From: a virus
IMG/VR virus record: IMGVR_UViG_3300025051_000004
Coordinates: 1 to 52,018 of that record
DNA length: 52,018 nt
Reading direction: 5' to 3' (one strand)
Shown: in pieces, positions 1 to 52,018 of the stretch
Layout of the letters: every line of letters starts with the position of its first letter
Position numbering within the stretch: the stretch's first letter is position 1
Program-made: the position numbers and the translations under genes
Notes under the pieces: model-generated
Seen by the model: the letters and a program-made list of their open reading frames with translations, nothing else
What the model was told of the DNA's origin: nothing
Databases searched by the model: none

Positions 1-20
1 ATGCAACAGGGGGGTACTGA

Positions 21-36
21 AGGGGTCTATGCCCCT
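21..36 (-). terminator. GC-rich hairpin at the end of the leftmost gene
   Basis: On the minus strand AGGGGC-ATAG-ACCCCT-like arms form a short hairpin overlapping and following the stop codon (27-29) of the 97-aa gene. No clear T-tract follows before the window edge. It could be a weak terminator or part of a larger structure cut off by the window end. Confidence 0.3.
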
Positions 37-320
37 CCCCCCTCTTCAGATACAACACTATTTTCTACATCTTCTTCATAAATTACAAGTTTTTTATATA
101 AACCTATAGGATTTAAATCACAAATCCTATCAATTGTATCCCCCAGCTCAATTAAGTAGTCTTCCTCAGACAATTCTGTTGATGTTTTAGCTAGGCGGGC
201 TAAGTATTGTGATGTAAAGTATTGGTGATCCTCATCAAATCTCCGCCATTCATCCCATTGTTGTGATGGATTAAAAGGATTATCAATTGTGGTGAGGTAA
301 ATTGCTTTAATTTTATTCAT
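27..320 (-). CDS. Conserved small phage protein of unknown function (97 aa)
   Basis: I do not recognise a function. The N-terminus (MNKIKAIYLTTIDNPFNP, then DEWRRFDE) resembles small hypothetical proteins common in Firmicutes phages. The rest is acidic and helical, ending in an unusual EEGGGA tail encoded by a G-rich tract. The ATG at 320 has GGAGAAG seven to eight bases upstream, which supports the start. It is the last gene of the leftward operon, separated from the RNA polymerase-like gene by almost 400 nt of structured spacer, so it may be transcribed independently. Confidence 0.6.
   Translation of the reverse strand: MNKIKAIYLTTIDNPFNPSQQWDEWRRFDEDHQYFTSQYLARLAKTSTELSEEDYLIELGDTIDRICDLNPIGLYKKLVIYEEDVENSVVSEEGGGA
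30..47. repeat. Long-range inverted repeat, left arm (partner 693-710)
   Basis: TGCCCCTCCCCCCTCTTC here matches the reverse complement of 693-710 at 16 of 18 positions. The two arms enclose the 97-aa gene plus its leader spacer. The left arm lies in the last codons of that gene and the right arm just after the stop of the RNA polymerase-like gene. The extreme base skew (C-tract against G-tract) stands out in an AT-rich genome. Confidence 0.5.
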
Positions 321-712
321 AAAGCTTCTCCTTTCTCAAATTCTAAGTTTATTCTGATACTTTTAATCTTACCTAAGACTTCGTGTTTCTCCTAGCACGA
401 TGGTAGAAACAATGACGGGAGTATAGTACGAAGTTTCTCATACATGTTACACAATTAAACATTGTTATTAAAAGATCTTATCATTAATTTTTTAAAACGA
501 TGGCCGGTCTCATAACTTTTAGGAGGAGGAAGTCACTTTAGTATCTGAAACCATACTTAATAGGAATTAAACGGTAATACACTACACTTACAATTGAGAC
601 CGGCCATCAAGCCAATAGGTTATTAGTGGTTGGTTTCTATAACTATGGGGCTTTTATAACTTAAAGTCAATAGCCCTTTAGAACCCAATAAAGAAGCGGG
701 GGGAGGGGTAAT
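321..712. other. Structured 392-nt spacer without a gene
   Basis: I see no credible gene here. There is a perfect 14-bp inverted repeat GATGGCCGGTCTCA (499-512) / TGAGACCGGCCATC (595-608) with an 82-nt loop. A nested pair also exists: ACTTCGT (378-384) with ACGAAGT (428-434), and inside it GTTTCT (385-390) with AGAAAC (405-410). An AGGAGGAGGA run lies in the loop on the plus strand but has no start codon placed to use it. The spacer separates the RNA polymerase-like gene from the 97-aa gene, so a leader RNA, a processing or termination site, or a small RNA is plausible. None is proven. Confidence 0.45.
693..710. repeat. Long-range inverted repeat, right arm (partner 30-47)
   Basis: GAAGCGGGGGGAGGGGTA lies directly after the stop codon (713-715) of the RNA polymerase-like gene in the minus-strand sense and pairs with 30-47 (16 of 18). 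On the minus strand it reads as a C-rich run that could also mark the 3' end of the polymerase transcript. No T-tract follows. Confidence 0.5.
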
Positions 713-3337
713 TTAATTCTCATTCAATGCATCTAATAATCCGCTTGTTGATACCCCAAGAGATGCTGCAACTTCTGCCTGAGTGTAACCTCTACTTAAC
801 ATTGCCCGAGCCTTATTAAGTTTGGTGGGGGAGAATGTGGAAGAAGTTCTTGGTGTTGCATATTGTTTAACTTGATCAAGGGGTGTATTATTTAAAATCT
901 GCATTAAGAAATTATGACTTATTGCACCAGCTTGTATAGCTTCCCATTCCTTTGGCGAGATATCAATGGCTGTCTTTTTTGCATATTTTCTATATCTAGC
1001 CTCGGCAAGAGCTCGTGTTTTTACTTTCTTTAACTGATCCTTTGTCATATCTGGATTCTGTGTTTGCTTAGTTCGAATTACATGATTCGCTAAAAGTTGT
1101 GCCTGTCGTTCCCTTGGTTTATTTCCTATCGCGATACTTAATTTAGCTTTCAGGGATTCGACTTGTGTGGCATAAGTTTGTTTAGCAGATGGAGAATATT
1201 CTAAACGGGGGGTATTAACAAACTGAAGTCGTGCTTTATCACCCATATTTTTCATACCATTCGCATATTCAGCATAAATATCTTCCATTCTGGTTCCGGA
1301 ACTAAGTTTACGAGCATCATCCTCTTCATACATTTTTGTAGATTTTATTTTCTTATCAATGAGTTTTCCTGTTTTTGGATCAACATACGATTCTGGCGTG
1401 GTTTTAAATATCTTTTTTCCTGTTTTTGGATCAATAGAATATTCTGAACTTCGTTTATCAACTCGAATTTCGGATGAGGCACGAGATATAATAGTTGATG
1501 CCCCTTTTCGGGATCCACCCTGATATATCTCTTTTAAATCAGAAATATTGTTATCAATATAAGACTGTTTGTAATTTAATCCGTGTTTTTCGGCATCAAT
1601 AATAACCATTGAATGACGAACAGCCCTTGCAATTTCATCTTGAGAAGCCCCTTTAATGGTCATATCAGTGATTAAATTTGATATTTTTCCCATCTCAGTT
1701 TGTTTGCTTGTTTCTGAAAGCCGTTTCATTCCAGGATATTCAGGATATGCCAGTTTCGGATCAAAATCCGCAAGGCCTTTAATTGATGGTGAGGTTTTAA
1801 CTTGACCCTTCCCATTCGGAATAACAAGAACTGTATCTCCATCAAAGTCGGCCCCAGACAGTTTCTTTGCAACGCTTGGATGAATTACAACCGCATCCAT
1901 AGCATTTCCAAATATCGATTTCATTCCAGCATCATTATTATTAACGGTTAATTGTGGAATTTCAAAGGTTCCACCATGTGGATGCCGAATCAGAACCACC
2001 CGTTCACCATTAACATAATTAGGCGCATATATTTCACTTGCTTTAATATCATTTGATGGAAGAATTACATAATTTCCTTGTCGTGGAAGGGCAGCAGCTT
2101 TAAGATCAACCGCGGCCGAATCACATTCATCCGCAAAGGTTTGTAACATTTTTTGTCGAACTGTCGGATTTGTTAGGGCTAAAATTTCATCAAATTCTTC
2201 TTGTTTTTGTTTTAAAGCTAAATCAAGTTGTTGTTTTGCTAATGATGGCCGTTGTTTTGATAACATTTGAGAGGAAAGGGTTTTTGACCAAGTTGTCCAA
2301 TCACCTTCTTCATTCACAATATTTATTGGAGAAAGCTTTTCAGTTCCATCAGTATCAATGTATGTTTTTTGTCTGAATATAGAGCCAAATGGATTATCGG
2401 GATCATCTTTAATAGGTTTCATTGCACCCATTTTTCCAACATCTTGACTCTTGTTAGTATTAAATATCACATCAACACCATCAGGCATGTCATCTGAATA
2501 TATGGCCATTCCTTTTAAAAAATGAGTACCATCAACTCCAATGCGAACTTGTGCATAACTTGCTTCACCTAAGGAAAGATCTGATTTTCCGCGTCGAAGT
2601 TCTATAACTCCATCTTTTGCTTCGCCACCATCTTCCCGATAGCGAATACTAATACGATCTGAGGATATAGGAACCGGATTCTTTAAACTTTCCCAGGTTC
2701 GACCACCATCTCGTGTCCAATCGGCAATCGTTTGAATTTTATCCTGATTAGCATAAATCTCTTTATAAGTTACATCATCTTTTGTTAAGACTTTTATGGT
2801 GGTTGGTTTACCGGTTCCGACTTGAGTAACATTCACATAACTAATTTTATATCCTTCTTTTTGGAGCTCGGCGATGGCTGTATCTAATTTATATTTAGAA
2901 ACACCGATTTGATTTTCAGCTCCCGCGCCGACATCTAAATATCGTTTATTCTCAATTTGAGCGCGGAGCATATCGGCAGTCCGTTCAGTGATTAAAGCTC
3001 GCTCTTGCATAACTGGATCCAGTAGATTTCTAACAGAACTCTCATTAATTCCCATGCGTTCACCAATCGCAACGTTAGAATATCCTTTATCTTTAAGGCG
3101 CAATGCTTGCGCTGCATCAGCTTTTCTTTGTTCGGATTTCTCTAACGAAACCTCAGCTCGAAGTTGTGTTGTGGATATCCCCAAACCATCTGCTATCTCT
3201 TTTTCACTCATGCCCTTTGCTTTTAACTCTTTGATATGTCCACGCAAAGATCTGTCTCGCTGTTGAGGGTCGTCACCACTACCCCAAGGATATCTTCCTG
3301 ATCTTCGAGGTGTACCATAATGCTTTAATTCGCTCAT
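713..3337 (-). CDS. Single-chain DPBB RNA polymerase-like protein with N-terminal tag
   Basis: This 874-aa protein carries ADFDGDTVLVIP at 496-507, the metal-binding DxDGD loop of the double-psi beta-barrel in RNA polymerase beta-prime, YonO-like phage polymerases and QDE-1-type RNA-dependent RNA polymerases. Upstream, RHPHGG (451-456) and VVIHPSVAKKLSG (483-495) fit the segment before the loop. Downstream, MGKISNLITDM (549-559) and HSMVIIDAEKHG (575-586) resemble the post-loop region of QDE-1/RDR proteins. HTH-like segments lie near 43-62, 84-106 and 848-871. The N-terminus (LKHYGTPRRSGRYPWGSG, 4-21) is a tag-like motif recalling those of proteins encoded beside the terminase. GGAGG precedes the ATG. 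The gene is the last large one in the replication/recombination cluster. The fold assignment is fairly confident; the template, primer needs and virion location are inference. Confidence 0.7.
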   Translation of the reverse strand: MSELKHYGTPRRSGRYPWGSGDDPQQRDRSLRGHIKELKAKGMSEKEIADGLGISTTQLRAEVSLEKSEQRKADAAQALRLKDKGYSNVAIGERMGINESSVRNLLDPVMQERALITERTADMLRAQIENKRYLDVGAGAENQIGVSKYKLDTAIAELQKEGYKISYVNVTQVGTGKPTTIKVLTKDDVTYKEIYANQDKIQTIADWTRDGGRTWESLKNPVPISSDRISIRYREDGGEAKDGVIELRRGKSDLSLGEASYAQVRIGVDGTHFLKGMAIYSDDMPDGVDVIFNTNKSQDVGKMGAMKPIKDDPDNPFGSIFRQKTYIDTDGTEKLSPINIVNEEGDWTTWSKTLSSQMLSKQRPSLAKQQLDLALKQKQEEFDEILALTNPTVRQKMLQTFADECDSAAVDLKAAALPRQGNYVILPSNDIKASEIYAPNYVNGERVVLIRHPHGGTFEIPQLTVNNNDAGMKSIFGNAMDAVVIHPSVAKKLSGADFDGDTVLVIPNGKGQVKTSPSIKGLADFDPKLAYPEYPGMKRLSETSKQTEMGKISNLITDMTIKGASQDEIARAVRHSMVIIDAEKHGLNYKQSYIDNNISDLKEIYQGGSRKGASTIISRASSEIRVDKRSSEYSIDPKTGKKIFKTTPESYVDPKTGKLIDKKIKSTKMYEEDDARKLSSGTRMEDIYAEYANGMKNMGDKARLQFVNTPRLEYSPSAKQTYATQVESLKAKLSIAIGNKPRERQAQLLANHVIRTKQTQNPDMTKDQLKKVKTRALAEARYRKYAKKTAIDISPKEWEAIQAGAISHNFLMQILNNTPLDQVKQYATPRTSSTFSPTKLNKARAMLSRGYTQAEVAASLGVSTSGLLDALNEN

Positions 3338-3341
3338 ATGA

Positions 3342-3899
3342 TTATTCCTCCGCTTTTAATATGTCCTCGATCCTCTGATCGAATTCTTTGATTTTAGCCA
3401 TAATATACAATATTTCTTCAGCTTCAGGATTATGGACTAGAACCTCATTATACTGATACAAACGCAATTCAATTTCAATATCAGTTGGTTGAATTCCATA
3501 TTCAAGACAAAATATAGCAGCATAAACCTCAAGTTGTTTAATAGAGGCTTTTGTGGTTCCGGTTTTTAAATCATGAATTCTTAGCATGTTATCTCGAAAA
3601 CTAATTGCATCGGCCGTTCCAAAACAATGGGGTGAAAAATATAAAACTTTTTCTGGTTCCATTTTATAACCAATACCATCATTAACGAACATATTAAGTG
3701 ACTTTGCAATTTTTGGCAGTTTTATGCGGTGTCCAATTAAGGAGGCCGCAATCTCATGAACTTCTACACCTTGTTGAACTGCCTGCCATGCTAAATATAC
3801 CCGCTCGAGTTTATCTCCATCATAATTTACCCAATGATATTTAGATGGAGAAAGAAACGCGTGTATTCCATTAAGTTTTGAGTGATCGTTCCATTTCAT
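3342..3899 (-). CDS. RecB/Cas4-like PD-(D/E)XK exonuclease
   Basis: The 185-aa protein has the RecB-nuclease pattern: a histidine in GVEVHEIA (about 44-51), GTADAISF (D97), RIHDLKTGT (D110 and K112) and the downstream glutamine in KQLEVYA (Q122). In this family these residues bind metal and cut DNA, usually as 5'-3' exonucleases in phage recombination or end processing. It overlaps the end of the VRR-NUC-like nuclease gene by 29 nt and is followed 4 nt later by the RNA polymerase-like gene, so all three are probably co-translated. It lies in the replication/recombination cluster, which supports a repair role. Confidence 0.75.
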   Translation of the reverse strand: MKWNDHSKLNGIHAFLSPSKYHWVNYDGDKLERVYLAWQAVQQGVEVHEIAASLIGHRIKLPKIAKSLNMFVNDGIGYKMEPEKVLYFSPHCFGTADAISFRDNMLRIHDLKTGTTKASIKQLEVYAAIFCLEYGIQPTDIEIELRLYQYNEVLVHNPEAEEILYIMAKIKEFDQRIEDILKAEE

Positions 3900-4161
3900 C
3901 TAAAATCTTCTCCTCGTTTTCTGGAAATACAAATGCTGCATAAGCCATTTGACCATATTTACTAACATAATAATCTTGATTTGGGCGATGAGGAGCATCT
4001 TTATCACGTTTTGTTTCTAACATAGCCCAATGATTATTATATAAAACTAACACATCGGGGATTGCTTGAATATAATGAGGATCATTGAGAATTACCTCTG
4101 CCCCTGGTAAACGTGTTTTAATCCGTTTTATCAAACCGGTTCTGTATTTACTTTCATTCAT
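3871..4161 (-). CDS. VRR-NUC / Holliday-junction-resolvase-like nuclease
   Basis: The 96-aa protein reads MNESKYRTGLIKRIKTRLP then IPDVLVLYNNHWAMLETKRDKDAPHRPNQ. PD (35-36), ETK (49-51) and Q62 fit the compact PD-(D/E)XK VRR-NUC fold seen in phage resolvase-like nucleases. The start is the ATG at 4161, which has AAAGG five bases upstream. A longer reading to 4191 has no good ribosome binding site and runs towards the promoter. It sits between an SF2 helicase and a RecB-like nuclease. A conserved promoter-like element at 4230-4253 lies just upstream, so this gene may begin its own transcript. Confidence 0.7.
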   Translation of the reverse strand: MNESKYRTGLIKRIKTRLPGAEVILNDPHYIQAIPDVLVLYNNHWAMLETKRDKDAPHRPNQDYYVSKYGQMAYAAFVFPENEEKILDEMERSLKT

Positions 4162-4229
4162 GATAACCTTTCTTTGCCAAAAAGGACACAAAAATATACC
4201 ATAAGTAATGGCATATTTCCTTCTCCTCT

Positions 4230-4253
4230 ATTATAGGCAATGTTTTTAATGCG
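4230..4253 (-). promoter_or_regulatory. Promoter-like CGCAT-N13-TATAAT element
   Basis: In the 66-nt gap ahead of the nuclease genes the minus strand reads CGCAT, 13 nt, TATAATAG. The same spacing recurs at five sites between 22.1 and 24.6 kb. TATAAT is a perfect -10 hexamer. No good TTGACA lies at the usual distance; the conserved upstream block is CGCAW. Confidence 0.6.
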
Positions 4254-4256
4254 AAC

Positions 4257-5447
4257 TTAAAGAGCAGTAAATCGATTTTCATTAAACTTTTTTTTCGTTT
4301 TCAATGCTTTATCAATTGCCAAATCAATAATGGATTTACTCATTAATTTGTAATAATATAAATCTGTAAACGGTGTATCTAATCGATCAATTCGGCCAGC
4401 AGCCTGAGTCATAATACGATACGAGTAATTTTGTGAAAAGAAGACTATTGTGTCGGTTTCGGTACAATTCCAACCTTCAGCTCCAGCCATATATTGAACA
4501 AAATATAACCATGAATCTGCAGATGGAACTAGATCGTGTTTGTGACCATTCCATTCACCACTAACAATATTATTTTTTTTCGCAAAATCTCTAAGAGTAT
4601 CTAACTCATAATTAAAATTATAAAAAACAATTAACTTGTGATGTCTGGTCCAAAGTGATTTAAGTTTGTCTAACCGGTCTGGATCAGAGTTTGCTAACTT
4701 CCGTAATAAATAGCACAGCTTTGAAATGTCACGAATTGGTTCGTTATCATAAATATCCCAGCGATTTGTCATCAGAATCTTTTGTTGAGTTTCATCAAAA
4801 TTACAAAATATAGTCTCATAATGAGATACCGTGTTGCGAATAAAGTGCATCTGAATGGTTACTAAATCCCGTAAATGAATTAATTTCGAAACTTGTAAAT
4901 ATCTTTCAACTTTTGGAAATTTGCTAAAACGACTATATACTACATGATTTCTAATAAAATCTGTTCTATTTTTATAAAAGCCATTAGCAATAAATACAGG
5001 AATTAGGTCCATCCAAGTATCGGCTGGAGTCGCACTTAATAAAATCCATTGATTTTTTTTAGTAATTTTTAAAAAGGATTTTACCCAAGTTCCTCCACCA
5101 ACAACACGCTGTTCATCAAATATAAAGAATGCATCTTCTACAGTTGTATACTTTTGAATATTATTCCAACTGTCAACCGCTGTTATTTCTAATGGAATAT
5201 GAACGGCCTCATCTATCCAATCCAATGTGTCTCGTTTTCTAGCTGTGGTAATGACGTAAAGTTTTTTGTTAATCTTCATTGGAGAGAATGAGTCGCCCTT
5301 ATGTCTAGGAATTTTGCCTTTCCCAACTTTTTCATAAAAATATGAAAGTGCAGTAAGGGTTTTTCCTGAGCCGACCCCACCAACAAGGATCGACCCAGGA
5401 CTTAATCTCTCTATGGCGTCAGATTGATGGTCATAGAGTCTAAGCAT
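4257..5447 (-). CDS. SF2 DNA helicase/translocase
   Basis: This 396-aa protein has the superfamily 2 motif series: a Walker A loop GGVGSGKT (23-30), a motif II variant FDEQR (110-114), motif III LLSATPAD (136-143) and motif VI QAAGRIDR (348-355). VFYNFNYEL (274-282) matches the motif IV region of SNF2/DEAD-type phage helicases. It is a compact core with no large extra domains. It would use ATP to move on or remodel DNA. It is encoded between the SSB-like protein (3 nt gap) and two nucleases, a layout typical of phage replication-recombination blocks. The exact substrate is not evident. Confidence 0.85.
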   Translation of the reverse strand: MLRLYDHQSDAIERLSPGSILVGGVGSGKTLTALSYFYEKVGKGKIPRHKGDSFSPMKINKKLYVITTARKRDTLDWIDEAVHIPLEITAVDSWNNIQKYTTVEDAFFIFDEQRVVGGGTWVKSFLKITKKNQWILLSATPADTWMDLIPVFIANGFYKNRTDFIRNHVVYSRFSKFPKVERYLQVSKLIHLRDLVTIQMHFIRNTVSHYETIFCNFDETQQKILMTNRWDIYDNEPIRDISKLCYLLRKLANSDPDRLDKLKSLWTRHHKLIVFYNFNYELDTLRDFAKKNNIVSGEWNGHKHDLVPSADSWLYFVQYMAGAEGWNCTETDTIVFFSQNYSYRIMTQAAGRIDRLDTPFTDLYYYKLMSKSIIDLAIDKALKTKKKFNENRFTAL

Positions 5448-5450
5448 TTA

Positions 5451-6002
5451 CTACTCTTCTATGATTAAACGACACGCACCATCACGATATTCATAACCTG
5501 GTGCACATACTGCCGCTTGTGCCGAATCTGGTGGATTAATATATTTCTTTTCCCATGGATCTTCCTGAAGAGTTACATACATCGTTTTTAAATATGCCTT
5601 AACTCCATCCTTACCATGAACATTATAATTATACGGTCTAACCGTTACATCGACTCGCTCAATATCCGCCCAATCTAAAATACTTACATCTTCTTCTCGT
5701 AAATTGGTTTGTTTTCCCTCGGAATTAACGAGAATAATCTTTGGTGGATAGTAACTATATTGAACCCGGATGGACAAAATTGGTTGTGCTTCTTCGGCCG
5801 GATCGCGTGGATCTAACCACCGAATGTTCCAGCCCTCTTCTTCTAATGCTTTTGCAACATTTATATCATCCAAAAAGACAACAAAATTCCGATTACCTTG
5901 TGGATTATATTGACCTTCCTTTCCTGAAAAGTTTCTGAAACCAATTCTTGCATTTGCAATATTAATGTTCTCTGTAACGCGTGGGGATTGTTTTTTAGCC
6001 AT
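5451..6002 (-). CDS. Probable single-stranded DNA-binding protein
   Basis: The 183-aa protein starts at the ATG at 6002 (MAKKQSPRVTENINIANARIG), with AAAGGAG seven bases upstream. A longer in-frame reading would overlap the polymerase stop and lacks a site. The pattern IGFRNFSGKEGQYNPQGNRNF, then ADIERVDVTVRPYNYNV and GVKAYLKTMYVT, looks like a beta-rich OB-type phage protein that I associate with SSB-like genes next to polymerases. The C-terminus carries two cysteines (CAPGYEYRDGAC) and the acidic end IIEE. Position between the replicase and the helicase supports the role. The family assignment is from memory. Confidence 0.55.
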   Translation of the reverse strand: MAKKQSPRVTENINIANARIGFRNFSGKEGQYNPQGNRNFVVFLDDINVAKALEEEGWNIRWLDPRDPAEEAQPILSIRVQYSYYPPKIILVNSEGKQTNLREEDVSILDWADIERVDVTVRPYNYNVHGKDGVKAYLKTMYVTLQEDPWEKKYINPPDSAQAAVCAPGYEYRDGACRLIIEE

Positions 6003-6015
6003 ATCTGTCTCCTTT

Positions 6016-9000
6016 TTATTTTTCGGCAAACTGTTCAAAGTCACCAAATTTATTAATTGTTTGAATAGCATCATCTACAAGCTCATTGAAATATCGATAG
6101 TCAATACTATTCTCTTTTTCTAAATTACTAACAACTTCGGCTTCAAGCCAACGGTATCCTTTTGTAGCACTTGCGGCATAATATTTATCATTGGTTTTGC
6201 GATATAAAAGACCACCGCCGCTACCATCCATCACTGGACAAAACTCACCAGCTCTTCCAACGAATCTATAATTATGTTCTTCTTCTGAAAGATTTTCATT
6301 CAAATCTAAATATAAAGCAGAATTTCCAGTAACAGTTCTAACTTCACATAAATCCTTAAATGTTAATGGTTCTTTACTAAATATAGTTTTAAAAACATAT
6401 GGATGCTGAAATTGTGCTCCTGTTGCGGTCCATTTTCCAATATTTGTCTTCTTGGTAGAATAAGCATATTTTGCTATATAAACGGCATCATTAACAAGAC
6501 AAATCTTTTCATATGTTGCTTCATGTTCAAAGTCATAACCATACTGTTTCGCAAAATCTTTACAGAAATTAATAATATATGAATCGGCATCTGGAATTTT
6601 TATTGAATCTGTCTTAATGTGTGCAACCTTATAACCCTGTTTTTGGACCGCATCTTGTAAAGTTCGCATAAATAAAGCGCCCCTTAATGCTACAATATTG
6701 TTGACATTTTTTGGGTGTTTCATAATATTTTCAAAACGAGCTGAAGTTAATCCATAAGTTGAATTCAAAGCAATCTTTAATGCATAAGACAAATCATCCA
6801 TAATCGAATCATCACTGACATACTTAAGAAGTTTTCCTCCAAATATATTTTTTAATGCCTCCTTATCTCCGTGTTTAATAGCAACGCGAGCATCTTTAAT
6901 ATCACTATATGCATTTGTATACTTTCCAAAATAATTCATTTGGATTAATGATGTGGGGTGCATAGATGCAATATCAATAAGAGCCACATTGTTATAAATG
7001 CCGGGTTCAGCATATACATACCCACCAAACCCAATATCATCACCACGGTAAATATTTCGAAATTGTTTACCATCAATCTGTTTCCATTCATAACCAGGAA
7101 ACGTTTCACTTAAATCTGTATACACGAGTTCTGGATTTTTATCCTCTCCAAATATAAGCCTCGTTACCAATTGATTTGTAGAATTATTAGGTGTCATCCC
7201 AGTTAATTCGGCCAGAATAAGACGGGCTGCCCAATCAGCTTTTCGATCCTGAAAAACGGCTTCCGTAATAATAACATCATTAACACAATATTCACCGGCC
7301 ATCTTCCATTTCTCTTCTGGTACTGGCTCATCCCATGGAAGCGCAAATTCATTATGATGCAAACCCAATTCAATCCCAAACTTTTTAAGACTTTGTTTTT
7401 TATTTGAAAAATCATAAACATCGGTATAAGATAAATTATACGCTTCTCTAAATAAATATTGTGTTCCATTGCTTGAGACAATATTACTACTTAAGTTAAA
7501 TAATTGTTCATTATTGTAACCAATGTAACGCGCATACAAAATATGATTGTCATACCTGCGATTATTAAATCCAATTAATTTAAATTTAAATAATTCTTCA
7601 ACATCTCTCGGTGCTGGATTTATCATAATAACCGGTTTATGATTATCACCCATGAATTTATACACAATTATAAATAAATTTGGAAAGACCTCAACATCAT
7701 AAAATACATAATTCTCATTATCATAATTACTTGATGGGGTGCTTTCGGCCGCAGATACAAATTTCATTTGGGATACTAAACCAACACAATATTCAGATTG
7801 ATTTGTCGAGTTCATAGCAAATGTGAGAATTCTTCCTCGCATATCATGAACATCATATATCAAACCAGAATCATATGTATCGTCCAATATCTTTTTAATA
7901 AAATCAATACTTGGTTTGGTTGCTGGGTGAATTTCTTTATTTAGATTTCTTATGATTAGATCACGCAGGGCTTTTTCTGTTTTAATTGCCTGCTGATTCA
8001 TCATCTTATTTACTCCTTTCTTTAAAGGCAAACCTGACGAAATATGAGCAATTGGTATCTCATTGCATAAACTTAATTGACGCCTCAAACTACTATTACC
8101 AACGAATACCTTAATCTCAATTCCTTCTTCATAAAGTCTGCTAAGTTGTTCAACATCACCATCATAAATATAATGAAGATGAACACCAGAACCACTCTTA
8201 CTAAATTCAGCATAAGTTTCGGGCCATTTACTAGCAGCTAATAAATTAAGATTCCGATCTTTTTCACCAATATCATTACGAAGATCAAAATCTATTACAA
8301 TATGATGCTTTTCGGGTTGTACATAATGTAATTTAGATGTATCCAAATCAGAAAGCTTTGTATTAACATTATCCCATTTCAAATATGGTATACCATACTG
8401 ATTAGCATATTGAGCAGGTCTATCAGCAAAATATGTATCAATAATAGAGACATTCTTATCTAAAACAAGTGTAGATAATTCTTCTGGTTCTGGTATTAAT
8501 GTGGCTCGACTATTATCGATTGAATCTGAATTAAAATTCCAATATACAGATCTCACAGCTTTACCATCTATTCTTTTTTGTTCAGCGTATTCCTTAAAAT
8601 AAGCTTTAAGTTCTTCACGAAAACTGTGTCTTGGTAAAATATATCCAACACCATTTTCTTGACAAAATTCCTTGTACATAGTATACGCTTGTTTCAATTG
8701 TAGAAAGTCTACATCATTTAGAAAGTAAAAATAATTTTCTTCAACAAAGTTAAATATAACATTTGTCTCAAACATCATCTCTTTTGGACGATAAGAATCA
8801 TAATATTTTTTTCCCATTTCTGTATAAATATCAATACACTTTTGAGCTATGGCACCCAATTCAAAATCTATTTGATCCATAACACTATCATATTCTTTTG
8901 GAGAAAGTCGACGACCACTTGGACGTACATCAATAAGTCGTCTTGTAATCCCGGATTTACTATCGGTAATTTTAACTGGTTGATTTGTTCCCATAAATAA

Positions 9001-9828
9001 AAAGCAATTAATCGGCATCGCATACTGGGATTTATGTTTTTCATTAATTATTACCTCTTCATGGGAGATAATAGAATTTAATGTACTATTATCACTAATC
9101 TTACTTAAATCACCATCATGCTGGATTGCAACTAGTGGATTATTCTTAAAAACCTCAGTTCCAAAAATGTTATTATTACCAACAAGTGCTTTGGCATTAA
9201 AGGTAATGTAATATCCTTGAACAAGTTTTTGTAAAATGTTTAAAAAGGTTGATTTACCACTACCAGCCTCTCCATAGAGAACACAAAACTTTTGAATCTT
9301 TTTACTATCACCAGTTAAAACCGCCCCAATAGACCATTCTAATTTTTGTCGTTCCTCATCATCATATAGAACGGACATTAAACGATCGTAACTTTTTGTA
9401 GATCCAGCCTCGAGAGAATATGGTAAATGATGAGTGGAATAGCTAGATTTTGTAACGCGGTCATTTGCAAATAAAATCTTATCATCAATTGGATGATAAT
9501 TATCAGGCATACTTTTTATGAATTTAATCCACTGGTTCCATACACCGCTAGAGTAACTAGCCAATGTTCGGATATTTACATTCTTTTCTTCTGGGTGATG
9601 CTTCTCCTTATACTCAAATAATTCTTTATCAACTAAACGAACTACTTCCATTTCATCCGTTAACCACTTACTCTGATCAGAATCCCAAATACCATAAAAT
9701 GAATGACCTCGGACCATTAGGTCTCGACTCTTACAAACCTTGAAATCTGGATAAATTTCAACCAAACCTGCTGGACGTGCTTTACTATTATTAATAGCTA
9801 CTTTTTCAACAATTTCTAAAAAATCCAT
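6016..9828 (-). CDS. Fused SF3 helicase / AEP-like primase / family B DNA polymerase
   Basis: This 1270-aa protein joins three replication activities. Residues about 150-350 are a D5-like SF3 helicase: Walker A GEAGSGKST (186-194), an acidic Walker B-like stretch near 232-241, sensor GTNQP (280-284) and an arginine-finger-like GITRRL (293-298). Residues about 500-600 resemble an archaeo-eukaryotic primase, with IDFDL (512-516) and SGSGVHLHY (545-553). Residues about 705-1270 are family B polymerase: exonuclease I DVE (711-713), exonuclease II NNRRYD (755-760), exonuclease III YCVND (847-851), motif A DIASMHPTS (952-960), motif B KIALNSTYG (1018-1026) and motif C KTDS (1072-1075). Helicase-before-primase is the reverse of the usual primase-helicase order. 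A strong AGGAGG-type site precedes the ATG, and the repeat-rich putative origin lies just upstream. Confidence 0.9.
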   Translation of the reverse strand: MDFLEIVEKVAINNSKARPAGLVEIYPDFKVCKSRDLMVRGHSFYGIWDSDQSKWLTDEMEVVRLVDKELFEYKEKHHPEEKNVNIRTLASYSSGVWNQWIKFIKSMPDNYHPIDDKILFANDRVTKSSYSTHHLPYSLEAGSTKSYDRLMSVLYDDEERQKLEWSIGAVLTGDSKKIQKFCVLYGEAGSGKSTFLNILQKLVQGYYITFNAKALVGNNNIFGTEVFKNNPLVAIQHDGDLSKISDNSTLNSIISHEEVIINEKHKSQYAMPINCFLFMGTNQPVKITDSKSGITRRLIDVRPSGRRLSPKEYDSVMDQIDFELGAIAQKCIDIYTEMGKKYYDSYRPKEMMFETNVIFNFVEENYFYFLNDVDFLQLKQAYTMYKEFCQENGVGYILPRHSFREELKAYFKEYAEQKRIDGKAVRSVYWNFNSDSIDNSRATLIPEPEELSTLVLDKNVSIIDTYFADRPAQYANQYGIPYLKWDNVNTKLSDLDTSKLHYVQPEKHHIVIDFDLRNDIGEKDRNLNLLAASKWPETYAEFSKSGSGVHLHYIYDGDVEQLSRLYEEGIEIKVFVGNSSLRRQLSLCNEIPIAHISSGLPLKKGVNKMMNQQAIKTEKALRDLIIRNLNKEIHPATKPSIDFIKKILDDTYDSGLIYDVHDMRGRILTFAMNSTNQSEYCVGLVSQMKFVSAAESTPSSNYDNENYVFYDVEVFPNLFIIVYKFMGDNHKPVIMINPAPRDVEELFKFKLIGFNNRRYDNHILYARYIGYNNEQLFNLSSNIVSSNGTQYLFREAYNLSYTDVYDFSNKKQSLKKFGIELGLHHNEFALPWDEPVPEEKWKMAGEYCVNDVIITEAVFQDRKADWAARLILAELTGMTPNNSTNQLVTRLIFGEDKNPELVYTDLSETFPGYEWKQIDGKQFRNIYRGDDIGFGGYVYAEPGIYNNVALIDIASMHPTSLIQMNYFGKYTNAYSDIKDARVAIKHGDKEALKNIFGGKLLKYVSDDSIMDDLSYALKIALNSTYGLTSARFENIMKHPKNVNNIVALRGALFMRTLQDAVQKQGYKVAHIKTDSIKIPDADSYIINFCKDFAKQYGYDFEHEATYEKICLVNDAVYIAKYAYSTKKTNIGKWTATGAQFQHPYVFKTIFSKEPLTFKDLCEVRTVTGNSALYLDLNENLSEEEHNYRFVGRAGEFCPVMDGSGGGLLYRKTNDKYYAASATKGYRWLEAEVVSNLEKENSIDYRYFNELVDDAIQTINKFGDFEQFAEK

Positions 9829-10104
9829 GTTCTTGTGAAGGCCTCCTTTCTTGAAGAGATGGTACTGTCACAATGTTGCATCTGTTTTTGCCTTTATTTA
9901 TATAATTTTTTTAAAAAAAATTTATAGCGTAAACTGAAATTAGCCGTGATTTTGTGACATTTCATACAAAATATAGCATTTTTCTTCAATTTACGGGTGG
10001 TTTTACCATCTTTTTAGTCAAGACGCTGTCACGGTTTTGTAGCATTTTTGCTTCTGTCACACTTTTAAAATGCTACATTTCAAAAAACGTGACAAAAAAC
10101 GTGA
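9829..10104. other. Putative replication origin / operator region with iteron-like repeats
   Basis: No gene fits here. TGTCAC or its complement GTGACA occurs at 9866, 9954, 10027, 10055 and 10089, with GTGACT at 10101. TAGCATTTTT occurs at 9974 and 10040, and the inverted TGCTACA at 10071. An AT-only tract of about 35 nt (9891-9925) could be a melting element. TGTCAC and TAGCATTTTT are paired 11-20 nt apart. Because it sits directly upstream of the replicase gene, it could be the origin, the operator/promoter of the replication operon, or both. Confidence 0.5.
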
Positions 10105-10638
10105 CTAATCTTCATAGTTTTTTGACAAATATAACATCATTTGATACCAAATCTCAACCTGATTTTGAGGCTGATGTATATTTCTTCTCCAGCCATGGAT
10201 TGGAAATATCCCTCCAAGGCCATTAGCAGAATATTTACGATCTAACCAATTCGTTAGTATCATATCGAGTTCATAGTTTTGCGCGTCCGTTAAAGCTGTA
10301 AAGTTATCGAACTTTAGTACACCTAAATTTCTTAACATTTCCCAAAATAAATCTACATAGGTCTCACTAAATCTTCCAGCATCTAACTGGTATTCCATTT
10401 TTCGACTCAGTGCTATTAACATTTCCAATATTCTACATGGTCCGAATTTATAGTCTGGTAAATCACTTGATTCATCTCGTAAGAATATACCATCTTTGGC
10501 TCGGTTTTGATCATTTGGTAATATACTGTAGTATTCTTTTTTCCATAGACGCTCTAAAAGAACTTCGAACTCGCTGCTATCTTCAATTCTAACCATCTCT
10601 TTAAGATGATTTAAATATCTTGTTTCTTCTTTGTTCAT
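10105..10638 (-). CDS. Conserved phage protein next to the origin (177 aa)
   Basis: I do not recognise a domain. The protein is helical and mixed-charge. Its C-terminal block, GLGGIFPIHGW followed by QVEIWYQMMLYLSKNYED, resembles hypothetical proteins encoded near replication genes in Firmicutes phages. The ATG at 10638 is preceded by an AAAGGAGG-type site. The gene ends inside the repeat cluster at 10101-10107 and precedes the fused replicase, so a role in initiation or in binding the repeats is possible but unproven. A hairpin terminator lies upstream at 10672-10696, suggesting the gene may start a new transcript. Confidence 0.6.
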   Translation of the reverse strand: MNKEETRYLNHLKEMVRIEDSSEFEVLLERLWKKEYYSILPNDQNRAKDGIFLRDESSDLPDYKFGPCRILEMLIALSRKMEYQLDAGRFSETYVDLFWEMLRNLGVLKFDNFTALTDAQNYELDMILTNWLDRKYSANGLGGIFPIHGWRRNIHQPQNQVEIWYQMMLYLSKNYED

Positions 10639-10671
10639 AGCGTGTTACAGTCCTCCTTTCTTTAGAGAAAC

Positions 10672-10696
10672 GAAAGGGGCTTTGTAGGCCCCTTTC
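10672..10696 (-). terminator. Hairpin terminator-like structure
   Basis: On the minus strand GAAAGGGGC and GCCCCTTTC flank a seven-base loop, followed by GTTTCTCT. The stem is strong but the T-tract is poor. It lies in the 76-nt gap after the acidic membrane protein gene and could partly separate the accessory operon from the replication operon. Confidence 0.6.
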
Positions 10697-10714
10697 AAAT
10701 ATAATTGGTTGCGA

Positions 10715-11521
10715 CTATTCATCCTCTTCATCAGCAAGCGGAATTTGATTATAAGCAACTTTATTGCTTTTCTTGCGTGTATAAGCTGCTTTCTTTTTTT
10801 CGCCTTTGCGCTTCAATTCCGCATCTGCTTGAATGAATTCGTCGCTCATTGTATCCATTGCTTCTTTTTGGCGAGCGATCTGTCGAAACCGTCTTTCCGT
10901 ATCAGTTTCCATCTTAATGGCAACCTCCTCATTATATGATTTACTTAATGAATGAATTTCATAATCGATTTCGAGTTGATCGTTTCTTACAAATGTCATT
11001 GTTTTCTTCTTTAGATCTTTAAGCCACTGCTCGCCAAGTTGATCTTCCGGATGAACATATACGCGATCATTTACATCACAAACAACATCATCAAAGCGAT
11101 AGTAATATAAATCAATCTTATCGTAATTGTTGTCAAAGATGAAATCCTCATATCCGATTAAAAATGGTTCCGGCTGCTTCTCGGGAAGTTCTTCTACTTG
11201 CTCTACTTCTTCTATCTCTTCTTCCGGTTCTTCTTCCTCATCATCTTCAAGAATATCTTTTGCGGTTGCTCGCCGAGCCACTTCGCTTGGACTTGGTTTT
11301 ACATATTCTCGTGCGAGTTTTCGATATGCCATTTTTTCATCGACTTCGGCCACTGCTTCTTCGGATTCATACTTCTTTTGGTAATAGGATTTAACGTCTT
11401 CAATTTCATCATGAGCAATTTCTTGCCAGTGTGCCTCGGCAATTTTACTTGCGATTAAATATCCAAGTCCGCCCCCAAGCGTGAATGCAATTGCAATTGG
11501 TAATAAAACTTTTTGTTCCAT
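10715..11521 (-). CDS. Membrane-anchored acidic phage protein (268 aa)
   Basis: The N-terminus (LLPIAIAFTLGGGLGYLIA, about 6-24) is one hydrophobic segment typical of a membrane anchor. A helical stretch, then a highly acidic low-complexity run (DEEEEPEEEIEEVEQVEELPE, about 93-113), a folded-looking middle part (FLIGYEDFIFDNNYDKIDLYYYR) and a basic coiled-coil-like tail follow. Similar single-anchor proteins occur in the accessory regions of Firmicutes phages without known function. It would sit on the inner membrane face with most of its mass in the cytoplasm, or outside if the orientation is reversed. It is followed by a hairpin terminator. Confidence 0.65.
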   Translation of the reverse strand: MEQKVLLPIAIAFTLGGGLGYLIASKIAEAHWQEIAHDEIEDVKSYYQKKYESEEAVAEVDEKMAYRKLAREYVKPSPSEVARRATAKDILEDDEEEEPEEEIEEVEQVEELPEKQPEPFLIGYEDFIFDNNYDKIDLYYYRFDDVVCDVNDRVYVHPEDQLGEQWLKDLKKKTMTFVRNDQLEIDYEIHSLSKSYNEEVAIKMETDTERRFRQIARQKEAMDTMSDEFIQADAELKRKGEKKKAAYTRKKSNKVAYNQIPLADEEDE

Positions 11522-11533
11522 TTTTATTCTCCT

Positions 11534-11776
11534 TTAGAATATAGCCCGGTTAATTGTTTCAACATAGGGATCAATTTTTATTTGTAAATCATTGGTTGGT
11601 GCCTTACGATAGGCTTTGAAGATTTCCATTAAACTTGGAAAATATTCGGTTTTTCCATGGCCTGCCACGCGCCACATTCTGCGATCCACCAAGGTTCCAC
11701 GATCAAGTTTGTAGCCCAATATACCCAAAAGTTTTACTAATAATGTTTTGGGTATGCGATGTTGGTGTCTTTTCAT
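11534..11776 (-). CDS. Small basic protein of unknown function (80 aa)
   Basis: No domain is recognised. It is basic at the start (MKRHQHRIPKTLLVKLLGILGYK) with WRVAGHGKTEYF in the middle, which suggests a small nucleic-acid- or protein-binding fold but does not identify one. Its start overlaps the stop of the preceding 61-aa gene as ATGA (11773-11776), so it is translationally coupled. An AGGAG-type site lies upstream. Confidence 0.55.
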   Translation of the reverse strand: MKRHQHRIPKTLLVKLLGILGYKLDRGTLVDRRMWRVAGHGKTEYFPSLMEIFKAYRKAPTNDLQIKIDPYVETINRAIF

Positions 11777-11958
11777 GCTTTCTTCTCCTCTATAAAATAG
11801 ATCATACTACGAACAATATCTAAAAGAATTTTAACAACGTCTTTAATAGATATCCCTCTTTCAATCGGAACATTCAATGATCGTTCTTTATCAAAATAAA
11901 ATGTTAAAGAATAACCCGAATCATTAATTTCATAAAGTGTGATTTTCTTTAAAATCAT
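11773..11958 (-). CDS. Small protein of unknown function (61 aa)
   Basis: No family is recognised. A beta-rich N-terminal half (ITLYEINDSGYSLTFYFDKE) is followed by a helical C-terminus (KDVVKILLDIVRSMIYFIEEKKA). The ATG at 11958 follows AAAGGAGAG and the end overlaps the next gene by 4 nt, so the reading is supported by context, not similarity. Confidence 0.5.
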   Translation of the reverse strand: MILKKITLYEINDSGYSLTFYFDKERSLNVPIERGISIKDVVKILLDIVRSMIYFIEEKKA

Positions 11959-11972
11959 GAAATCTCTCCTTT

Positions 11973-12260
11973 TTATACATAGTCATATTGTTCTCGATAT
12001 TCCCAATATATTTCAACTAATTCTACGTTATTGTTGTGAACACTTACATATTCATCTTTTAAATGATCTTGAATATGGGCTAAGATGGTTTCTCGTTGCA
12101 ATGCTGTAAATCCAAAATCTTTAAGATCAAAATGCTCTACACCATCTTCATCAAGCCATAGATTCACATCTCGTCTAAAATATACGGCAATACCACTATC
12201 GGGTGGATACAACGAATCAAACAACTTTGTTAACATAGCCCATATCTCCGCTTGGGACAT
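11973..12260 (-). CDS. Conserved small protein of unknown function (95 aa)
   Basis: No domain is recognised. The sequence is acidic and aromatic-rich (DLKDFGFTALQRETILAHIQDHL, VELVEIYWEYREQYDYV). The start codon overlaps the stop of the preceding gene as TAATG at 12260, the compact junction typical of this operon. It lies in the accessory block between the putative nucleotide enzymes and the replication genes. Confidence 0.55.
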   Translation of the reverse strand: MSQAEIWAMLTKLFDSLYPPDSGIAVYFRRDVNLWLDEDGVEHFDLKDFGFTALQRETILAHIQDHLKDEYVSVHNNNVELVEIYWEYREQYDYV

Positions 12261-12559
12261 TAATACCTTCTTCCCTTAATTTCAGGAAATAAGTTTTCTA
12301 TAAAGTCTTTAAAGCCATTTGGTTTAATAACTTCGCCATTAACTTTTTTATTAACTATTCTTCCAAAAGCTTTCCATTTGTCGGCTTGCTCTCGCAATGC
12401 AGCAAGTAGGCAAGAAGTACTTTCTGAATGCCGCATCTTGCAAATATCAACGGCTTCCTGCATCATATTAATAACAACCTGTTTTAAAGCGGCATTAACT
12501 TCATCATCGGTTGTTCTGCTGGAAGCTAAAAATGATTCTGCATACTCTTTAGCTTTCAT
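12260..12559 (-). CDS. Helical protein of unknown function (99 aa)
   Basis: The ATG at 12559 is chosen because GGGAG lies eight bases upstream; an upstream TTG at 12574 is in frame but encodes that ribosome binding site. The protein starts MKAKEYAESFLASSRTTDDE and is mostly helical and charged, with two cysteines (ICKMRHSESTSCLL). The C-terminus (NGFKDFIENLFPEIKGRRY) is basic. Function is unknown. It overlaps the end of the deoxyribosyltransferase-like gene by 11 nt. Confidence 0.55.
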   Translation of the reverse strand: MKAKEYAESFLASSRTTDDEVNAALKQVVINMMQEAVDICKMRHSESTSCLLAALREQADKWKAFGRIVNKKVNGEVIKPNGFKDFIENLFPEIKGRRY

Positions 12560-13022
12560 CTCTTTTTCTCCCAATTAAACTTAATTCCCGTAAGTATTCA
12601 AGACCTTCCCGCTCAGTTTCAAATATAACATCAGCCGCTTCGATGACAAATGCATGTCGATGAATATTATCTGCTTGCATAACTACAATAGTGTGTTTAC
12701 CAAGGTGATGAGCCCAAGCTAATTCCATCATAGAACCTATTGAAACGATTTCCTTTGACATAGTAAGATTACAATACAGAATATCGCTTTGTTGGACCAT
12801 CCATCTGTCTCGCTCTATGATTGCGTGGTTTGTAATGCGTGGATTTGAATCATAACCTTCGGCTTTAAATTCTACCTCGTTTCGAAACAATTTATCTTTT
12901 CCGATAAGAGGTGAATATACTATGTATCCAAGACCTTGCAATAGATACGCTGTTTGCTTAAAATACGTGAAAACTCCGTGTGTTGATTGCCCACTAATTG
13001 CACCAGCAATATAAATTTTCAT
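12549..13022 (-). CDS. Nucleoside 2-deoxyribosyltransferase-like protein
   Basis: The 157-aa protein begins MKIYIAGAISGQSTHG and contains RWMVQQSDILYCNL (about 73-86) and IGSMMELAWAHHLGKHTIVVM (about 95-115), the Rossmann-like NDT/DUF4406 layout. The glutamate in SMMELAWA is the expected nucleophile. Family members cleave or swap the base of deoxynucleosides; phage copies are often linked to nucleotide salvage or DNA modification. It is followed by small unknown genes and preceded by the DUF1599-like protein and the 5' nuclease, which together suggest nucleotide pool or DNA metabolism. Confidence 0.7.
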   Translation of the reverse strand: MKIYIAGAISGQSTHGVFTYFKQTAYLLQGLGYIVYSPLIGKDKLFRNEVEFKAEGYDSNPRITNHAIIERDRWMVQQSDILYCNLTMSKEIVSIGSMMELAWAHHLGKHTIVVMQADNIHRHAFVIEAADVIFETEREGLEYLRELSLIGRKRDES

Positions 13023-13034
13023 TCGTCTTTCTCC

Positions 13035-13496
13035 CTAACTTTTTCCTGGTGGTTCATATCGACCAAAGCGTTTATCTTCAGCAATTTCTTCTGCGGTTTT
13101 TTCTTTAGCAATTGGTAATGATGAATTTTTCCCACTCCCCCATGGATATCGTCCAGACGTTGGTTTTTCTTCTATTTCTGGTTGGGATGCTAATTCTTGT
13201 TGTTCATTATACAGACAAATAGCAATAAGAGAATATACTGACAAGTCCATCAACGTATCAATTATTGATTCGCCTACCTGATCGTTTGTTTCATCCTTGG
13301 CGAGATTTGTAATCCGGATAAATTTATCACTCATACGTACTAAGCATCCTTTAAATGCTGAAACCCCTATGGCTTCAGACATTCGAAAATTTGCCCATGG
13401 ATCTGACGATCCTTTTCCGGCATACCCATCATTTTTTCTTCGATGAAGATCACGAATATCGTCTAAGAGTTTAATAAATTCTTTACTTTCTGGCAT
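13035..13496 (-). CDS. DUF1599-like nucleotide-metabolism protein carrying a RYPWGSG tag
   Basis: The ATG at 13496 (MPESKEFIKLLDDIRDLHRRK) is preceded by AAAGGAG, whereas the longer in-frame reading overlaps the 5' nuclease. Residues 1-95 fit the DUF1599/Nmad1 helical fold: LHRRKNDGYAG (18-27), DPWANFR (32-38), VRMSDKFIRI (53-62) and ESIIDTLMDLSVYSLIA (76-92). Such proteins are tied to nucleotide modification or MazG-like hydrolysis. The C-terminal tail contains SGRYPWGSG (114-122), the same nine residues as near the N-terminus of the RNA polymerase-like protein. Finding a tag on a metabolic protein is unusual and suggests shared localisation or a shared partner. Confidence 0.65.
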   Translation of the reverse strand: MPESKEFIKLLDDIRDLHRRKNDGYAGKGSSDPWANFRMSEAIGVSAFKGCLVRMSDKFIRITNLAKDETNDQVGESIIDTLMDLSVYSLIAICLYNEQQELASQPEIEEKPTSGRYPWGSGKNSSLPIAKEKTAEEIAEDKRFGRYEPPGKS

Positions 13497-13552
13497 TTTA
13501 CTTCTCCTTTTAAATATGATTAGTCGCGGCAACTCCGCGAATCTTTTGGTGG

Positions 13553-14467
13553 TCATTTTCTATAGTAAGCAGCATAAAGCATCTTCATAGCCAATACAAT
13601 TTCATCATAAGCTTCTGTATCTTTACCATAGTACTTATAAATATAGTTTTCACTTCGACTTAATGTTAAATCAAATCGCAGTCGATCGCCGACATTTGGA
13701 ACATCTAGATTATAATCCAGTTCTATAAGGTCAAGGGCTTTTTGAAACTCGGGATCATCAAACGGAACCGTTCCTTCTAAAATATGTTTGCGCGCAGTAA
13801 CAGGACCGATTCCTTGAACTCCGCTAATGTCGTCCGACTTGTCGCCAACCATTGCTTTGTATAACGGATATTCCTTTGGTGCAAATCCGAATTCAACCTC
13901 AAAAAGTTTGGGGGTATAAAATACTCCAGGATTTTTGTAGACATAGCATCGTTTATACTTTAATAATTGATAAATGTCTTTATCGTTTGAGAATATAACG
14001 GTGGTTGTAGTTGTTGGTGAGGGTTCCATTCGCGGATCATCTAATTTACATACTGCGTTTGCAATACTGGCAATAACATCATCTGCTTCTGCACCATCCC
14101 GACTAACTATTCGGCTATCCATATCGTCTAGAATAAGAGCTAAAATCTTTCGAAAGTTCCTAAATATTTCGTGAGTTACAGGAATTCGCGTACTTTTATA
14201 GGTTTGATCGCGTTTGGTTCTTTCAAGTTTTTTTCGACTCTCTCCGGCAAATATAATTTCAACTGGAACCCCAGTGGGATTCGCTCGCTGAATACATAAC
14301 CGGAGAGAATCTAGAAAACGCAAAACCGGGAGCCATGGACGACCTTCAGATCCATTTAAACTACTAAAATATGATCTGTATAAAATGTTACTATAATCCA
14401 CTAATAGGAGAACCCTCTTCAACTCTTCGCCTTCTTCTAATGCTGGTAGGATTGGTGAGGGTTTCAT
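13553..14467 (-). CDS. FEN-like 5'-3' exonuclease
   Basis: The 304-aa protein has the PIN-like nuclease core and H3TH element of the polymerase I 5' nuclease family: LLVDYSNILYRSYF (21-34, D24), DGAEADDVIA (124-133), FSNDKDIYQLL (159-169) and VGDKSDDISGVQGIGPVTA (207-225). These acidic residues bind the two metal ions; the last motif grips duplex DNA. It would remove RNA primers and flaps. The usual polymerase part is absent, so it works with the separately encoded family B polymerase and DNA ligase. AAAAGGAG precedes the ATG. Confidence 0.9.
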   Translation of the reverse strand: MKPSPILPALEEGEELKRVLLLVDYSNILYRSYFSSLNGSEGRPWLPVLRFLDSLRLCIQRANPTGVPVEIIFAGESRKKLERTKRDQTYKSTRIPVTHEIFRNFRKILALILDDMDSRIVSRDGAEADDVIASIANAVCKLDDPRMEPSPTTTTTVIFSNDKDIYQLLKYKRCYVYKNPGVFYTPKLFEVEFGFAPKEYPLYKAMVGDKSDDISGVQGIGPVTARKHILEGTVPFDDPEFQKALDLIELDYNLDVPNVGDRLRFDLTLSRSENYIYKYYGKDTEAYDEIVLAMKMLYAAYYRK

Positions 14468-14478
14468 ATGTTCTCCTT

Positions 14479-15444
14479 TTACATAAGATCCAGAATTTCG
14501 CCATCAACATTAAAGTCTAAAAGAATTGCATTATCAACCTTAGATGACAAATACCCACCACGACTTGCAATCAGATCGTCAAGTTCAGGACCGAAGGAAA
14601 TATAATTATCACCAGCGCCATCCCAGACCCAACCAACCAACTGACCAGCCTTTGTTCGAGGAAAACCTAATTCATCATAGATATCGTTTAAAAATAGATG
14701 ACCACGTGCTTTTAAATGTTCGTTTGCCCACCGATTCTTAATAATTAAATTTGAAAGATTATAATCAAATTGAGGACACCATTGGCTACTACCAGTATAG
14801 GTTCCGGTTTCAGTATCGTATTCTTGCTCAGCAAACATTCGAGCATACATACTTGCCGGTTTTCCATTTCTTAGACGTTGAACTTGAATTGTCTTTTTAT
14901 GAACTTTTCCATCTTCATCAACAACATCGACTTTAGCTTTTTCATATACAGTGTCATAAGCAAAATGGAATTCCTGTTCTTCACCGAGTTCATCAGCAAC
15001 GCGTTTCCTATATGCACCAAAGGCTTCCTGAGCCATTTTATAAGCACCGGCAAGAGCTACATTTCGTTTCGTTAAAATATGTTGTCCTCCAAGTAAACAT
15101 CCAATGGACGCTGTTCCTAATAAAGCTACAGGCCAATATGCTTTTCCCAGAGACTTCGCTGTATGAAAATATGTTTGAATTGTATCTTTTCGTGCATCGG
15201 CTTCCGTATAATCTGGAGCATGTTCGGTTTTTGCTCGTTCTACGGCACTTAACATTTGATTATGACTTTCAATAATACCGGGCGCATGTTTATATGTTTT
15301 TGTTGCTACTAATATAACCGTTGCAATAACACCTCCAGTACCAACCACCGCCAATATAGTCGGGGCATGTTTTCCCAGTTTTAACAAAGCTCTACTACCA
15401 TGCTTTGTTACTTTGACTCCTAAATTACTAACTAATTCGTTCAT
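14479..15444 (-). CDS. DUF6353-like membrane protein (copy 1)
   Basis: The 321-aa protein has a hydrophobic stretch at about 27-50 (HAPTILAVVGTGGVIATVILV), another near 103-123 (YWPVALLGTASIGCLLGG), and the soluble pattern KRNVALAGAYKMAQEAFGAYRKRVADELGE that I associate with DUF6353 proteins of Firmicutes phages. The C-terminal half is soluble. Function is unknown; two membrane segments place it in the cell membrane. A second, shorter relative lies at 22796-23527. A structured leader (15473-15596) lies upstream. GGAAGGAG precedes the ATG. Confidence 0.65.
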   Translation of the reverse strand: MNELVSNLGVKVTKHGSRALLKLGKHAPTILAVVGTGGVIATVILVATKTYKHAPGIIESHNQMLSAVERAKTEHAPDYTEADARKDTIQTYFHTAKSLGKAYWPVALLGTASIGCLLGGQHILTKRNVALAGAYKMAQEAFGAYRKRVADELGEEQEFHFAYDTVYEKAKVDVVDEDGKVHKKTIQVQRLRNGKPASMYARMFAEQEYDTETGTYTGSSQWCPQFDYNLSNLIIKNRWANEHLKARGHLFLNDIYDELGFPRTKAGQLVGWVWDGAGDNYISFGPELDDLIASRGGYLSSKVDNAILLDFNVDGEILDLM

Positions 15445-15472
15445 GATTCTCCTTCCGGTTAAATATAACTCT

Positions 15473-15596
15473 TTACAAAGGTATGAAAAAACATAAGAGA
15501 TGGGCGATCTTCCTAGTTAGTCATTTAAATATGACAATACCTGGTTGATATCTTTCTTCCCAATGGAACCCATCTCTCTCATAATACCCTTTGTAA
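15473..15596. other. Structured leader between the 52-aa gene and the DUF6353-like gene
   Basis: Nested inverted repeats can fold this spacer: outer TTACAAAGGTATG (15473-15485) with CATAATACCCTTTGTAA (15580-15596, small bulges), inner AGAGATGGG (15496-15504) with CCCATCTCT (15569-15577), and a small hairpin GTCAT/ATGAC (15520-15535). It lies in the 5' leader of the DUF6353-like gene and downstream of the 52-aa gene. A processing, attenuation or stability role is possible. It lacks tRNA features. Confidence 0.45.
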
Positions 15597-15609
15597 TTCT
15601 TGCGAAATT

Positions 15610-15768
15610 TTACTCGCTTTCTTTTTTGTCTTCTTTCTTTTTTGGTTTTTCTTCTCGTTCAGGTTGAACACCCCATCTGAGATTTCGCTTACCCATTTTA
15701 TCCAATTCCTCCCCCAATTCTGGATTTATTTTTTTTAACTTATTCTTAATATATACTTGGTTTGGCAT
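15610..15768 (-). CDS. Small lysine-rich protein (52 aa)
   Basis: A short frame starts at the ATG at 15768 with GGAGGG five to six bases upstream and ends at TAA (15610-15612). It begins MPNQVYIKNKLKKINPEL, has MGKRNLRWGVQPE in the middle, and ends in a lysine/glutamate-rich tail (PKKKEDKKESE). RWGV faintly resembles the KWGVR core of the tags in this phage, which may be coincidence. The good ribosome binding site and fit between neighbours support it. Function is unknown. Confidence 0.55.
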   Translation of the reverse strand: MPNQVYIKNKLKKINPELGEELDKMGKRNLRWGVQPEREEKPKKKEDKKESE

Positions 15769-15779
15769 TTACCCTCCGT

Positions 15780-16109
15780 TTATTGTTCCAAAGAATTTGA
15801 AATAGACTCTACAGTCTTAATGATTAAATAACACATTGAATCAACCCGATCTAATAGTATTTTAGCAAAGTTTTTTCGTAAGTGGGCCTCATCTGGAGCA
15901 AAAAGTTGTTCAAAGGTTTCCGTTTCTAAAAGAGGAATAAGTTTTGCATTCATAGCATCAACAACCTGAACAAGGCGTTTTATACTTGTGTTCAGTCTAT
16001 CCGTAACAGCTAGAAGTTCCCGTTTTCTAGCAATTGATTCCTCATAAGCAGCATGATCAACGGCTTCGGTAATCTTATCTTTCGTTGGATCATTATTACT
16101 TTCTGTCAT
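15780..16109 (-). CDS. Helical phage protein, tandem paralogue A (109 aa)
   Basis: The C-terminal 75 residues (RLVQVVDAMNAKLIPLLETETFEQLFAPDEAHLRKNF) align with the next gene upstream (RLDSIVGEMNVKLTPLMDIEVYEKVLAQDEGALRKEY); both end in an ESIS[ND]xL[EQ]-type helix. Such coiled-coil-like proteins suggest a self-assembling or scaffold role, but no family is recognised. The N-terminal part is unrelated between the two copies. The genes are 11 nt apart, consistent with tandem duplication and divergence. Confidence 0.6.
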   Translation of the reverse strand: MTESNNDPTKDKITEAVDHAAYEESIARKRELLAVTDRLNTSIKRLVQVVDAMNAKLIPLLETETFEQLFAPDEAHLRKNFAKILLDRVDSMCYLIIKTVESISNSLEQ

Positions 16110-16120
16110 TTGGACCTCTA

Positions 16121-16507
16121 TTAAAGTTGTAACGCATCGGAAATAGATTCCAGAAAAATAATAAGTGCACGAAGTGTTCCTGTGCGATTATTTAAACCTT
16201 GAGCAAACGTTGAATTATACTCTTTACGTAGTGCGCCTTCATCCTGAGCCAAAACTTTTTCATAAACTTCAATATCCATTAACGGCGTAAGTTTTACATT
16301 CATTTCACCAACAATACTGTCAAGGCGTCTTAGGGCTGAATCCAGGTCATTAAGCGCTTCTGGAATTTCCCGGTTACTCGATTGTATCTCTTCTGGGAAA
16401 GGGGCCAAATCTTTCAAATTTGAGCTATGAATATTCGATCTAGGAATATTCGATCGTAGGATACTACGTGATGGCGGCCTATCTTCATTAATAGTTTCTG
16501 GTGACAT
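16121..16507 (-). CDS. Helical phage protein, tandem paralogue B (128 aa)
   Basis: This copy has a longer disordered N-terminus, including SILRSNIPRSNIHSSN encoded by a 12-bp direct repeat (GAATATTCGATC at 16429-16440 and 16444-16455). The C-terminal helical domain is shared with the 109-aa neighbour. Function is unknown. AAAGGAG precedes the ATG at 16507. Divergence between copies suggests an old duplication or heteromeric partners. Confidence 0.6.
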   Translation of the reverse strand: MSPETINEDRPPSRSILRSNIPRSNIHSSNLKDLAPFPEEIQSSNREIPEALNDLDSALRRLDSIVGEMNVKLTPLMDIEVYEKVLAQDEGALRKEYNSTFAQGLNNRTGTLRALIIFLESISDALQL

Positions 16508-16509
16508 TT

Positions 16510-16740
16510 TTATTCTCCTTTTGTTTTCATTAATTTTATATGGTGTTTAACGCAAGCTGGACACGCATATACAAATGGTAAAATTTGTGTTTTGCTTTCT
16601 CGATACTCAGATATCCATCTCCATCCAGGGAGCGGATTAAGTCCAAATGGCCCACCGCGTCTCGCAACTCCTTCTTCAGCAGTTTTTAAAATGGTTGTAT
16701 GACAGCGATCACAAATATGAGCATGTGTAATAAGTATCAT
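16510..16740 (-). CDS. Small zinc-ribbon-like protein (76 aa)
   Basis: CDRCH near residues 10-14 and CPAC near 60-63 form two CxxC pairs, enough for one zinc ion, separated by a loop containing GGPFGLNPLPGWRW. Zinc ribbons of this size often bind nucleic acid or proteins. No specific family is recognised. The ATG overlaps the stop of the 113-aa gene as ATGA (16737-16740), so it is translationally coupled. Confidence 0.6.
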   Translation of the reverse strand: MILITHAHICDRCHTTILKTAEEGVARRGGPFGLNPLPGWRWISEYRESKTQILPFVYACPACVKHHIKLMKTKGE

Positions 16741-17078
16741 CTAGATTCTCCTTTAAAAATATTTATTAAGAAGGCTTTTAGTTTAAATACACAACCGAAT
16801 GCAGAAATATTAGATCTCTTGTTTTTCTTTAAAGTCGAATTAAGAAACCTTTGCCAACTTTTTAATAGAGCGTCGTCAAGAGTTTGGTTTCCTTTTACCG
16901 CAGTTAATTTAATAGATTCCAATTTGTCAAATTGTAAATCATTAAATTCTTTTGCGGTTAAAATTTTAACGGACCCAAACCTTTCTAAAATTTTAACTGC
17001 GTCTTCTAATTCTACATGCTTTAATGCTTCAGAAGAATATAAGTAAATTTGTGGATTAAAATCCTTTAACACATTCAT
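16737..17078 (-). CDS. Hypothetical protein (113 aa)
   Basis: No domain is recognised. The sequence is mixed alpha/beta and lysine-rich (ILERFGSVKILTAKEFNDLQFDK) with a basic, hydrophobic C-terminus (KLKAFLINIFKGESR). It overlaps the end of the 256-aa gene by 23 nt and the next gene by 4 nt, so it is embedded in the operon. Real by context; function unknown. Confidence 0.5.
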   Translation of the reverse strand: MNVLKDFNPQIYLYSSEALKHVELEDAVKILERFGSVKILTAKEFNDLQFDKLESIKLTAVKGNQTLDDALLKSWQRFLNSTLKKNKRSNISAFGCVFKLKAFLINIFKGESR

Positions 17079-17826
17079 GTTGTTTATCCCGATAACGTCC
17101 TGTTACGATTTGTTTAAACAAACCAATTGACATGAACAAACATAAATTCCCATTACCTTCCTTGAGATCTCGTATTGAGTTTTCCATATCATAATCCCAG
17201 GTTTTCCATGGAGTGTGCTTAAATACGAAAGTTGCAACATGTTCTCGAGGTTTCTCACCTTTAAAATAAACTCGATCTGCCATAATAGTAAATGATCGAT
17301 TTTCAACACCCAAATATTTCAAATCCATGTATTCTGCGCAGTCCATAAACACTGGATCAATTAAACCAACCGACTGGACAGTAATGCTTGGGGTTAACTT
17401 ACAAATAAATTCCATTCTTGATTCGGTTGTTACATATGGTGCATGATTTTTAAGAATTGGAACTGTGTCACATTCTTCCCATCCTAGTAATGACATTATA
17501 TATTGATCATTTGTCAATGAAAGAGTCCATCTATTCAATAGTTGAGGTACTTTCGGATCTGAATTGTTAACAACTACTGTGGGGTGCTGCTTAGACTCAA
17601 TCTTTTTTGCGGTTAAGTTTGCAAATTCCTCAAGAGCATTGCATAATCTTGATTTTTGGCCGTTACCATCGATTCCAAGATCCCGAAGGTTGAAAAACTC
17701 CATCAGTTCTTCCGCTATAAAGGTTAATTGTTTTTTTTCCTGATTTTTTTCTTCACTATTAAGGTATTGTGCAATTGCTTGGTCACGTAATCTATTTTCT
17801 CCGTAATATCTCTTAATGCCTACCAC
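17056..17826 (-). CDS. Hypothetical protein (256 aa)
   Basis: No domain is recognised. The N-terminal third is helical and charged (MVGIKRYYGENRLRDQAIAQYL); the rest is mixed, with ITVQSVGLIDPVFMD and REHVATFVFKHTPWKTWDYDMENSI. No membrane segment or cysteine motif is seen. GGAGGAAG-type bases lie upstream of the ATG. It is the largest unknown of the 16-19 kb block. Confidence 0.55.
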   Translation of the reverse strand: MVGIKRYYGENRLRDQAIAQYLNSEEKNQEKKQLTFIAEELMEFFNLRDLGIDGNGQKSRLCNALEEFANLTAKKIESKQHPTVVVNNSDPKVPQLLNRWTLSLTNDQYIMSLLGWEECDTVPILKNHAPYVTTESRMEFICKLTPSITVQSVGLIDPVFMDCAEYMDLKYLGVENRSFTIMADRVYFKGEKPREHVATFVFKHTPWKTWDYDMENSIRDLKEGNGNLCLFMSIGLFKQIVTGRYRDKQHECVKGF

Positions 17827-17847
17827 GACTTCCTCCTTTAAATATGA

Positions 17848-18081
17848 TTAAATTAAAAACTCACCATCCTGAATGGCACGATGAAGCTCTTTGTTCAATT
17901 CGGATTTGAATATATCTAAAAAGACTGCAAAATCCTCTTTTGTAAGAGTCGGATCCAGAATTTCGAACTCAATTGTAAATTTTATTGGCTCATACATCAT
18001 TGTAACGGGTTTACTTTTAATACTAACAATCCTAATAAAATTTGGTCCATCTCGCGTTTGAAGTTCAATATATTCGTTCAT
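17848..18081 (-). CDS. Small acidic protein of unknown function (77 aa)
   Basis: The sequence is beta-rich at the start (MNEYIELQTRDGPNFIRIVSIKSKPVTMMYEPIKFTIEFE) with a helical, acidic C-terminus. No family is recognised. GGAGG lies four bases before the ATG and the start overlaps the previous gene by 4 nt, which supports expression. It could be a partner of the 69-aa neighbour, given the coupled starts. Confidence 0.5.
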   Translation of the reverse strand: MNEYIELQTRDGPNFIRIVSIKSKPVTMMYEPIKFTIEFEILDPTLTKEDFAVFLDIFKSELNKELHRAIQDGEFLI

Positions 18082-18287
18082 AAACCTCCTTGTGAGTGCA
18101 GTTTACGATTCAATAAATATTCTTCAATTCCTTTTTTCCGTTCAGTAAGAAGAACATGAATTTCCCCTTCAGTCATACTTGTGTCATCACTTTCGAAAGT
18201 TAGCTTATATATATGACCCTCATCGGTTCTCCAAGACACTGCATATTGATTGTTAAAATTAATTTTTGGATTCATTCTATTAGGCAT
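18078..18287 (-). CDS. Small protein of unknown function (69 aa)
   Basis: A short beta-rich protein (KINFNNQYAVSWRTDEGHIYKLTFES, then TEGEIHVLLTERKKGIEEYLL). Function is unknown. AAGGAG precedes the ATG and the end overlaps the 77-aa gene by 4 nt, so the two are co-translated. Confidence 0.5.
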   Translation of the reverse strand: MPNRMNPKINFNNQYAVSWRTDEGHIYKLTFESDDTSMTEGEIHVLLTERKKGIEEYLLNRKLHSQGGL

Positions 18288-18300
18288 AATAAACTCCTTC

Positions 18301-18744
18301 TTAAAATACGTATTGGGCCAACCAGATCAGAAATATCGCACCCCAGATTAAAATTATGGTAGCAATTTTGTTGCCGTCAATACTAACCTTTTTACGACCA
18401 GGATGCCAGTTTTCGTCCTTCCAAGCTAAGCGGGTTTTTTCAAAGTTACGAATTGATTGACCGTCCAGTTTTACATCAAATATAAGAAGTCCAGGATTTG
18501 CAAAAGGAGCTTCTTCGGTTGGAATCAAACATTCCGTGCAACTGTCGAGAGTAGCGTTGGTTAATAGTGTGTTATAGTCCTCGGGTCGAAATTCTGTAAG
18601 AATTTTCCAATAGAATAATCGATCTGCCTCCGCAAAGGTTTGAGCAAACAAAACACTTTGAATAACAACCGGTTTGTTATACATTTTAGAGTTAATCAAA
18701 TATCGGTATTCTTTCATACAATCGGTGATTGGTCTTTTCGCCAT
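18301..18744 (-). CDS. Tail-anchored membrane protein of unknown function (147 aa)
   Basis: A soluble N-terminal domain (about 1-120, including the cysteine pair DSCTEC) precedes one hydrophobic C-terminal segment (IATIILIWGAIFLIWLAQYVF, 127-147). This suggests a cytoplasmic domain anchored by its tail. No family is recognised. It is one of many membrane proteins in this half of the genome. Confidence 0.6.
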   Translation of the reverse strand: MAKRPITDCMKEYRYLINSKMYNKPVVIQSVLFAQTFAEADRLFYWKILTEFRPEDYNTLLTNATLDSCTECLIPTEEAPFANPGLLIFDVKLDGQSIRNFEKTRLAWKDENWHPGRKKVSIDGNKIATIILIWGAIFLIWLAQYVF

Positions 18745-18771
18745 TTCCTTTTCCTTTCAGAATATAGTATT

Positions 18772-18972
18772 TTAAAATAAACGTAACTGCACTGCTTGCT
18801 GTTCTTTTGATTGTGTGGATTCTTTTGGTGATTTTTTCTGTTGGTCGCGTTTAAGAAACGAATACCAAACAGCTACAATCTGATTATCAGGCATTGTGTC
18901 AACATTCCGTTTCCATGCTTTTCCAGGATACTTCGAATATAATTCATTTCGCATTTTAATTAAATCAGGCAT
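18772..18972 (-). CDS. Small basic protein of unknown function (66 aa)
   Basis: The pattern NELYSKYPGKAWKRNVDTMPDNQIVAVWYSFLKRDQ followed by a polar KSPKESTQSKEQQ linker and a QLRLF end resembles small phage proteins with no assigned role. AGGAAT-type bases lie upstream of the ATG. The polar tail suggests a flexible end that may bind a partner. Confidence 0.5.
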   Translation of the reverse strand: MPDLIKMRNELYSKYPGKAWKRNVDTMPDNQIVAVWYSFLKRDQQKKSPKESTQSKEQQAVQLRLF

Positions 18973-18973
18973 C

Positions 18974-19243
18974 TTATTCCTCCAGATCTAATTCCTGATA
19001 AGTTCCTTCTATAATCCGAGGTTCTTCTATTCGATAAATCGCCTCTTTTACTAAGAATATAAAACTATCAGTGATTAATAGTACAACCGAAATAATCAAA
19101 GATAAACAAAATGCAATAAACATTGATACGAGTTCTATTGCATGGCGAATTACTTCCCGTATATTATTTAAAACGCGTACTAAACGATCTAACGATTTAA
19201 GCAAATTATTTACAAATTCTTCTTTCGGGTCATTTTGTGACAT
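18974..19243 (-). CDS. Small membrane protein (89 aa)
   Basis: The ATG at 19243 (MSQNDPKEEFVNNLLKSLDRL) is chosen because AGGGAG lies upstream and it begins one nucleotide after the stop of the 216-aa gene; the longer in-frame reading would lie inside that gene. One long hydrophobic stretch (ELVSMFIAFCLSLIISVVLLITDSFIFLV) forms one or two membrane helices, with an amphipathic helix before and an acidic tail (YQELDLEE) after. It could be holin-like or a membrane partner of the previous gene. It is not recognised. Confidence 0.55.
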   Translation of the reverse strand: MSQNDPKEEFVNNLLKSLDRLVRVLNNIREVIRHAIELVSMFIAFCLSLIISVVLLITDSFIFLVKEAIYRIEEPRIIEGTYQELDLEE

Positions 19244-19244
19244 T

Positions 19245-19895
19245 TTAAATCTCCCTTGGTCTTGGTAAGTGAATAGAATATCCATTCCGGACTCGCTCAA
19301 CATATGCATCTCGGACATTTGTCCAACCATATTTACTATCAGTGAACTTGCTCTCAATGCCAAGTAGATCATAATAATCAGCAACCGAGGCGACCTCATA
19401 GTCTTCAATAAGATCAACTAAATGACTAAGAACATCTTCAGCTTCCCCCCGACTTTCAATTGTAATTTGATCAAAATCGTGATTGGTTCTTGCACTTCTT
19501 GATAGAGATCGTCGATCATCTTCTCGAGATATTCGATTATATGGTACATATGATCTACTACGATCTCTATAAATTTTACTTGCTCCAGATGAGCTTCGAC
19601 GTTCTCCAAATAATAACATTTCAATTCCACCATTAACCATATCACTTACTGTTGATTTAAAAGCTGGAATTAAGATATCATTTAAGATATAATCGACAAC
19701 CGAATGTGTGTCATCACCAAAAAACATTTCAGAAGCTTTTTGTCCAAAGGTTTTTTTGGCTCTGATAACATTTCCACTAACAACTCGATCTACTTTCTTT
19801 TCGGTTTTTGGTTCAGCTACTTCTGCTTGTTCTTTTGATTTATTTGAATTACTTGGAAACTCATCATTTTCTCTTATCAGTTTTCGTTCACCCAT
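19245..19895 (-). CDS. Conserved phage protein of unknown function (216 aa)
   Basis: After a polar N-terminus (about 1-48) comes FGQKASEMFFGDDTHSVVDYILNDILIPAFKSTVSDMVNGGIEMLLFGERRS, which I recognise as a conserved but unassigned block of Firmicutes phage proteins. A basic, arginine/serine-rich linker follows (SRSYVPYNRISREDDRRSLSRSAR), then a helical C-terminus with ESRGEAEDVLSHLVDLIEDY. Such proteins sit near ligase and nuclease genes but their role is unknown. Basic patches make nucleic-acid contact possible. Confidence 0.65.
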   Translation of the reverse strand: MGERKLIRENDEFPSNSNKSKEQAEVAEPKTEKKVDRVVSGNVIRAKKTFGQKASEMFFGDDTHSVVDYILNDILIPAFKSTVSDMVNGGIEMLLFGERRSSSGASKIYRDRSRSYVPYNRISREDDRRSLSRSARTNHDFDQITIESRGEAEDVLSHLVDLIEDYEVASVADYYDLLGIESKFTDSKYGWTNVRDAYVERVRNGYSIHLPRPREI

Positions 19896-19913
19896 ACTAA
19901 TTATCCTTTCTAT

Positions 19914-20810
19914 TTAAGTGTTTGATACAACAATTCGTTTAAAGATTGGCATACTTAATGAAATATGTCCGTTACCTCTTTTAGTCATACTAAAAGCTTC
20001 TATTTCTATAAGCCTGCCTATTGGCGGATCTTTAGCAAATATCTTTCGTTCTTCATCCGTAAAACCAGATCCAACCCGTACCGGAACTGTACAACCATTA
20101 ACGTCACAGATAAGAGCAGATATCCCTCCTACAATCTTTGTTTCGGCCCCGGCTAATTCAATATCAATAACCCGTCCAATAAATTCCTCAATTCGTTTAA
20201 CTTTAATTAACTCTTTGCTCCGACCAGGAATATATGGAGCATCAAGATTCATAAGCATGAGACCTTCTTTTTTTCTTGCTGTCATTTTGTTCATTAAAGA
20301 TCGAAGAGTTTTTAAATCGTTTCCAACTAGAGTTCCGTATGTAGTTACCATTTGGATCGGCCAAGTTTTTGGAACTGAACTAAATATGGTTTGTAATAAC
20401 CTATCTCTGTCTTCTCCTTTTGTTAAGTCTCCGTCCGGTTTAAATATATCAAAACAAATAGCAATTAAATCTGTTTTGTTTTTTATGAATTGTTGTGAAG
20501 CTTTCGCAGCTGTAGTATTTCGTATGACATAACTTTCTTCTTCCAAAAAATAAGAACCTGAATCAACTAATTCCGTATCATAAACATAATTAGATGGAAA
20601 ACGGGGATCTTCTAATCGTTTTGTAATATGAGTCAACCATAGATCTGCCTTTCCACTTCTAGTATAACATCGAACGGTTCCATCGTGAAATTTGAAGAAG
20701 AGGCGACGAACGCCATCAATTTTTTCACTAATACGCCACTTTTTATTAGTCAAAATATCTTTACTGGAATAGTCTTTCAGATTAATTCCGAGAGCTGGAC
20801 TGACTTCCAT
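19914..20810 (-). CDS. ATP-dependent DNA ligase
   Basis: The 298-aa protein has the nucleotidyltransferase motif series: motif I EKIDGVRR with lysine K30 as the adenylated residue (29-36), motif III-like VYDTEL (76-81), motif IV EGLMLM (182-187) and motif V IKVKR (202-206). A short OB-like C-terminal domain follows. Phage ligases of this size seal nicks left by the FEN-like nuclease during lagging-strand synthesis and recombination. The N-terminus lacks large extra domains, so this is a minimal ligase. GGAAGGAG lies upstream of the ATG. Confidence 0.9.
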   Translation of the reverse strand: MEVSPALGINLKDYSSKDILTNKKWRISEKIDGVRRLFFKFHDGTVRCYTRSGKADLWLTHITKRLEDPRFPSNYVYDTELVDSGSYFLEEESYVIRNTTAAKASQQFIKNKTDLIAICFDIFKPDGDLTKGEDRDRLLQTIFSSVPKTWPIQMVTTYGTLVGNDLKTLRSLMNKMTARKKEGLMLMNLDAPYIPGRSKELIKVKRIEEFIGRVIDIELAGAETKIVGGISALICDVNGCTVPVRVGSGFTDEERKIFAKDPPIGRLIEIEAFSMTKRGNGHISLSMPIFKRIVVSNT

Positions 20811-20856
20811 CGCCTCGTCTCTCCTTCCTTTTTAAAGTTATAAAGAGAATGTGGAG

Positions 20857-21030
20857 TTAAGCTTCTTCTAATGTTTCAGCAATTTCAGCCAGGAGTTCCG
20901 GTTTTTGGACGACATATTGAACGGCTTTCACGGCTACAACAGCTAAAATAGCACTGCCCACACCAATGGCAATTGCTTTTCCAGGATTTTCTTTTACAAC
21001 GTTTACTAACTGACCTAATTTTTCTTTCAT
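20857..21030 (-). CDS. Small membrane protein (57 aa)
   Basis: The ATG at 21030 (MKEKLGQLVNVVKENPGKAIAIG) has AAGGAG upstream; the longer in-frame frame overlaps the 60-aa gene and lacks a site. One hydrophobic segment (AIAIGVGSAILAVVAVKAVQYVV) is followed by an acidic C-terminus (LLAEIAETLEEA). It is of the size of phage membrane effectors. Not recognised. Confidence 0.6.
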   Translation of the reverse strand: MKEKLGQLVNVVKENPGKAIAIGVGSAILAVVAVKAVQYVVQKPELLAEIAETLEEA

Positions 21031-21046
21031 GTTTAATCTCCTTGTT

Positions 21047-21229
21047 TTAATCTTCTTTTGTAATAAATATGACATATTTACCATCATCATCAGGATGTAT
21101 GGTTCCGTCTGTTTCCAATCTCGTATTTTCAAGCCACATTTGAGCTTCCGCGTATGTATCAAAATATATCTTTTGTTTGGTGCTAATTAGTCGCGTAGCT
21201 CTATTGTTTTTTCTAACTGCACCTTTCAT
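21047..21229 (-). CDS. Small protein of unknown function (60 aa)
   Basis: A basic N-terminus (MKGAVRKNNRATRLISTKQK) precedes YFDTYAEAQMWLENTRLETDG and a beta-strand end (KYVIFITKED). It fits between the holin-like gene (1 nt after its stop) and the 57-aa gene. No family is recognised. Coupling with the preceding gene suggests both are made in similar amounts. Confidence 0.55.
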   Translation of the reverse strand: MKGAVRKNNRATRLISTKQKIYFDTYAEAQMWLENTRLETDGTIHPDDDGKYVIFITKED

Positions 21230-21230
21230 G

Positions 21231-21638
21231 TTATTCGCTTGGTTTAATTAATTGTCCAATCGCAACATGATCCGTCCATAACTCCCTTGCTTCTGCTAGC
21301 GCTAATTCTACAATTCTAGCAAGCTGCGCCTCTGTAACAAATTGCTTAAAATCATCTGGAATATAATCATATAGTTGTGCGATAACTGTTGCCCGCTTAA
21401 GTGGACCAGTGCCATCACCATATTCAATCTCCGCATCTGTTACAAGAACAAGCGCAATCGGAATAAGGTTTGATAATAATCGACTAAGCCATGATAACTT
21501 TTCATTTGCCGTAGCCCCATCGAGAGACCGCGCAGTTGTCATGATCCATTGACGAGTTAACATGAATAACGCAATAGTGACAACGATAATTACAAGAATA
21601 TCGCTCCAGTTATTAAATACATACATTAATACATTCAT
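21231..21638 (-). CDS. LLH-type holin
   Basis: The 135-aa protein has one N-terminal membrane helix (DILVIIVVTIALFMLTRQWI, about 13-32) followed by a soluble domain with IPIALVLVTDAEIEYGDGTGPLKRATVIAQLYDYIP and IVELALAEARELW, matching the LLH-type phage holin pattern (AE-yg-GtG-K). Such holins permeabilise the membrane and time lysis with the muramidase. GGAGG precedes the ATG. The leader holds a hairpin (21686-21713) and a start-stop mini-frame. The endolysin gene lies 28 kb away, which is unusual. Confidence 0.7.
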   Translation of the reverse strand: MNVLMYVFNNWSDILVIIVVTIALFMLTRQWIMTTARSLDGATANEKLSWLSRLLSNLIPIALVLVTDAEIEYGDGTGPLKRATVIAQLYDYIPDDFKQFVTEAQLARIVELALAEARELWTDHVAIGQLIKPSE

Positions 21639-21685
21639 TGAACTTACCTCCGTTTAAATAAATAGATTTTATTATCATTAGTAAT

Positions 21686-21713
21686 CTTCGTAAGGGCCTT
21701 TTAAATTACGAAG
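21686..21713 (-). promoter_or_regulatory. Hairpin in the holin leader
   Basis: CTTCGTAA (21686-21693) and TTACGAAG (21706-21713) form an 8-bp stem with a 12-nt loop, about 50 nt before the holin start. No T-tract follows, so it is more likely a leader structure than a terminator. It could slow or shield translation of the holin. Confidence 0.45.
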
Positions 21714-21723
21714 TGAATATTAA

Positions 21724-21732
21724 TTATTTCAT
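21724..21732 (-). promoter_or_regulatory. Start-stop mini-frame (Met-Lys-stop) with consensus RBS
   Basis: On the minus strand AGGAGG is followed four to five bases later by ATG-AAA-TAA (21732 to 21724) in the holin leader. A consensus ribosome binding site on a two-codon frame can load and release ribosomes, which in other systems tunes a downstream gene. It lies between the terminator at 21748-21783 and the holin hairpin. Confidence 0.4.
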
Positions 21733-21747
21733 ATAACCTCCTAAATT

Positions 21748-21783
21748 AGAAAAACAAATAGGGCAAAGTTTCCTTTGACCTAT
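21748..21783 (-). terminator. Rho-independent terminator
   Basis: On the minus strand ATAGGTCAAAG-GAAA-CTTTGCCCTAT forms an 11-bp stem (one mismatch) with a GAAA tetraloop, followed by TTTGTTTTT. It lies just after the 106-aa membrane protein gene and would stop its transcript before the holin leader. Confidence 0.75.
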
Positions 21784-21796
21784 CCGTTCAACATTT

Positions 21797-22117
21797 TCAT
21801 GTTACTTCGACAAACTCGCCATCTATTACATCGTTCTGATTATTTTGCATCTCTTTAAATAATTCTTTCGTAATAACAACAGATTCAACAAACGACTCGA
21901 CTACTAACTCGACTTGATCACCAACTACATTACCGACTGCTACGGCAATTGCATAGCTACCAATAACTACTAGGGCGTTTTCTGACTTCCCTAAAGTTTC
22001 TGGTATAACTTTTTCAATCGCATAGCGGATAATTTTCTTGGCTCCAAATCCAGCAACTAATCCAGTTGTAAGTTTAACTGCATTATATACGGCTTTCCTT
22101 TTTAATTCCGATTTCAT
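21797..22117 (-). CDS. Small membrane protein (106 aa)
   Basis: Two hydrophobic segments (VKLTTGLVAGFGAKKII near 14-30; ALVVIGSYAIAVAVGNVVG near 48-66) are followed by a helical, acidic C-terminus (NDVIDGEFVEVT). The gene has its own cassette: the conserved promoter-like element at 22152-22175 upstream and a clean terminator at 21748-21783 downstream. GGAG precedes the ATG. Function unknown. Confidence 0.65.
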   Translation of the reverse strand: MKSELKRKAVYNAVKLTTGLVAGFGAKKIIRYAIEKVIPETLGKSENALVVIGSYAIAVAVGNVVGDQVELVVESFVESVVITKELFKEMQNNQNDVIDGEFVEVT

Positions 22118-22151
22118 TTCTAATCTCCTTTTTTAATATGGTTTAAGTTTC

Positions 22152-22175
22152 ATTATAGCCGTTGTAATTATTGCG
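22152..22175 (-). promoter_or_regulatory. Promoter-like CGCAA-N13-TATAAT element
   Basis: The minus strand reads TCGCAA, 13 nt, TATAATGAAAC about 40 nt ahead of the 106-aa gene. The block TCTCGCAATAATTACAACGG is also found, with few changes, at three other sites. It overlaps the end of the upstream 66-aa gene. Confidence 0.6.
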
Positions 22176-22368
22176 AGATAGCAGCTTTTTGAACTAACAT
22201 AGATGCAACCCCATCAACAATTTGGGATCCAACAGTTATCCCAATTGAAACCGCAATAAGTTCGGAAAGAGAAGCCTTCTTAAGGGCATTCGATACACCT
22301 TTGTACACCAAATAACCAGCAAGACAACCAGCACCAATACTAATAGCAACCTTTACATTTTCGTTCAT
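22168..22368 (-). CDS. Small membrane protein (66 aa)
   Basis: Two hydrophobic helices (VAISIGAGCLAGYLVYKGV, ELIAVSIGITVGSQIVDGVASMLV) separated by NALKKASLS form a hairpin-like membrane protein resembling its 106-aa and 67-aa neighbours in layout. GGAG precedes the ATG. The promoter of the next gene overlaps its last codons. Function unknown. Confidence 0.6.
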   Translation of the reverse strand: MNENVKVAISIGAGCLAGYLVYKGVSNALKKASLSELIAVSIGITVGSQIVDGVASMLVQKAAISQ

Positions 22369-22399
22369 TTTTCTCCTTTTAATATAAGTGGATCACAGA

Positions 22400-22432
22400 A
22401 ACAAAAAGGAAAAGGGTCTGTGTTAGACCCTT
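22400..22432 (-). terminator. Rho-independent terminator
   Basis: On the minus strand AAGGGTCT-AACAC-AGACCCTT forms an 8-bp stem followed by TTCCTTTTTGTTT. It overlaps the last codons of the 92-aa gene (stop at 22423) and would end its transcript. Confidence 0.7.
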
Positions 22433-22701
22433 CCTCTCATTACGAATCCGAGAGCTTTCGTTGAAATTACATCTAATTTCTCAAAGTTTAATATTAACAA
22501 AATTCCTAATAAATTACTAGCCACTATAACAACGGTATCGGGTGATATCTTCCAGTCTGGTTGTAACACACTGGAAATATCCTCGTACCTCTGTCTAAGT
22601 CTTTTTAATTCCTCAGGATCTTCGGTTAATGTCATTGTCTGAGCAATTTTATCTAATTCTTCAATCAATCTCTTTTTCGTATTTCTAGAATAGTTTCGCA
22701 T
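22423..22701 (-). CDS. Small protein with C-terminal membrane helix (92 aa)
   Basis: The N-terminal half is a charged coiled-coil-like helix (RNTKKRLIEELDKIAQTMTLTEDPEELKRLRQRYEDISSVL); a hydrophobic segment follows (TVVIVASNLLGILLILNF) before a short end. It has its own promoter-like element (22733-22756) and terminator. This layout fits a small membrane protein that binds a cytoplasmic partner. Function unknown. Confidence 0.6.
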   Translation of the reverse strand: MRNYSRNTKKRLIEELDKIAQTMTLTEDPEELKRLRQRYEDISSVLQPDWKISPDTVVIVASNLLGILLILNFEKLDVISTKALGFVMRGRV

Positions 22702-22732
22702 AATCCTTCTCCTTTTCTTTTATAATACGTTC

Positions 22733-22756
22733 ATTATAGGATCAGTTTTTTTTGCG
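22733..22756 (-). promoter_or_regulatory. Promoter-like CGCAA-N13-TATAAT element
   Basis: The minus strand reads TTCGCAA, 13 nt, TATAATGAACG, in a 94-nt gap ahead of the 92-aa gene. The sequence between the two blocks differs from the other copies, but the CGCAA and TATAAT spacing is identical. Confidence 0.6.
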
Positions 22757-22795
22757 AATTGGATTACTCGGTTAGAAATCCAATATCTAATAGAA

Positions 22796-23527
22796 TTATC
22801 TATTTGTTACCTCATAGTTTAAGACTAAGCATGGTTTGCCATCTTTTGTTAATTGACTGGTAAAATGTATATCCAAGAGCCCATGGTCAATATTAAAACC
22901 TAAACTATTGCCAAGTTCAATCCCATCTAGTCCTAATTCATAATAAAACTCGTTTAAAGAAATAAACATCTCACTAATTAATGATCTATTTAATTCATTA
23001 ATTTTTTGTCGGATGGTTTCAATATCTGATTTGAAATATCGTCCTGAGAGAGAATCAAAACATAAAACGTCTCCATTTCCAGTCATTATAATTTCAGTTT
23101 GTGCTGTGTTGCGAACATGATCGGCATCTATGGCATCTCTAACTTTACGCTCCTTATTATCACCAATCGTCTCAACAACTTTTTCTTTATACTCTTTAAA
23201 CGCTGTTTGAGCTATTGAGTATAAACCGGCTAACGCAGCATTTCGGCTAGCATGAACATGGTTAAGACCCATAATAAAACCTATTGTTGATACACCACTA
23301 AGAGCTGGCGGAATATAATACTTCCACACAAGCTTAAACTTGTCTTTAGGTGCTTTTAGATCTTTGTGCCTTTGAAGTAGTTGATCGGCTTGTAAAACAG
23401 CCTTTCCTGTCATTAAGGCTGTTGTTATGGTACCCGTTATTGCAGCAACAGTTAAAATCTGGGTACTATTCTCATTTAGTACAATCTCAACGCCTTTAAT
23501 AAATTTCGGAATTGTAAATTTAGCCAT
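22796..23527 (-). CDS. DUF6353-like membrane protein (copy 2)
   Basis: The 243-aa protein repeats the layout of the gene at 14479-15444: hydrophobic segments (ILTVAAITGTITTALMTGKAVL near 24-45; YYIPPALSGVSTIGFIMGL near 70-88), then HASRNAALAGLYSIAQTAFKEYKEKVVETIGDNKE, the same motif order as KRNVALAGAYKMAQEAFGAYRKRVADELGEEQE in copy 1. The C-terminal domain also aligns in outline (FISLNEFYYELG against LFLNDIYDELG). Function is unknown. Its start overlaps the end of a 33-aa leader frame. Confidence 0.65.
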   Translation of the reverse strand: MAKFTIPKFIKGVEIVLNENSTQILTVAAITGTITTALMTGKAVLQADQLLQRHKDLKAPKDKFKLVWKYYIPPALSGVSTIGFIMGLNHVHASRNAALAGLYSIAQTAFKEYKEKVVETIGDNKERKVRDAIDADHVRNTAQTEIIMTGNGDVLCFDSLSGRYFKSDIETIRQKINELNRSLISEMFISLNEFYYELGLDGIELGNSLGFNIDHGLLDIHFTSQLTKDGKPCLVLNYEVTNR

Positions 23528-23621
23528 TATGCCACCTACGATAATTTGTTTTTCCAGAAAATTCCCTCGGGGTAATTCTTAAGGAAAAATTGTTTAAGCT
23601 TTTTGGTGAATACTCTTTCAT
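23520..23621 (-). CDS. Short leader peptide frame (33 aa)
   Basis: A small frame starts at the ATG at 23621 with AAAGGAG six bases upstream and ends at TAA (23520-23522), overlapping the DUF6353-like start at 23527. It reads MKEYSPKSLNNFSLRITPRE and then FSGKTNYRRWHNG. GGTGG inside the frame can serve as the ribosome binding site of the next gene, so translational coupling is likely. Whether the peptide has a function is unknown. Confidence 0.45.
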   Translation of the reverse strand: MKEYSPKSLNNFSLRITPREFSGKTNYRRWHNG

Positions 23622-23689
23622 GAAATTCTCCTTTCACTTCCATTTTGAAGTTTTTAAAAGTTAAAAATTTTATGTTGTATGGAAACCGC

Positions 23690-23727
23690 GCGAAAAGATT
23701 AAAGCCTATGTTTGGCTTTTAATCTTT
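23690..23727 (-). terminator. Rho-independent terminator-like hairpin
   Basis: On the minus strand AAGATTAAAAGCC and GGCTTTAATCTT form a long stem (one bulge) with a seven-base loop, then TTTCGCG. It follows the 67-aa membrane protein gene and ends that cassette. Confidence 0.65.
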
Positions 23728-23747
23728 GATCCAATATTATCTTAATC

Positions 23748-23951
23748 CTATTGAGCATTAAGAATGTCGACTACAATTTGCATGGCTTTTAATTCAACAG
23801 CCACTCCAGCAATCATAGACAATCCATCAACAAGTAGTGCCTCTTTACAATTCGAGGGTTTAACAACTTTCTTGAGTATCGTCTGCGTTGCGTAAGCGGT
23901 TGCGCAATAAGCACCAACACCAACAGTAGCAAGAACAACAAATTTTAACAT
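23748..23951 (-). CDS. Small membrane protein (67 aa)
   Basis: Two hydrophobic stretches (MLKFVVLATVGVGAYCATAYA and ALLVDGLSMIAGVAVELKAMQIVVDIL) flank a short polar loop (KKVVKPSNCKE). It resembles the 66- and 106-aa proteins in layout. It has its own promoter-like element (23983-24006), AAAAGGAG site and terminator, a monocistronic cassette. Function unknown. Confidence 0.6.
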   Translation of the reverse strand: MLKFVVLATVGVGAYCATAYATQTILKKVVKPSNCKEALLVDGLSMIAGVAVELKAMQIVVDILNAQ

Positions 23952-23982
23952 TTCAATCTCCTTTTAATAATTTTATGGTTTC

Positions 23983-24006
23983 ATTATACCCGTTGTAATT
24001 CTTGCG
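23983..24006 (-). promoter_or_regulatory. Promoter-like CGCAA-N13-TATAAT element with weak -35
   Basis: The minus strand reads TTGTCT-CGCAA, 13 nt, TATAATGAAACC. TTGTCT lies 18 nt before TATAAT and can act as a -35 box here, the best of the series. The leader down to the ATG (TATAATGAAACCATAAAATT, then ATTAAAAGGAGATTGAAATG) is almost identical to the one at 24.2 kb. Confidence 0.65.
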
Positions 24007-24007
24007 A

Positions 24008-24040
24008 GACAAAGAAAAGATGACATGTTTTATATCATCT
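24008..24040 (-). terminator. Rho-independent terminator-like hairpin
   Basis: On the minus strand AGATGA and TCATCT pair with two more pairs inside, followed by TTTTCTTTG. It follows the 53-aa gene. The T-tract overlaps the upstream block of the next promoter-like element, so two cassettes are packed closely. Confidence 0.55.
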
Positions 24041-24054
24041 CTCTTATAACCATT

Positions 24055-24216
24055 CTATTTTCTCCATCCGATTTCTTCTTCTTCAATTTTAACAATAACT
24101 ATATCTGGGTTAATTTGCTTTGCTCTTGGTATCCATTCCTCAATTTCTTCTTTTGATTTAAAATACCTAAGATCATCACATCCAGAATATCTATAGTAAA
24201 CTGCTAACATTTTCAT
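24055..24216 (-). CDS. Small acidic protein (53 aa)
   Basis: A short frame starts at the ATG at 24216, with AAAAGGAGATTGAA upstream, and ends at TAG (24055-24057). It reads MKMLAVYYRYSGCDDLRYFK, then SKEEIEEWIPRAKQINPDIV, and ends in IEEEEIGWRK. It resembles small alpha/beta proteins of phage accessory regions. It has its own promoter-like element and terminator, strong support for expression despite its small size. Function unknown. Confidence 0.6.
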   Translation of the reverse strand: MKMLAVYYRYSGCDDLRYFKSKEEIEEWIPRAKQINPDIVIVKIEEEEIGWRK

Positions 24217-24247
24217 TTCAATCTCCTTTTAATAATTTTATGGTTTC

Positions 24248-24271
24248 ATTATAGCCACTGCGATTATTGCG
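24248..24271 (-). promoter_or_regulatory. Promoter-like CGCAA-N13-TATAAT element
   Basis: The minus strand reads TCGCAATAATCGCAGTGGC then TATAATGAAACC, with TTGTCC about 19 nt before TATAAT. The leader is nearly identical to the one of the 67-aa gene, so the two cassettes share an upstream unit copied within the genome. Confidence 0.65.
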
Positions 24272-24282
24272 AGGACAAAGAA

Positions 24283-24311
24283 AGGGTCTAAGCTTTTAAG
24301 CCTAGACCCTT
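24283..24311 (-). terminator. Rho-independent terminator
   Basis: On the minus strand AAGGGTCTAGGCTT and AGCTTAGACCCTT pair with a short A-rich loop, followed by TCTTTGTCC. It lies just after the 55-aa gene and directly ahead of the next promoter-like element. Confidence 0.65.
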
Positions 24312-24319
24312 GTTCTACT

Positions 24320-24487
24320 TTAACAAACCTTACATCCTTTAATTGGTTTATTAATACTTACATCTTGAAGTAACTGACTTTCTCGTTTAAGTTTGTCATC
24401 ACGATAATCAAGTTCATTTTCATATGATCTTGTGTATCTGATTACACTCTTATACTTCTTATCTGTTCTATCAAATTTTCGTGACAT
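24320..24487 (-). CDS. Small basic protein with C-terminal cysteine pair (55 aa)
   Basis: A short frame starts at the ATG at 24487 with AAAGGAG upstream and ends at TAA (24320-24322). It begins MSRKFDRTDKKYKSVIRYTR and ends PIKGCKVC. The basic N-terminus suggests nucleic-acid or membrane-surface contact. It has its own promoter-like element and terminator, so it is expressed as a monocistronic unit. An overlapping 61-aa frame here has no site and is not supported. Confidence 0.6.
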   Translation of the reverse strand: MSRKFDRTDKKYKSVIRYTRSYENELDYRDDKLKRESQLLQDVSINKPIKGCKVC

Positions 24488-24520
24488 AATAAATCTCCTT
24501 TACAATAATGGTATGGTTTC

Positions 24521-24544
24521 ATTATAACCTTTGCAATTATTGCG
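24521..24544 (-). promoter_or_regulatory. Promoter-like CGCAA-N13-TATAAT element
   Basis: The minus strand reads CTCGCAATAATTGCAAAGGT then TATAATGAAACC, right after the end of the last tail gene (stop at 24549). It starts the first small-protein cassette after the structural operon. Confidence 0.65.
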
Positions 24545-24548
24545 AGAG

Positions 24549-25250
24549 CTACATTGTTACTCCTTGTGGGAGTAGTATTTTTGGTTTCTTTTCTTGCTGT
24601 TCTTTCCACCATTTCTTGAACCACCAAATTGTTTGAGAGCCTCCGGCACTGACTTCCTTATCAAGTTCAACATTATATGAAAGATAATATTGATCAGCCG
24701 TAAAAGCTGTATAAGCCATACTAACAGCAGAAGTGCCTACATTATTTTGATAACTTGTTCCACCACCATGCCACCAATCGCTACCAGAGCCTATAGCTCC
24801 ACTATCGCTCAGTTCGGTGAATCCAGTGGGTGGAACATAAAAGGTGGTACTAGTATTAGCGGAACTTTTAGTACAATAAACAAATTGACCTAAAGCATCT
24901 CCCCTTTGTGGAGTTACTGATATTGGTGTTTTTACTGTTGCCGTTACAATTTGTCTATATCCTTTTGAGAAACTGAAAAGGATAGCATGTATAGAGTATG
25001 TACTAACACTACAAACAATAGTTTTTGTTCCGGCAGTAACTTTTAAACCAAACAGCCATGTACCACTAACCGCATCGCCGAGATGGGAAAGTTCACTCAT
25101 GGAAACACCACCAACAGTTATTGTACCTTGCCTTTGTTTTTGTATTAATAGATATCCATTATAGGGGATTGAATAATTACCGTTTATAACTTGATATCCA
25201 TTCGTATCTTGTACTAGACCGCTTATAGGATAACCAACAATATCTGCCAT
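24549..25250 (-). CDS. Tail-associated beta-rich protein (233 aa)
   Basis: The protein is glycine-, serine- and threonine-rich with a beta-sandwich look (ITVGGVSMSELSHLGDAVSG, KTIVCSVSTYSIHAILFSFS, TSTTFYVPPTGFTELSDSG). It ends in a tryptophan-rich helix (SQTIWWFKKWWKEQQEKKPK), an unusual, possibly membrane- or partner-binding end. It is the last gene of the tail/fibre module, so a distal tail or receptor-binding accessory role is likely. No family is recognised. Confidence 0.55.
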   Translation of the reverse strand: MADIVGYPISGLVQDTNGYQVINGNYSIPYNGYLLIQKQRQGTITVGGVSMSELSHLGDAVSGTWLFGLKVTAGTKTIVCSVSTYSIHAILFSFSKGYRQIVTATVKTPISVTPQRGDALGQFVYCTKSSANTSTTFYVPPTGFTELSDSGAIGSGSDWWHGGGTSYQNNVGTSAVSMAYTAFTADQYYLSYNVELDKEVSAGGSQTIWWFKKWWKEQQEKKPKILLPQGVTM

Positions 25251-25264
25251 ACTAATCCTTTCTT

Positions 25265-25528
25265 CTAAACTAGAAAGGCCGCTGTTAAAGCACTATCAGC
25301 ATCAGTTTTTAAACCCAATAAAGTTGGAATATAAGTTGCAGGTAAAACAAACCAGTTCGGATTACTTTCTCCACCTTCTGGCATTGTTACCCAAAATGTT
25401 GCTTCTCCAGTTTGCCAAACCTTGCCATTATTGTCCACAAGATCATATAAAACGGTTACCGAATTACTCTCATAGTTTACAACAATTCGTCTAATTACTA
25501 AATCAACCAATTCAATTATTTTTGTCAT
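25265..25528 (-). CDS. Small tail-module protein (87 aa)
   Basis: A beta-rich protein (LVIRRIVVNYESNSVTVLYDLVDNNG, then WQTGEATFWVTMPEGG) between two tail/fibre genes. It overlaps the start of its neighbour by ATGA (25525-25528), so it is co-translated with the upper baseplate/fibre protein. It could be a fibre chaperone or small fibre accessory. Not recognised by sequence. Confidence 0.55.
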   Translation of the reverse strand: MTKIIELVDLVIRRIVVNYESNSVTVLYDLVDNNGKVWQTGEATFWVTMPEGGESNPNWFVLPATYIPTLLGLKTDADSALTAAFLV

Positions 25529-26880
25529 GAGAATCTCATTCCTTTCAATGATACAGCAACCTTCTTAACACTTGTTGGTGCCGTAGCAATTCTGAGTCTT
25601 ATTATTGAACCTTCTGCTAAATATTGGGCCGAGAAGGTTCCAGTTGCTTTTACGGCCGAGGTCATGGTTAAAGTGCCTAATGTCGTCCAAGTTCCACCTG
25701 AAAAATTAGCATATGAAATAATTTCTAAGATAACAGAGATACTTCCAGATGTTAAATCCATAGATGTTATGGTCCATGTTAATAATTCGGCTCCATAAGG
25801 ACATTCGGCTGTAACTTTGGTTCCAGTTGTAATAACCTCAGCTCCATTGTCAATAACTAAAGTCACACCCATTTTTCCATTTATAACGTGTTTTAAACCG
25901 TTTTCATCAACAGCTATAAATTTGTTTCCTTCGTTAATCAGTTTCATACGATTTGCGGTTGCCGATGGTGCAATAACTTGTTCTGCCAATTCAATGACGC
26001 CATTATCAACAGCGCCACTCGAAGCTCCAACAATAAGACCGCTACCAGCATGAAGATCGCCGCTTGCATTAATATCAACTCCAGAAATATTACCAGCGGC
26101 TGTAACGGCGCCATTTGAAGCAACCGTTCCACCAGTTACAACCCCCGTTGCTGCTGTGATATTACCATCGGCGATCAAATTTAAATCCGTGTCAATATTG
26201 CCATCAGCATGAATTGCACCGGCAATATCCAATGGTGGTCCGAGAACTAATTCTAGAGCATCAATCTGAGCTTGAAGGTTGGTTACCTGATTTGAATCTA
26301 ATTCGTTCTGTAAATTGGTAAACCATGTATCAAATTCGCTTTCCCATTGCGCAATAAGACTATCAATACTCATTGTATCAAGAATACCAGTTACAAATGG
26401 ACATGAAGCCATACCAACTTTATTAGTAATCATACCCGCCGTTATTGTTGTAGTATTTGCCGCAACATAAATAAGAGCTAATGGATATTGATTAACTGTT
26501 TCAGTATTTGTTAGTGTTGGTTCAGCTGGTGAGGAGCCAGGTGTACCACTTACAATTTTAATTGAATTAGCGCGAACTTCTTCCAACTTATTTGTTTCGA
26601 GAACTATCGCATCAATTCTATGTAAAGAAACACCAGCAGCTGGAACAACCAAGGGATAATCTGCATCATTATTTGTCCAGGTTCCATCAAACCATGCTCT
26701 TCCTGATCCAACAATAATATTCATTCCACCGAGAGTTGAATTTGGGATTACCATTAGTTGGTCACCAATGCCCATAAACACACCATCATTTATTACGCCA
26801 TTTAGCATTGCACTAAAATGTTCGGCATTATACAGACGGTCCTGGTTTAATGAATTATAAAATCCATAAGTTAAAGCCAT
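25525..26880 (-). CDS. Upper baseplate / receptor-binding tail protein
   Basis: The N-terminal block (ALTYGFYNSLNQDRLYNAEHFS, then MLNGVINDGVFMGIGDQLMV and VGSGRAWFDGTWTNNDADYPL) matches the conserved tail-attachment domain of Firmicutes phage baseplate proteins. A coiled-coil-like stretch (about 180-212) links it to an alanine/glycine-rich middle with repeated GNI/GAV beta units (about 222-300) and a C-terminal beta domain. The protein would hang from the tail tip and contact the cell. 451 aa is normal for the family. Confidence 0.7.
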   Translation of the reverse strand: MALTYGFYNSLNQDRLYNAEHFSAMLNGVINDGVFMGIGDQLMVIPNSTLGGMNIIVGSGRAWFDGTWTNNDADYPLVVPAAGVSLHRIDAIVLETNKLEEVRANSIKIVSGTPGSSPAEPTLTNTETVNQYPLALIYVAANTTTITAGMITNKVGMASCPFVTGILDTMSIDSLIAQWESEFDTWFTNLQNELDSNQVTNLQAQIDALELVLGPPLDIAGAIHADGNIDTDLNLIADGNITAATGVVTGGTVASNGAVTAAGNISGVDINASGDLHAGSGLIVGASSGAVDNGVIELAEQVIAPSATANRMKLINEGNKFIAVDENGLKHVINGKMGVTLVIDNGAEVITTGTKVTAECPYGAELLTWTITSMDLTSGSISVILEIISYANFSGGTWTTLGTLTMTSAVKATGTFSAQYLAEGSIIRLRIATAPTSVKKVAVSLKGMRFS

Positions 26881-26936
26881 ATTATCTCCTTCTACTGTTC
26901 GTTATAATGACGAACGATATTTTTTTGTGAGGCAAT

Positions 26937-27668
26937 TTATTCATCCACCTCTAAGGTCCCCTTGATTAATCCACCAAGTAAACTAATTTTCCACTTTTTT
27001 GGTACGTTGTATATTGGTAAGTCTTGTTCTGGTGGTAACTCTTGTTCGGATGGTTGTGTTGGTTCAGTATCATCAACCGGGGGTTGTGGTAGTGAATCAT
27101 CAATTTTCCATTCTCGAGTTGTGTCAACTTTATATAGACCAAAATCGTACTCCCACCATGCTGGTAAACCATAATCACTCAAGGATACCGGTTTACTTAC
27201 ACCTGGCTGAAGCAATAACAATTCCCAATTATTTAACAACCTTAATGCTTCTGTTCGATTATTTTTTAAATAAGCATCCCAGGTAACAACATTTAAACGC
27301 AATAATGGTTTAAGATTCGTGGCGAAATAATCAGATATATATTGACCATATACTCTTATATGATCCAAATTAAACTGATACTCTCCCTTTGCTTCCCAGA
27401 TATCAACTATTAATGGATTGCCATTATTCCAATTGGCATACCCTAAATCATCTAACAACCACTTAAAAGCACTTGCATTATCATATTCAGTATTACTTAC
27501 CGATAAAGCTGGTTGGTGAATAATACCTCTTTTATCATGCTGAATGTTTGCCCACTTTGATAAAAACAATGGTTCTCGCTCGGTCCCGATCATTCCAACC
27601 ATATAAACAAAATCATAATTCGAAGGAATGAGGTTTGGATAATCATTTATTACGTAACCTTTTTTCAT
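26937..27668 (-). CDS. Tail-module protein, possible GH25-like glycoside hydrolase
   Basis: The 243-aa protein has a mixed alpha/beta N-terminal domain (1-180) that includes NPLIVDIWEAKGE (84-96), resembling the strand-plus-acidic-pair of GH25 barrels, and GLPAWWEYDFG (167-177), like the late GH25 aromatic motif. A proline/glutamate-rich linker (193-217) leads to a small C-terminal domain. It lies between the gp37-like baseplate gene and the receptor-binding gene, where wall-degrading tail proteins are often found. The classic N-terminal GIDVS motif is missing, so the assignment is weak. Confidence 0.4.
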   Translation of the reverse strand: MKKGYVINDYPNLIPSNYDFVYMVGMIGTEREPLFLSKWANIQHDKRGIIHQPALSVSNTEYDNASAFKWLLDDLGYANWNNGNPLIVDIWEAKGEYQFNLDHIRVYGQYISDYFATNLKPLLRLNVVTWDAYLKNNRTEALRLLNNWELLLLQPGVSKPVSLSDYGLPAWWEYDFGLYKVDTTREWKIDDSLPQPPVDDTEPTQPSEQELPPEQDLPIYNVPKKWKISLLGGLIKGTLEVDE

Positions 27669-27677
27669 TTTATTCTC

Positions 27678-28757
27678 CTATTCAATAACAAACGTAGGAT
27701 ATATTTTTGTGCCCTGTTCATTCGTTGATCGTATAATTTCCGTAATTCGAGCACTATACTCAGTTCCTCGGCCATCTTCTAGTTGAACAATATCACCTAA
27801 AAAGAAGTCGCGTCCATAAATATATTGAGAATCTGTATCAATATCTGCTTCTAATGTATTAAGTGCTGTAAGTTTGTCTAATTCTTCATAACCCTTACCT
27901 TCCAAATATGCTAAATACTCGCCAGATGGAATCGGTGTTCCCGTCTCATCATCTAAGGGTATATCACTACCATCAATATAGACTTCTTTCCTATCTAAAT
28001 CAGTATCCGTTCCAACAACAGCAACTGGAACTGTAAATTCATCTCCAGCACCATATACGTAGCCAACAGACTTATGATTTGTGTAATCTTCTATTGAATT
28101 AGCCGATACGAGATTCTCAAATTCTCGCGAAAATATAACAAAAGGATAATCCTGTTGTGTATAATCTCGCCGAGTTCCATGATAAAAAGAGAATATAAAT
28201 TTAATAGACGGAATAGTTATTAACTCTTCATTTAACTCTATCTTAAACCCATACCCTCTTGGTCTGCAAAGATCAACAAGTACATCATAAACAGTTTCAT
28301 TTTTTTCAACTACTTTATAAATTGGATTCATTGACCACGAAGATGTTCCTTCTGCAAGAGTAAATCCATTTATTGTTCGATTGGTATCAATCGGGCTAAT
28401 TATATTATCATAAAACATACTATCGACAAGAGGACTAAAAAACCCAATTGTTGGCGGAAAACCCAGGGCAAGTCTCCTTAATAATATTGACTCAAGAGAT
28501 CGTCCTTTTACGGTTAAAATATATCCAAGATCTTTATCAAATTCCACATCGCGATTCTCTACAATCATTGCTTTTTTTGAATCATTCAATTTTACAAATC
28601 GATTCGGACTCATTAAAGAATGGAGAGTCGCATTATATGGTGCATAAAATTCAAAGTCTCCAAATCCATTAAATCGCTCAATCCATAACAAAGAAGTAAA
28701 ACTATCAACTATTCCAACCTGTTTAAGGTTACTATCTATTACAGTTAGTTCTTCCAT
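27678..28757 (-). CDS. Baseplate protein, ReqiPepy6 gp37-like
   Basis: The 359-aa protein begins MEELTVIDSNLKQVGIVDSF, followed by LLWIERFNGFGDFEFYAP and VENRDVEFDKDLGYILTVKGRSLESIL, the pattern of siphovirus gp37-like tail proteins related to the gp27/Tal hub. It follows Dit in gene order (gap 2 nt), the usual arrangement, and would form the tail-tip hub. The C-terminal part (DYTNHKSVGYVYGAGDEFTV) fits the same family. Confidence 0.8.
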   Translation of the reverse strand: MEELTVIDSNLKQVGIVDSFTSLLWIERFNGFGDFEFYAPYNATLHSLMSPNRFVKLNDSKKAMIVENRDVEFDKDLGYILTVKGRSLESILLRRLALGFPPTIGFFSPLVDSMFYDNIISPIDTNRTINGFTLAEGTSSWSMNPIYKVVEKNETVYDVLVDLCRPRGYGFKIELNEELITIPSIKFIFSFYHGTRRDYTQQDYPFVIFSREFENLVSANSIEDYTNHKSVGYVYGAGDEFTVPVAVVGTDTDLDRKEVYIDGSDIPLDDETGTPIPSGEYLAYLEGKGYEELDKLTALNTLEADIDTDSQYIYGRDFFLGDIVQLEDGRGTEYSARITEIIRSTNEQGTKIYPTFVIE

Positions 28758-28759
28758 AG

Positions 28760-29671
28760 TTATAATCCTTCGTAAAGGGTTGGATTTTCAATTCTTACTT
28801 GCAGATTGTTTTCACCAGAAGAAGCAGAATATCCAATAAGATTATCACCAGTTCGTAAGATTAACCATTTCGAATCAATAGCCCTCATATTAAGCATATT
28901 ATAATACACACCATTTCTTAGAAACTTGACATATTTATCTCCTCGAATAGAAGAAACGATTAGTTCATCTCCAAGTGTTAAACCTTGAGGATCCCAATCA
29001 ACTGTATATAATAAATCGGTAATAAGAGAAAAGGTTTCTCCAGTCAATTCATTAAATAGAACAATATTTTCCGCTGAACCTAAAGCATGAATATGAATAA
29101 CCATTCCTGTATCGGCTTCGCCATAATATGGAACGTTAATTATTGTATTGTTTAAAATTTGAGAAATTTCTATTAAATTTAGAGATAGAGATTCATTTGA
29201 AAATGGAAATTCAAAGAGAGGATCTATACCACTTAATGAGGTATAGGTTAATGCCGATGAATAAAAATATGGATCTGGACATACAATCGAAATCTGAGTT
29301 GCAACCCGTGGACTAAAAATGTTTACTGCATTTGATTCAACATATCCATATGTGGTTGCCTGTCTTGTTTCGGTTATAAACTCGAGTGATACTCGTTTTT
29401 TTATTGGAAAATATTTGTATGTTAATAAACGCGCCTCCTCTGGACTATATTTGTCTCCAAACACAAATGTAAATACAATATTTCGATTAGAAACCCGGGA
29501 AGTATTATAAACAGAACCGTCCTGTGCGGCTAATTCCGTTGTTACAACACTAGCCTTCGGGGGTTCTAATCCTGAAATATGTGCAAGGAGGAACCCGGAT
29601 TTCTCCGGGAACCTCAATTCTACTGTTAGGACTTCGCCTAAATGGTTAGTTATTTTAACTGAATTTATCAT
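28760..29671 (-). CDS. Distal tail protein (Dit)
   Basis: The 303-aa protein fits the siphovirus tail-component/Dit family: MINSVKITNHLGEVLTVEL, FPEKSGFLLAHISGLEPPKA, then GSVYNTSRVSNRNIVFTFVF and a galectin-like C-terminal half (IVCPDPYFYSS). Dit forms the hexameric ring between the tail tube and the hub. Position directly after the tape measure and before the gp37-like gene supports it. Confidence 0.8.
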   Translation of the reverse strand: MINSVKITNHLGEVLTVELRFPEKSGFLLAHISGLEPPKASVVTTELAAQDGSVYNTSRVSNRNIVFTFVFGDKYSPEEARLLTYKYFPIKKRVSLEFITETRQATTYGYVESNAVNIFSPRVATQISIVCPDPYFYSSALTYTSLSGIDPLFEFPFSNESLSLNLIEISQILNNTIINVPYYGEADTGMVIHIHALGSAENIVLFNELTGETFSLITDLLYTVDWDPQGLTLGDELIVSSIRGDKYVKFLRNGVYYNMLNMRAIDSKWLILRTGDNLIGYSASSGENNLQVRIENPTLYEGL

Positions 29672-32600
29672 TAAGGGGTTACCAATCCTTTCAGCATAGC
29701 TAGTTGATTTTTTGTTTGTCTGTAAATTTCAAGTTGTGATAAAGCCTTAGGTGAATAATTATTCTGAACAAACTGAACATTTTGTCCTAAGGGTTGGTTA
29801 TCCTGAGTAGTAGCTGTCTGAACTATTGCATTTTGTTGTAAATCGCTCAAGGATTGACTGTTTGCTAAATTATAAGCAGTAGTACTATTCAATAAACCAT
29901 TTATCGTCTCTGCATCGTTTTTAATATTACTTAGATCCATGACTGGAGTTATAACCGGGTTAAGTTGAACTTCACTATTAAGAACATCAGATATACCACT
30001 TATTGTTGATTTTATTCCTTCAACAGCAGAGGTTCCGACTCCTTTAGCAGCAGAAATAACTTTTCCAGATAAACTTAGCAGACCATTTATTAAACCTTCA
30101 TCTGCATAACGACCGCTAGCATATGTTTCCTTTGACGGAGACTCATTACCCATGGCTTCGTTTATAGCATCAATAATACCTCGGCCCAAGTCCTTTGCCG
30201 CTGCCAGAACATCTGCAATACCATTCGTAATTCCGTTGATTAAACCTTGGACTACATAACCAGCAATAGTTTCTCCTTCTTCGATTTTCAAATATGATTT
30301 AACTCCATCCAAGAAAGCTGTTGCTAAATTTTCACACGCCTCTAATAATAATGGAGTGTTAGTTTCAATAGCAGTCGCTAATCCATTAATAAAGTCAATA
30401 ATCACTTGAAAAGCGGTATTTGTAATCTCAATGGTTGCATCTCCTATTCCTTCAAGAAATGCCGTAATAATATCAACACCAGATTGAATAATTTCTGGGA
30501 TTTTAGCTGCAATTCCATCCATAAAATTAATAAGAATATCGGCTGCAATCTCAATAACTTGTTGAATATTATCTGCGATTCCTTGTAAGAATGCTAATAA
30601 TAAATCGAAACCAGCTTGAATAAAATCTGGTAAGCGTTCCGTTATTGCTGTCAATAGTGTTGTAAGGAGATTAAGAATCGTTTCAACGATCAACGGAATG
30701 GCTTTTCCTATTGTTGTTAAGACTGTTGTTAAAATTGTTAGTACTGCTTGTCCAATTAATGGAGCATTATTAATAATAATTTTAAGAAATGCCATAAATC
30801 CATTACCAATTTGTGTTACCGCAAATGGAATAAGTTTTAAGAATTCCTTAATACCAAATATCATTACTGCAATTGCTCCAGCGCCACCGGCAGCAACGAG
30901 TGCTAGTCCGGTTCCAAACAACATCAAACCAGCACCAGCAGCGAGAGTTGCTAATCCAATTAAGAATATAGAGACAGCTAGAGCGGCAATAACTGGAACT
31001 ACGGGAGCTAAAACCATACCTGCAATACCAAGAATAGCAAATATCCCAGCAATTGCAAGTAATCCTTTTCCAATAACTTCAAGTGGTAAACTACCAAGCA
31101 TTAATAAGGAAGGCACAAATATAGCTAAAGCAGCTGCGATAAGAATCATTGCAGCAGCCCCAAATAACACCTGGGGATTTGCAATTGCAATCATACCAAT
31201 AGCTAAAAGTGCCATCATGGCACCAAGTGCTCCAATACTTTTTGTTAAATCATCCACCGACATTGTTGCAAGAATTGCTACTACTCCAGTAAGTTCTAAT
31301 AATGCGATTGCAATAATACCCATAGCTAAACCAGCAGCTGCAATTCCAAGAGCGTTGGTACCCATTTGACCCATTACAACCGAGAATATAAGCATCTCAG
31401 CCATAAGGACCGATATTGCCGTTATCCCTTGTTGAAGTTCCTCTGGTTTCATGGTAGCAAATATCTTTGCAGCTCCAGCCATTAAAATTACAGCAAGGGC
31501 CAATCCCATCATTCCAGTTGCAGCTCCAGTAATGTTTCCACCACCTTTGCTGAGAAGCATCATTGATGCTATTAATTCAGCAATGACTACGCTCATGGCC
31601 AGAATACTATTTGGATCCACACCATCTAGTTGTTTTAGAGCAAGGGCCAAAATAAAGACGGCACTTGCTAATATTAACATGTTTGCCGCGCCTCTAAACC
31701 CGCCCCCGCCAGATTTATCCAAAACGACCATTGCTGCACCTAAATTTGCAAATAAGACAGTTATAGCTGTACTAGCTGATAAAAGTTTATCGCTGGGTAG
31801 CAGAGTTAATACCAACAATGCTAGGGCCAATATACCTATTGCTATGGCAATGGTTTGAAGTTTTTGTGCATTGAGAGTCTCTTGATAGGTTTCTAAGGTA
31901 CCTTTGAGACCATCAAATATACCACTAATATTTTCAATAGCACCTCCTACACCATCACCAATTCCTGCCATACTTTTAAAGAAATCAAGAATTCCATACC
32001 CAGCTCCACCAACCGCAAAACCAGTTGCAATTTTAAGAAAGCCCGATAGGCCCTCAGTTTTCCATGTATCAGCAAAGAAAGTTTTAATTTTGTCAAAGAC
32101 ACCTTTTAGGAATTCCCATATAGGGGATAATTTATCACCGACATAAGTAAAAAACGTTTTTAAACTATCATGTAACTTATCCAAACCCTCCGTACTAACG
32201 CCCTTCATAGATGCAAGTTTATCACTAAATCCTTGAAAGAAGTCACCAACCTTTTCAAATTTAGGAAGATTGATTGACCAGTCCTGAAACTTAGTAAAAA
32301 TATTCTTTAAACTTTCAGTAAAGAATTTTGAATCTTTCAAAGCTTTCATACCATCTTTAATCTTAGTAGCAATTAGTACAATAGTATCTGCTATGGCTTT
32401 CGCAATGGCAACAAATGTTCCAGCTTTTTTAGCTGATTCATTCAACTTAATAAACCAATCTCCAAGTCTGGCAAAGAAACTTAAAATATCCGCACCATCT
32501 TTTTTCGGAATCATATCAAAGACCTGCTTTATTCCATCAACAAGACCTTTTATAACGCCTTTAATAACATTCCAACCTAACTGCAATGCCGAAAAAACTC

Positions 32601-33897
32601 CCTTAAATATGGTTTTAATTTTATCAAGTTGTTCTTCTGTAAGAACAAGCGAATTTAAAAACTCCCTAATACTTTGTGCCAATAGGACCAGTTCGAATTT
32701 TGTTTTTGGGGGAAATATCTCTTTAAATGCATCTGTAACTGTTTGTAAAATTTCCCATAGACTCTTTATTGGTGTGTCTATATTATATAAAACAGCTTTA
32801 AAAACTCCAGCAGAACTCCAAAGTTCTACCATTTCGTTTCTAGCAGCAGAGGTTTGTCCTACAATAGTCCCTATTAGGCTCGAGATATTAGACCAAAGCT
32901 CCGAGGCCTCTTTAAAGTCTCCAAAAATATGCTCAAATGTCATTGCCCAACCAGAGCCAAGAGCTTCTTTCGTTGTATCCATTAACTGACTGAAAGTTCT
33001 TACTTTTTGCGCAGCTTCTGTTGCTTTAGCACCAATCTCAGTTGTTTCATCTGCATATTTTGCTAATGTTGTAGTTAATACTTCGGTTGTCATCCATTGC
33101 TCTTGCAAAGATTCATTAAAGTATTTAGTAGCGCTAATTGGTTCATCCATTCCATTGCCACTAAGAACTTTATAAAGTCCATCTGTCGTCTTTTCTAGAG
33201 TTCCTGCTGCAACGGCTGCTTCTAACAACTCGGTTTTAAAATCTACAGTTGCCATATTTGCGGTCTCGATGGATTTCCAATCAATTAATTTAACATAACC
33301 AGCAGATAATGCTTGGGCAAAATTATACATTGCTCTTGATGCATCCCATGAACTGGCGCCAGCTAAAGCAGCGGCATTACTTATACCTTGAATAGAGGCA
33401 ACAGCTAAATCTAGATTAACTCCAGCGTTTGTAAATTTACCAATATTTGAAGTCATATCTGAAAAACTATAAATGGTTTGATCAGCATAATTATTTAATT
33501 CTTCTAGTTTTTGATTAACCTGATCTAAAGTTACTGGTAAACCCTCGGCAGTTCTACCAGAGGCCAATATTGTTTTAATGGAATTAATCTTTAACTCGTA
33601 TTCACCAAACCCCGCCGTAATTTGATCCAATGTTAATGACTTTAATAATTGTTGGCCTGCAACTACTGCTTGATTACCGATTTTCATTAATGCCCCAGTA
33701 GCAATCGCTCCTAAGACTGAAAACTTACCCATAACTCCACCGGCAATTCCACCAAGCTGATTCATGCCTCCGCCATCGGTTTTATTTAAAGCATCATTAA
33801 ACTTTTTTAAAGAATCTTCAGATCTAGCAATATTTTTTTCAAATCCGGAATTTTCAAAATCTAGTTGTGCAACACGTCTGTCAATCGTTTTACTCAT
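29671..33897 (-). CDS. Tape measure protein
   Basis: The 1408-aa protein starts at the ATG at 33897 (MSKTIDRRVAQLDFENSGFE) with GGGAGG upstream and overlaps the previous gene as ATGA. It has the usual layout: an N-terminal helical region, a large amphipathic middle, several hydrophobic stretches (about 680-1040) and a C-terminal region with repeats of the type QAGFDLLLAFLQGIADNIQQ. It sets tail length; at about 1.5 angstrom per residue the tail would be roughly 210 nm. It is the largest gene in the window. Confidence 0.9.
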   Translation of the reverse strand: MSKTIDRRVAQLDFENSGFEKNIARSEDSLKKFNDALNKTDGGGMNQLGGIAGGVMGKFSVLGAIATGALMKIGNQAVVAGQQLLKSLTLDQITAGFGEYELKINSIKTILASGRTAEGLPVTLDQVNQKLEELNNYADQTIYSFSDMTSNIGKFTNAGVNLDLAVASIQGISNAAALAGASSWDASRAMYNFAQALSAGYVKLIDWKSIETANMATVDFKTELLEAAVAAGTLEKTTDGLYKVLSGNGMDEPISATKYFNESLQEQWMTTEVLTTTLAKYADETTEIGAKATEAAQKVRTFSQLMDTTKEALGSGWAMTFEHIFGDFKEASELWSNISSLIGTIVGQTSAARNEMVELWSSAGVFKAVLYNIDTPIKSLWEILQTVTDAFKEIFPPKTKFELVLLAQSIREFLNSLVLTEEQLDKIKTIFKGVFSALQLGWNVIKGVIKGLVDGIKQVFDMIPKKDGADILSFFARLGDWFIKLNESAKKAGTFVAIAKAIADTIVLIATKIKDGMKALKDSKFFTESLKNIFTKFQDWSINLPKFEKVGDFFQGFSDKLASMKGVSTEGLDKLHDSLKTFFTYVGDKLSPIWEFLKGVFDKIKTFFADTWKTEGLSGFLKIATGFAVGGAGYGILDFFKSMAGIGDGVGGAIENISGIFDGLKGTLETYQETLNAQKLQTIAIAIGILALALLVLTLLPSDKLLSASTAITVLFANLGAAMVVLDKSGGGGFRGAANMLILASAVFILALALKQLDGVDPNSILAMSVVIAELIASMMLLSKGGGNITGAATGMMGLALAVILMAGAAKIFATMKPEELQQGITAISVLMAEMLIFSVVMGQMGTNALGIAAAGLAMGIIAIALLELTGVVAILATMSVDDLTKSIGALGAMMALLAIGMIAIANPQVLFGAAAMILIAAALAIFVPSLLMLGSLPLEVIGKGLLAIAGIFAILGIAGMVLAPVVPVIAALAVSIFLIGLATLAAGAGLMLFGTGLALVAAGGAGAIAVMIFGIKEFLKLIPFAVTQIGNGFMAFLKIIINNAPLIGQAVLTILTTVLTTIGKAIPLIVETILNLLTTLLTAITERLPDFIQAGFDLLLAFLQGIADNIQQVIEIAADILINFMDGIAAKIPEIIQSGVDIITAFLEGIGDATIEITNTAFQVIIDFINGLATAIETNTPLLLEACENLATAFLDGVKSYLKIEEGETIAGYVVQGLINGITNGIADVLAAAKDLGRGIIDAINEAMGNESPSKETYASGRYADEGLINGLLSLSGKVISAAKGVGTSAVEGIKSTISGISDVLNSEVQLNPVITPVMDLSNIKNDAETINGLLNSTTAYNLANSQSLSDLQQNAIVQTATTQDNQPLGQNVQFVQNNYSPKALSQLEIYRQTKNQLAMLKGLVTP

Positions 33898-34271
33898 AAG
33901 TTTGCAACCTCCCGTAAGCAATCATCTGCAATTTTATCAAATATAGGTCGCAATGCAGGATTAATATAATCTATTCCTTGAACATATCCACCCGTTCCGG
34001 TTCCGTGACCATATTGGATTAATATAGCTAATGGAATACCATTACCAACAATATGATCATTTGTAAATACCAGTTTTGCGCCATCTATTTCGTATCCCCA
34101 TTGACTAGCGGTTTCACCAGTTCTTATTGGAGTTGCTTGTTGAAGTGCCATAACACCGATTTGACCGTACTTTTCAAATATAGCCCGTATTCTAGACGGT
34201 AATTTGATTTTAGTATCATTAAAGAATTTAAATGTGGGCTGAAATTGGCCTTTATGAGTAATCCGTATCAT
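33894..34271 (-). CDS. HK97 gp10-like neck/tail-completion protein
   Basis: The ATG at 34271 (MIRITHKGQFQPTFKFFNDT) follows AAAGGAGG by about five bases. The 125-aa protein contains ATPIRTGETASQWGYEI and IQYGHGTGTGGYVQGIDYINPALRPIFDKIAD, the conserved signature of HK97 gp10-family minor head-tail proteins. Its place between the tail chaperone cluster and the tape measure is typical for this phage group. Confidence 0.7.
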   Translation of the reverse strand: MIRITHKGQFQPTFKFFNDTKIKLPSRIRAIFEKYGQIGVMALQQATPIRTGETASQWGYEIDGAKLVFTNDHIVGNGIPLAILIQYGHGTGTGGYVQGIDYINPALRPIFDKIADDCLREVANL

Positions 34272-34286
34272 AGCACCTCCTTTCAT

Positions 34287-34727
34287 TTAGTCAGGGCATT
34301 GTTTTTCAAGATATTCAAGATATAGTCGTTCAAATTCCTCTTCGGAAACTATTCTCCAACGTGTTTTCTTTTCCCACCAAACGGCCTCTTCTCCATTTCC
34401 ACCTAATCGTTTATATGTTTCATGAAGAGCTGTTTGGACCCTAAATTCATCATCAGTACAGGCCCCGATATCGCGATGTTCTTTAAAGCACATATAAAGT
34501 TCATTACGAATTATACCCTTTAAGGCCTCGGCCATTAAAGCTTGGGAGTTACTTGACTCCTGTAATTGACGATTAATTTCCTCAATCTTTTTCGGAAGCT
34601 TACGAACTTCATCCATTGAGTCATCAGCTCTTTTTGCATCCTTAATAATTTTTCCAATTTTTTCAAAGAGCGTAAGGATTGTTACAATCCCAGCCGCAGC
34701 AGTTACAATAATTTGCCAAGGTTCCAT
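34287..34727 (-). CDS. Membrane-anchored coiled-coil protein (146 aa)
   Basis: The N-terminus (IIVTAAAGIVTILTLFEKIGKII) is one hydrophobic segment; a coiled coil follows (DEVRKLPKKIEEINRQLQES), then ALKGIIRNELYMCFKEHRDIGACTDDEF and HETYKRLGGNGE, a layout seen in small phage holin-like or lysis accessory proteins. It sits inside the tail module, where it could also be a minor structural protein. The function is uncertain. Confidence 0.55.
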   Translation of the reverse strand: MEPWQIIVTAAAGIVTILTLFEKIGKIIKDAKRADDSMDEVRKLPKKIEEINRQLQESSNSQALMAEALKGIIRNELYMCFKEHRDIGACTDDEFRVQTALHETYKRLGGNGEEAVWWEKKTRWRIVSEEEFERLYLEYLEKQCPD

Positions 34728-34733
34728 GTCATT

Positions 34734-35117
34734 CTAGTGTTCCCTTCTTGTAAAATTAAGAATCACCCATCTGGTATCTGAGACTCTTCCCCAAATAATT
34801 TTGCCTCTTTGTTCGGTTTCAAAAACAGTAAAAATTTCCCCAATCCTTGTTGGCCATTCCATTGGATAATTTCTCCCAGGTCCGGAATGAGATGGAACAC
34901 TAGCAGTTGCTATAACATTATATGGTATAAACTCTGGTAATTTTTCATTTTGGGTCCATTTCGAATCAGTTTCATCTACCTCTTCATTGATAGATACTTC
35001 GTCCGATTCGTCAACAAGAGCTGGTGGTTTAAAAAGCGACTTTATAAAATCTTCTCGATTTTTAGTCGGCCTTTTTGATTCTTCGTTCAAATTTTGATCT
35101 AAATCTTCATTGTTCAC
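34734..35117 (-). CDS. SH3-like domain tail-module protein
   Basis: A GTG start at 35117 is preferred because AAAGGATG lies upstream; an ATG at 35159 sits deep inside the preceding gene and lacks a site. The 127-aa product has an acidic N-terminus (NNEDLDQNLNEESKRPTKN) and a C-terminal SH3b-like domain (YNVIATASVPSHSGPGRNYP, then WGRVSDTRWVILNFTRR). SH3b domains bind cell-wall polymers or proteins; in a tail module it may help contact the wall. The exact role is unknown. Confidence 0.5.
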   Translation of the reverse strand: MNNEDLDQNLNEESKRPTKNREDFIKSLFKPPALVDESDEVSINEEVDETDSKWTQNEKLPEFIPYNVIATASVPSHSGPGRNYPMEWPTRIGEIFTVFETEQRGKIIWGRVSDTRWVILNFTRREH

Positions 35118-35121
35118 GGCA

Positions 35122-35664
35122 TCATCCTTTCGTTTGTAATTGGTTTCGACGCGCAGCATTTAATGCTCTATTCTGTGCAAGAATTTCATTTCTAGACATT
35201 TTCTTTTGCGGGCTATTTTTAATACTGCAAACTCGAATAAGGGTCAAAAGACGATTAAGATGCCACTTTTGACATTCAAATGGAATATTAAGGGCAATCA
35301 TCCAATAATAAATTAATTCGGAGGTTATTACTTCGTGTTGTCGTCCTGTCTGTTGCGTTTTACCAAATGTTGTAGCTGTCATGGGAGCGTCAATGTATTC
35401 ATTAATTGTTGTTAATTGATCATCCGTTATAATGTCCTCAATTTTTTCTGGAACATTTCGAGAAACGATCATACATTTAACATAATCGCGAATTTGTTCA
35501 TTGGTTTTCTTTTCTTTAGTTAAAAAGGGTTTACACCATTTGGTTTCCCATTTAGATAGCGAGATAAGAGAATGTTCTAATTCAATCTGCCTACCTGGCA
35601 CGTCAACAAACTTAGAGGTTGATTCATCAAAATACTCTTTTTGGGATGTAGTTATAATTAACAT
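35122..35664 (-). CDS. Tail assembly chaperone, second (gpT-like)
   Basis: The 180-aa protein reads LELEHSLISLSKWETKWCKPFL-like at 28-48, AMT/ATTFGKT in the middle, and ELIYYWMIALNIPFECQKWHLNRLLTLI, which I recognise as the conserved second chaperone of Firmicutes siphophages. It follows the first chaperone after 39 nt in the same reading frame, separated by three stop codons, so it is not a frameshift product. The site upstream of its ATG is weak. It helps fold the tape measure during tail assembly. Confidence 0.65.
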   Translation of the reverse strand: MLIITTSQKEYFDESTSKFVDVPGRQIELEHSLISLSKWETKWCKPFLTKEKKTNEQIRDYVKCMIVSRNVPEKIEDIITDDQLTTINEYIDAPMTATTFGKTQQTGRQHEVITSELIYYWMIALNIPFECQKWHLNRLLTLIRVCSIKNSPQKKMSRNEILAQNRALNAARRNQLQTKG

Positions 35665-35703
35665 TTCTTATCTCGCTTATCTGCTAAATGAAAAGAATCT
35701 ATC

Positions 35704-36135
35704 CTATCGATCCAACAACCGTTGAATAAATTTAAGCATATCATCTTGGTTTGTAAGCATTTGCTCAACAAAAGCATCATATGCAGCCGATTGTTTAAAC
35801 CGTACTAAAACTTCTGAAGATTTATTAAATGCGGATCCATCCTCACTACGTTCACCATAAGAAAGGTCAATAAGTTTATCTAATAGACGACCAACCATTC
35901 TGGCACTTTCCGCGACAAGTTGTGTCTTTGGATTAAACGGATCTTTTTCATCAAATTCACTTCCGGTTTGTTCTAATAACAATCCGCGTTCTTTCAGTTG
36001 TTCTCCGAGCCTCATAATCTCACTATATGAATCATCAGAAGCTGTTAAGATATTGGCTTTTGAGACATGAAAATATAGATCTTTTGTACGTTCAACGCCA
36101 TTGAAGTCGGTAAATTTAATTGTTTGTTTTAACAT
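35704..36135 (-). CDS. Tail assembly chaperone, first (gpG-like)
   Basis: The 143-aa protein (MLKQTIKFTDFNGVERTKDL, a beta-strand start, then a helical body ending VEQMLTNQDDMLKFIQRLLDR) fits the first chaperone that follows the major tail protein in siphophages. It precedes the gpT-like gene and the tape measure as expected. AAAAGGAG lies upstream of its ATG. The two chaperones are made as separate proteins here. Confidence 0.65.
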   Translation of the reverse strand: MLKQTIKFTDFNGVERTKDLYFHVSKANILTASDDSYSEIMRLGEQLKERGLLLEQTGSEFDEKDPFNPKTQLVAESARMVGRLLDKLIDLSYGERSEDGSAFNKSSEVLVRFKQSAAYDAFVEQMLTNQDDMLKFIQRLLDR

Positions 36136-36159
36136 ACTTTAATTTCTCCTTTTTAGATT

Positions 36160-36192
36160 AAAATATAGGCCCCAAAGTATTAGTTTGGGGCC
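36160..36192 (-). terminator. Rho-independent terminator
   Basis: On the minus strand GGCCCCAAA-CTAATAC-TTTGGGGCC forms a 9-bp GC-rich stem followed by TATATTTTAAT. It lies after the major tail protein gene and is likely to reduce read-through, a common way to raise tail tube protein levels over downstream genes. Confidence 0.8.
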
Positions 36193-36213
36193 ATTGTATT
36201 ACCAGTTAAACTG

Positions 36214-36870
36214 CTAAACAGCGGTTAACAAAGTAATAATTTCATCTGGTAATGGTAAGTTCGGCTCAGTTGTAGTATCACCAAACAATTCTTTTTCAAG
36301 CAAAGCCAATTTTGCGGCATTTGCTTTTGTACTATCAATAACTAATGTTGCTGTAGGTTTGTGGCCCGTCACAGGAACAGGGGTTGTTGAAAGTTCCCAA
36401 CTGAAAGTAATGGCTTCTGGGGTTTCATTAATAGTGCTGTACGCTTTCTCTGAGGGAGAAGCCTGAGCACCATAAATAATGTGAATCTTATAACCAAGAT
36501 CATTACCTTCAACATCATTACCAAGAACCGTTACATAAACCAAACCAAATTTGGTTCTTGATTGTTGACCAATAAATGCACCAACTACAGCTTCAACAGA
36601 TCCGTCACATGCTGCAAATTCATCTGGATAAGTGAAAGCTTCAATAGTTGCAGCAAATTCTTCTGCGCCAACAAGCGATAAATACTTAATATTATCCGCA
36701 TAAAATGGAGTAGCCTCCGCTCCTGAGGGTGATTCTGAAACGGCTGTTAAACCATTCCAGGCAACCCCAAGAGGATATGCGCCCAAAGCGTCCATAGGAT
36801 ATAGAACGCCCTTACTAACACCGGTTTCGTAAAAACGTTCACCGATTGCATCCCAAACTAATGCTACCAT
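36214..36870 (-). CDS. Major tail (tube) protein
   Basis: The 218-aa protein (MVALVWDAIGERFYETGVSK, then YPLGVAWNGLTAVSESPSGAEATPFYADN) matches the conserved start of Firmicutes siphovirus major tail proteins. It precedes the tail chaperones and follows the neck genes. A terminator directly after it suggests high transcript levels. AAGGAG lies upstream of the ATG. Confidence 0.85.
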   Translation of the reverse strand: MVALVWDAIGERFYETGVSKGVLYPMDALGAYPLGVAWNGLTAVSESPSGAEATPFYADNIKYLSLVGAEEFAATIEAFTYPDEFAACDGSVEAVVGAFIGQQSRTKFGLVYVTVLGNDVEGNDLGYKIHIIYGAQASPSEKAYSTINETPEAITFSWELSTTPVPVTGHKPTATLVIDSTKANAAKLALLEKELFGDTTTEPNLPLPDEIITLLTAV

Positions 36871-36884
36871 AATAATTAACTCCT

Positions 36885-37205
36885 TTAGTAGTATAAAATG
36901 AATGTAAAATGATGTAGATTATCAGCAACAAAATGCCTATCAAAACTGCAATACTCGAGATTCATTAAAGAATTTGGAATCTCGGATTCTGGATTTTTAT
37001 CTATAATGGTCACAGTATAACGCGTTTTGTTCTTATACTTAATAGAATCAGCATATGATGTATTAATTGTATCCAAAAAATATGTTATGCATGGATAGGT
37101 CATCTTTATCGATGCTGGGGGTTGAAAGTAAACATAACTACTACCTAACAATATTACTAAAATATCATGTAATGCGCGTCGTTTCGTTGAACCAAACTCA
37201 TCCAT
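36885..37205 (-). CDS. Tail terminator / minor tail protein
   Basis: The 106-aa protein begins with RALHDILVILLGSSYVYFQP and has YPCITYFLDTINTSYADSIKYKNKTRYTVTIIDKNPES, a strong match to the conserved neck/tail-terminator family of Firmicutes siphophages that comes just before the major tail protein. Such proteins cap the tail and join it to the head. It overlaps the previous gene by 8 nt. Confidence 0.7.
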   Translation of the reverse strand: MDEFGSTKRRALHDILVILLGSSYVYFQPPASIKMTYPCITYFLDTINTSYADSIKYKNKTRYTVTIIDKNPESEIPNSLMNLEYCSFDRHFVADNLHHFTFILYY

Positions 37206-37512
37206 TATAGACCTCGCCCAATTTTAAAATCAAGCGCGGACGTGCAATTTCAATAGTTGATACTTTCCATTTAACGCCCTGCCATATCACATATTTAATT
37301 GTTTCAAGATTTGCATACGCAAATATATCGCCAATTATACTTATTTGATTTGCTATTACAAGATTATCATTTAGATTATCAGTTGCTTCCCAGCGTCTCG
37401 AGTTTTGTAAAATATCGCCACGATATATGCGTTCTACAACATCATCTTCAAATACTCCCGGAGATACCTGTTTTGAAGTAACATAACCAACTTTACCATA
37501 AAATTTTGCCAT
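37198..37512 (-). CDS. Head-tail connector / head closure protein
   Basis: The ATG at 37512 (MAKFYGKVGYVTSKQVSPGVFEDD) has GGAG upstream; the longer in-frame reading lacks a site. The 104-aa protein contains NLVIANQISIIGDIFAYANLETIKYVIWQGVKWKV, a pattern of small beta-barrel neck proteins (stopper/closure). Position between the capsid gene and the tail terminator fits. Family assignment is by context and pattern. Confidence 0.6.
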   Translation of the reverse strand: MAKFYGKVGYVTSKQVSPGVFEDDVVERIYRGDILQNSRRWEATDNLNDNLVIANQISIIGDIFAYANLETIKYVIWQGVKWKVSTIEIARPRLILKLGEVYNG

Positions 37513-37527
37513 AATATCTCCAGTCAT

Positions 37528-37555
37528 AAAAGAGGGGTCAGTTTCCTAACCCCTC
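37528..37555 (-). terminator. Rho-independent terminator
   Basis: On the minus strand GAGGGGTTAG-GAAA-CTGACCCCTC forms a 10-bp stem (one G-T pair) with a GAAA tetraloop, followed by TTTTATG. It lies after the protease-capsid gene and would lower transcription of downstream neck genes relative to the capsid. Confidence 0.8.
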
Positions 37556-37574
37556 AAAATATCAATTAGCCAGA

Positions 37575-39404
37575 TTAAACGGATGTATCTTCAGTCCAAA
37601 TAACCAAAGCTGAATGTGGAACAGTTAATGCACCAGAGATACGAGTTTCGATTAAGTATTTATATTGATTGTAATCGATATCGAAATCATCCATCATTGT
37701 TAATGCACCACCTTTATCGGCACCCAGGGAATAATCAGCCATGTTAACAACCACACCAGCTAACCAACTTTTAGCAAAGACAGCAGTACTTGGGTTCGGA
37801 AAAGCATCCATGGTTGGAACTTCAACAACTTCTTTTACACGCAAAGCAGCTGCTAAATCGCTTTCGTTCTGGTATAAGCGACGACCGGTTGTATCCTTGA
37901 GTAACAACATGTTGCTCAGAATATCAGGAGTTGTGAAGAATGTGGGGGTACCACTACCCTGGTAATCTTTACGACCCATAACGATTGCATCAATCAATTC
38001 GGCGGTTGTTGGTGCTGTATTAGCACCAGTTGCTTCAACATTTACAGGAACTGCATATAAGGCAGCGTCCAGAGCAATTGGGCGAATTTTGGTTTCGATA
38101 ATTTTATCATCGCTTGCAACAGAGCGGCCATCGGAATGTAACATTGCACGAGCAATTTCCTCTTCCAACATAACACGCATTTCATTGCGTAACCAAACAA
38201 TTACATCAAAATCGGTAATATCGATCAAGTCATCGCGATCAATTTTCTGTTTCTTGTAGACGGTTTGCGGATCGGTTGTGCGTTTGAGAATAGCGATAAC
38301 TTCTTCAGCTTTCTCATTTCCTTTAACATAACCCATTGCCCGAGCGGTTTCCGGTGTCAAATCTGCAACAAGAGTCTTAATTTTGGAAAAGGGAACGTGT
38401 TTGGCAGCCCCAAAGACCTTGCCTACCCACTCCATTCGTCGTGAAAGGAATTGTGGGGTTGGAGAAGTTCCCCGATAACCATCGGGGAACAAATATCCAA
38501 TATCAGTAATTGAATGTTGTAAAGCTTTGTCTTCCTCATTGCCCTCATAAGCCATATAGGCATCCTGAATTGAATCAAAGCCATGGGCCAGGAACGCATT
38601 TTTCAGGCTAGCCTGTGAGCGCTGAGCATCGGCCAGGATCTCGCGCAGTTCGTCACGTGTTAATTTGTGCATAAGATTTTCTCCTTCAGTAACAGATTTG
38701 TCAAAAACGTTTTTTTTCATATCAGAATCTCCTTCAATAGATGTTTGTTTAACTTCGGTTGTTTCCTCTTCTTCGTCTTCGTTTTGAAGTTCGGAAGCTT
38801 GTTTCATCGCTTCAGCAATCATAGCATAAACAACTATTTTTTGCTGGTCATTAAATGTGTCAAAAATTTCTGCAACGGTTGGATCATCGGCCGCATCCTT
38901 TTCCTCAGAATCGGTTTTATTCTCAGCATGATAAATCTCCAACTCATCTTGAGATGAAATAATTGCTTCTGTTTCATCTTCAACAATTGATCCATCACCA
39001 TGTTGAAATGCGATATTATCAATATATGCTCCAGCATTTGCGCCAGCAATGACAAGACTCACTTCTCTAATGACACCGTGCACGACATTCTTTGCCTTTT
39101 CAACAAGTGAATTGGCATAGATTGATAGCGCTTTGATGTCTCCATGTTTAATGGCTTCTTTAGCATCTTGTGCTGCAGGAGACTCATTAAATGAACAATA
39201 TGCATATACGCCATCTTTACGATTTTCAAGCACTGCATGTCCAAGAATATTACTTGGCTCATTGTGCAAATGTTGCCAAACTAATGGAACGGTCTGGCCA
39301 TCGTTATCTTGAAAAGCATCTGGAAGAATAGTCCGTCCATCGGTGCATTTCAAGCCGACTCTAGTTGCGTAACCACTAAAGTCATATGAACCTTTTTTAG
39401 CCAT
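37575..39404 (-). CDS. Fused prohead protease-major capsid protein
   Basis: This 609-aa polypeptide joins two functions that are usually separate. Residues 1-135 are an S78-type prohead protease (SGYATRVG; QHLHNEPSNILGHA with the candidate histidine near 45-47 or 56; KALSIYANSL with the candidate serine near 94). Residues about 135-230 are an acidic linker with a scaffold-like helix (EIFDTFNDQQKIVVYAMIAEAMKQ). Residues about 250-609 are an HK97-fold capsid protein (KTLVADLTPETARAMGYVKG, AALYAVPV, RLYQNESDL, SALVIW). Cleavage near 135-245 would free the capsid protein. A terminator follows directly. Confidence 0.8.
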   Translation of the reverse strand: MAKKGSYDFSGYATRVGLKCTDGRTILPDAFQDNDGQTVPLVWQHLHNEPSNILGHAVLENRKDGVYAYCSFNESPAAQDAKEAIKHGDIKALSIYANSLVEKAKNVVHGVIREVSLVIAGANAGAYIDNIAFQHGDGSIVEDETEAIISSQDELEIYHAENKTDSEEKDAADDPTVAEIFDTFNDQQKIVVYAMIAEAMKQASELQNEDEEEETTEVKQTSIEGDSDMKKNVFDKSVTEGENLMHKLTRDELREILADAQRSQASLKNAFLAHGFDSIQDAYMAYEGNEEDKALQHSITDIGYLFPDGYRGTSPTPQFLSRRMEWVGKVFGAAKHVPFSKIKTLVADLTPETARAMGYVKGNEKAEEVIAILKRTTDPQTVYKKQKIDRDDLIDITDFDVIVWLRNEMRVMLEEEIARAMLHSDGRSVASDDKIIETKIRPIALDAALYAVPVNVEATGANTAPTTAELIDAIVMGRKDYQGSGTPTFFTTPDILSNMLLLKDTTGRRLYQNESDLAAALRVKEVVEVPTMDAFPNPSTAVFAKSWLAGVVVNMADYSLGADKGGALTMMDDFDIDYNQYKYLIETRISGALTVPHSALVIWTEDTSV

Positions 39405-39421
39405 AATTTTTATAACTCCTT

Positions 39422-40702
39422 CTATTTTGAATTTTCATCTAGGTCTTCACCATCTTCCTCGGCAATGTCTTCTGTCGGCGCTTCCAATTGAGGATTTGCC
39501 TGATAATTTGGTTGATCTTGCTGCGGCATGTTCTTGTTACGCAGCTCATCCGCTTGAGGAGCAGTGGATGGTTTTAGTCCAAGAACAGATCGAACTTCAT
39601 TAGATGTTAATATTTCATTACGTGTAAATCCATCAGCCATATCAGCTAATTCATTTGCTGGAATCAAACGCAGAACATCTTTGAATCCCATTATTCTTTG
39701 CCCTTGAGTTCGTGCTGTTTTTGTCAGGAACTTTCTACGCATTTCATCGGTAACACTTGTTACCAGGGGTTCAATAGTTCGATTATAATAATTCATCATC
39801 TTAGATTCGCTTGCTGTTCCATCAAACACATCTGCCGAAATCCCAAGTTGACTATACAGCAGATTAGTTAAATAAGTTATCTGCTCAAGCAAATTGTTTT
39901 CGGAAGGTCTGTTTAATTGTGTAATTCGTTCTGTGCCATCAGTATAAGCAATTCCGTACTTACTTCCACTTAACTGACGCTCAATAGCTAACCGACGTTC
40001 TTCGGCTTGCTTTTGCCTTGCTTCGGTTTTAATAACATATGGTAATTGAATAATTAAATCAAGTTTTCCACTCCCACTCTGCTCATCAACAGCATCTAGT
40101 AAAATTAATTTACGAATTAATCGACGAAGAGTACCATTTGGTTCATTCATAACTGCATAATGTGGATTTTCAATAATACCAACAATAGCTTTAGGTAATG
40201 TTATTTCTTCCCTGATTCCTTTATTATCATTGTATGCTTCAATCCGAACGTGGTTTGGATACCAAGCCATGACCTTTCCAGTTCGTAAAGATAAAATATC
40301 AAAGCCACCGGTCGAGATTGGAGATATTGTTGTATCCGTTGGAATAATCGCAACTGAACCTTCGTCAAACATACTCAAAATAACATCTTGTAAAAATGAT
40401 CGATGGGTCTGGTCTTTATTTGCTTCAATTGTTAAACAATTGTTTAAGCCGGTATTCAAAGTTTCTAAATAACGATTCTGATCGTCAACTCGAACATGAG
40501 CCAAATCATACGAAGCAACATCTAACGCGATACGATTATAAATGGCCGTTAATATGGTCTTTTCGTTGCCTCCAGAAAAGCGAGGAGTTGATGGACCAAC
40601 AGATGAATAATATCCAAGATCCCGATATGTATACTCTTCATCAGAGACCCCGCGAAATGCATTCCATGCCTTCCGCATTCTATAACTAATTGGTTGGGCC
40701 AT
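39422..40702 (-). CDS. Portal protein (HK97-like)
   Basis: The 426-aa protein has portal features: MRKAWNAFRGVSDEEYTYRD, AIYNRIALDVASYDLAHVRV, AIIPTDTT, and the C-terminal LTSNEVRSVLGLKPSTAP. The SPP1/HK97-type portal forms the dodecameric channel for DNA packaging. It directly precedes the protease-capsid gene and follows TerL, the usual order. AAAGGAGG lies upstream of the ATG. The acidic C-terminus (DIAEEDGEDLDENSK) is normal for the family. Confidence 0.85.
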   Translation of the reverse strand: MAQPISYRMRKAWNAFRGVSDEEYTYRDLGYYSSVGPSTPRFSGGNEKTILTAIYNRIALDVASYDLAHVRVDDQNRYLETLNTGLNNCLTIEANKDQTHRSFLQDVILSMFDEGSVAIIPTDTTISPISTGGFDILSLRTGKVMAWYPNHVRIEAYNDNKGIREEITLPKAIVGIIENPHYAVMNEPNGTLRRLIRKLILLDAVDEQSGSGKLDLIIQLPYVIKTEARQKQAEERRLAIERQLSGSKYGIAYTDGTERITQLNRPSENNLLEQITYLTNLLYSQLGISADVFDGTASESKMMNYYNRTIEPLVTSVTDEMRRKFLTKTARTQGQRIMGFKDVLRLIPANELADMADGFTRNEILTSNEVRSVLGLKPSTAPQADELRNKNMPQQDQPNYQANPQLEAPTEDIAEEDGEDLDENSK

Positions 40703-40705
40703 AGA

Positions 40706-40786
40706 TTAGCCTCCTTTTCTGATTACTTTTTCATATATGTATCCTACTTTCTTGTTAATTCGTATTGCAAATATTAGAATCATCAT
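40706..40786 (-). CDS. Possible short coupled frame ahead of the portal (26 aa)
   Basis: A 26-aa frame (MMILIFAIRINKKVGYIYEK, then VIRKGG) starts two bases after the stop of the tagged 136-aa gene and ends four bases before the portal ATG. Its last codons encode the portal's AAAGGAGG ribosome binding site. Its own site is weak. It may be a coupling device, not a functional peptide. Confidence 0.3.
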   Translation of the reverse strand: MMILIFAIRINKKVGYIYEKVIRKGG

Positions 40787-40787
40787 A

Positions 40788-41198
40788 TCACCCAATAATT
40801 GTCTTCGGAACTTTAACAAGTGTTGTAGCAATGGCATCAAGAATATCACCAGGATTCGTCTTCATTGCCGCTTTAGCTAACTTGGCCCCAATTATACCAG
40901 CCATTGAACCGAGAGCAATTCCGCCATATTTACTCATAAAATTTTTAGTTGCTTTTATACCTGGAGTAATATCGTCTTCTTGAAGATCTTTAAATCGCTT
41001 TTCTTTCTGTAGACGATTAATTCGTTTATCAAGATCCTCATCGGAAAGACTTCGACGATTTTTCAATGCAGATTTCCGATCTTTTTTAATATTAGAACCA
41101 CTCGATTCACCTTTACGAATACCCCATTTCATACCGCTAACGCCATAATGTTTTAGATCATCACTCTGTTTATTCTGCTTCATCGTCGTCGCCCTCAT
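40788..41198 (-). CDS. Small tagged protein, HYGVSGMKWGIRK (136 aa)
   Basis: An N-terminal motif KHYGVSGMKWGIRK (16-29) heads a basic protein. It has a charged helical middle (KNRRSLSDEDLDKRINRLQKE) and a C-terminal hydrophobic segment (YGGIALGSMAGIIGAKLAKAAM, about 92-113). This tag recurs in two neighbours and resembles the start of the RNA polymerase-like protein. The gene lies between TerL and the portal, so a virion-internal or capsid-assembly role is likely. Function unknown. Confidence 0.6.
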   Translation of the reverse strand: MRATTMKQNKQSDDLKHYGVSGMKWGIRKGESSGSNIKKDRKSALKNRRSLSDEDLDKRINRLQKEKRFKDLQEDDITPGIKATKNFMSKYGGIALGSMAGIIGAKLAKAAMKTNPGDILDAIATTLVKVPKTIIG

Positions 41199-41967
41199 CT
41201 TCCTCAGCTAATGCGGCAAGATCTTCCTCATTGACTTCAAAGAATTCGGCTGGAAATTTAAATCCGGTTACAAAATTATCACTATCAAATTCTGTTTCAA
41301 GTACCCAACTTCGTTCATTTGCTTTTGCATGTTGCAGCGCTGAATGTTCTAAATCAGTTACCTGCGTTAATTGAAAGTCTGGTAAAAAATCATTAAAGCC
41401 TTCAATCTGGGTTATTTTATAATTTGTTCCCGCAAGATGCTTGGTGGCAACACTATTTAAAATATCCTCCGTCTTTTTTGTCATTGCTTTAGAATATTCT
41501 TCGGCTTGGTCATCATTCCACTTTAATTTACTACCATATTTAGCCTTATATTCCTTATTAATACTATCCCAGGGTTTTTGTGCTTCCATTTCTTTATCAA
41601 AGTCTTTGACAATTTTATTACTTAAAGCTTTCTTTTCCTTCTTCATAACCTTTACTGGATCTGCAGCATCTTGTTTTTGTTTATTAACAAATTTCGCACC
41701 CCAATATGGTCCAAGTGCCATCCCAATGGCAAACTTTTTACCGGTGGGCATACCTTTAGTTGCCTCGTGCCAATCTTCTTCGACACTCTTTTTACCAGAA
41801 GCCCCTTTTGATCCACTAGAATTACCGCCTTCAGAATCACTAGCCTTACGAACGCCCCATTTCATACCAAGTACACCAAAATGGGCTAACACTGATTCCT
41901 CATCATCAGAATGAATAAGTGAATTAACTCGACGAAGATCTGTACTACCTTTCATACTATTACTCAT
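41170..41967 (-). CDS. Tagged protein, HFGVLGMKWGVRK (265 aa)
   Basis: The motif LAHFGVLGMKWGVRK lies at about residues 28-42, after a short N-terminus (MSNSMKGSTDLRRVNSLIHS). It is followed by a glycine/serine linker (GGNSSGSKGASGKKSVEED), a helical domain with KKFAIGMALGPYWGAKFVNKQKQD, and an acidic C-terminus (EEDEGDDDEAE). It overlaps the start of the 136-aa tagged gene by 29 nt. The shared tag suggests a common partner, such as the capsid interior or prohead protease. Function unknown. Confidence 0.6.
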   Translation of the reverse strand: MSNSMKGSTDLRRVNSLIHSDDEESVLAHFGVLGMKWGVRKASDSEGGNSSGSKGASGKKSVEEDWHEATKGMPTGKKFAIGMALGPYWGAKFVNKQKQDAADPVKVMKKEKKALSNKIVKDFDKEMEAQKPWDSINKEYKAKYGSKLKWNDDQAEEYSKAMTKKTEDILNSVATKHLAGTNYKITQIEGFNDFLPDFQLTQVTDLEHSALQHAKANERSWVLETEFDSDNFVTGFKFPAEFFEVNEEDLAALAEEDEGDDDEAE

Positions 41968-42037
41968 GTTTACCTCCTTTCTTTAAATATACTACACTAT
42001 TCTGTAATTTAAAAATACGATTGGATGTATTGTCCAT
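41960..42037 (-). CDS. Possible short coupled frame after TerL (25 aa)
   Basis: AGGAGG overlaps the TerL stop, and ATG follows at 42037. The 25-aa frame (MDNTSNRIFKLQNSVVYLKK, then GGKHE) ends at 41960, overlapping the next gene's start, and its codons encode that gene's AAAGGAGG site. It mirrors the frame at 40706-40786. Translation is likely; a peptide function is not shown. Confidence 0.4.
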   Translation of the reverse strand: MDNTSNRIFKLQNSVVYLKKGGKHE

Positions 42038-42045
42038 TATACCTC

Positions 42046-43791
42046 CTATTCAAATGCTTCTTTGTTTAATTTATATGCAACATAAGCATCTAGAAGGGCG
42101 GCAACAGAATCAATCTTTTCCGCATGCCTTTTCTTTAATAGCTTTCTATTGCCATTAGTATCTTCCATTGTAACACAATTGCCCATAGTAAATGAAAATA
42201 GTTCTTGATCGAATATTAACATCCTTTCTTCACTAAGCTTTTTAAGTTCACCAAGAGGAACTGATTCTGTCTTTGCACCTTGAATTACCTTTTCAATACC
42301 GAAAGGTCCATTTTCTCGTTCCCATCGTTCAACAAATTCTCGAGCATTATATGGATCAAACCCAAATGCTCTTATATCATACTGTTGATCGATAATAAAC
42401 TTATCAAGATCTTCATAAACATCCATCATATCCAAAACAGCTCCGTCTAAAACCATTAGTGATGCCTCTTCAATAAATTCATCATACTTGGCTCTCATCG
42501 CCCCTGGTAACTTCATTAAGGTTAAACTTGAAATATAACATCTGGTTTTTATACCATATTCTCCTCGAGAAAGAGGAAACAAAAATGTAAAAGCACAGAA
42601 ATCATCACCTTGTGAAAGATCTCCGCCAAGGGCACAGGGAAGTTGCCAAAAATTTCGACGACGATGTGGTAAGGTTTCTTCATAAGTAAAGAAGTATGTA
42701 TAACCTTCCATTGGTATACCAAAGCGCTTTGCGAGAATATCATTCCGTGTTGCAGGAGCTTTTTCAGCTCTTTCAACATCTAGTTGATATGCCTCATATG
42801 TTACAGTTCTTCCAAGATTTGGATTGGCTTTTAACCACATCCGTGGATCTTCAACTTCTTTGATATCATCAAGTCTGTAATACCAAATCGAGACATGTGG
42901 ATTAATGTACTCGCCTTTTAAAATGTCCAAAAGTTCCATTTTGATTGTATCACCACTGCTATTTCTAACAGTCCCTTCGGAACTCACAGCAACAATTAAA
43001 TAATCATCTAATTTGCTTGCGCCTTGTTCAATGGCCCCAACAACGTCTTCTCTAATGTCTCCCGATAACCATTCATCTATCGTTGTTATCTTTGGGCGAA
43101 GACCCTGCAACTTATCTATAGACATTGGGCGAATTTCTAATAAAGAACCAGTTAGAAAGTTTTCAATACCACGTTTTGTAGATGATAATTTTACTCTATT
43201 GGCTTTATTACCAGTAGTATTATGTATTGAACCTTCGGTCAAAAACTTAAACAGTGGACCGCGAGCTCGAGTAATAGCAGTTCGAATTGGTGACAATACT
43301 TCTTCGCTTTGCTTCATGGTTGGGGCGGTTGTAATCTGATGGGTTGTTGAAGTATCAACACTCAAAAAGAAGTTTTGAATAGCGCTTGCATACATCGATT
43401 TCGCGGCACCACGGGCAATGATTAAATATTGCTTATTTATAAGTCTCTTTTTAATCATTCGTGTTACATAACGTCCGCCACTACCATCAGCATTTGGTTC
43501 GTATACACTTCTTTCAATAAAGTAATACCATCCAAATATTTGTTCAGCCCATAGCTTAAAAGTATCTAACAAATGAAGGTCCGCACCATCTGTTAAAGTT
43601 AATTCCTCTTCACAGAAAGCAACAAAACCTTCAACAGCATCTGAATCATAGTAAATTGATGGATTTCTCACTAACTCATCAATGCGATTCATTTCCAATG
43701 CGATTTCTTTACAAACTGGTATCTGACCTCGCAACACGGATTCTCGAAACGCTTTATAATAAATTGGAGTTGCCGTGTTTGATAGTGTCAT
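42046..43791 (-). CDS. terL: Terminase large subunit
   Basis: The 581-aa ATPase-nuclease has a Walker A-like loop ARGAAKS (126-132), Walker B with catalytic glutamate TTIDEW (236-241), and nuclease acids at GGDLSQGDD (389-397), FGFDPYNA (476-483) and KIDSVAALLDAY (559-570). This fits the HK97-like TerL family, which pumps and cuts DNA at the portal. Tagged proteins flank it and the metallophosphoesterase is close upstream; the TerS-like gene lies 8 kb upstream, a looser arrangement than usual. Confidence 0.9.
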   Translation of the reverse strand: MTLSNTATPIYYKAFRESVLRGQIPVCKEIALEMNRIDELVRNPSIYYDSDAVEGFVAFCEEELTLTDGADLHLLDTFKLWAEQIFGWYYFIERSVYEPNADGSGGRYVTRMIKKRLINKQYLIIARGAAKSMYASAIQNFFLSVDTSTTHQITTAPTMKQSEEVLSPIRTAITRARGPLFKFLTEGSIHNTTGNKANRVKLSSTKRGIENFLTGSLLEIRPMSIDKLQGLRPKITTIDEWLSGDIREDVVGAIEQGASKLDDYLIVAVSSEGTVRNSSGDTIKMELLDILKGEYINPHVSIWYYRLDDIKEVEDPRMWLKANPNLGRTVTYEAYQLDVERAEKAPATRNDILAKRFGIPMEGYTYFFTYEETLPHRRRNFWQLPCALGGDLSQGDDFCAFTFLFPLSRGEYGIKTRCYISSLTLMKLPGAMRAKYDEFIEEASLMVLDGAVLDMMDVYEDLDKFIIDQQYDIRAFGFDPYNAREFVERWERENGPFGIEKVIQGAKTESVPLGELKKLSEERMLIFDQELFSFTMGNCVTMEDTNGNRKLLKKRHAEKIDSVAALLDAYVAYKLNKEAFE

Positions 43792-43796
43792 AATAT

Positions 43797-44441
43797 TTAC
43801 GGCTTAATCTTTTCGAGGATAGACATATAACCATCATCATAGATTGTATGCATATCCGAAGTTTTGGTATCAAATAACCTGGATCCCCAACTATCCATAC
43901 GCGCTTCAGTTTCTCGTCTTGTTTTAACAACGTCAACTAATTTTTTTGTACCTATTCCAACAGCTACTCGTCCGGCAAGCAATCCGCCTCGAATACCTAA
44001 AGAAATTGCATGTTCTGGAGTAAATCCATCATATTGCTTTTTTGTTGGATCGCGTTTACCTTCATCTGTATAACGTTTTAAAGCATTGTTTGAATTTATT
44101 TCTTTAATCCCATAGGTTGTTGCTGCCTTAACCACAAGATTTACTGCCCATTTAGGATCTTTAAAATCTGGAGGTTTTCCCTGAGTAGCCATCGAGCCAA
44201 GCATATCAAGTGCAATAGTATTTGCCATAGCCCCAAACATCTTTTCTGGAACGGTTTTAGAAGCCCAATTTGCATTTGCAAAATCAGAAGCTGCTCCCAT
44301 ACTATCTTGAGTACTTATATTCTTTGTAATTTTTTTGGCCTTTGCACGTCTAGCATCCGCAGAACCATCATTACGAATACCCCATTTCATACCTCGAATA
44401 CCATAATGAGTAATTACCCGTTGATCATCTTTAACTATCAT
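43797..44441 (-). CDS. Tagged protein, HYGIRGMKWGIRN (214 aa)
   Basis: The motif THYGIRGMKWGIRND is at about 11-25. The rest is helical, with FANANWASKTVPEKMFGAMANTIAL, GLLAGRVAVGIGTKKLVDVV (glycine-rich, partly hydrophobic), and a C-terminus with SDMHTIYDDGYMSILEKIKP. It ends 6 nt before TerL. It is the third member of the tagged group around TerL, consistent with an internal virion or assembly role. Function unknown. Confidence 0.6.
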   Translation of the reverse strand: MIVKDDQRVITHYGIRGMKWGIRNDGSADARRAKAKKITKNISTQDSMGAASDFANANWASKTVPEKMFGAMANTIALDMLGSMATQGKPPDFKDPKWAVNLVVKAATTYGIKEINSNNALKRYTDEGKRDPTKKQYDGFTPEHAISLGIRGGLLAGRVAVGIGTKKLVDVVKTRRETEARMDSWGSRLFDTKTSDMHTIYDDGYMSILEKIKP

Positions 44442-44455
44442 GCCGCCTCCTTTCT

Positions 44456-45823
44456 TTAAATATCATTAATTCGTTTAATTACATTACTATTTAAAACTGC
44501 TTGAAGACCAAAATCTTTATGCCAAATAAAAGCTTGGGCTAATCTCGTGCTTCCAACAAATCCGTTGTCCGTATGCCAGGCATCATTTGCAGTTATAGCA
44601 CCAATTCGTCGAAAACCAATACCATTCACTGTTGTTAACATTTCTGTATGTAAATGTCCCAAATGAAATTCGCGAAATATAGATTTGCCCCATAACTCGG
44701 GAGCTTCAATTTGCATTAATCCTTGCAAACGTTTTCCCTCTTGTTCTCCGTGAGAATAGCCAATAAGATTTTTACCAAACAATCTATATTTTCGTGAAGT
44801 TGCCGTTAAATCAACTGTAACGCTATCTGTTTTCGAATAACGTTGAGCAAGTCCAACAACAGCCGCATAACTTAACATACGATCATGATTTCCAGGAGTC
44901 CATAATATCTCAACCGGTGCAATTTTACGTAGTTTTTCAATACTCCAAACCAACATATCAACACCTTTTCGAAACATTTTCTGCCAACGGGTGTCAGTTG
45001 TTAATTGTGTTCCATTTGTTGTTGTTGCCTTTGGTGTATCATAGTGGAACAAATCTTGTCCGATCGGAAATATGATTTGTTCAAACTTACCAAATTTTAA
45101 AGCTTTTTCAATTAGATCTTCTATTGTACTAACCCATAAGTATTCCGCAACTTTAAGATCATAATCGGCCCCGCTTTCTTCCCACCATGCTAATTTACCA
45201 AAGTGGGCATCCATCATTGGTAATTCAAATAATAAACTATCTGATGTTGGGGCTTTGTATTTGATTGTATCAAGACTAGCTGGTTCAAGCTCTTTAAAAG
45301 CTTCAAGGACCTGAGGAAATGTAAGATTTCCGCCAGTTGGTTTAACTCGTAAAGAAACTGAACATTTCCTATTCTGGACAGTGTGTGGTTGCGATGATTT
45401 GACAACTATACCATCAATTATTTCTGAATTGTCAAGTTTCATCGTTGTATCCCATGAACCCTTTTCAACTGTATAACTTAAAACTTCCCATAGCATTGGA
45501 TCTAATCCCATCTTTGCCATAACAGCATGTGGGCTAGATGCTTCTTCATCGGTTAAATAAATATCCTGTTGAATCGTCGTACTTTTATCTTTGTTTACTT
45601 TAAATGTAACCCCTTCAGTTGTTTTTTCTTTATGTTCCTCAATATCATGTTGTATCTCTGGTTCTAGTTGTACAATTTTATTAAATTTATTAATGTGTAA
45701 TTTTATACCAGCTAAATATAGAGCGGCATTATGATAAGAAAGATGCTTTCCATAAATTCTTTCTAATTTATGTTGAGCGTTTCCGGGTCCATTTAAAATA
45801 TCGTTAATGATTGAATTCACCAA
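44456..45823 (-). CDS. Calcineurin-like metallophosphoesterase
   Basis: The 455-aa protein has the metallophosphoesterase motif series: DAH (205-207), a GQDLFHYD variant of GDxxD (255-262), GNHD (311-314), YSHGE (356-360) and GHLH (389-392). The family cleaves phosphodiesters or phosphomonoesters using two metals. The N-terminal 190 residues form an added domain with no known match. Presence in the packaging block, next to TerL, is unusual; repair of DNA ends, an RNA end or a host-defence signal are possible substrates. Confidence 0.8.
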   Translation of the reverse strand: MVNSIINDILNGPGNAQHKLERIYGKHLSYHNAALYLAGIKLHINKFNKIVQLEPEIQHDIEEHKEKTTEGVTFKVNKDKSTTIQQDIYLTDEEASSPHAVMAKMGLDPMLWEVLSYTVEKGSWDTTMKLDNSEIIDGIVVKSSQPHTVQNRKCSVSLRVKPTGGNLTFPQVLEAFKELEPASLDTIKYKAPTSDSLLFELPMMDAHFGKLAWWEESGADYDLKVAEYLWVSTIEDLIEKALKFGKFEQIIFPIGQDLFHYDTPKATTTNGTQLTTDTRWQKMFRKGVDMLVWSIEKLRKIAPVEILWTPGNHDRMLSYAAVVGLAQRYSKTDSVTVDLTATSRKYRLFGKNLIGYSHGEQEGKRLQGLMQIEAPELWGKSIFREFHLGHLHTEMLTTVNGIGFRRIGAITANDAWHTDNGFVGSTRLAQAFIWHKDFGLQAVLNSNVIKRINDI

Positions 45824-45835
45824 AGAAATCTCCTT

Positions 45836-46024
45836 TTATGTAGTTGGTTTATGATGTTGTGAAATATATTCGAGATTCCTATTAATAACTGGACCCCATG
45901 ATAGAATAGAGAAATTTGAAATCATCTTCTTATCATAAGCCAAAAGGCATACTATTTGATCGCTTGGGGTCCAGATTCTAATCCGAATATCTTTTCTATT
46001 CTCCTTTAAAATTAACCTATCCAT
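45836..46024 (-). CDS. Small protein of unknown function (62 aa)
   Basis: The ATG at 46024 (MDRLILKENRKDIRIRIWTP) has AAGGAG about ten bases upstream; a longer TTG reading would include that site. The product is beta-rich (SDQIVCLLAYDKKMISNFSILSW) and has a basic C-terminus. Function unknown. Confidence 0.5.
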   Translation of the reverse strand: MDRLILKENRKDIRIRIWTPSDQIVCLLAYDKKMISNFSILSWGPVINRNLEYISQHHKPTT

Positions 46025-46050
46025 TAAGAAGAATCTCCTTATCAAAGAGA

Positions 46051-46383
46051 CTATTCAGATTTTTGATCACTAAATGAATATCCAATAACCGGAATTCCCT
46101 TGGTAAGTTTATAGGCCAATTTACTGCTAAGCAGTTGTAGTAGATAACCTAAAGCTGTTACAATAAAACCAAGAAGTAAATTTACAGCATTCCAATCAAC
46201 ATGAACATTAAATAACAACGTTGCTGAAACTCCAATAAAGGCAAGAAGATTTAAACCCTTAACCCATTTATCGCTTGTTCCATCTTTAACAACATTAAAG
46301 CGTTTAAGAAGATTGACAATCACGGAAATTAACCCACCAAGACTGCCAAGTCCTGCTAAAATACCTAAAGCCTCACTAAACAT
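46051..46383 (-). CDS. Holin-like membrane protein (110 aa)
   Basis: Three hydrophobic segments (ILAGLGSLGGLISVIVNLL, LLAFIGVSATLLFNV, VNLLLGFIVTALGYLLQLL) with a short polar C-terminus (GIPVIGYSFSDQKSE) fit a class of small phage holin-like proteins. It is about 3.4 kb from the endolysin gene, closer than the LLH-type holin at 21.2 kb, so it is the second holin candidate. It may also act as a holin partner. Confidence 0.55.
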   Translation of the reverse strand: MFSEALGILAGLGSLGGLISVIVNLLKRFNVVKDGTSDKWVKGLNLLAFIGVSATLLFNVHVDWNAVNLLLGFIVTALGYLLQLLSSKLAYKLTKGIPVIGYSFSDQKSE

Positions 46384-46403
46384 ATAACTCTCCTTTAATA
46401 CTA

Positions 46404-46721
46404 TTACTTTTTATCAACGATTTTAATTGTCATCATTCTTTTCTCAATGCGAGGAGGATCATTCGATGTTTCTACCTGGCATGTCAATATATAAGAATTT
46501 CCTAGAATACCACCAGTAACCCAGGCAGTAACCTGACCTAGACTTTGCATAACTAAAATTACACTTAATTCGGCTGGATTTGATGAAACCACATCATAAT
46601 TAACAATCGTTTCATTCTCTTCTAGCCAGGGATCTTCATCCAGATCATCTGTATAGTTCCAATCAAATGTAAAATCAAGTTGGGTACTACCAGGAAGTTT
46701 TGTAAAAATTGGTATATCCAT
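46404..46721 (-). CDS. Ig-like virion protein (105 aa)
   Basis: The protein matches the small immunoglobulin-like virion proteins of Firmicutes phages: LDFTFDWNYTDD, then WLEENETIVNYDVV, AWVTGGILGNSYILTCQVET and a beta-strand end RMMTIKIVDKK. Such domains decorate capsids or fibres and may bind carbohydrates weakly. It lies beside the large repetitive fibre gene (9 nt gap), so both may belong to one surface structure. Confidence 0.65.
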   Translation of the reverse strand: MDIPIFTKLPGSTQLDFTFDWNYTDDLDEDPWLEENETIVNYDVVSSNPAELSVILVMQSLGQVTAWVTGGILGNSYILTCQVETSNDPPRIEKRMMTIKIVDKK

Positions 46722-46730
46722 TTACACCTC

Positions 46731-48629
46731 TTATTCATTAATTATTCGAAGAGTTCGATCTTCAAACATAATTTTTGTTGATCTATCTTCAAATATAATT
46801 GGTATTAATCTATCTTCCGCCATAATCTTAATGGTTCTAACAACTGGAGCAATGTCAAAAGGCGTTATAAATCCAGCAATATCAAAAGTAGAATCGATTA
46901 AAATATCCGCATAACCTTCATAAATTCCTTGCGTAGTTATAAATCCATTTACAAACAAGTTTGAATCTATACTAATATTAGCCGATCCATAATGTGTTGG
47001 ATGTATCACATAACCATTAACAAGAACTTCTGAAGTTACAAATATTATACTAGATCCCTCATATGTTGGATGAGTGACTGATCCATTAACTGTTAATTCG
47101 GATAAAATCAGAATATCAGAAGCACCATCTTTGAAACTCAATGATTCAACTGATCCGCTAACTGTTAATTCAGAGGAGATTGTAACGGCTGCTGTACCCT
47201 CATGCGTTGGATGCGTTACTAAGCCAATAACCGTTAACTCAGAGGAAACTGAAATATCGCTGGCACCTTCATGAGTTGGATGCGTTACTAAGCCAATAAC
47301 CGTTAACTCAGAGGAAACTGAAATATCAGTGGAAGCATCCTTATACCCAGGAGCTTCAACATAACCACTAACTGTTAAGTCTGATGAAACTGAAATATCG
47401 CTGGCACCTTCATGTATTGGATGAGCGACTGATCCACTAACTGTTAATTCTGATGAAGCGGCGATAGCAGCGGCACCTTCATGTGTTGGATGAGCGACTG
47501 ATCCATTAACTGTTAAGTCGGATAAAGCAGTTATAGCAGCGGCACCTTCATGTGTTGGATGAGCGACTGATCCGCTAAGGCTTAACTCAGAAGACACTAA
47601 AATATTACTTGAACCTTCATGAGTTGGATGAGCGACTGATCCGCTAATGGTTAATTCGGATGAGACTAGAATATCTGTGGAACCATCTTTGAAACTCAAT
47701 GATTCAACTGATCCGCTAACCGTTAACTCTGATGAAACTGAAATATCACTTACACCTTCATGTGTTGGATGAGCGACCGATCCGCTAACTGTTAATTCAG
47801 ATGTGACCGAAATATCACTCACACCTTCATGTGTTGGATGAGTGACCGATCCGCTAACTGTTAACTCAGAGGAAACCGAAATATCGCCGACACCTTCATG
47901 TGTTGGATGAGCAACTGATCCACTAACTGTTAACTCAGAGGAAACTGAAATATTACTTGCACCCTCATGTGTGGTTGTACTACCAACCGATCCGCTAACT
48001 GTTAACTCAGAGGAAACCGAAATATCACTTGCACCTTCATGTGTTGGATGAGCAACTGATCCACTAACTGTTAATTCTGATGAAGCGGCGATAGCAGCGG
48101 CACCTTCATGTGTTATGGTTGTTGTTTTAATAACTGTTAATGAGGGAGTTACAGTATAAACATTTAAAGGTGCCCCGCCAGAAGTATATACCCTAAATGA
48201 AATTGTATTTCCATTAAACACGGTATTACTATCTATTTGAAGACAATATTCATACTCAGTCTCAGTATTCCAAAGTCCAATAAGTCCAACAGATCCATTA
48301 GAATCAAACTGACCCGTAACAAATGTCAATGTTCCAAGTTGTTGTGTTGTAGCGGCACCATCAGCGACAAATGACGAGTTTACAAGTTTTACATAATTTG
48401 AAGATGTAGTAACTGGAAAATAACTTCCACCACTATAGGAGGCATATAAAACCCTCCCGTTCGAATCATTCTTGTTATTAACTTCTCCAACCACAAATCT
48501 TAAACGAAATGTTTCATCAACATTCTTCGAAATTGGCGTATTAGCAGCCGCAATCCAAGTTGCTCCAGTCTCATTACCATTATCATTTCTAAATCTATAT
48601 GCTTTTTGAACAACTGATGCGGTTGCCAT
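46731..48629 (-). CDS. Large tandem-repeat fibre protein (632 aa)
   Basis: The N-terminal domain (1-172; RFRNDNGNETGATWIAA, FRLRFVVGEVNNKNDSNGRV, YEYCLQIDSNTVFNGNTISF) looks like a beta-sandwich. Residues 173-592 are 18 imperfect tandem units of about 23 residues, mostly THEG[AVS]xxIxVSSELTVSGSV plus a short link such as AHP. The C-terminal 40 residues hold three short EDR units (AEDRL, FEDRS, FEDRT), known from phage beta-solenoid ends. A long rod-like fibre is likely. It sits between the tail-fibre-like and virion Ig genes, distant from the tail tip genes. Confidence 0.7.
   Translation of the reverse strand: MATASVVQKAYRFRNDNGNETGATWIAAANTPISKNVDETFRLRFVVGEVNNKNDSNGRVLYASYSGGSYFPVTTSSNYVKLVNSSFVADGAATTQQLGTLTFVTGQFDSNGSVGLIGLWNTETEYEYCLQIDSNTVFNGNTISFRVYTSGGAPLNVYTVTPSLTVIKTTTITHEGAAAIAASSELTVSGSVAHPTHEGASDISVSSELTVSGSVGSTTTHEGASNISVSSELTVSGSVAHPTHEGVGDISVSSELTVSGSVTHPTHEGVSDISVTSELTVSGSVAHPTHEGVSDISVSSELTVSGSVESLSFKDGSTDILVSSELTISGSVAHPTHEGSSNILVSSELSLSGSVAHPTHEGAAAITALSDLTVNGSVAHPTHEGAAAIAASSELTVSGSVAHPIHEGASDISVSSDLTVSGYVEAPGYKDASTDISVSSELTVIGLVTHPTHEGASDISVSSELTVIGLVTHPTHEGTAAVTISSELTVSGSVESLSFKDGASDILILSELTVNGSVTHPTYEGSSIIFVTSEVLVNGYVIHPTHYGSANISIDSNLFVNGFITTQGIYEGYADILIDSTFDIAGFITPFDIAPVVRTIKIMAEDRLIPIIFEDRSTKIMFEDRTLRIINE
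46854..48113. repeat. Tandem coding repeat array, 18 units of 69-72 bp
   Basis: Eighteen imperfect units of 69-72 bp encode residues 173-592 of the fibre protein. Units such as those near 47.4 and 48.1 kb are nearly identical over most of their length, while others have drifted, especially in the last four. Each unit has a short insertion variant (GSTT, ESLS, EAPG). The pattern is a minisatellite-like array that can change copy number by recombination. Confidence 0.85.
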
Positions 48630-48640
48630 GAATTACCTCC

Positions 48641-48943
48641 TTAACTCATTAAATCTCTATAGTCAAGAGCATCATTTATAATCTTGCTATATGATTCATC
48701 ATTAATGGTTCTTCCAGAAAGCAAATATCCTTTATGCATCATCCAATCTAATGCTCCATAAAGATCAACACCAATCCATTGCCCATTATCAAAAATATAA
48801 TAATCATCGCCAGAAGCTAAAAACGTCCCACCAAATGGAGTGTGTTGAACTATGGCTTGAATTCCGATTGTTTCTTTTGGTTGTGCGTCACTATGAGATC
48901 CATCAGCATAATAAAATCTTGGAAATTTCTTATCCATATCCAA
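48641..48943 (-). CDS. Small structural-module protein (100 aa)
   Basis: The protein begins MDMDKKFPRFYYADGSHSDAQP and has IGIQAIVQHTPFGGTFLASGDDYYIFDNGQWIGVDLYGALDWMM, a pattern I associate with small unassigned proteins in phage tail/fibre modules. It has no membrane segment. It sits between the fibre genes, so a chaperone or fibre accessory role is possible. Not recognised. Confidence 0.5.
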   Translation of the reverse strand: MDMDKKFPRFYYADGSHSDAQPKETIGIQAIVQHTPFGGTFLASGDDYYIFDNGQWIGVDLYGALDWMMHKGYLLSGRTINDESYSKIINDALDYRDLMS

Positions 48944-48949
48944 CTCCTA

Positions 48950-48979
48950 TAAAAGAAAATATAGGGAGCCGAAGCTCCC
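48950..48979 (-). terminator. Rho-independent terminator
   Basis: On the minus strand GGGAGC-TTCG-GCTCCC forms a six-bp stem with a stable TTCG tetraloop, followed by TATATTTTCTTTT. It lies just after the tail fibre gene and before the 100-aa gene. Confidence 0.85.
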
Positions 48980-48983
48980 GTCC

Positions 48984-49784
48984 TTAACTTAGAGTTAGAT
49001 CTACTTCACCAGCACTAAATCGGAAAATATCGTTTGTATAAACCGTCCGATTAATCGTGAGAGTTTTAAAGAAGTATAAAGATCCGGCAGTTACTGCACT
49101 ACGAATAGCCATACCAACAACTGTTCCCCAATCTGCTGTTGCTGTTGGATATGTTTCCGTATTTACATTTTGTGTATGTCCATCAGTAGCACCCGGCGCA
49201 GCCCACTCTGCTGAACCAAAACATTGTTGTCTAGCGTATGATCCACCAGAAACCTCAACACCACCAGAATCTCCCGCATCGGGCATTGTTGTATATAAGG
49301 CTAAATATGCATTGGTTGGTTGAGTAAATGATGCGCCATTAAGAATGTGGTCCAGCATTTCATTAGCCAGGAAATATGAAACGTTTGTTCCTAATGTTAT
49401 CACAAGATTTCCAGCACCAATTGAAAGGGTATCAAGAGTATTAACTGTAAGGGGTGCACCAAACGACCCATAGAATAGTAAATTTCCACCACTCACAGCA
49501 TCAAAAATTCCAACAGCCGCAACATCACCCCAATTGGCAGTTGCAGTAATAAACGAAATTATAGCCGAATTTGCTACCGATCCATTTGCTGGGGTTCCAA
49601 AGGCACCCGTTAATTGTTTGCGAACATAGGATCCACCGGAGACCTCGACACCACCACCAGCGTCTGCTGGCGAGGTTGTAAATAAAGCAAGATAAACACT
49701 TGCTGGGGCAGGAAAAGATCCTTGACGTAAAATGTAATCAATAAATTTTCCCTCTAAATAATCTGACATAACCGCAGTTGTCAT
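48984..49784 (-). CDS. Tail fibre protein with two tandem domains (266 aa)
   Basis: Two halves repeat the same pattern. Residues about 8-133 contain SVYLALFTTSPADAGGGVEVSGGSYVRKQ, ADWGDVAAVGIFDA and SIGAGNLVITL. Residues about 140-266 contain NAYLALYTTMPDAGDSGGVEVSGGSYARQQ, TADWGTVVGMAIRSA and SAGEVDLTLS. This matches a phage tail fibre domain that I have seen as a single unit, duplicated here. Beta-rich trimeric fibre ends of this kind often bind sugars. Confidence 0.7.
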   Translation of the reverse strand: MTTAVMSDYLEGKFIDYILRQGSFPAPASVYLALFTTSPADAGGGVEVSGGSYVRKQLTGAFGTPANGSVANSAIISFITATANWGDVAAVGIFDAVSGGNLLFYGSFGAPLTVNTLDTLSIGAGNLVITLGTNVSYFLANEMLDHILNGASFTQPTNAYLALYTTMPDAGDSGGVEVSGGSYARQQCFGSAEWAAPGATDGHTQNVNTETYPTATADWGTVVGMAIRSAVTAGSLYFFKTLTINRTVYTNDIFRFSAGEVDLTLS

Positions 49785-49812
49785 TATTGAACTCCTTTAA
49801 AATAATTTATGT

Positions 49813-50691
49813 TTAAACATTTGGAAAAACTTTATTCCAAAGAGCGATGACTTTTTCTGTTAATTCTTCGTTTGTCATTGGGACTGATGGTATTGAAATG
49901 ACACTTCCATCAGAAACCCAACGACTCTCTAAATGAGAAAAAGTTCTAAATTCATCTAATGGTCGTCTTGAAACATTAACATCCAAATAATCCGCTGCAA
50001 ATCCCAACTCTTTTCCGATTCCGGTGTTTGCCCCTATCTGCCACATTTCATAATCTTTTCTTGATGGTGGAAGACTTGGAGTGCGTACTCCTCCAAAAAT
50101 ATCTTTTAGGTGTTGGAGGAGTTGCGGGACATAATAACTTGATACTTCCCATTTCGACCAAGGATATTGGGCATGATGGTACATAAATTGATCAAAGTCG
50201 TAATAATAATCAAACCAATCGGAATAATCATATCGATTTGAATAAAATTTAATTCTTTTATCTGGGAAATCTTTTTGGAGTTGTTGCATAAAGCGATATG
50301 CAGATAATGCAAAGGCACTTGACTTTTCATTAAATATTTTTTCTCCATCAAGTGTTAACCATTCAAAAGCAAGTCCATCGATAGCTTTCATAAATTTATC
50401 ATACTGAGCCGTCCAACTTGAATGACTAGAAAGATAATGATAAAAATCTCGAACAATATGTGGATGCTCTTCAAGCTCAGCATAAAAGGTATCTAAAGCT
50501 GGATCAATATAAATTGTTCCATCTGAAACTCCCGATGATGCACGAACCATACAATAATCGATTATCTCAAGTGTTTTTGTAAATTCTGCTTGATCAAAAT
50601 CAGCTGCACCATTATAGCGCGAAACATCAATCCCGGTTGCAAGACCAGAGCCAACAATAATATCAAGTATTGATTTGATAGTACTATCCAT
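49813..50691 (-). CDS. GH25 muramidase endolysin
   Basis: The 292-aa protein has GIDVSRYNGAADFD (20-33) with the catalytic acid pattern, TLDGEK (113-118) with a DxE pair and MWQIGANTGIGKE (216-228) followed by YLDVN (235-239), the GH25 lysozyme layout. It cleaves the glycan of peptidoglycan to release progeny. The C-terminal part (240-292) may bind the wall or a partner. It sits between the connector-like and fibre genes. No signal peptide is visible, so export depends on a holin. Confidence 0.8.
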   Translation of the reverse strand: MDSTIKSILDIIVGSGLATGIDVSRYNGAADFDQAEFTKTLEIIDYCMVRASSGVSDGTIYIDPALDTFYAELEEHPHIVRDFYHYLSSHSSWTAQYDKFMKAIDGLAFEWLTLDGEKIFNEKSSAFALSAYRFMQQLQKDFPDKRIKFYSNRYDYSDWFDYYYDFDQFMYHHAQYPWSKWEVSSYYVPQLLQHLKDIFGGVRTPSLPPSRKDYEMWQIGANTGIGKELGFAADYLDVNVSRRPLDEFRTFSHLESRWVSDGSVISIPSVPMTNEELTEKVIALWNKVFPNV

Positions 50692-51080
50692 TAAATAATC
50701 TCCTCATCTTCAGCAGCTTCTGCCGCGGCTTCAGCCGTTAATGTATATGGTTCTTTTTGAAGTTGTAGTCGCCATTCTAATTCTTGAATCTGCTTTTCAA
50801 AAGCACCAATCAAGAAAGAATTTTGTGGAGGATCAAACAATAGTCTAGTACGAATATAGACATAGGGTTTAACCGCTTCAAGATCTGTTGCTAAATCAAG
50901 AAACTCACTCCACTCGGTATCCGAATCTGTCATCGAAAATGTTTCACTTGGTCCAACACCCAATTGATTAAGTGTTAGAAAAACTGAATTAATATGCATA
51001 ATCAATTCTTCATCAAAAGCTGTATCAACAGCTTCAATACCAAGTAACTTTTTAATTGAATCTAATATCTTCGTTCCCAT
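50691..51080 (-). CDS. Head-tail connector-like protein (129 aa)
   Basis: The protein begins MGTKILDSIKKLLGIEAVDTAFDEELIMHINSVFLTLNQLGVGPSETF and later has YVYIRTRLLFDPPQNSFLIGAFEKQIQELEWRLQL. This strongly conserved pattern belongs to small gp6-like connector/adaptor proteins of Firmicutes phages. The C-terminus is an alanine/glutamate tail (TAEAAAEAAEDEEII). In many such phages it lies next to a capsid gene; here it lies next to the HNH and TerS-like genes, so it may act in packaging. Confidence 0.5.
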   Translation of the reverse strand: MGTKILDSIKKLLGIEAVDTAFDEELIMHINSVFLTLNQLGVGPSETFSMTDSDTEWSEFLDLATDLEAVKPYVYIRTRLLFDPPQNSFLIGAFEKQIQELEWRLQLQKEPYTLTAEAAAEAAEDEEII

Positions 51081-51484
51081 AAATCTGTATCTCCTTCTCT
51101 TCGTTCTGGCGAGATGGTTAATAAATTAGTTTTGTTTCCAAAGTGAATTGCGTTGTGTGTTCGATGCGAAACAACAATCAAAAATTCTGGATCAATTGCA
51201 ATATCATTACTGTTTTCAAGATCTTCAATTGTTATTGGATTCATATGATGAATCAAAATTTTTGAAAATATTGGTCGATCTAGAATAGCAAGATCACAAG
51301 CTTCGTCGCGAGCGATAACATCTTGACGAACATGGCGCCATTCAACAGATCGATAAAAATCTTGATTAATATATCTATCAAATCCAAAAGTTCCAATTCC
51401 TACACTTCCACTTAATTTCAAATATTCAAATCGTTCTTCAAAAGTTTTTAATTTTATAAGTTCTGTGTAGGTTCTAATTTTCAT
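51062..51484 (-). CDS. HNH endonuclease (packaging-associated)
   Basis: The ATG at 51484 (MKIRTYTELIKLKTFEERFE) is preferred; the longer reading overlaps the upstream gene out of frame and lacks support. The 140-aa product has RHVRQDVIARDEACDLAILD (50-69), ILIHHMNPITIEDL (76-89) and SHRTHNAIHFG (106-116), a complete HNH/beta-beta-alpha-metal layout. HNH proteins beside terminase genes assist packaging cuts in cos-type phages. It overlaps the TerS-like gene by 11 nt and the connector-like gene by 19 nt. Confidence 0.75.
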   Translation of the reverse strand: MKIRTYTELIKLKTFEERFEYLKLSGSVGIGTFGFDRYINQDFYRSVEWRHVRQDVIARDEACDLAILDRPIFSKILIHHMNPITIEDLENSNDIAIDPEFLIVVSHRTHNAIHFGNKTNLLTISPERREGDTDLWERRY

Positions 51485-51830
51485 CATCATCCCAATTATC
51501 ATCACTTGGATTAGTCTGACCAGAATATCTTCGCATTGCTGTAAGAGCTTTTGCATAAAGTTCTTCAACTCTACCATGGGCTTTAATTGCTTCTGTTTTT
51601 GCAGAAATTAATTCTTTCTGTTGTTCCAGAATTTCTTTTTCAATTTGTTCTTTTGTCGAGGCCAGTTTTAAAAAATGTGTAATTATTTGTGAACTCGCAC
51701 TACCATCTCGAAGCTGTTGTTCTGCTAGATCCATGGAAAGTGAAATCATTCTGTTCTCTTGTGCCTCTGGTGTTCGTGCAGGAGGTAACTTCTTTTTAGG
51801 TTGTGTTATAGTTTTATTATCGGTGGTCAT
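51474..51830 (-). CDS. Terminase small subunit-like protein
   Basis: The 118-aa protein (KKLPPARTPEAQENRMISLSMDLAEQQLRDGSASSQIITHFLKLASTKEQIEKEILEQQKEL) matches a small helical protein usually found next to an HNH gene and TerL, which I take as a TerS-like DNA-recognition component. The C-terminus has EELYAKALTAMRRYSGQTN, another conserved segment. AAAGGAGG precedes the ATG. It is the first gene of the late operon; the inverted-repeat region upstream (51885-51986) is a candidate binding or cos site. Confidence 0.6.
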   Translation of the reverse strand: MTTDNKTITQPKKKLPPARTPEAQENRMISLSMDLAEQQLRDGSASSQIITHFLKLASTKEQIEKEILEQQKELISAKTEAIKAHGRVEELYAKALTAMRRYSGQTNPSDDNWDDDEN

Positions 51831-51884
51831 TGAATGTACCTCCTTTCTATTAGATTATGTAATGTTTTGACTACCTTTTAGTGG

Positions 51885-51986
51885 TACCCTTTAGGATGCT
51901 TATTGTCTGAAAAGGAGAAGAACAGTGATCACCAACACCGTTTTGGAAGAAGACCAAGAAAACAACAATAAGCACCCTAAAGGGCA
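51885..51986. repeat. Inverted repeat region upstream of the TerS-like gene
   Basis: TACCCTTTAGGATGCTTATTGT (51885-51906) and ACAATAAGCACCCTAAAGGGCA (51965-51986) form a 22-bp inverted repeat with two mismatches. On the minus strand both mismatches become G-U pairs, so the minus-strand RNA can form an unbroken stem. The pairing extends outward with a short internal loop. Copies of ACCCTAAA/TTTAGGGT-like sequence recur in both arms. It lies 55 nt upstream of the first late gene and could be a packaging (cos/TerS) site or a leader structure. Confidence 0.6.
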
Positions 51987-52018
51987 CCCTAAAAATATCC
52001 CCCGGAGAAATTTTTAAG

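Follow-up and report, generated by a model that had tools for sequence, protein, structure and literature searches.

Among the relatives of the cellular RNA polymerases, the single-chain, two-barrel (double-psi) RNA polymerases (RNAPs) are the simplest, and their way of finding promoters is still an open question. The closest overall folds to the phage polymerase described here are Neurospora QDE-1 and plant RDR2, which are also single chains. They differ from it in being eukaryotic RNA-interference enzymes with another biological role and no N-terminal tag, and promoter reading is, to our knowledge, not a known mode of action of either. YonO of Bacillus phage SPbeta is a processive, DNA-dependent single-chain phage RNAP with an aspartate triad, and it transcribes late genes from a promoter stated to be undetermined (PMC5467207). 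In contrast to the present enzyme, YonO carries DNDGD rather than DFDGD and has no such N-terminal tag. The Thermus siphophage P23-45 likewise encodes single-chain, two-barrel RNAPs, the virion enzyme vRNAP (the N-terminus of gp96) and the non-virion enzyme nvRNAP (gp64) (PMC10770324). P23-45 thus has two RNAPs where the present phage has one, and its virion RNAP is untagged and forms a fusion with the tape measure (PMC10770324); beyond the barrel, these enzymes share scant sequence similarity with the present polymerase. The virion RNAP gp66 of phi14:2, from the crAss-like phages, is a further single-chain, two-barrel enzyme (PMC10770324). It differs in having a very large gene (45265–51807) and another phage order, with no sequence match here; the annotation in its record is marked as based on MS/MS proteomics.

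The stretch of DNA analysed here (the window) comprises one virus record, 52,018 bases long, with a siphophage-type genome in which all recognised genes lie on the minus strand, as do all genes and motif copies located below. These include the terminase (42046–43791), the portal (39422–40702), a fused protease-capsid protein (37575–39404), and the DNA polymerase (6016–9828). The RNA polymerase gene (713–3337, 874 amino acids) is read from an ATG, and the plus strand at this place is full of stops. It belongs to an endonuclease-exonuclease-polymerase operon (3871–4191, 3342–3899, and 713–3337, respectively) and is the final large gene ahead of the right genome end, where it is followed by a small conserved terminal gene (27–320; PHROG 4303). 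In Lactococcus phage 1706 and Rhodococcus phage ReqiPoco6, too, the genome ends with a small gene behind the polymerase, and in ReqiPoco6 this same two-gene end abuts an annotated 3' cos overhang. The 392 nt that separate the polymerase gene from the terminal gene (321–712) hold no ORF of 60 amino acids and include an inverted repeat (GATGGCCGGTCTC / GAGACCGGCCATC). A tRNA search found none.

The preliminary description had listed a DFDGD loop, an N-terminal tag, two downstream motifs, and three helix-turn-helix (HTH) segments without giving the strand, and all of these are found in the minus-strand protein. The catalytic loop DFDGD occupies residues 497–501 (1835–1849) and is invariant in an alignment of 83 relatives with 43–62% identity. 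The tag, HYGTPRRSGRYPWGSG, spans residues 6–21 (3275–3322) in a segment that is predicted to be disordered (pLDDT < 50 at residues 1–28). Within the tag, H6, G8, R11, S13, G14, R15, Y16, P17, W18, G19, S20, and G21 either do not vary or show at least 90% conservation in the 83 relatives. Conservation of DFDGD and of the tag residues across these relatives indicates that the motifs and the tag are not due to chance. All three HTHs, two N-terminal and one C-terminal, have Pfam matches. HTH 1 (residues 32–56; 3170–3244) matches HTH_38 (PF13936, E = 5e-7) and is helical in the structural model, while HTH 3 (residues 838–867; 737–826) matches HTH_3 (PF01381, E = 1e-6, over residues 844–867) and PF02796 (E = 1e-4). 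HTH 2 (residues 71–106; 3020–3127) matches HTH_23 (PF13384, E = 1e-10) and the sigma-70 region-4-like PF08281 (E = 3e-6); PF08281 also matches 18 of 20 relatives, a likeness of their N-terminal HTH to sigma region 4. The motif MGKISNLI at residue 549 and HSMVIIDAEKHG at residue 575 fall in two highly conserved segments, residues 542–561 and 566–585 (MGKISNLITDM and HSMVIIDAEKH; 1583–1714), which are helical in the model and form a candidate bridge-helix/trigger region.

The fold of this protein points to a two-barrel polymerase. An AlphaFold2 model built from the 83 relatives has a pLDDT of 80.7 and a pTM of 0.73, with the tag-bearing residues 1–28 disordered. Foldseek comparison of this model with the PDB gave 17 hits at E ≤ 0.001, all of them to QDE-1 (E = 4e-10), the Thermus phage gp64-type RNAP (2e-6), or RDR2 (2e-6). 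The TM-scores are modest (0.23–0.35), as one would expect of a multi-domain enzyme aligned as one rigid piece. The QDE-1 fold match covers about 900 columns and the invariant lysines K275, K296, and K307 are present, a correspondence at the level of the overall fold. Furthermore, hhalign aligns residues 423–509 with P23-45 gp64 and residues 409–509 with gp96 around DxDGD (E = 8e-4 each), and this profile alignment puts DFDGD on the catalytic loops of both enzymes. The first barrel region, DPBB-A, can thereby be placed at about residues 421–507 (1817–2077), and the order of the elements together with the fold match suggests that residues from about 244 to 343 (2309–2608), which form strands in the model and contain the three invariant lysines, are probably the second barrel, DPBB-B. 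The earlier double-psi-barrel assignment, which a lack of any structural match would have undone, has gained matches to QDE-1, gp64-type RNAP, and RDR2. The likeness then proposed to the cores of both QDE-1 and YonO stands for QDE-1; profile comparison with YonO gave nothing significant, and membership in the YonO group was rejected (hhalign probability 2%, 19 unrelated columns). An earlier model from 20 sequences had RNAP largest subunits as all of its best 50 PDB matches, but at E ≥ 0.02, and searches of PDB sequences, whether started from the protein or from a 20-row profile, returned HTH matches only. Taken together, the modelled fold and the DFDGD triad support the window protein being a single-chain, two-barrel (double-psi) RNA polymerase.

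The combination of polymerase, HTH repeats, and tag, regarded as new in the preliminary description, is in fact that of a large catalogued family. PHROG 4291, named 'RNA-dependent RNA polymerase', matches the window polymerase over its full length (1263 bits, residues 3–873), and tblastn found the polymerase in 250 of 50,697 phage records, all below 60% identity. The hosts are mostly Arthrobacter, Gordonia, and Streptomyces, with further members in Lactococcus 1706-type, Rhodococcus, Curtobacterium, and Faecalibacterium phages, and prophage copies are frequent in Lachnospiraceae and other Firmicutes. Most of the tblastn relatives are annotated as an HTH protein. The Pfam RdRP family PF05183 matches the window polymerase below its cut-off (residues 488–589, E = 6e-4) and reaches E ≤ 0.01 in 11 of 20 relatives (best 1.2e-5). 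The family is thus catalogued already, with labels that go no further than RdRp, HTH protein, or structural protein; on the polymerase reading, 'HTH protein' and 'RNA-dependent RNA polymerase' are public labels in need of correction. Nothing connecting the tag and promoters to PHROG 4291 or to 1706 orf75 was found in the literature or records searched, and literature searches on tag peptides, a PHROG 4291-type virion RNAP, and the TATAATGA motif returned nothing relevant. In six genomes (G003, G018, G060, G069, G078, and G082), short extra ORFs elsewhere in the same genome match pieces of the polymerase (the HTH part, residues 131–214, or residues 535–665) and could be accessory factors or decayed copies. 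In three others one gene is matched in two adjacent pieces inside one open frame (the polymerase in G002 and G077, the DNA polymerase in G005), which suggests insertions such as inteins.

Phages that carry this polymerase have in common a gene-strand motif, TCGCAnnAATTACAnnCCCTATAATGA, of about 30 bp, made up of three blocks spaced by about one helical turn. A 27-nt repeat at five intergenic places of the window is an instance of this motif, which also emerged independently from Gordonia phage Secretariat and Lactococcus phage P162; variants of it are present in 1706 and Oengus. Across 25 genomes, sites with at most two mismatches from TTACAN5TATAATGA number 256 in the sense orientation and 10 in antisense, and the upstream TCGC block is conserved at 85–90% in these sites even though it lies outside the selection pattern. 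Only 25% of sites fall inside ORFs, compared to 86% at random; they lie a median of 27 nt ahead of a start codon with a ribosome-binding site, and 68% of them have a start codon no more than 40 nt away, as against 11% of random positions. A position weight matrix (PWM) trained on other genomes, with the window left out, finds seven sites on the gene strand of the window, with scores between 38.8 and 8.6 (the next-best score is −4.1); the opposite strand has no site (best 0.3). Three of these precede ORFs: 22146–22177 (35.1; ORF 21797–22117), 22727–22758 (19.0; ORF 22423–22701), and 23977–24008 (38.8; ORF 23748–23951). Further copies lie at 15575–15606 (repeat family D4, 30.4), 24242–24273 (20.6), and 24515–24546 (31.6), and the weakest, at 4224–4255 (8.6), stands ahead of the endonuclease-exonuclease-polymerase operon. 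Downstream of the motif lie small non-structural genes as well as the polymerase operon. A site 0.9–1.2 kb before the polymerase occurs in 54% of 37 viral loci, some from genomes that gave other sites to the PWM training, compared to 0–14% of loci in other bins. Held-out prophage-type loci have a site 0.8–1.25 kb upstream of the polymerase in 30 of 48 cases, with 69 sense and 0 antisense sites in total. The DNA genome and the family-wide DNA promoter motif suggest that the enzyme is probably DNA-dependent, against its database label.

The motif and the polymerase also occur together. In IMG/VR, TTACANNCCCTATAATGANA is present in 90 stretches versus 4 for a scrambled version, and the polymerase is encoded by 30/33 and 20/21 (together 50/54, counting polymerase copies cut by contig ends) of the contigs that carry the motif and measure 40 kb or more. 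The tag or the motif was seen without the polymerase in G004, G005, G017, G050, G066, G067, and G083, none of which is proven to lack it; the G017 sequence breaks off directly behind the DNA polymerase gene, before it reaches the expected position of the polymerase. Because the phages concerned are related to one another, joint inheritance could keep tag, polymerase, and motif together with no direct contact between them, and this is the chief rival of a functional link. In Faecalibacterium phage Oengus (L227), six copies of a diverged promoter-like repeat, ACGCGAAAAATACAGCCTCCTTTATGGA, accompany a diverged polymerase, which offers a natural test of promoter-polymerase co-variation. With at least 250 phage records and a sharp candidate promoter, the family makes promoter recognition by this class of enzyme directly testable.

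The TATAAT of the motif is a perfect sigma-A −10 box, and host RNAP may consequently use the motif. According to this explanation, the motif would be an unusual extended −10 promoter, perhaps served by a phage activator, and the polymerase would do other work such as primer or RNA-templated synthesis, in keeping with the family label 'RNA-dependent RNA polymerase' and with RDR2 and QDE-1 being close folds. Several observations make this improbable. The motif columns of the 25 genomes contain no −35 TTGACA 16–18 nt before TATAAT (they read tttcTC) and no TGn, whereas TCGC and TTACA are conserved where sigma-A does not read. The same motif occurs in phages of both Lactococcus and Gordonia, yet on the same host species the box differs, being TATAGT in 1706 (11 sense, 0 antisense) and TATAAT in P162 (11:0, plus one TATAGT), a difference that fits recognition by a phage enzyme better than by a host sigma factor. 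Additionally, no sigma factor was detected among about 30 window proteins scanned. In window positions 1–12000, canonical sigma-70 sites are no commoner than in shuffles. Recognition of the motif by the phage polymerase would not call for a sigma factor if its built-in, sigma-region-4-like HTHs are, as is likely, the promoter readers; three blocks about one helical turn apart would suit tandem HTHs and a melted AT box.

The T4 capsid targeting sequence is a short N-terminal peptide found on unrelated head cargo proteins, and the tag described here would resemble it in this respect while differing in sequence. Three other window proteins carry the tag family DUF7211 (PF23847) in the form HYG..GMKWG: one that adjoins the portal (40788–41198, LKHYGVSGMKWGIRK, E = 3e-8), a second at 41170–41967 (LAHFGVLGMKWGVRK, E = 7e-11), and one that adjoins the terminase (43797–44441, ITHYGIRGMKWGIRN, E = 3e-6). 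The full 25-residue DUF7211 has no above-cut-off match on the polymerases; three of their N-termini match 10 positions, below cut-off. The HMM weakly matches the HYG half alone of the polymerase tag, which is thus a variant. With a weight matrix of the HYG half, polymerase N-termini score a median of 17.2 versus a 99th percentile of 8.3 in 961 control N-termini, and the polymerase therefore probably carries a variant of the DUF7211 tag. DUF7211 occurs in 242 of the 50,697 phage records, with the same counts as the polymerase in Arthrobacter (95), Gordonia (55), Streptomyces (54), Curtobacterium (7), and Microbacterium (4). Among IMG/VR contigs of at least 40 kb, 15 of 18 tag-bearing ones have the polymerase and 24 of 26 polymerase contigs have DUF7211. 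DUF7211 is an N-terminal tag found almost only in phages with this polymerase.

After tag masking, 267 complete tagged proteins of related loci fall into 107 clusters, so the tag is a module on unrelated proteins; clustering with the tag unmasked gave a single cluster and was discarded. Where Pfam domains are recognised behind the tag, they include GNAT acetyltransferase, a papain-fold glutamine deamidase toxin, Barstar, and DUF6883, and these tagged proteins may together be effectors and immunity proteins that the phages inject. Two DUF7211-type tags occur in one protein in L072 (21106–22290), Secretariat gp15, and 1706 orf7, as if two tagged proteins had been fused. In the window, a DUF1599-like, nucleotide-related protein (13035–13556; weak PF07659 match) has the polymerase-type tag, SGRYPWGSG, near its C-terminus, so the N-terminus may not be the sole position at which the tag works. 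If the tag is a general head-cargo address in Gram-positive siphophages, it would account for more than 100 orphan protein families and offer a means of loading proteins into such heads.

Phage 1706 provides an indication that the polymerase is packaged. In its record (EU081845), orf75, a full-length tagged polymerase of 1029 amino acids, was deposited as 'structural protein' and was renamed RdRp later by RefSeq. The same deposited label is given to orf7, with its two GMKWG-type tags. These are the sole tagged proteins of that phage, and the label stands on 11 of its 76 genes (2/2 tagged, hypergeometric P = 0.02). As orf75 lies far outside the head-tail module, a position-based label is unlikely; a 2008 paper on phage 1706 reportedly used SDS-PAGE and mass spectrometry on virions. 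ReqiPoco6 carries the annotation 'similar to 1706_gp75 structural protein'. By analogy with 1706, the polymerase is probably carried inside the virus particle. The 1706 label would also suit an inactive or non-transcribing relative retained as a structural head protein, a very improbable explanation since DFDGD, the lysines, and the post-barrel helices are invariant or nearly so in the 83 relatives and would be needless in an inactive protein.

Against packaging, a protein of about 100 kDa must pass the siphophage tail, and the gene lies in the replication operon, away from the late operon. Its place beside the exonuclease and helicase genes would fit a non-virion polymerase like YonO or P23-45 gp64, the latter among the closest folds, which would be made early by host RNAP and then read the motif, its tag binding the replisome, the portal, or another partner. 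This alternative is considered unlikely given the deposition of the 1706 homologue as structural, the kinship of the tag with portal-proximal DUF7211 proteins, and the motif on the polymerase's own operon, which favours a polymerase present from the start.

The packaged polymerase that we favour would act in a simple cycle. First, the tagged polymerase would be loaded into the head together with the other tagged proteins. Next, it would enter the next cell with the phage DNA and read the ~30 bp promoter ahead of the small early genes. Finally, it would also read the promoter of its own operon, giving positive feedback. The preliminary description had offered a packaged polymerase acting early and a promoter-reading polymerase as two options; these are compatible and have separate support, the 1706 label with the tag for the former and the family-wide motif for the latter, and we infer both. 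That the enzyme is the phage's own transcriptase, a packaged, self-amplifying, promoter-specific, DNA-dependent, single-chain, two-barrel RNAP whose activity, recognition, packaging, and timing we infer, is reasonably likely. For the broader proposal, the chances are about even: hundreds of siphophages of Actinobacteria and Firmicutes would share a sigma-independent system in which the tagged polymerase is packaged with tagged effectors via a DUF7211-type cargo signal, injected, and directed by its own HTHs to the 30-bp promoter, including that of its own operon. No description of a tagged polymerase and promoter as a working unit common to hundreds of Gram-positive phages was found.

Two further features of the window were noted. 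The early-gene region holds two paralogues of PHROG 2152 (function unassigned; 14479–15444 and 22796–23527). The protein encoded at 46731–48629 contains some 15 copies of a 23-residue tandem repeat (THEG.SDISVSSELTVSGSV), which correspond to 69-nt repeats in the DNA at 47065–48111, and is probably a virion surface or fibre protein.

Follow-up and report, generated by a model that had tools for sequence, protein, structure and literature searches.

Can a single viral polypeptide unwind DNA, prime it and extend the primers? The question is raised by one gene in the window, by which is meant the whole stretch of DNA analysed here, a linear virus record of 52,018 bases that may be incomplete. A preliminary description had noted motifs of a superfamily 3 (SF3) helicase, a primase of the AEP type and a family B DNA polymerase (PolB) with proofreading motifs in one 1270-residue frame, the primase following the helicase rather than preceding it. 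The observation of helicase, primase and polymerase in one protein is confirmed. Judged from sequence, predicted structure and analogy, the protein is homologous to GP55 of Lactococcus phage 1706 and very probably acts as principal replicase in a siphovirus-like phage, where it would serve as unwinder, primer and proofreading extender. Architecture and activities are already published for that homologue, and the window protein is a further divergent member.

The gene and its domains

The gene lies on the minus strand, which the preliminary description had left unnamed while giving interval and length correctly, and runs from an ATG at 9828 to a stop codon at 6016-6018. Its parts, and what identifies them, are as follows.

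6016..9828 (-), whole replicase gene, 1270 amino acids plus stop (open reading frame, PHROG, tblastn, GP55 alignment)
8522..9828 (-), SF3/D5-type helicase, residues 1-436 (Pfam, structural matches, conservation)
8018..8451 (-), AEP (PriS-like) primase fold, residues 460-604 (AlphaFold2, NrS-1 match, conservation)
7757..7992 (-), helical domain equivalent to the GP55 aHD, residues 613-691 (predicted helices, residue mapping)
7220..7719 (-), 3′-5′ exonuclease part of PolB, residues 704-870 (conservation, structure, phrog_1252)
6016..7218 (-), polymerase part of PolB, residues 871-1270 (Pol II match, structure, conservation)

The surrounding stop-to-stop frame comprises 1283 codons with no internal stop, and a match to PHROG 4210 ("DNA polymerase", E 0) spans residues 1-1269. 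Among 104 other loci, from 14 named phages and 90 IMG/VR loci with a few contigs represented twice, 101 carry the replicase as a single unbroken frame, and the remaining three (L010, L011, L088) start at a contig end. The intact frame and this comparison exclude a missed stop, a frameshift or a split gene, and the single 1270-residue frame stands.

A published homologue

GP55 was described as a "four-in-one replicase" by Zhang, Lu, Zhu and Huang (NAR, June 2025; PMC12205980), the sole description of this architecture found in a literature search that covered mainly papers outside subscription. According to that paper, GP55 consists of a helicase, a PriS-like domain, a new helical domain (aHD) without homology to HBD, and a PolB; polymerase, 3′-5′ exonuclease, UTP/dTTP-dependent helicase and RNA primase activities were measured, with RNA priming preferring GTP and occurring at 5′-CCAAC-3′. 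The paper also reports that GP55 dimerises, that primase and polymerase can act in trans, that the aHD is required for priming, and that more than 1000 homologues were counted.

Alignment of GP55 with the window protein is colinear from end to end, with 491 of 1327 positions identical (37%), and K189, D509, D712, E714 and D949 of GP55 correspond to K192, D515, D711, E713 and D952 of the window protein. The position of the AEP domain after the SF3 domain is as first described, although the arrangement was already in print for GP55, and the proposal that one protein could unwind, prime and extend gains support from the biochemistry reported for this homologue (PMC12205980). From the shared sequence and by analogy, we infer that the window enzyme acts as GP55 does; at 37% identity, it may well favour other nucleotides or other priming sites.

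Enrichment of the GP55 priming site in the window was considered and rejected: CCAAC occurs 128 times, compared with 73 times in dinucleotide shuffles, yet the window's own tetramer frequencies predict 127.9. The word ranks 508th of 1024 pentamers in the window, 668th when the gene at 46731-48629 is left out, and 650th among pentamers in phage 1706. Within that 632-residue open reading frame, the CCAAC positions in the segment 46996-48043 (-) show short words that recur at intervals which include 69 and 141 bases, suggesting an in-frame repeat.

Helicase region

Residues 1-436 have the features of an SF3 helicase, as first noted. Pfam DUF5906 matches residues 184-297 (E 1.2e-13) and Pox_D5 matches residues 356-429 (E 2.8e-5), and the NCBIfam model for the C-terminal helicase region of P4-type primases scores E 4.8e-17, under its curated cut-off. 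In the predicted structure, residues ~1-436 match the SaPI5 primase-helicase at Z 18.1 and poxvirus D5/E5 at Z 15-17. Together with this fold, the SF3 motifs are present as a Walker A at 186-193 (G186-K192), a Walker B region at 234-240 (D238/D240), a sensor 1 asparagine (N282) and an arginine finger (R296/R297).

AEP primase and helical domain

The AEP domain in the middle of the protein was the only part in doubt. Taken by itself, the window protein gives no Pfam match there, neither to Prim-Pol nor to AEP-TOTE, and a PF09250 search of its own genome was likewise negative; weak matches of the window protein to PHROG primase families fall at residues ~505-575. Across relatives, Prim-Pol is weakly matched by 54 of 76 and AEP-TOTE by 11 of 76 (best E 0.0027). 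When PDB sequences were searched with a profile of this region, just two weak matches came up, with E values of 0.14 and 1.1, to a lactococcin immunity protein.

The AEP-like primase between helicase and polymerase nevertheless emerges from structure prediction, which had been proposed together with a domain search and which settles the fold where sequence by itself is thin. An AlphaFold2 model of residues 440-705 with 75 relatives reached a pLDDT of 91.5, and all ten Foldseek matches with E < 0.001 were AEP primase-polymerases, pRN1 ORF904 and NrS-1. VIA-align superposed the NrS-1 prim-pol domain at Z 9.7 (rmsd 3.4 Å, 137 aligned residues) on model residues 21-165, corresponding to protein residues 460-604; other AEP primases (pRN1, CAPP and the LigD polymerase domain) followed at Z 5.5-6.7, with a Helicobacter protein likewise at Z 6.7. 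Absence of an AEP fold is ruled out by these clear structural matches. Along with the fold, the characteristic residues of the AEP superfamily are found: D513 and D515, which we take to be the metal-binding aspartate pair; SGSGVH ending at H550, presumably the SxGxH-type histidine motif; and E571, presumably the third acidic residue.

The preliminary description had the domains and their order right but overlooked the helical domain after the AEP fold, which GP55 needs for priming. The predicted model places helices at 618-629, 637-654, 661-672 and 678-687, forming a four-helix segment (618-687), and Y658 and F670 map to Y655 and F667 of GP55. The structural matches listed for this domain are helical proteins of other kinds.

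Polymerase, exonuclease and motif C

Assignment of the C-terminal half to a family B polymerase with proofreading motifs likewise proved correct. The exonuclease motifs are D711/E713 (motif I, DxE), Y759/D760 (motif II) and Y847/D851 (motif III, Y-x(3)-D), and phrog_1252 matches the exonuclease side at residues 692-899. Polymerase motif A contributes D952, and motif B contributes K1018, N1022, Y1025 and G1026. E. coli Pol II matches residues 935-1076 (E 1.9e-6, under the NCBIfam cut-off), residues ~704-1160 of the model match family B polymerases (archaeal PolB, Pol alpha) at Z ~15, and Foldseek with the model of residues 1-1200 gave E values down to 2.5e-14.

Motif C departs from the family pattern. 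Its usual form is DTDS, and both aspartates are usual without being strictly defining. In the window protein it is KTDS (residues 1072-1075; residues 1069-1077 lie at window 6599-6624, -), with lysine in place of the first aspartate (K1072-T-D1074), and all 89 members, GP55 among them, have the same four residues. Since GP55 is active, KTDS does not abolish polymerisation, and the PolB classification is kept because the fold and the other motifs fit. No statement on KTDS was found in the main text of PMC12205980, figures apart, and "ktds" was absent from the further literature matches listed. The stand-alone PolB of Enterococcus phage IME196 has NTDA at this site, so loss of the first aspartate may, on sequence grounds, extend beyond the GP55-type family; PMC10590003 is a paper on a stand-alone Enterococcus phage PolB. 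A fixed functional change across the whole family, such as acceptance of the very short RNA primers of its own primase, is a tentative explanation for the lysine, and rather doubtful as against neutral drift.

Residues 1-1200 were also modelled as one chain with 43 relatives (pLDDT 80.9; pTM 0.46, moderate), and because of this low pTM the relative placing of the domains is not fixed by the model. Low-confidence linkers appear near residues 440-451 and 604-613, which would suit a fused protein that is cut after translation into helicase, primase and polymerase, but we consider such processing extremely improbable: GP55 was purified and active as a full-length chain, and its domains are interdependent, with unwinding dropping when the polymerase is missing (PMC12205980).

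Conservation and distribution

Conservation was assessed with 102 sequences including that of the window, drawn from ten loci that encode the single protein, from the top 80 of 378 relatives by profile and from 14 named phage records, and reduced to 89 after members at least 90% identical were dropped. These are 39-77% identical to the window protein and form a biased set, gathered largely by polymerase-part patterns and ranked by similarity, a procedure likely to pass over members from which a domain has been lost. Equivalents of the five GP55 catalytic residues (K189, D509, D712, E714, D949) are invariant across all 89 members, as are D513, D515, H550, E571, R582 and R583 of the AEP domain. 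At the position of GP55 Y655, 85 members have tyrosine and four phenylalanine, and at that of F667, 88 have phenylalanine and one leucine. All four domains, their order and the catalytic residues are shown by sequence and predicted structure to be intact in the window protein.

Nonsynonymous divergence from the two relatives L004 and L005 (77% and 76% identical) was 0.12-0.24 in all five regions, against synonymous estimates of 1.07-2.19, one of them saturated; three of the five synonymous estimates against L006 were saturated. By tblastn, 405 of 50,697 phage records match, and at least 252 carry the whole protein (at least 80% of its length), often under the annotation "DNA primase/polymerase"; among the matches listed, the rest are partial and mainly stand-alone PolB of Enterococcus phages. 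These 405 records and the several-fold deficit of nonsynonymous relative to synonymous change across five regions exclude a chance match. Occurrence of the AEP and helical domains as a separate unit outside the replicase was considered and rejected: as a query on their own they gave 253 of the 50,697 records at 80% coverage or more, against 252 for the whole protein, so that the two totals agree. A further 23 records match a shorter part of this query, and five short ones among the matches listed are from Microbacterium phages (23% covered, E 0.07-0.5). A megablast search with window positions 5000-25000 found no DNA-level relatives among named phages.

Genome context

The other genes are siphovirus-like and include those for a terminase, portal, maturation protease, head protein, tape measure and distal tail protein; the large terminase shares up to 79% identity with those of Streptomyces and Rhodococcus phages, and G+C is ~34-39%. 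The replicase has the following replication neighbours.

5451..6074 (-), putative phage ssDNA-binding / single-strand annealing protein (PF24083, E 1.5e-53; PHROG 4787)
4257..5447 (-), DEAD/ResIII-type helicase (Pfam, PHROG)
3342..3899 (-), exonuclease (PHROG 3953)
13553..14467 (-), 5′-3′ exonuclease, candidate RNA-primer remover (PF02739, E 4.2e-22)
19914..20810 (-), ATP-dependent DNA ligase, candidate fragment sealer (PHROG 114, E 2e-45)

The listed start of the ssDNA-binding gene (6074) overlaps the final 59 bases of the replicase gene (6016-6074, -), and its true start may lie further downstream. PHROG 2152, of unknown function, occurs twice, at 14479-15444 (-), which also matches DUF6353, and at 22796-23527 (-). 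DnaB, DnaG and family A polymerase had no match elsewhere in the 52-kb record, which fits a role as main replicase, as weak evidence because the linear record may be incomplete.

Beside the replicase, 713-3337 (-) encodes an 874-residue protein with helix-turn-helix matches at both ends, an ADFDGD motif and a match to PHROG 4291, "RNA-dependent RNA polymerase" (E 0); it looks like what we take to be a single-chain two-barrel RNA polymerase. Its DxDGD-type motif within the same gene cluster, and the fact that no part is harder to recognise by sequence than the AEP, would be compatible with an AEP domain that is a relic or a DNA-binding scaffold, priming being left to the host or to this RNA polymerase-like protein. 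That account is highly unlikely given the invariance of the six AEP residues, the retention of the helical residues that GP55 requires, the purifying selection on the AEP region, and the priming of GP55 through its own AEP domain (PMC12205980).

A replicase that does its own priming would operate in a few steps. The N-terminal SF3 helicase would open the duplex and aid strand displacement, the AEP domain and its helical partner would make short RNA primers, which the C-terminal family B polymerase would then extend and proofread; the adjacent ssDNA-binding protein, the 5′-3′ exonuclease and the ligase are candidates for finishing the lagging strand. A single chain with helicase, primase and polymerase amounts to a minimal replisome and might be put to use in primer-free DNA amplification, a case already made for GP55. 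What the present comparison contributes is that the four-domain layout and all the catalytic residues checked in GP55 are kept over 89 non-redundant sequences, so that the GP55 activities are probably shared by phages that infect many different hosts.

Comparison with known systems

In known primase-helicases the primase usually comes first, a point made in the preliminary description that agrees with the chain numbering of NrS-1 (prim-pol ~1-176, helicase 305-718) and of the poxvirus D5 type (primase match ~7-201, helicase 323-785). The NrS-1 primase-polymerase (6a9w, 7rr3) has the AEP fold in common with the window protein (Z 9.7) and an SF3-type helicase on the same chain, but its AEP domain lies ahead of the helicase and a PolB is lacking. 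pRN1 ORF904 shares the AEP fold (Z ~6.7); it also has AEP before helicase and is not known to carry a PolB. The poxvirus D5/E5 and SaPI5 primase-helicases share the helicase fold (Z 15-18) and the Pox_D5 domain and, unlike the window protein, have no polymerase domain; their primase part, where present, is N-terminal, as the chain numbering also indicates. The stand-alone PolB of IME196 is a distant homologue (~25% identity over 685-1087) with motif C NTDA and neither helicase nor AEP within the 730 residues examined.

Closer relatives extend over the full length. By tblastn, the "DNA primase/polymerase" proteins of Gordonia, Arthrobacter, Streptomyces, Rhodococcus, Curtobacterium and Microbacterium phages are ~45-53% identical, a range that includes the "helicase/polymerase" of Faecalibacterium phage FP_oengus, and their annotations usually give one or two functions only. 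GP55 (YP_001828703) differs in its length of 1317 residues, with an insertion near the C-terminus, and is the protein on which the activities were measured; with it the window protein shares four domains in the same order, seven mapped functional residues and the KTDS motif.
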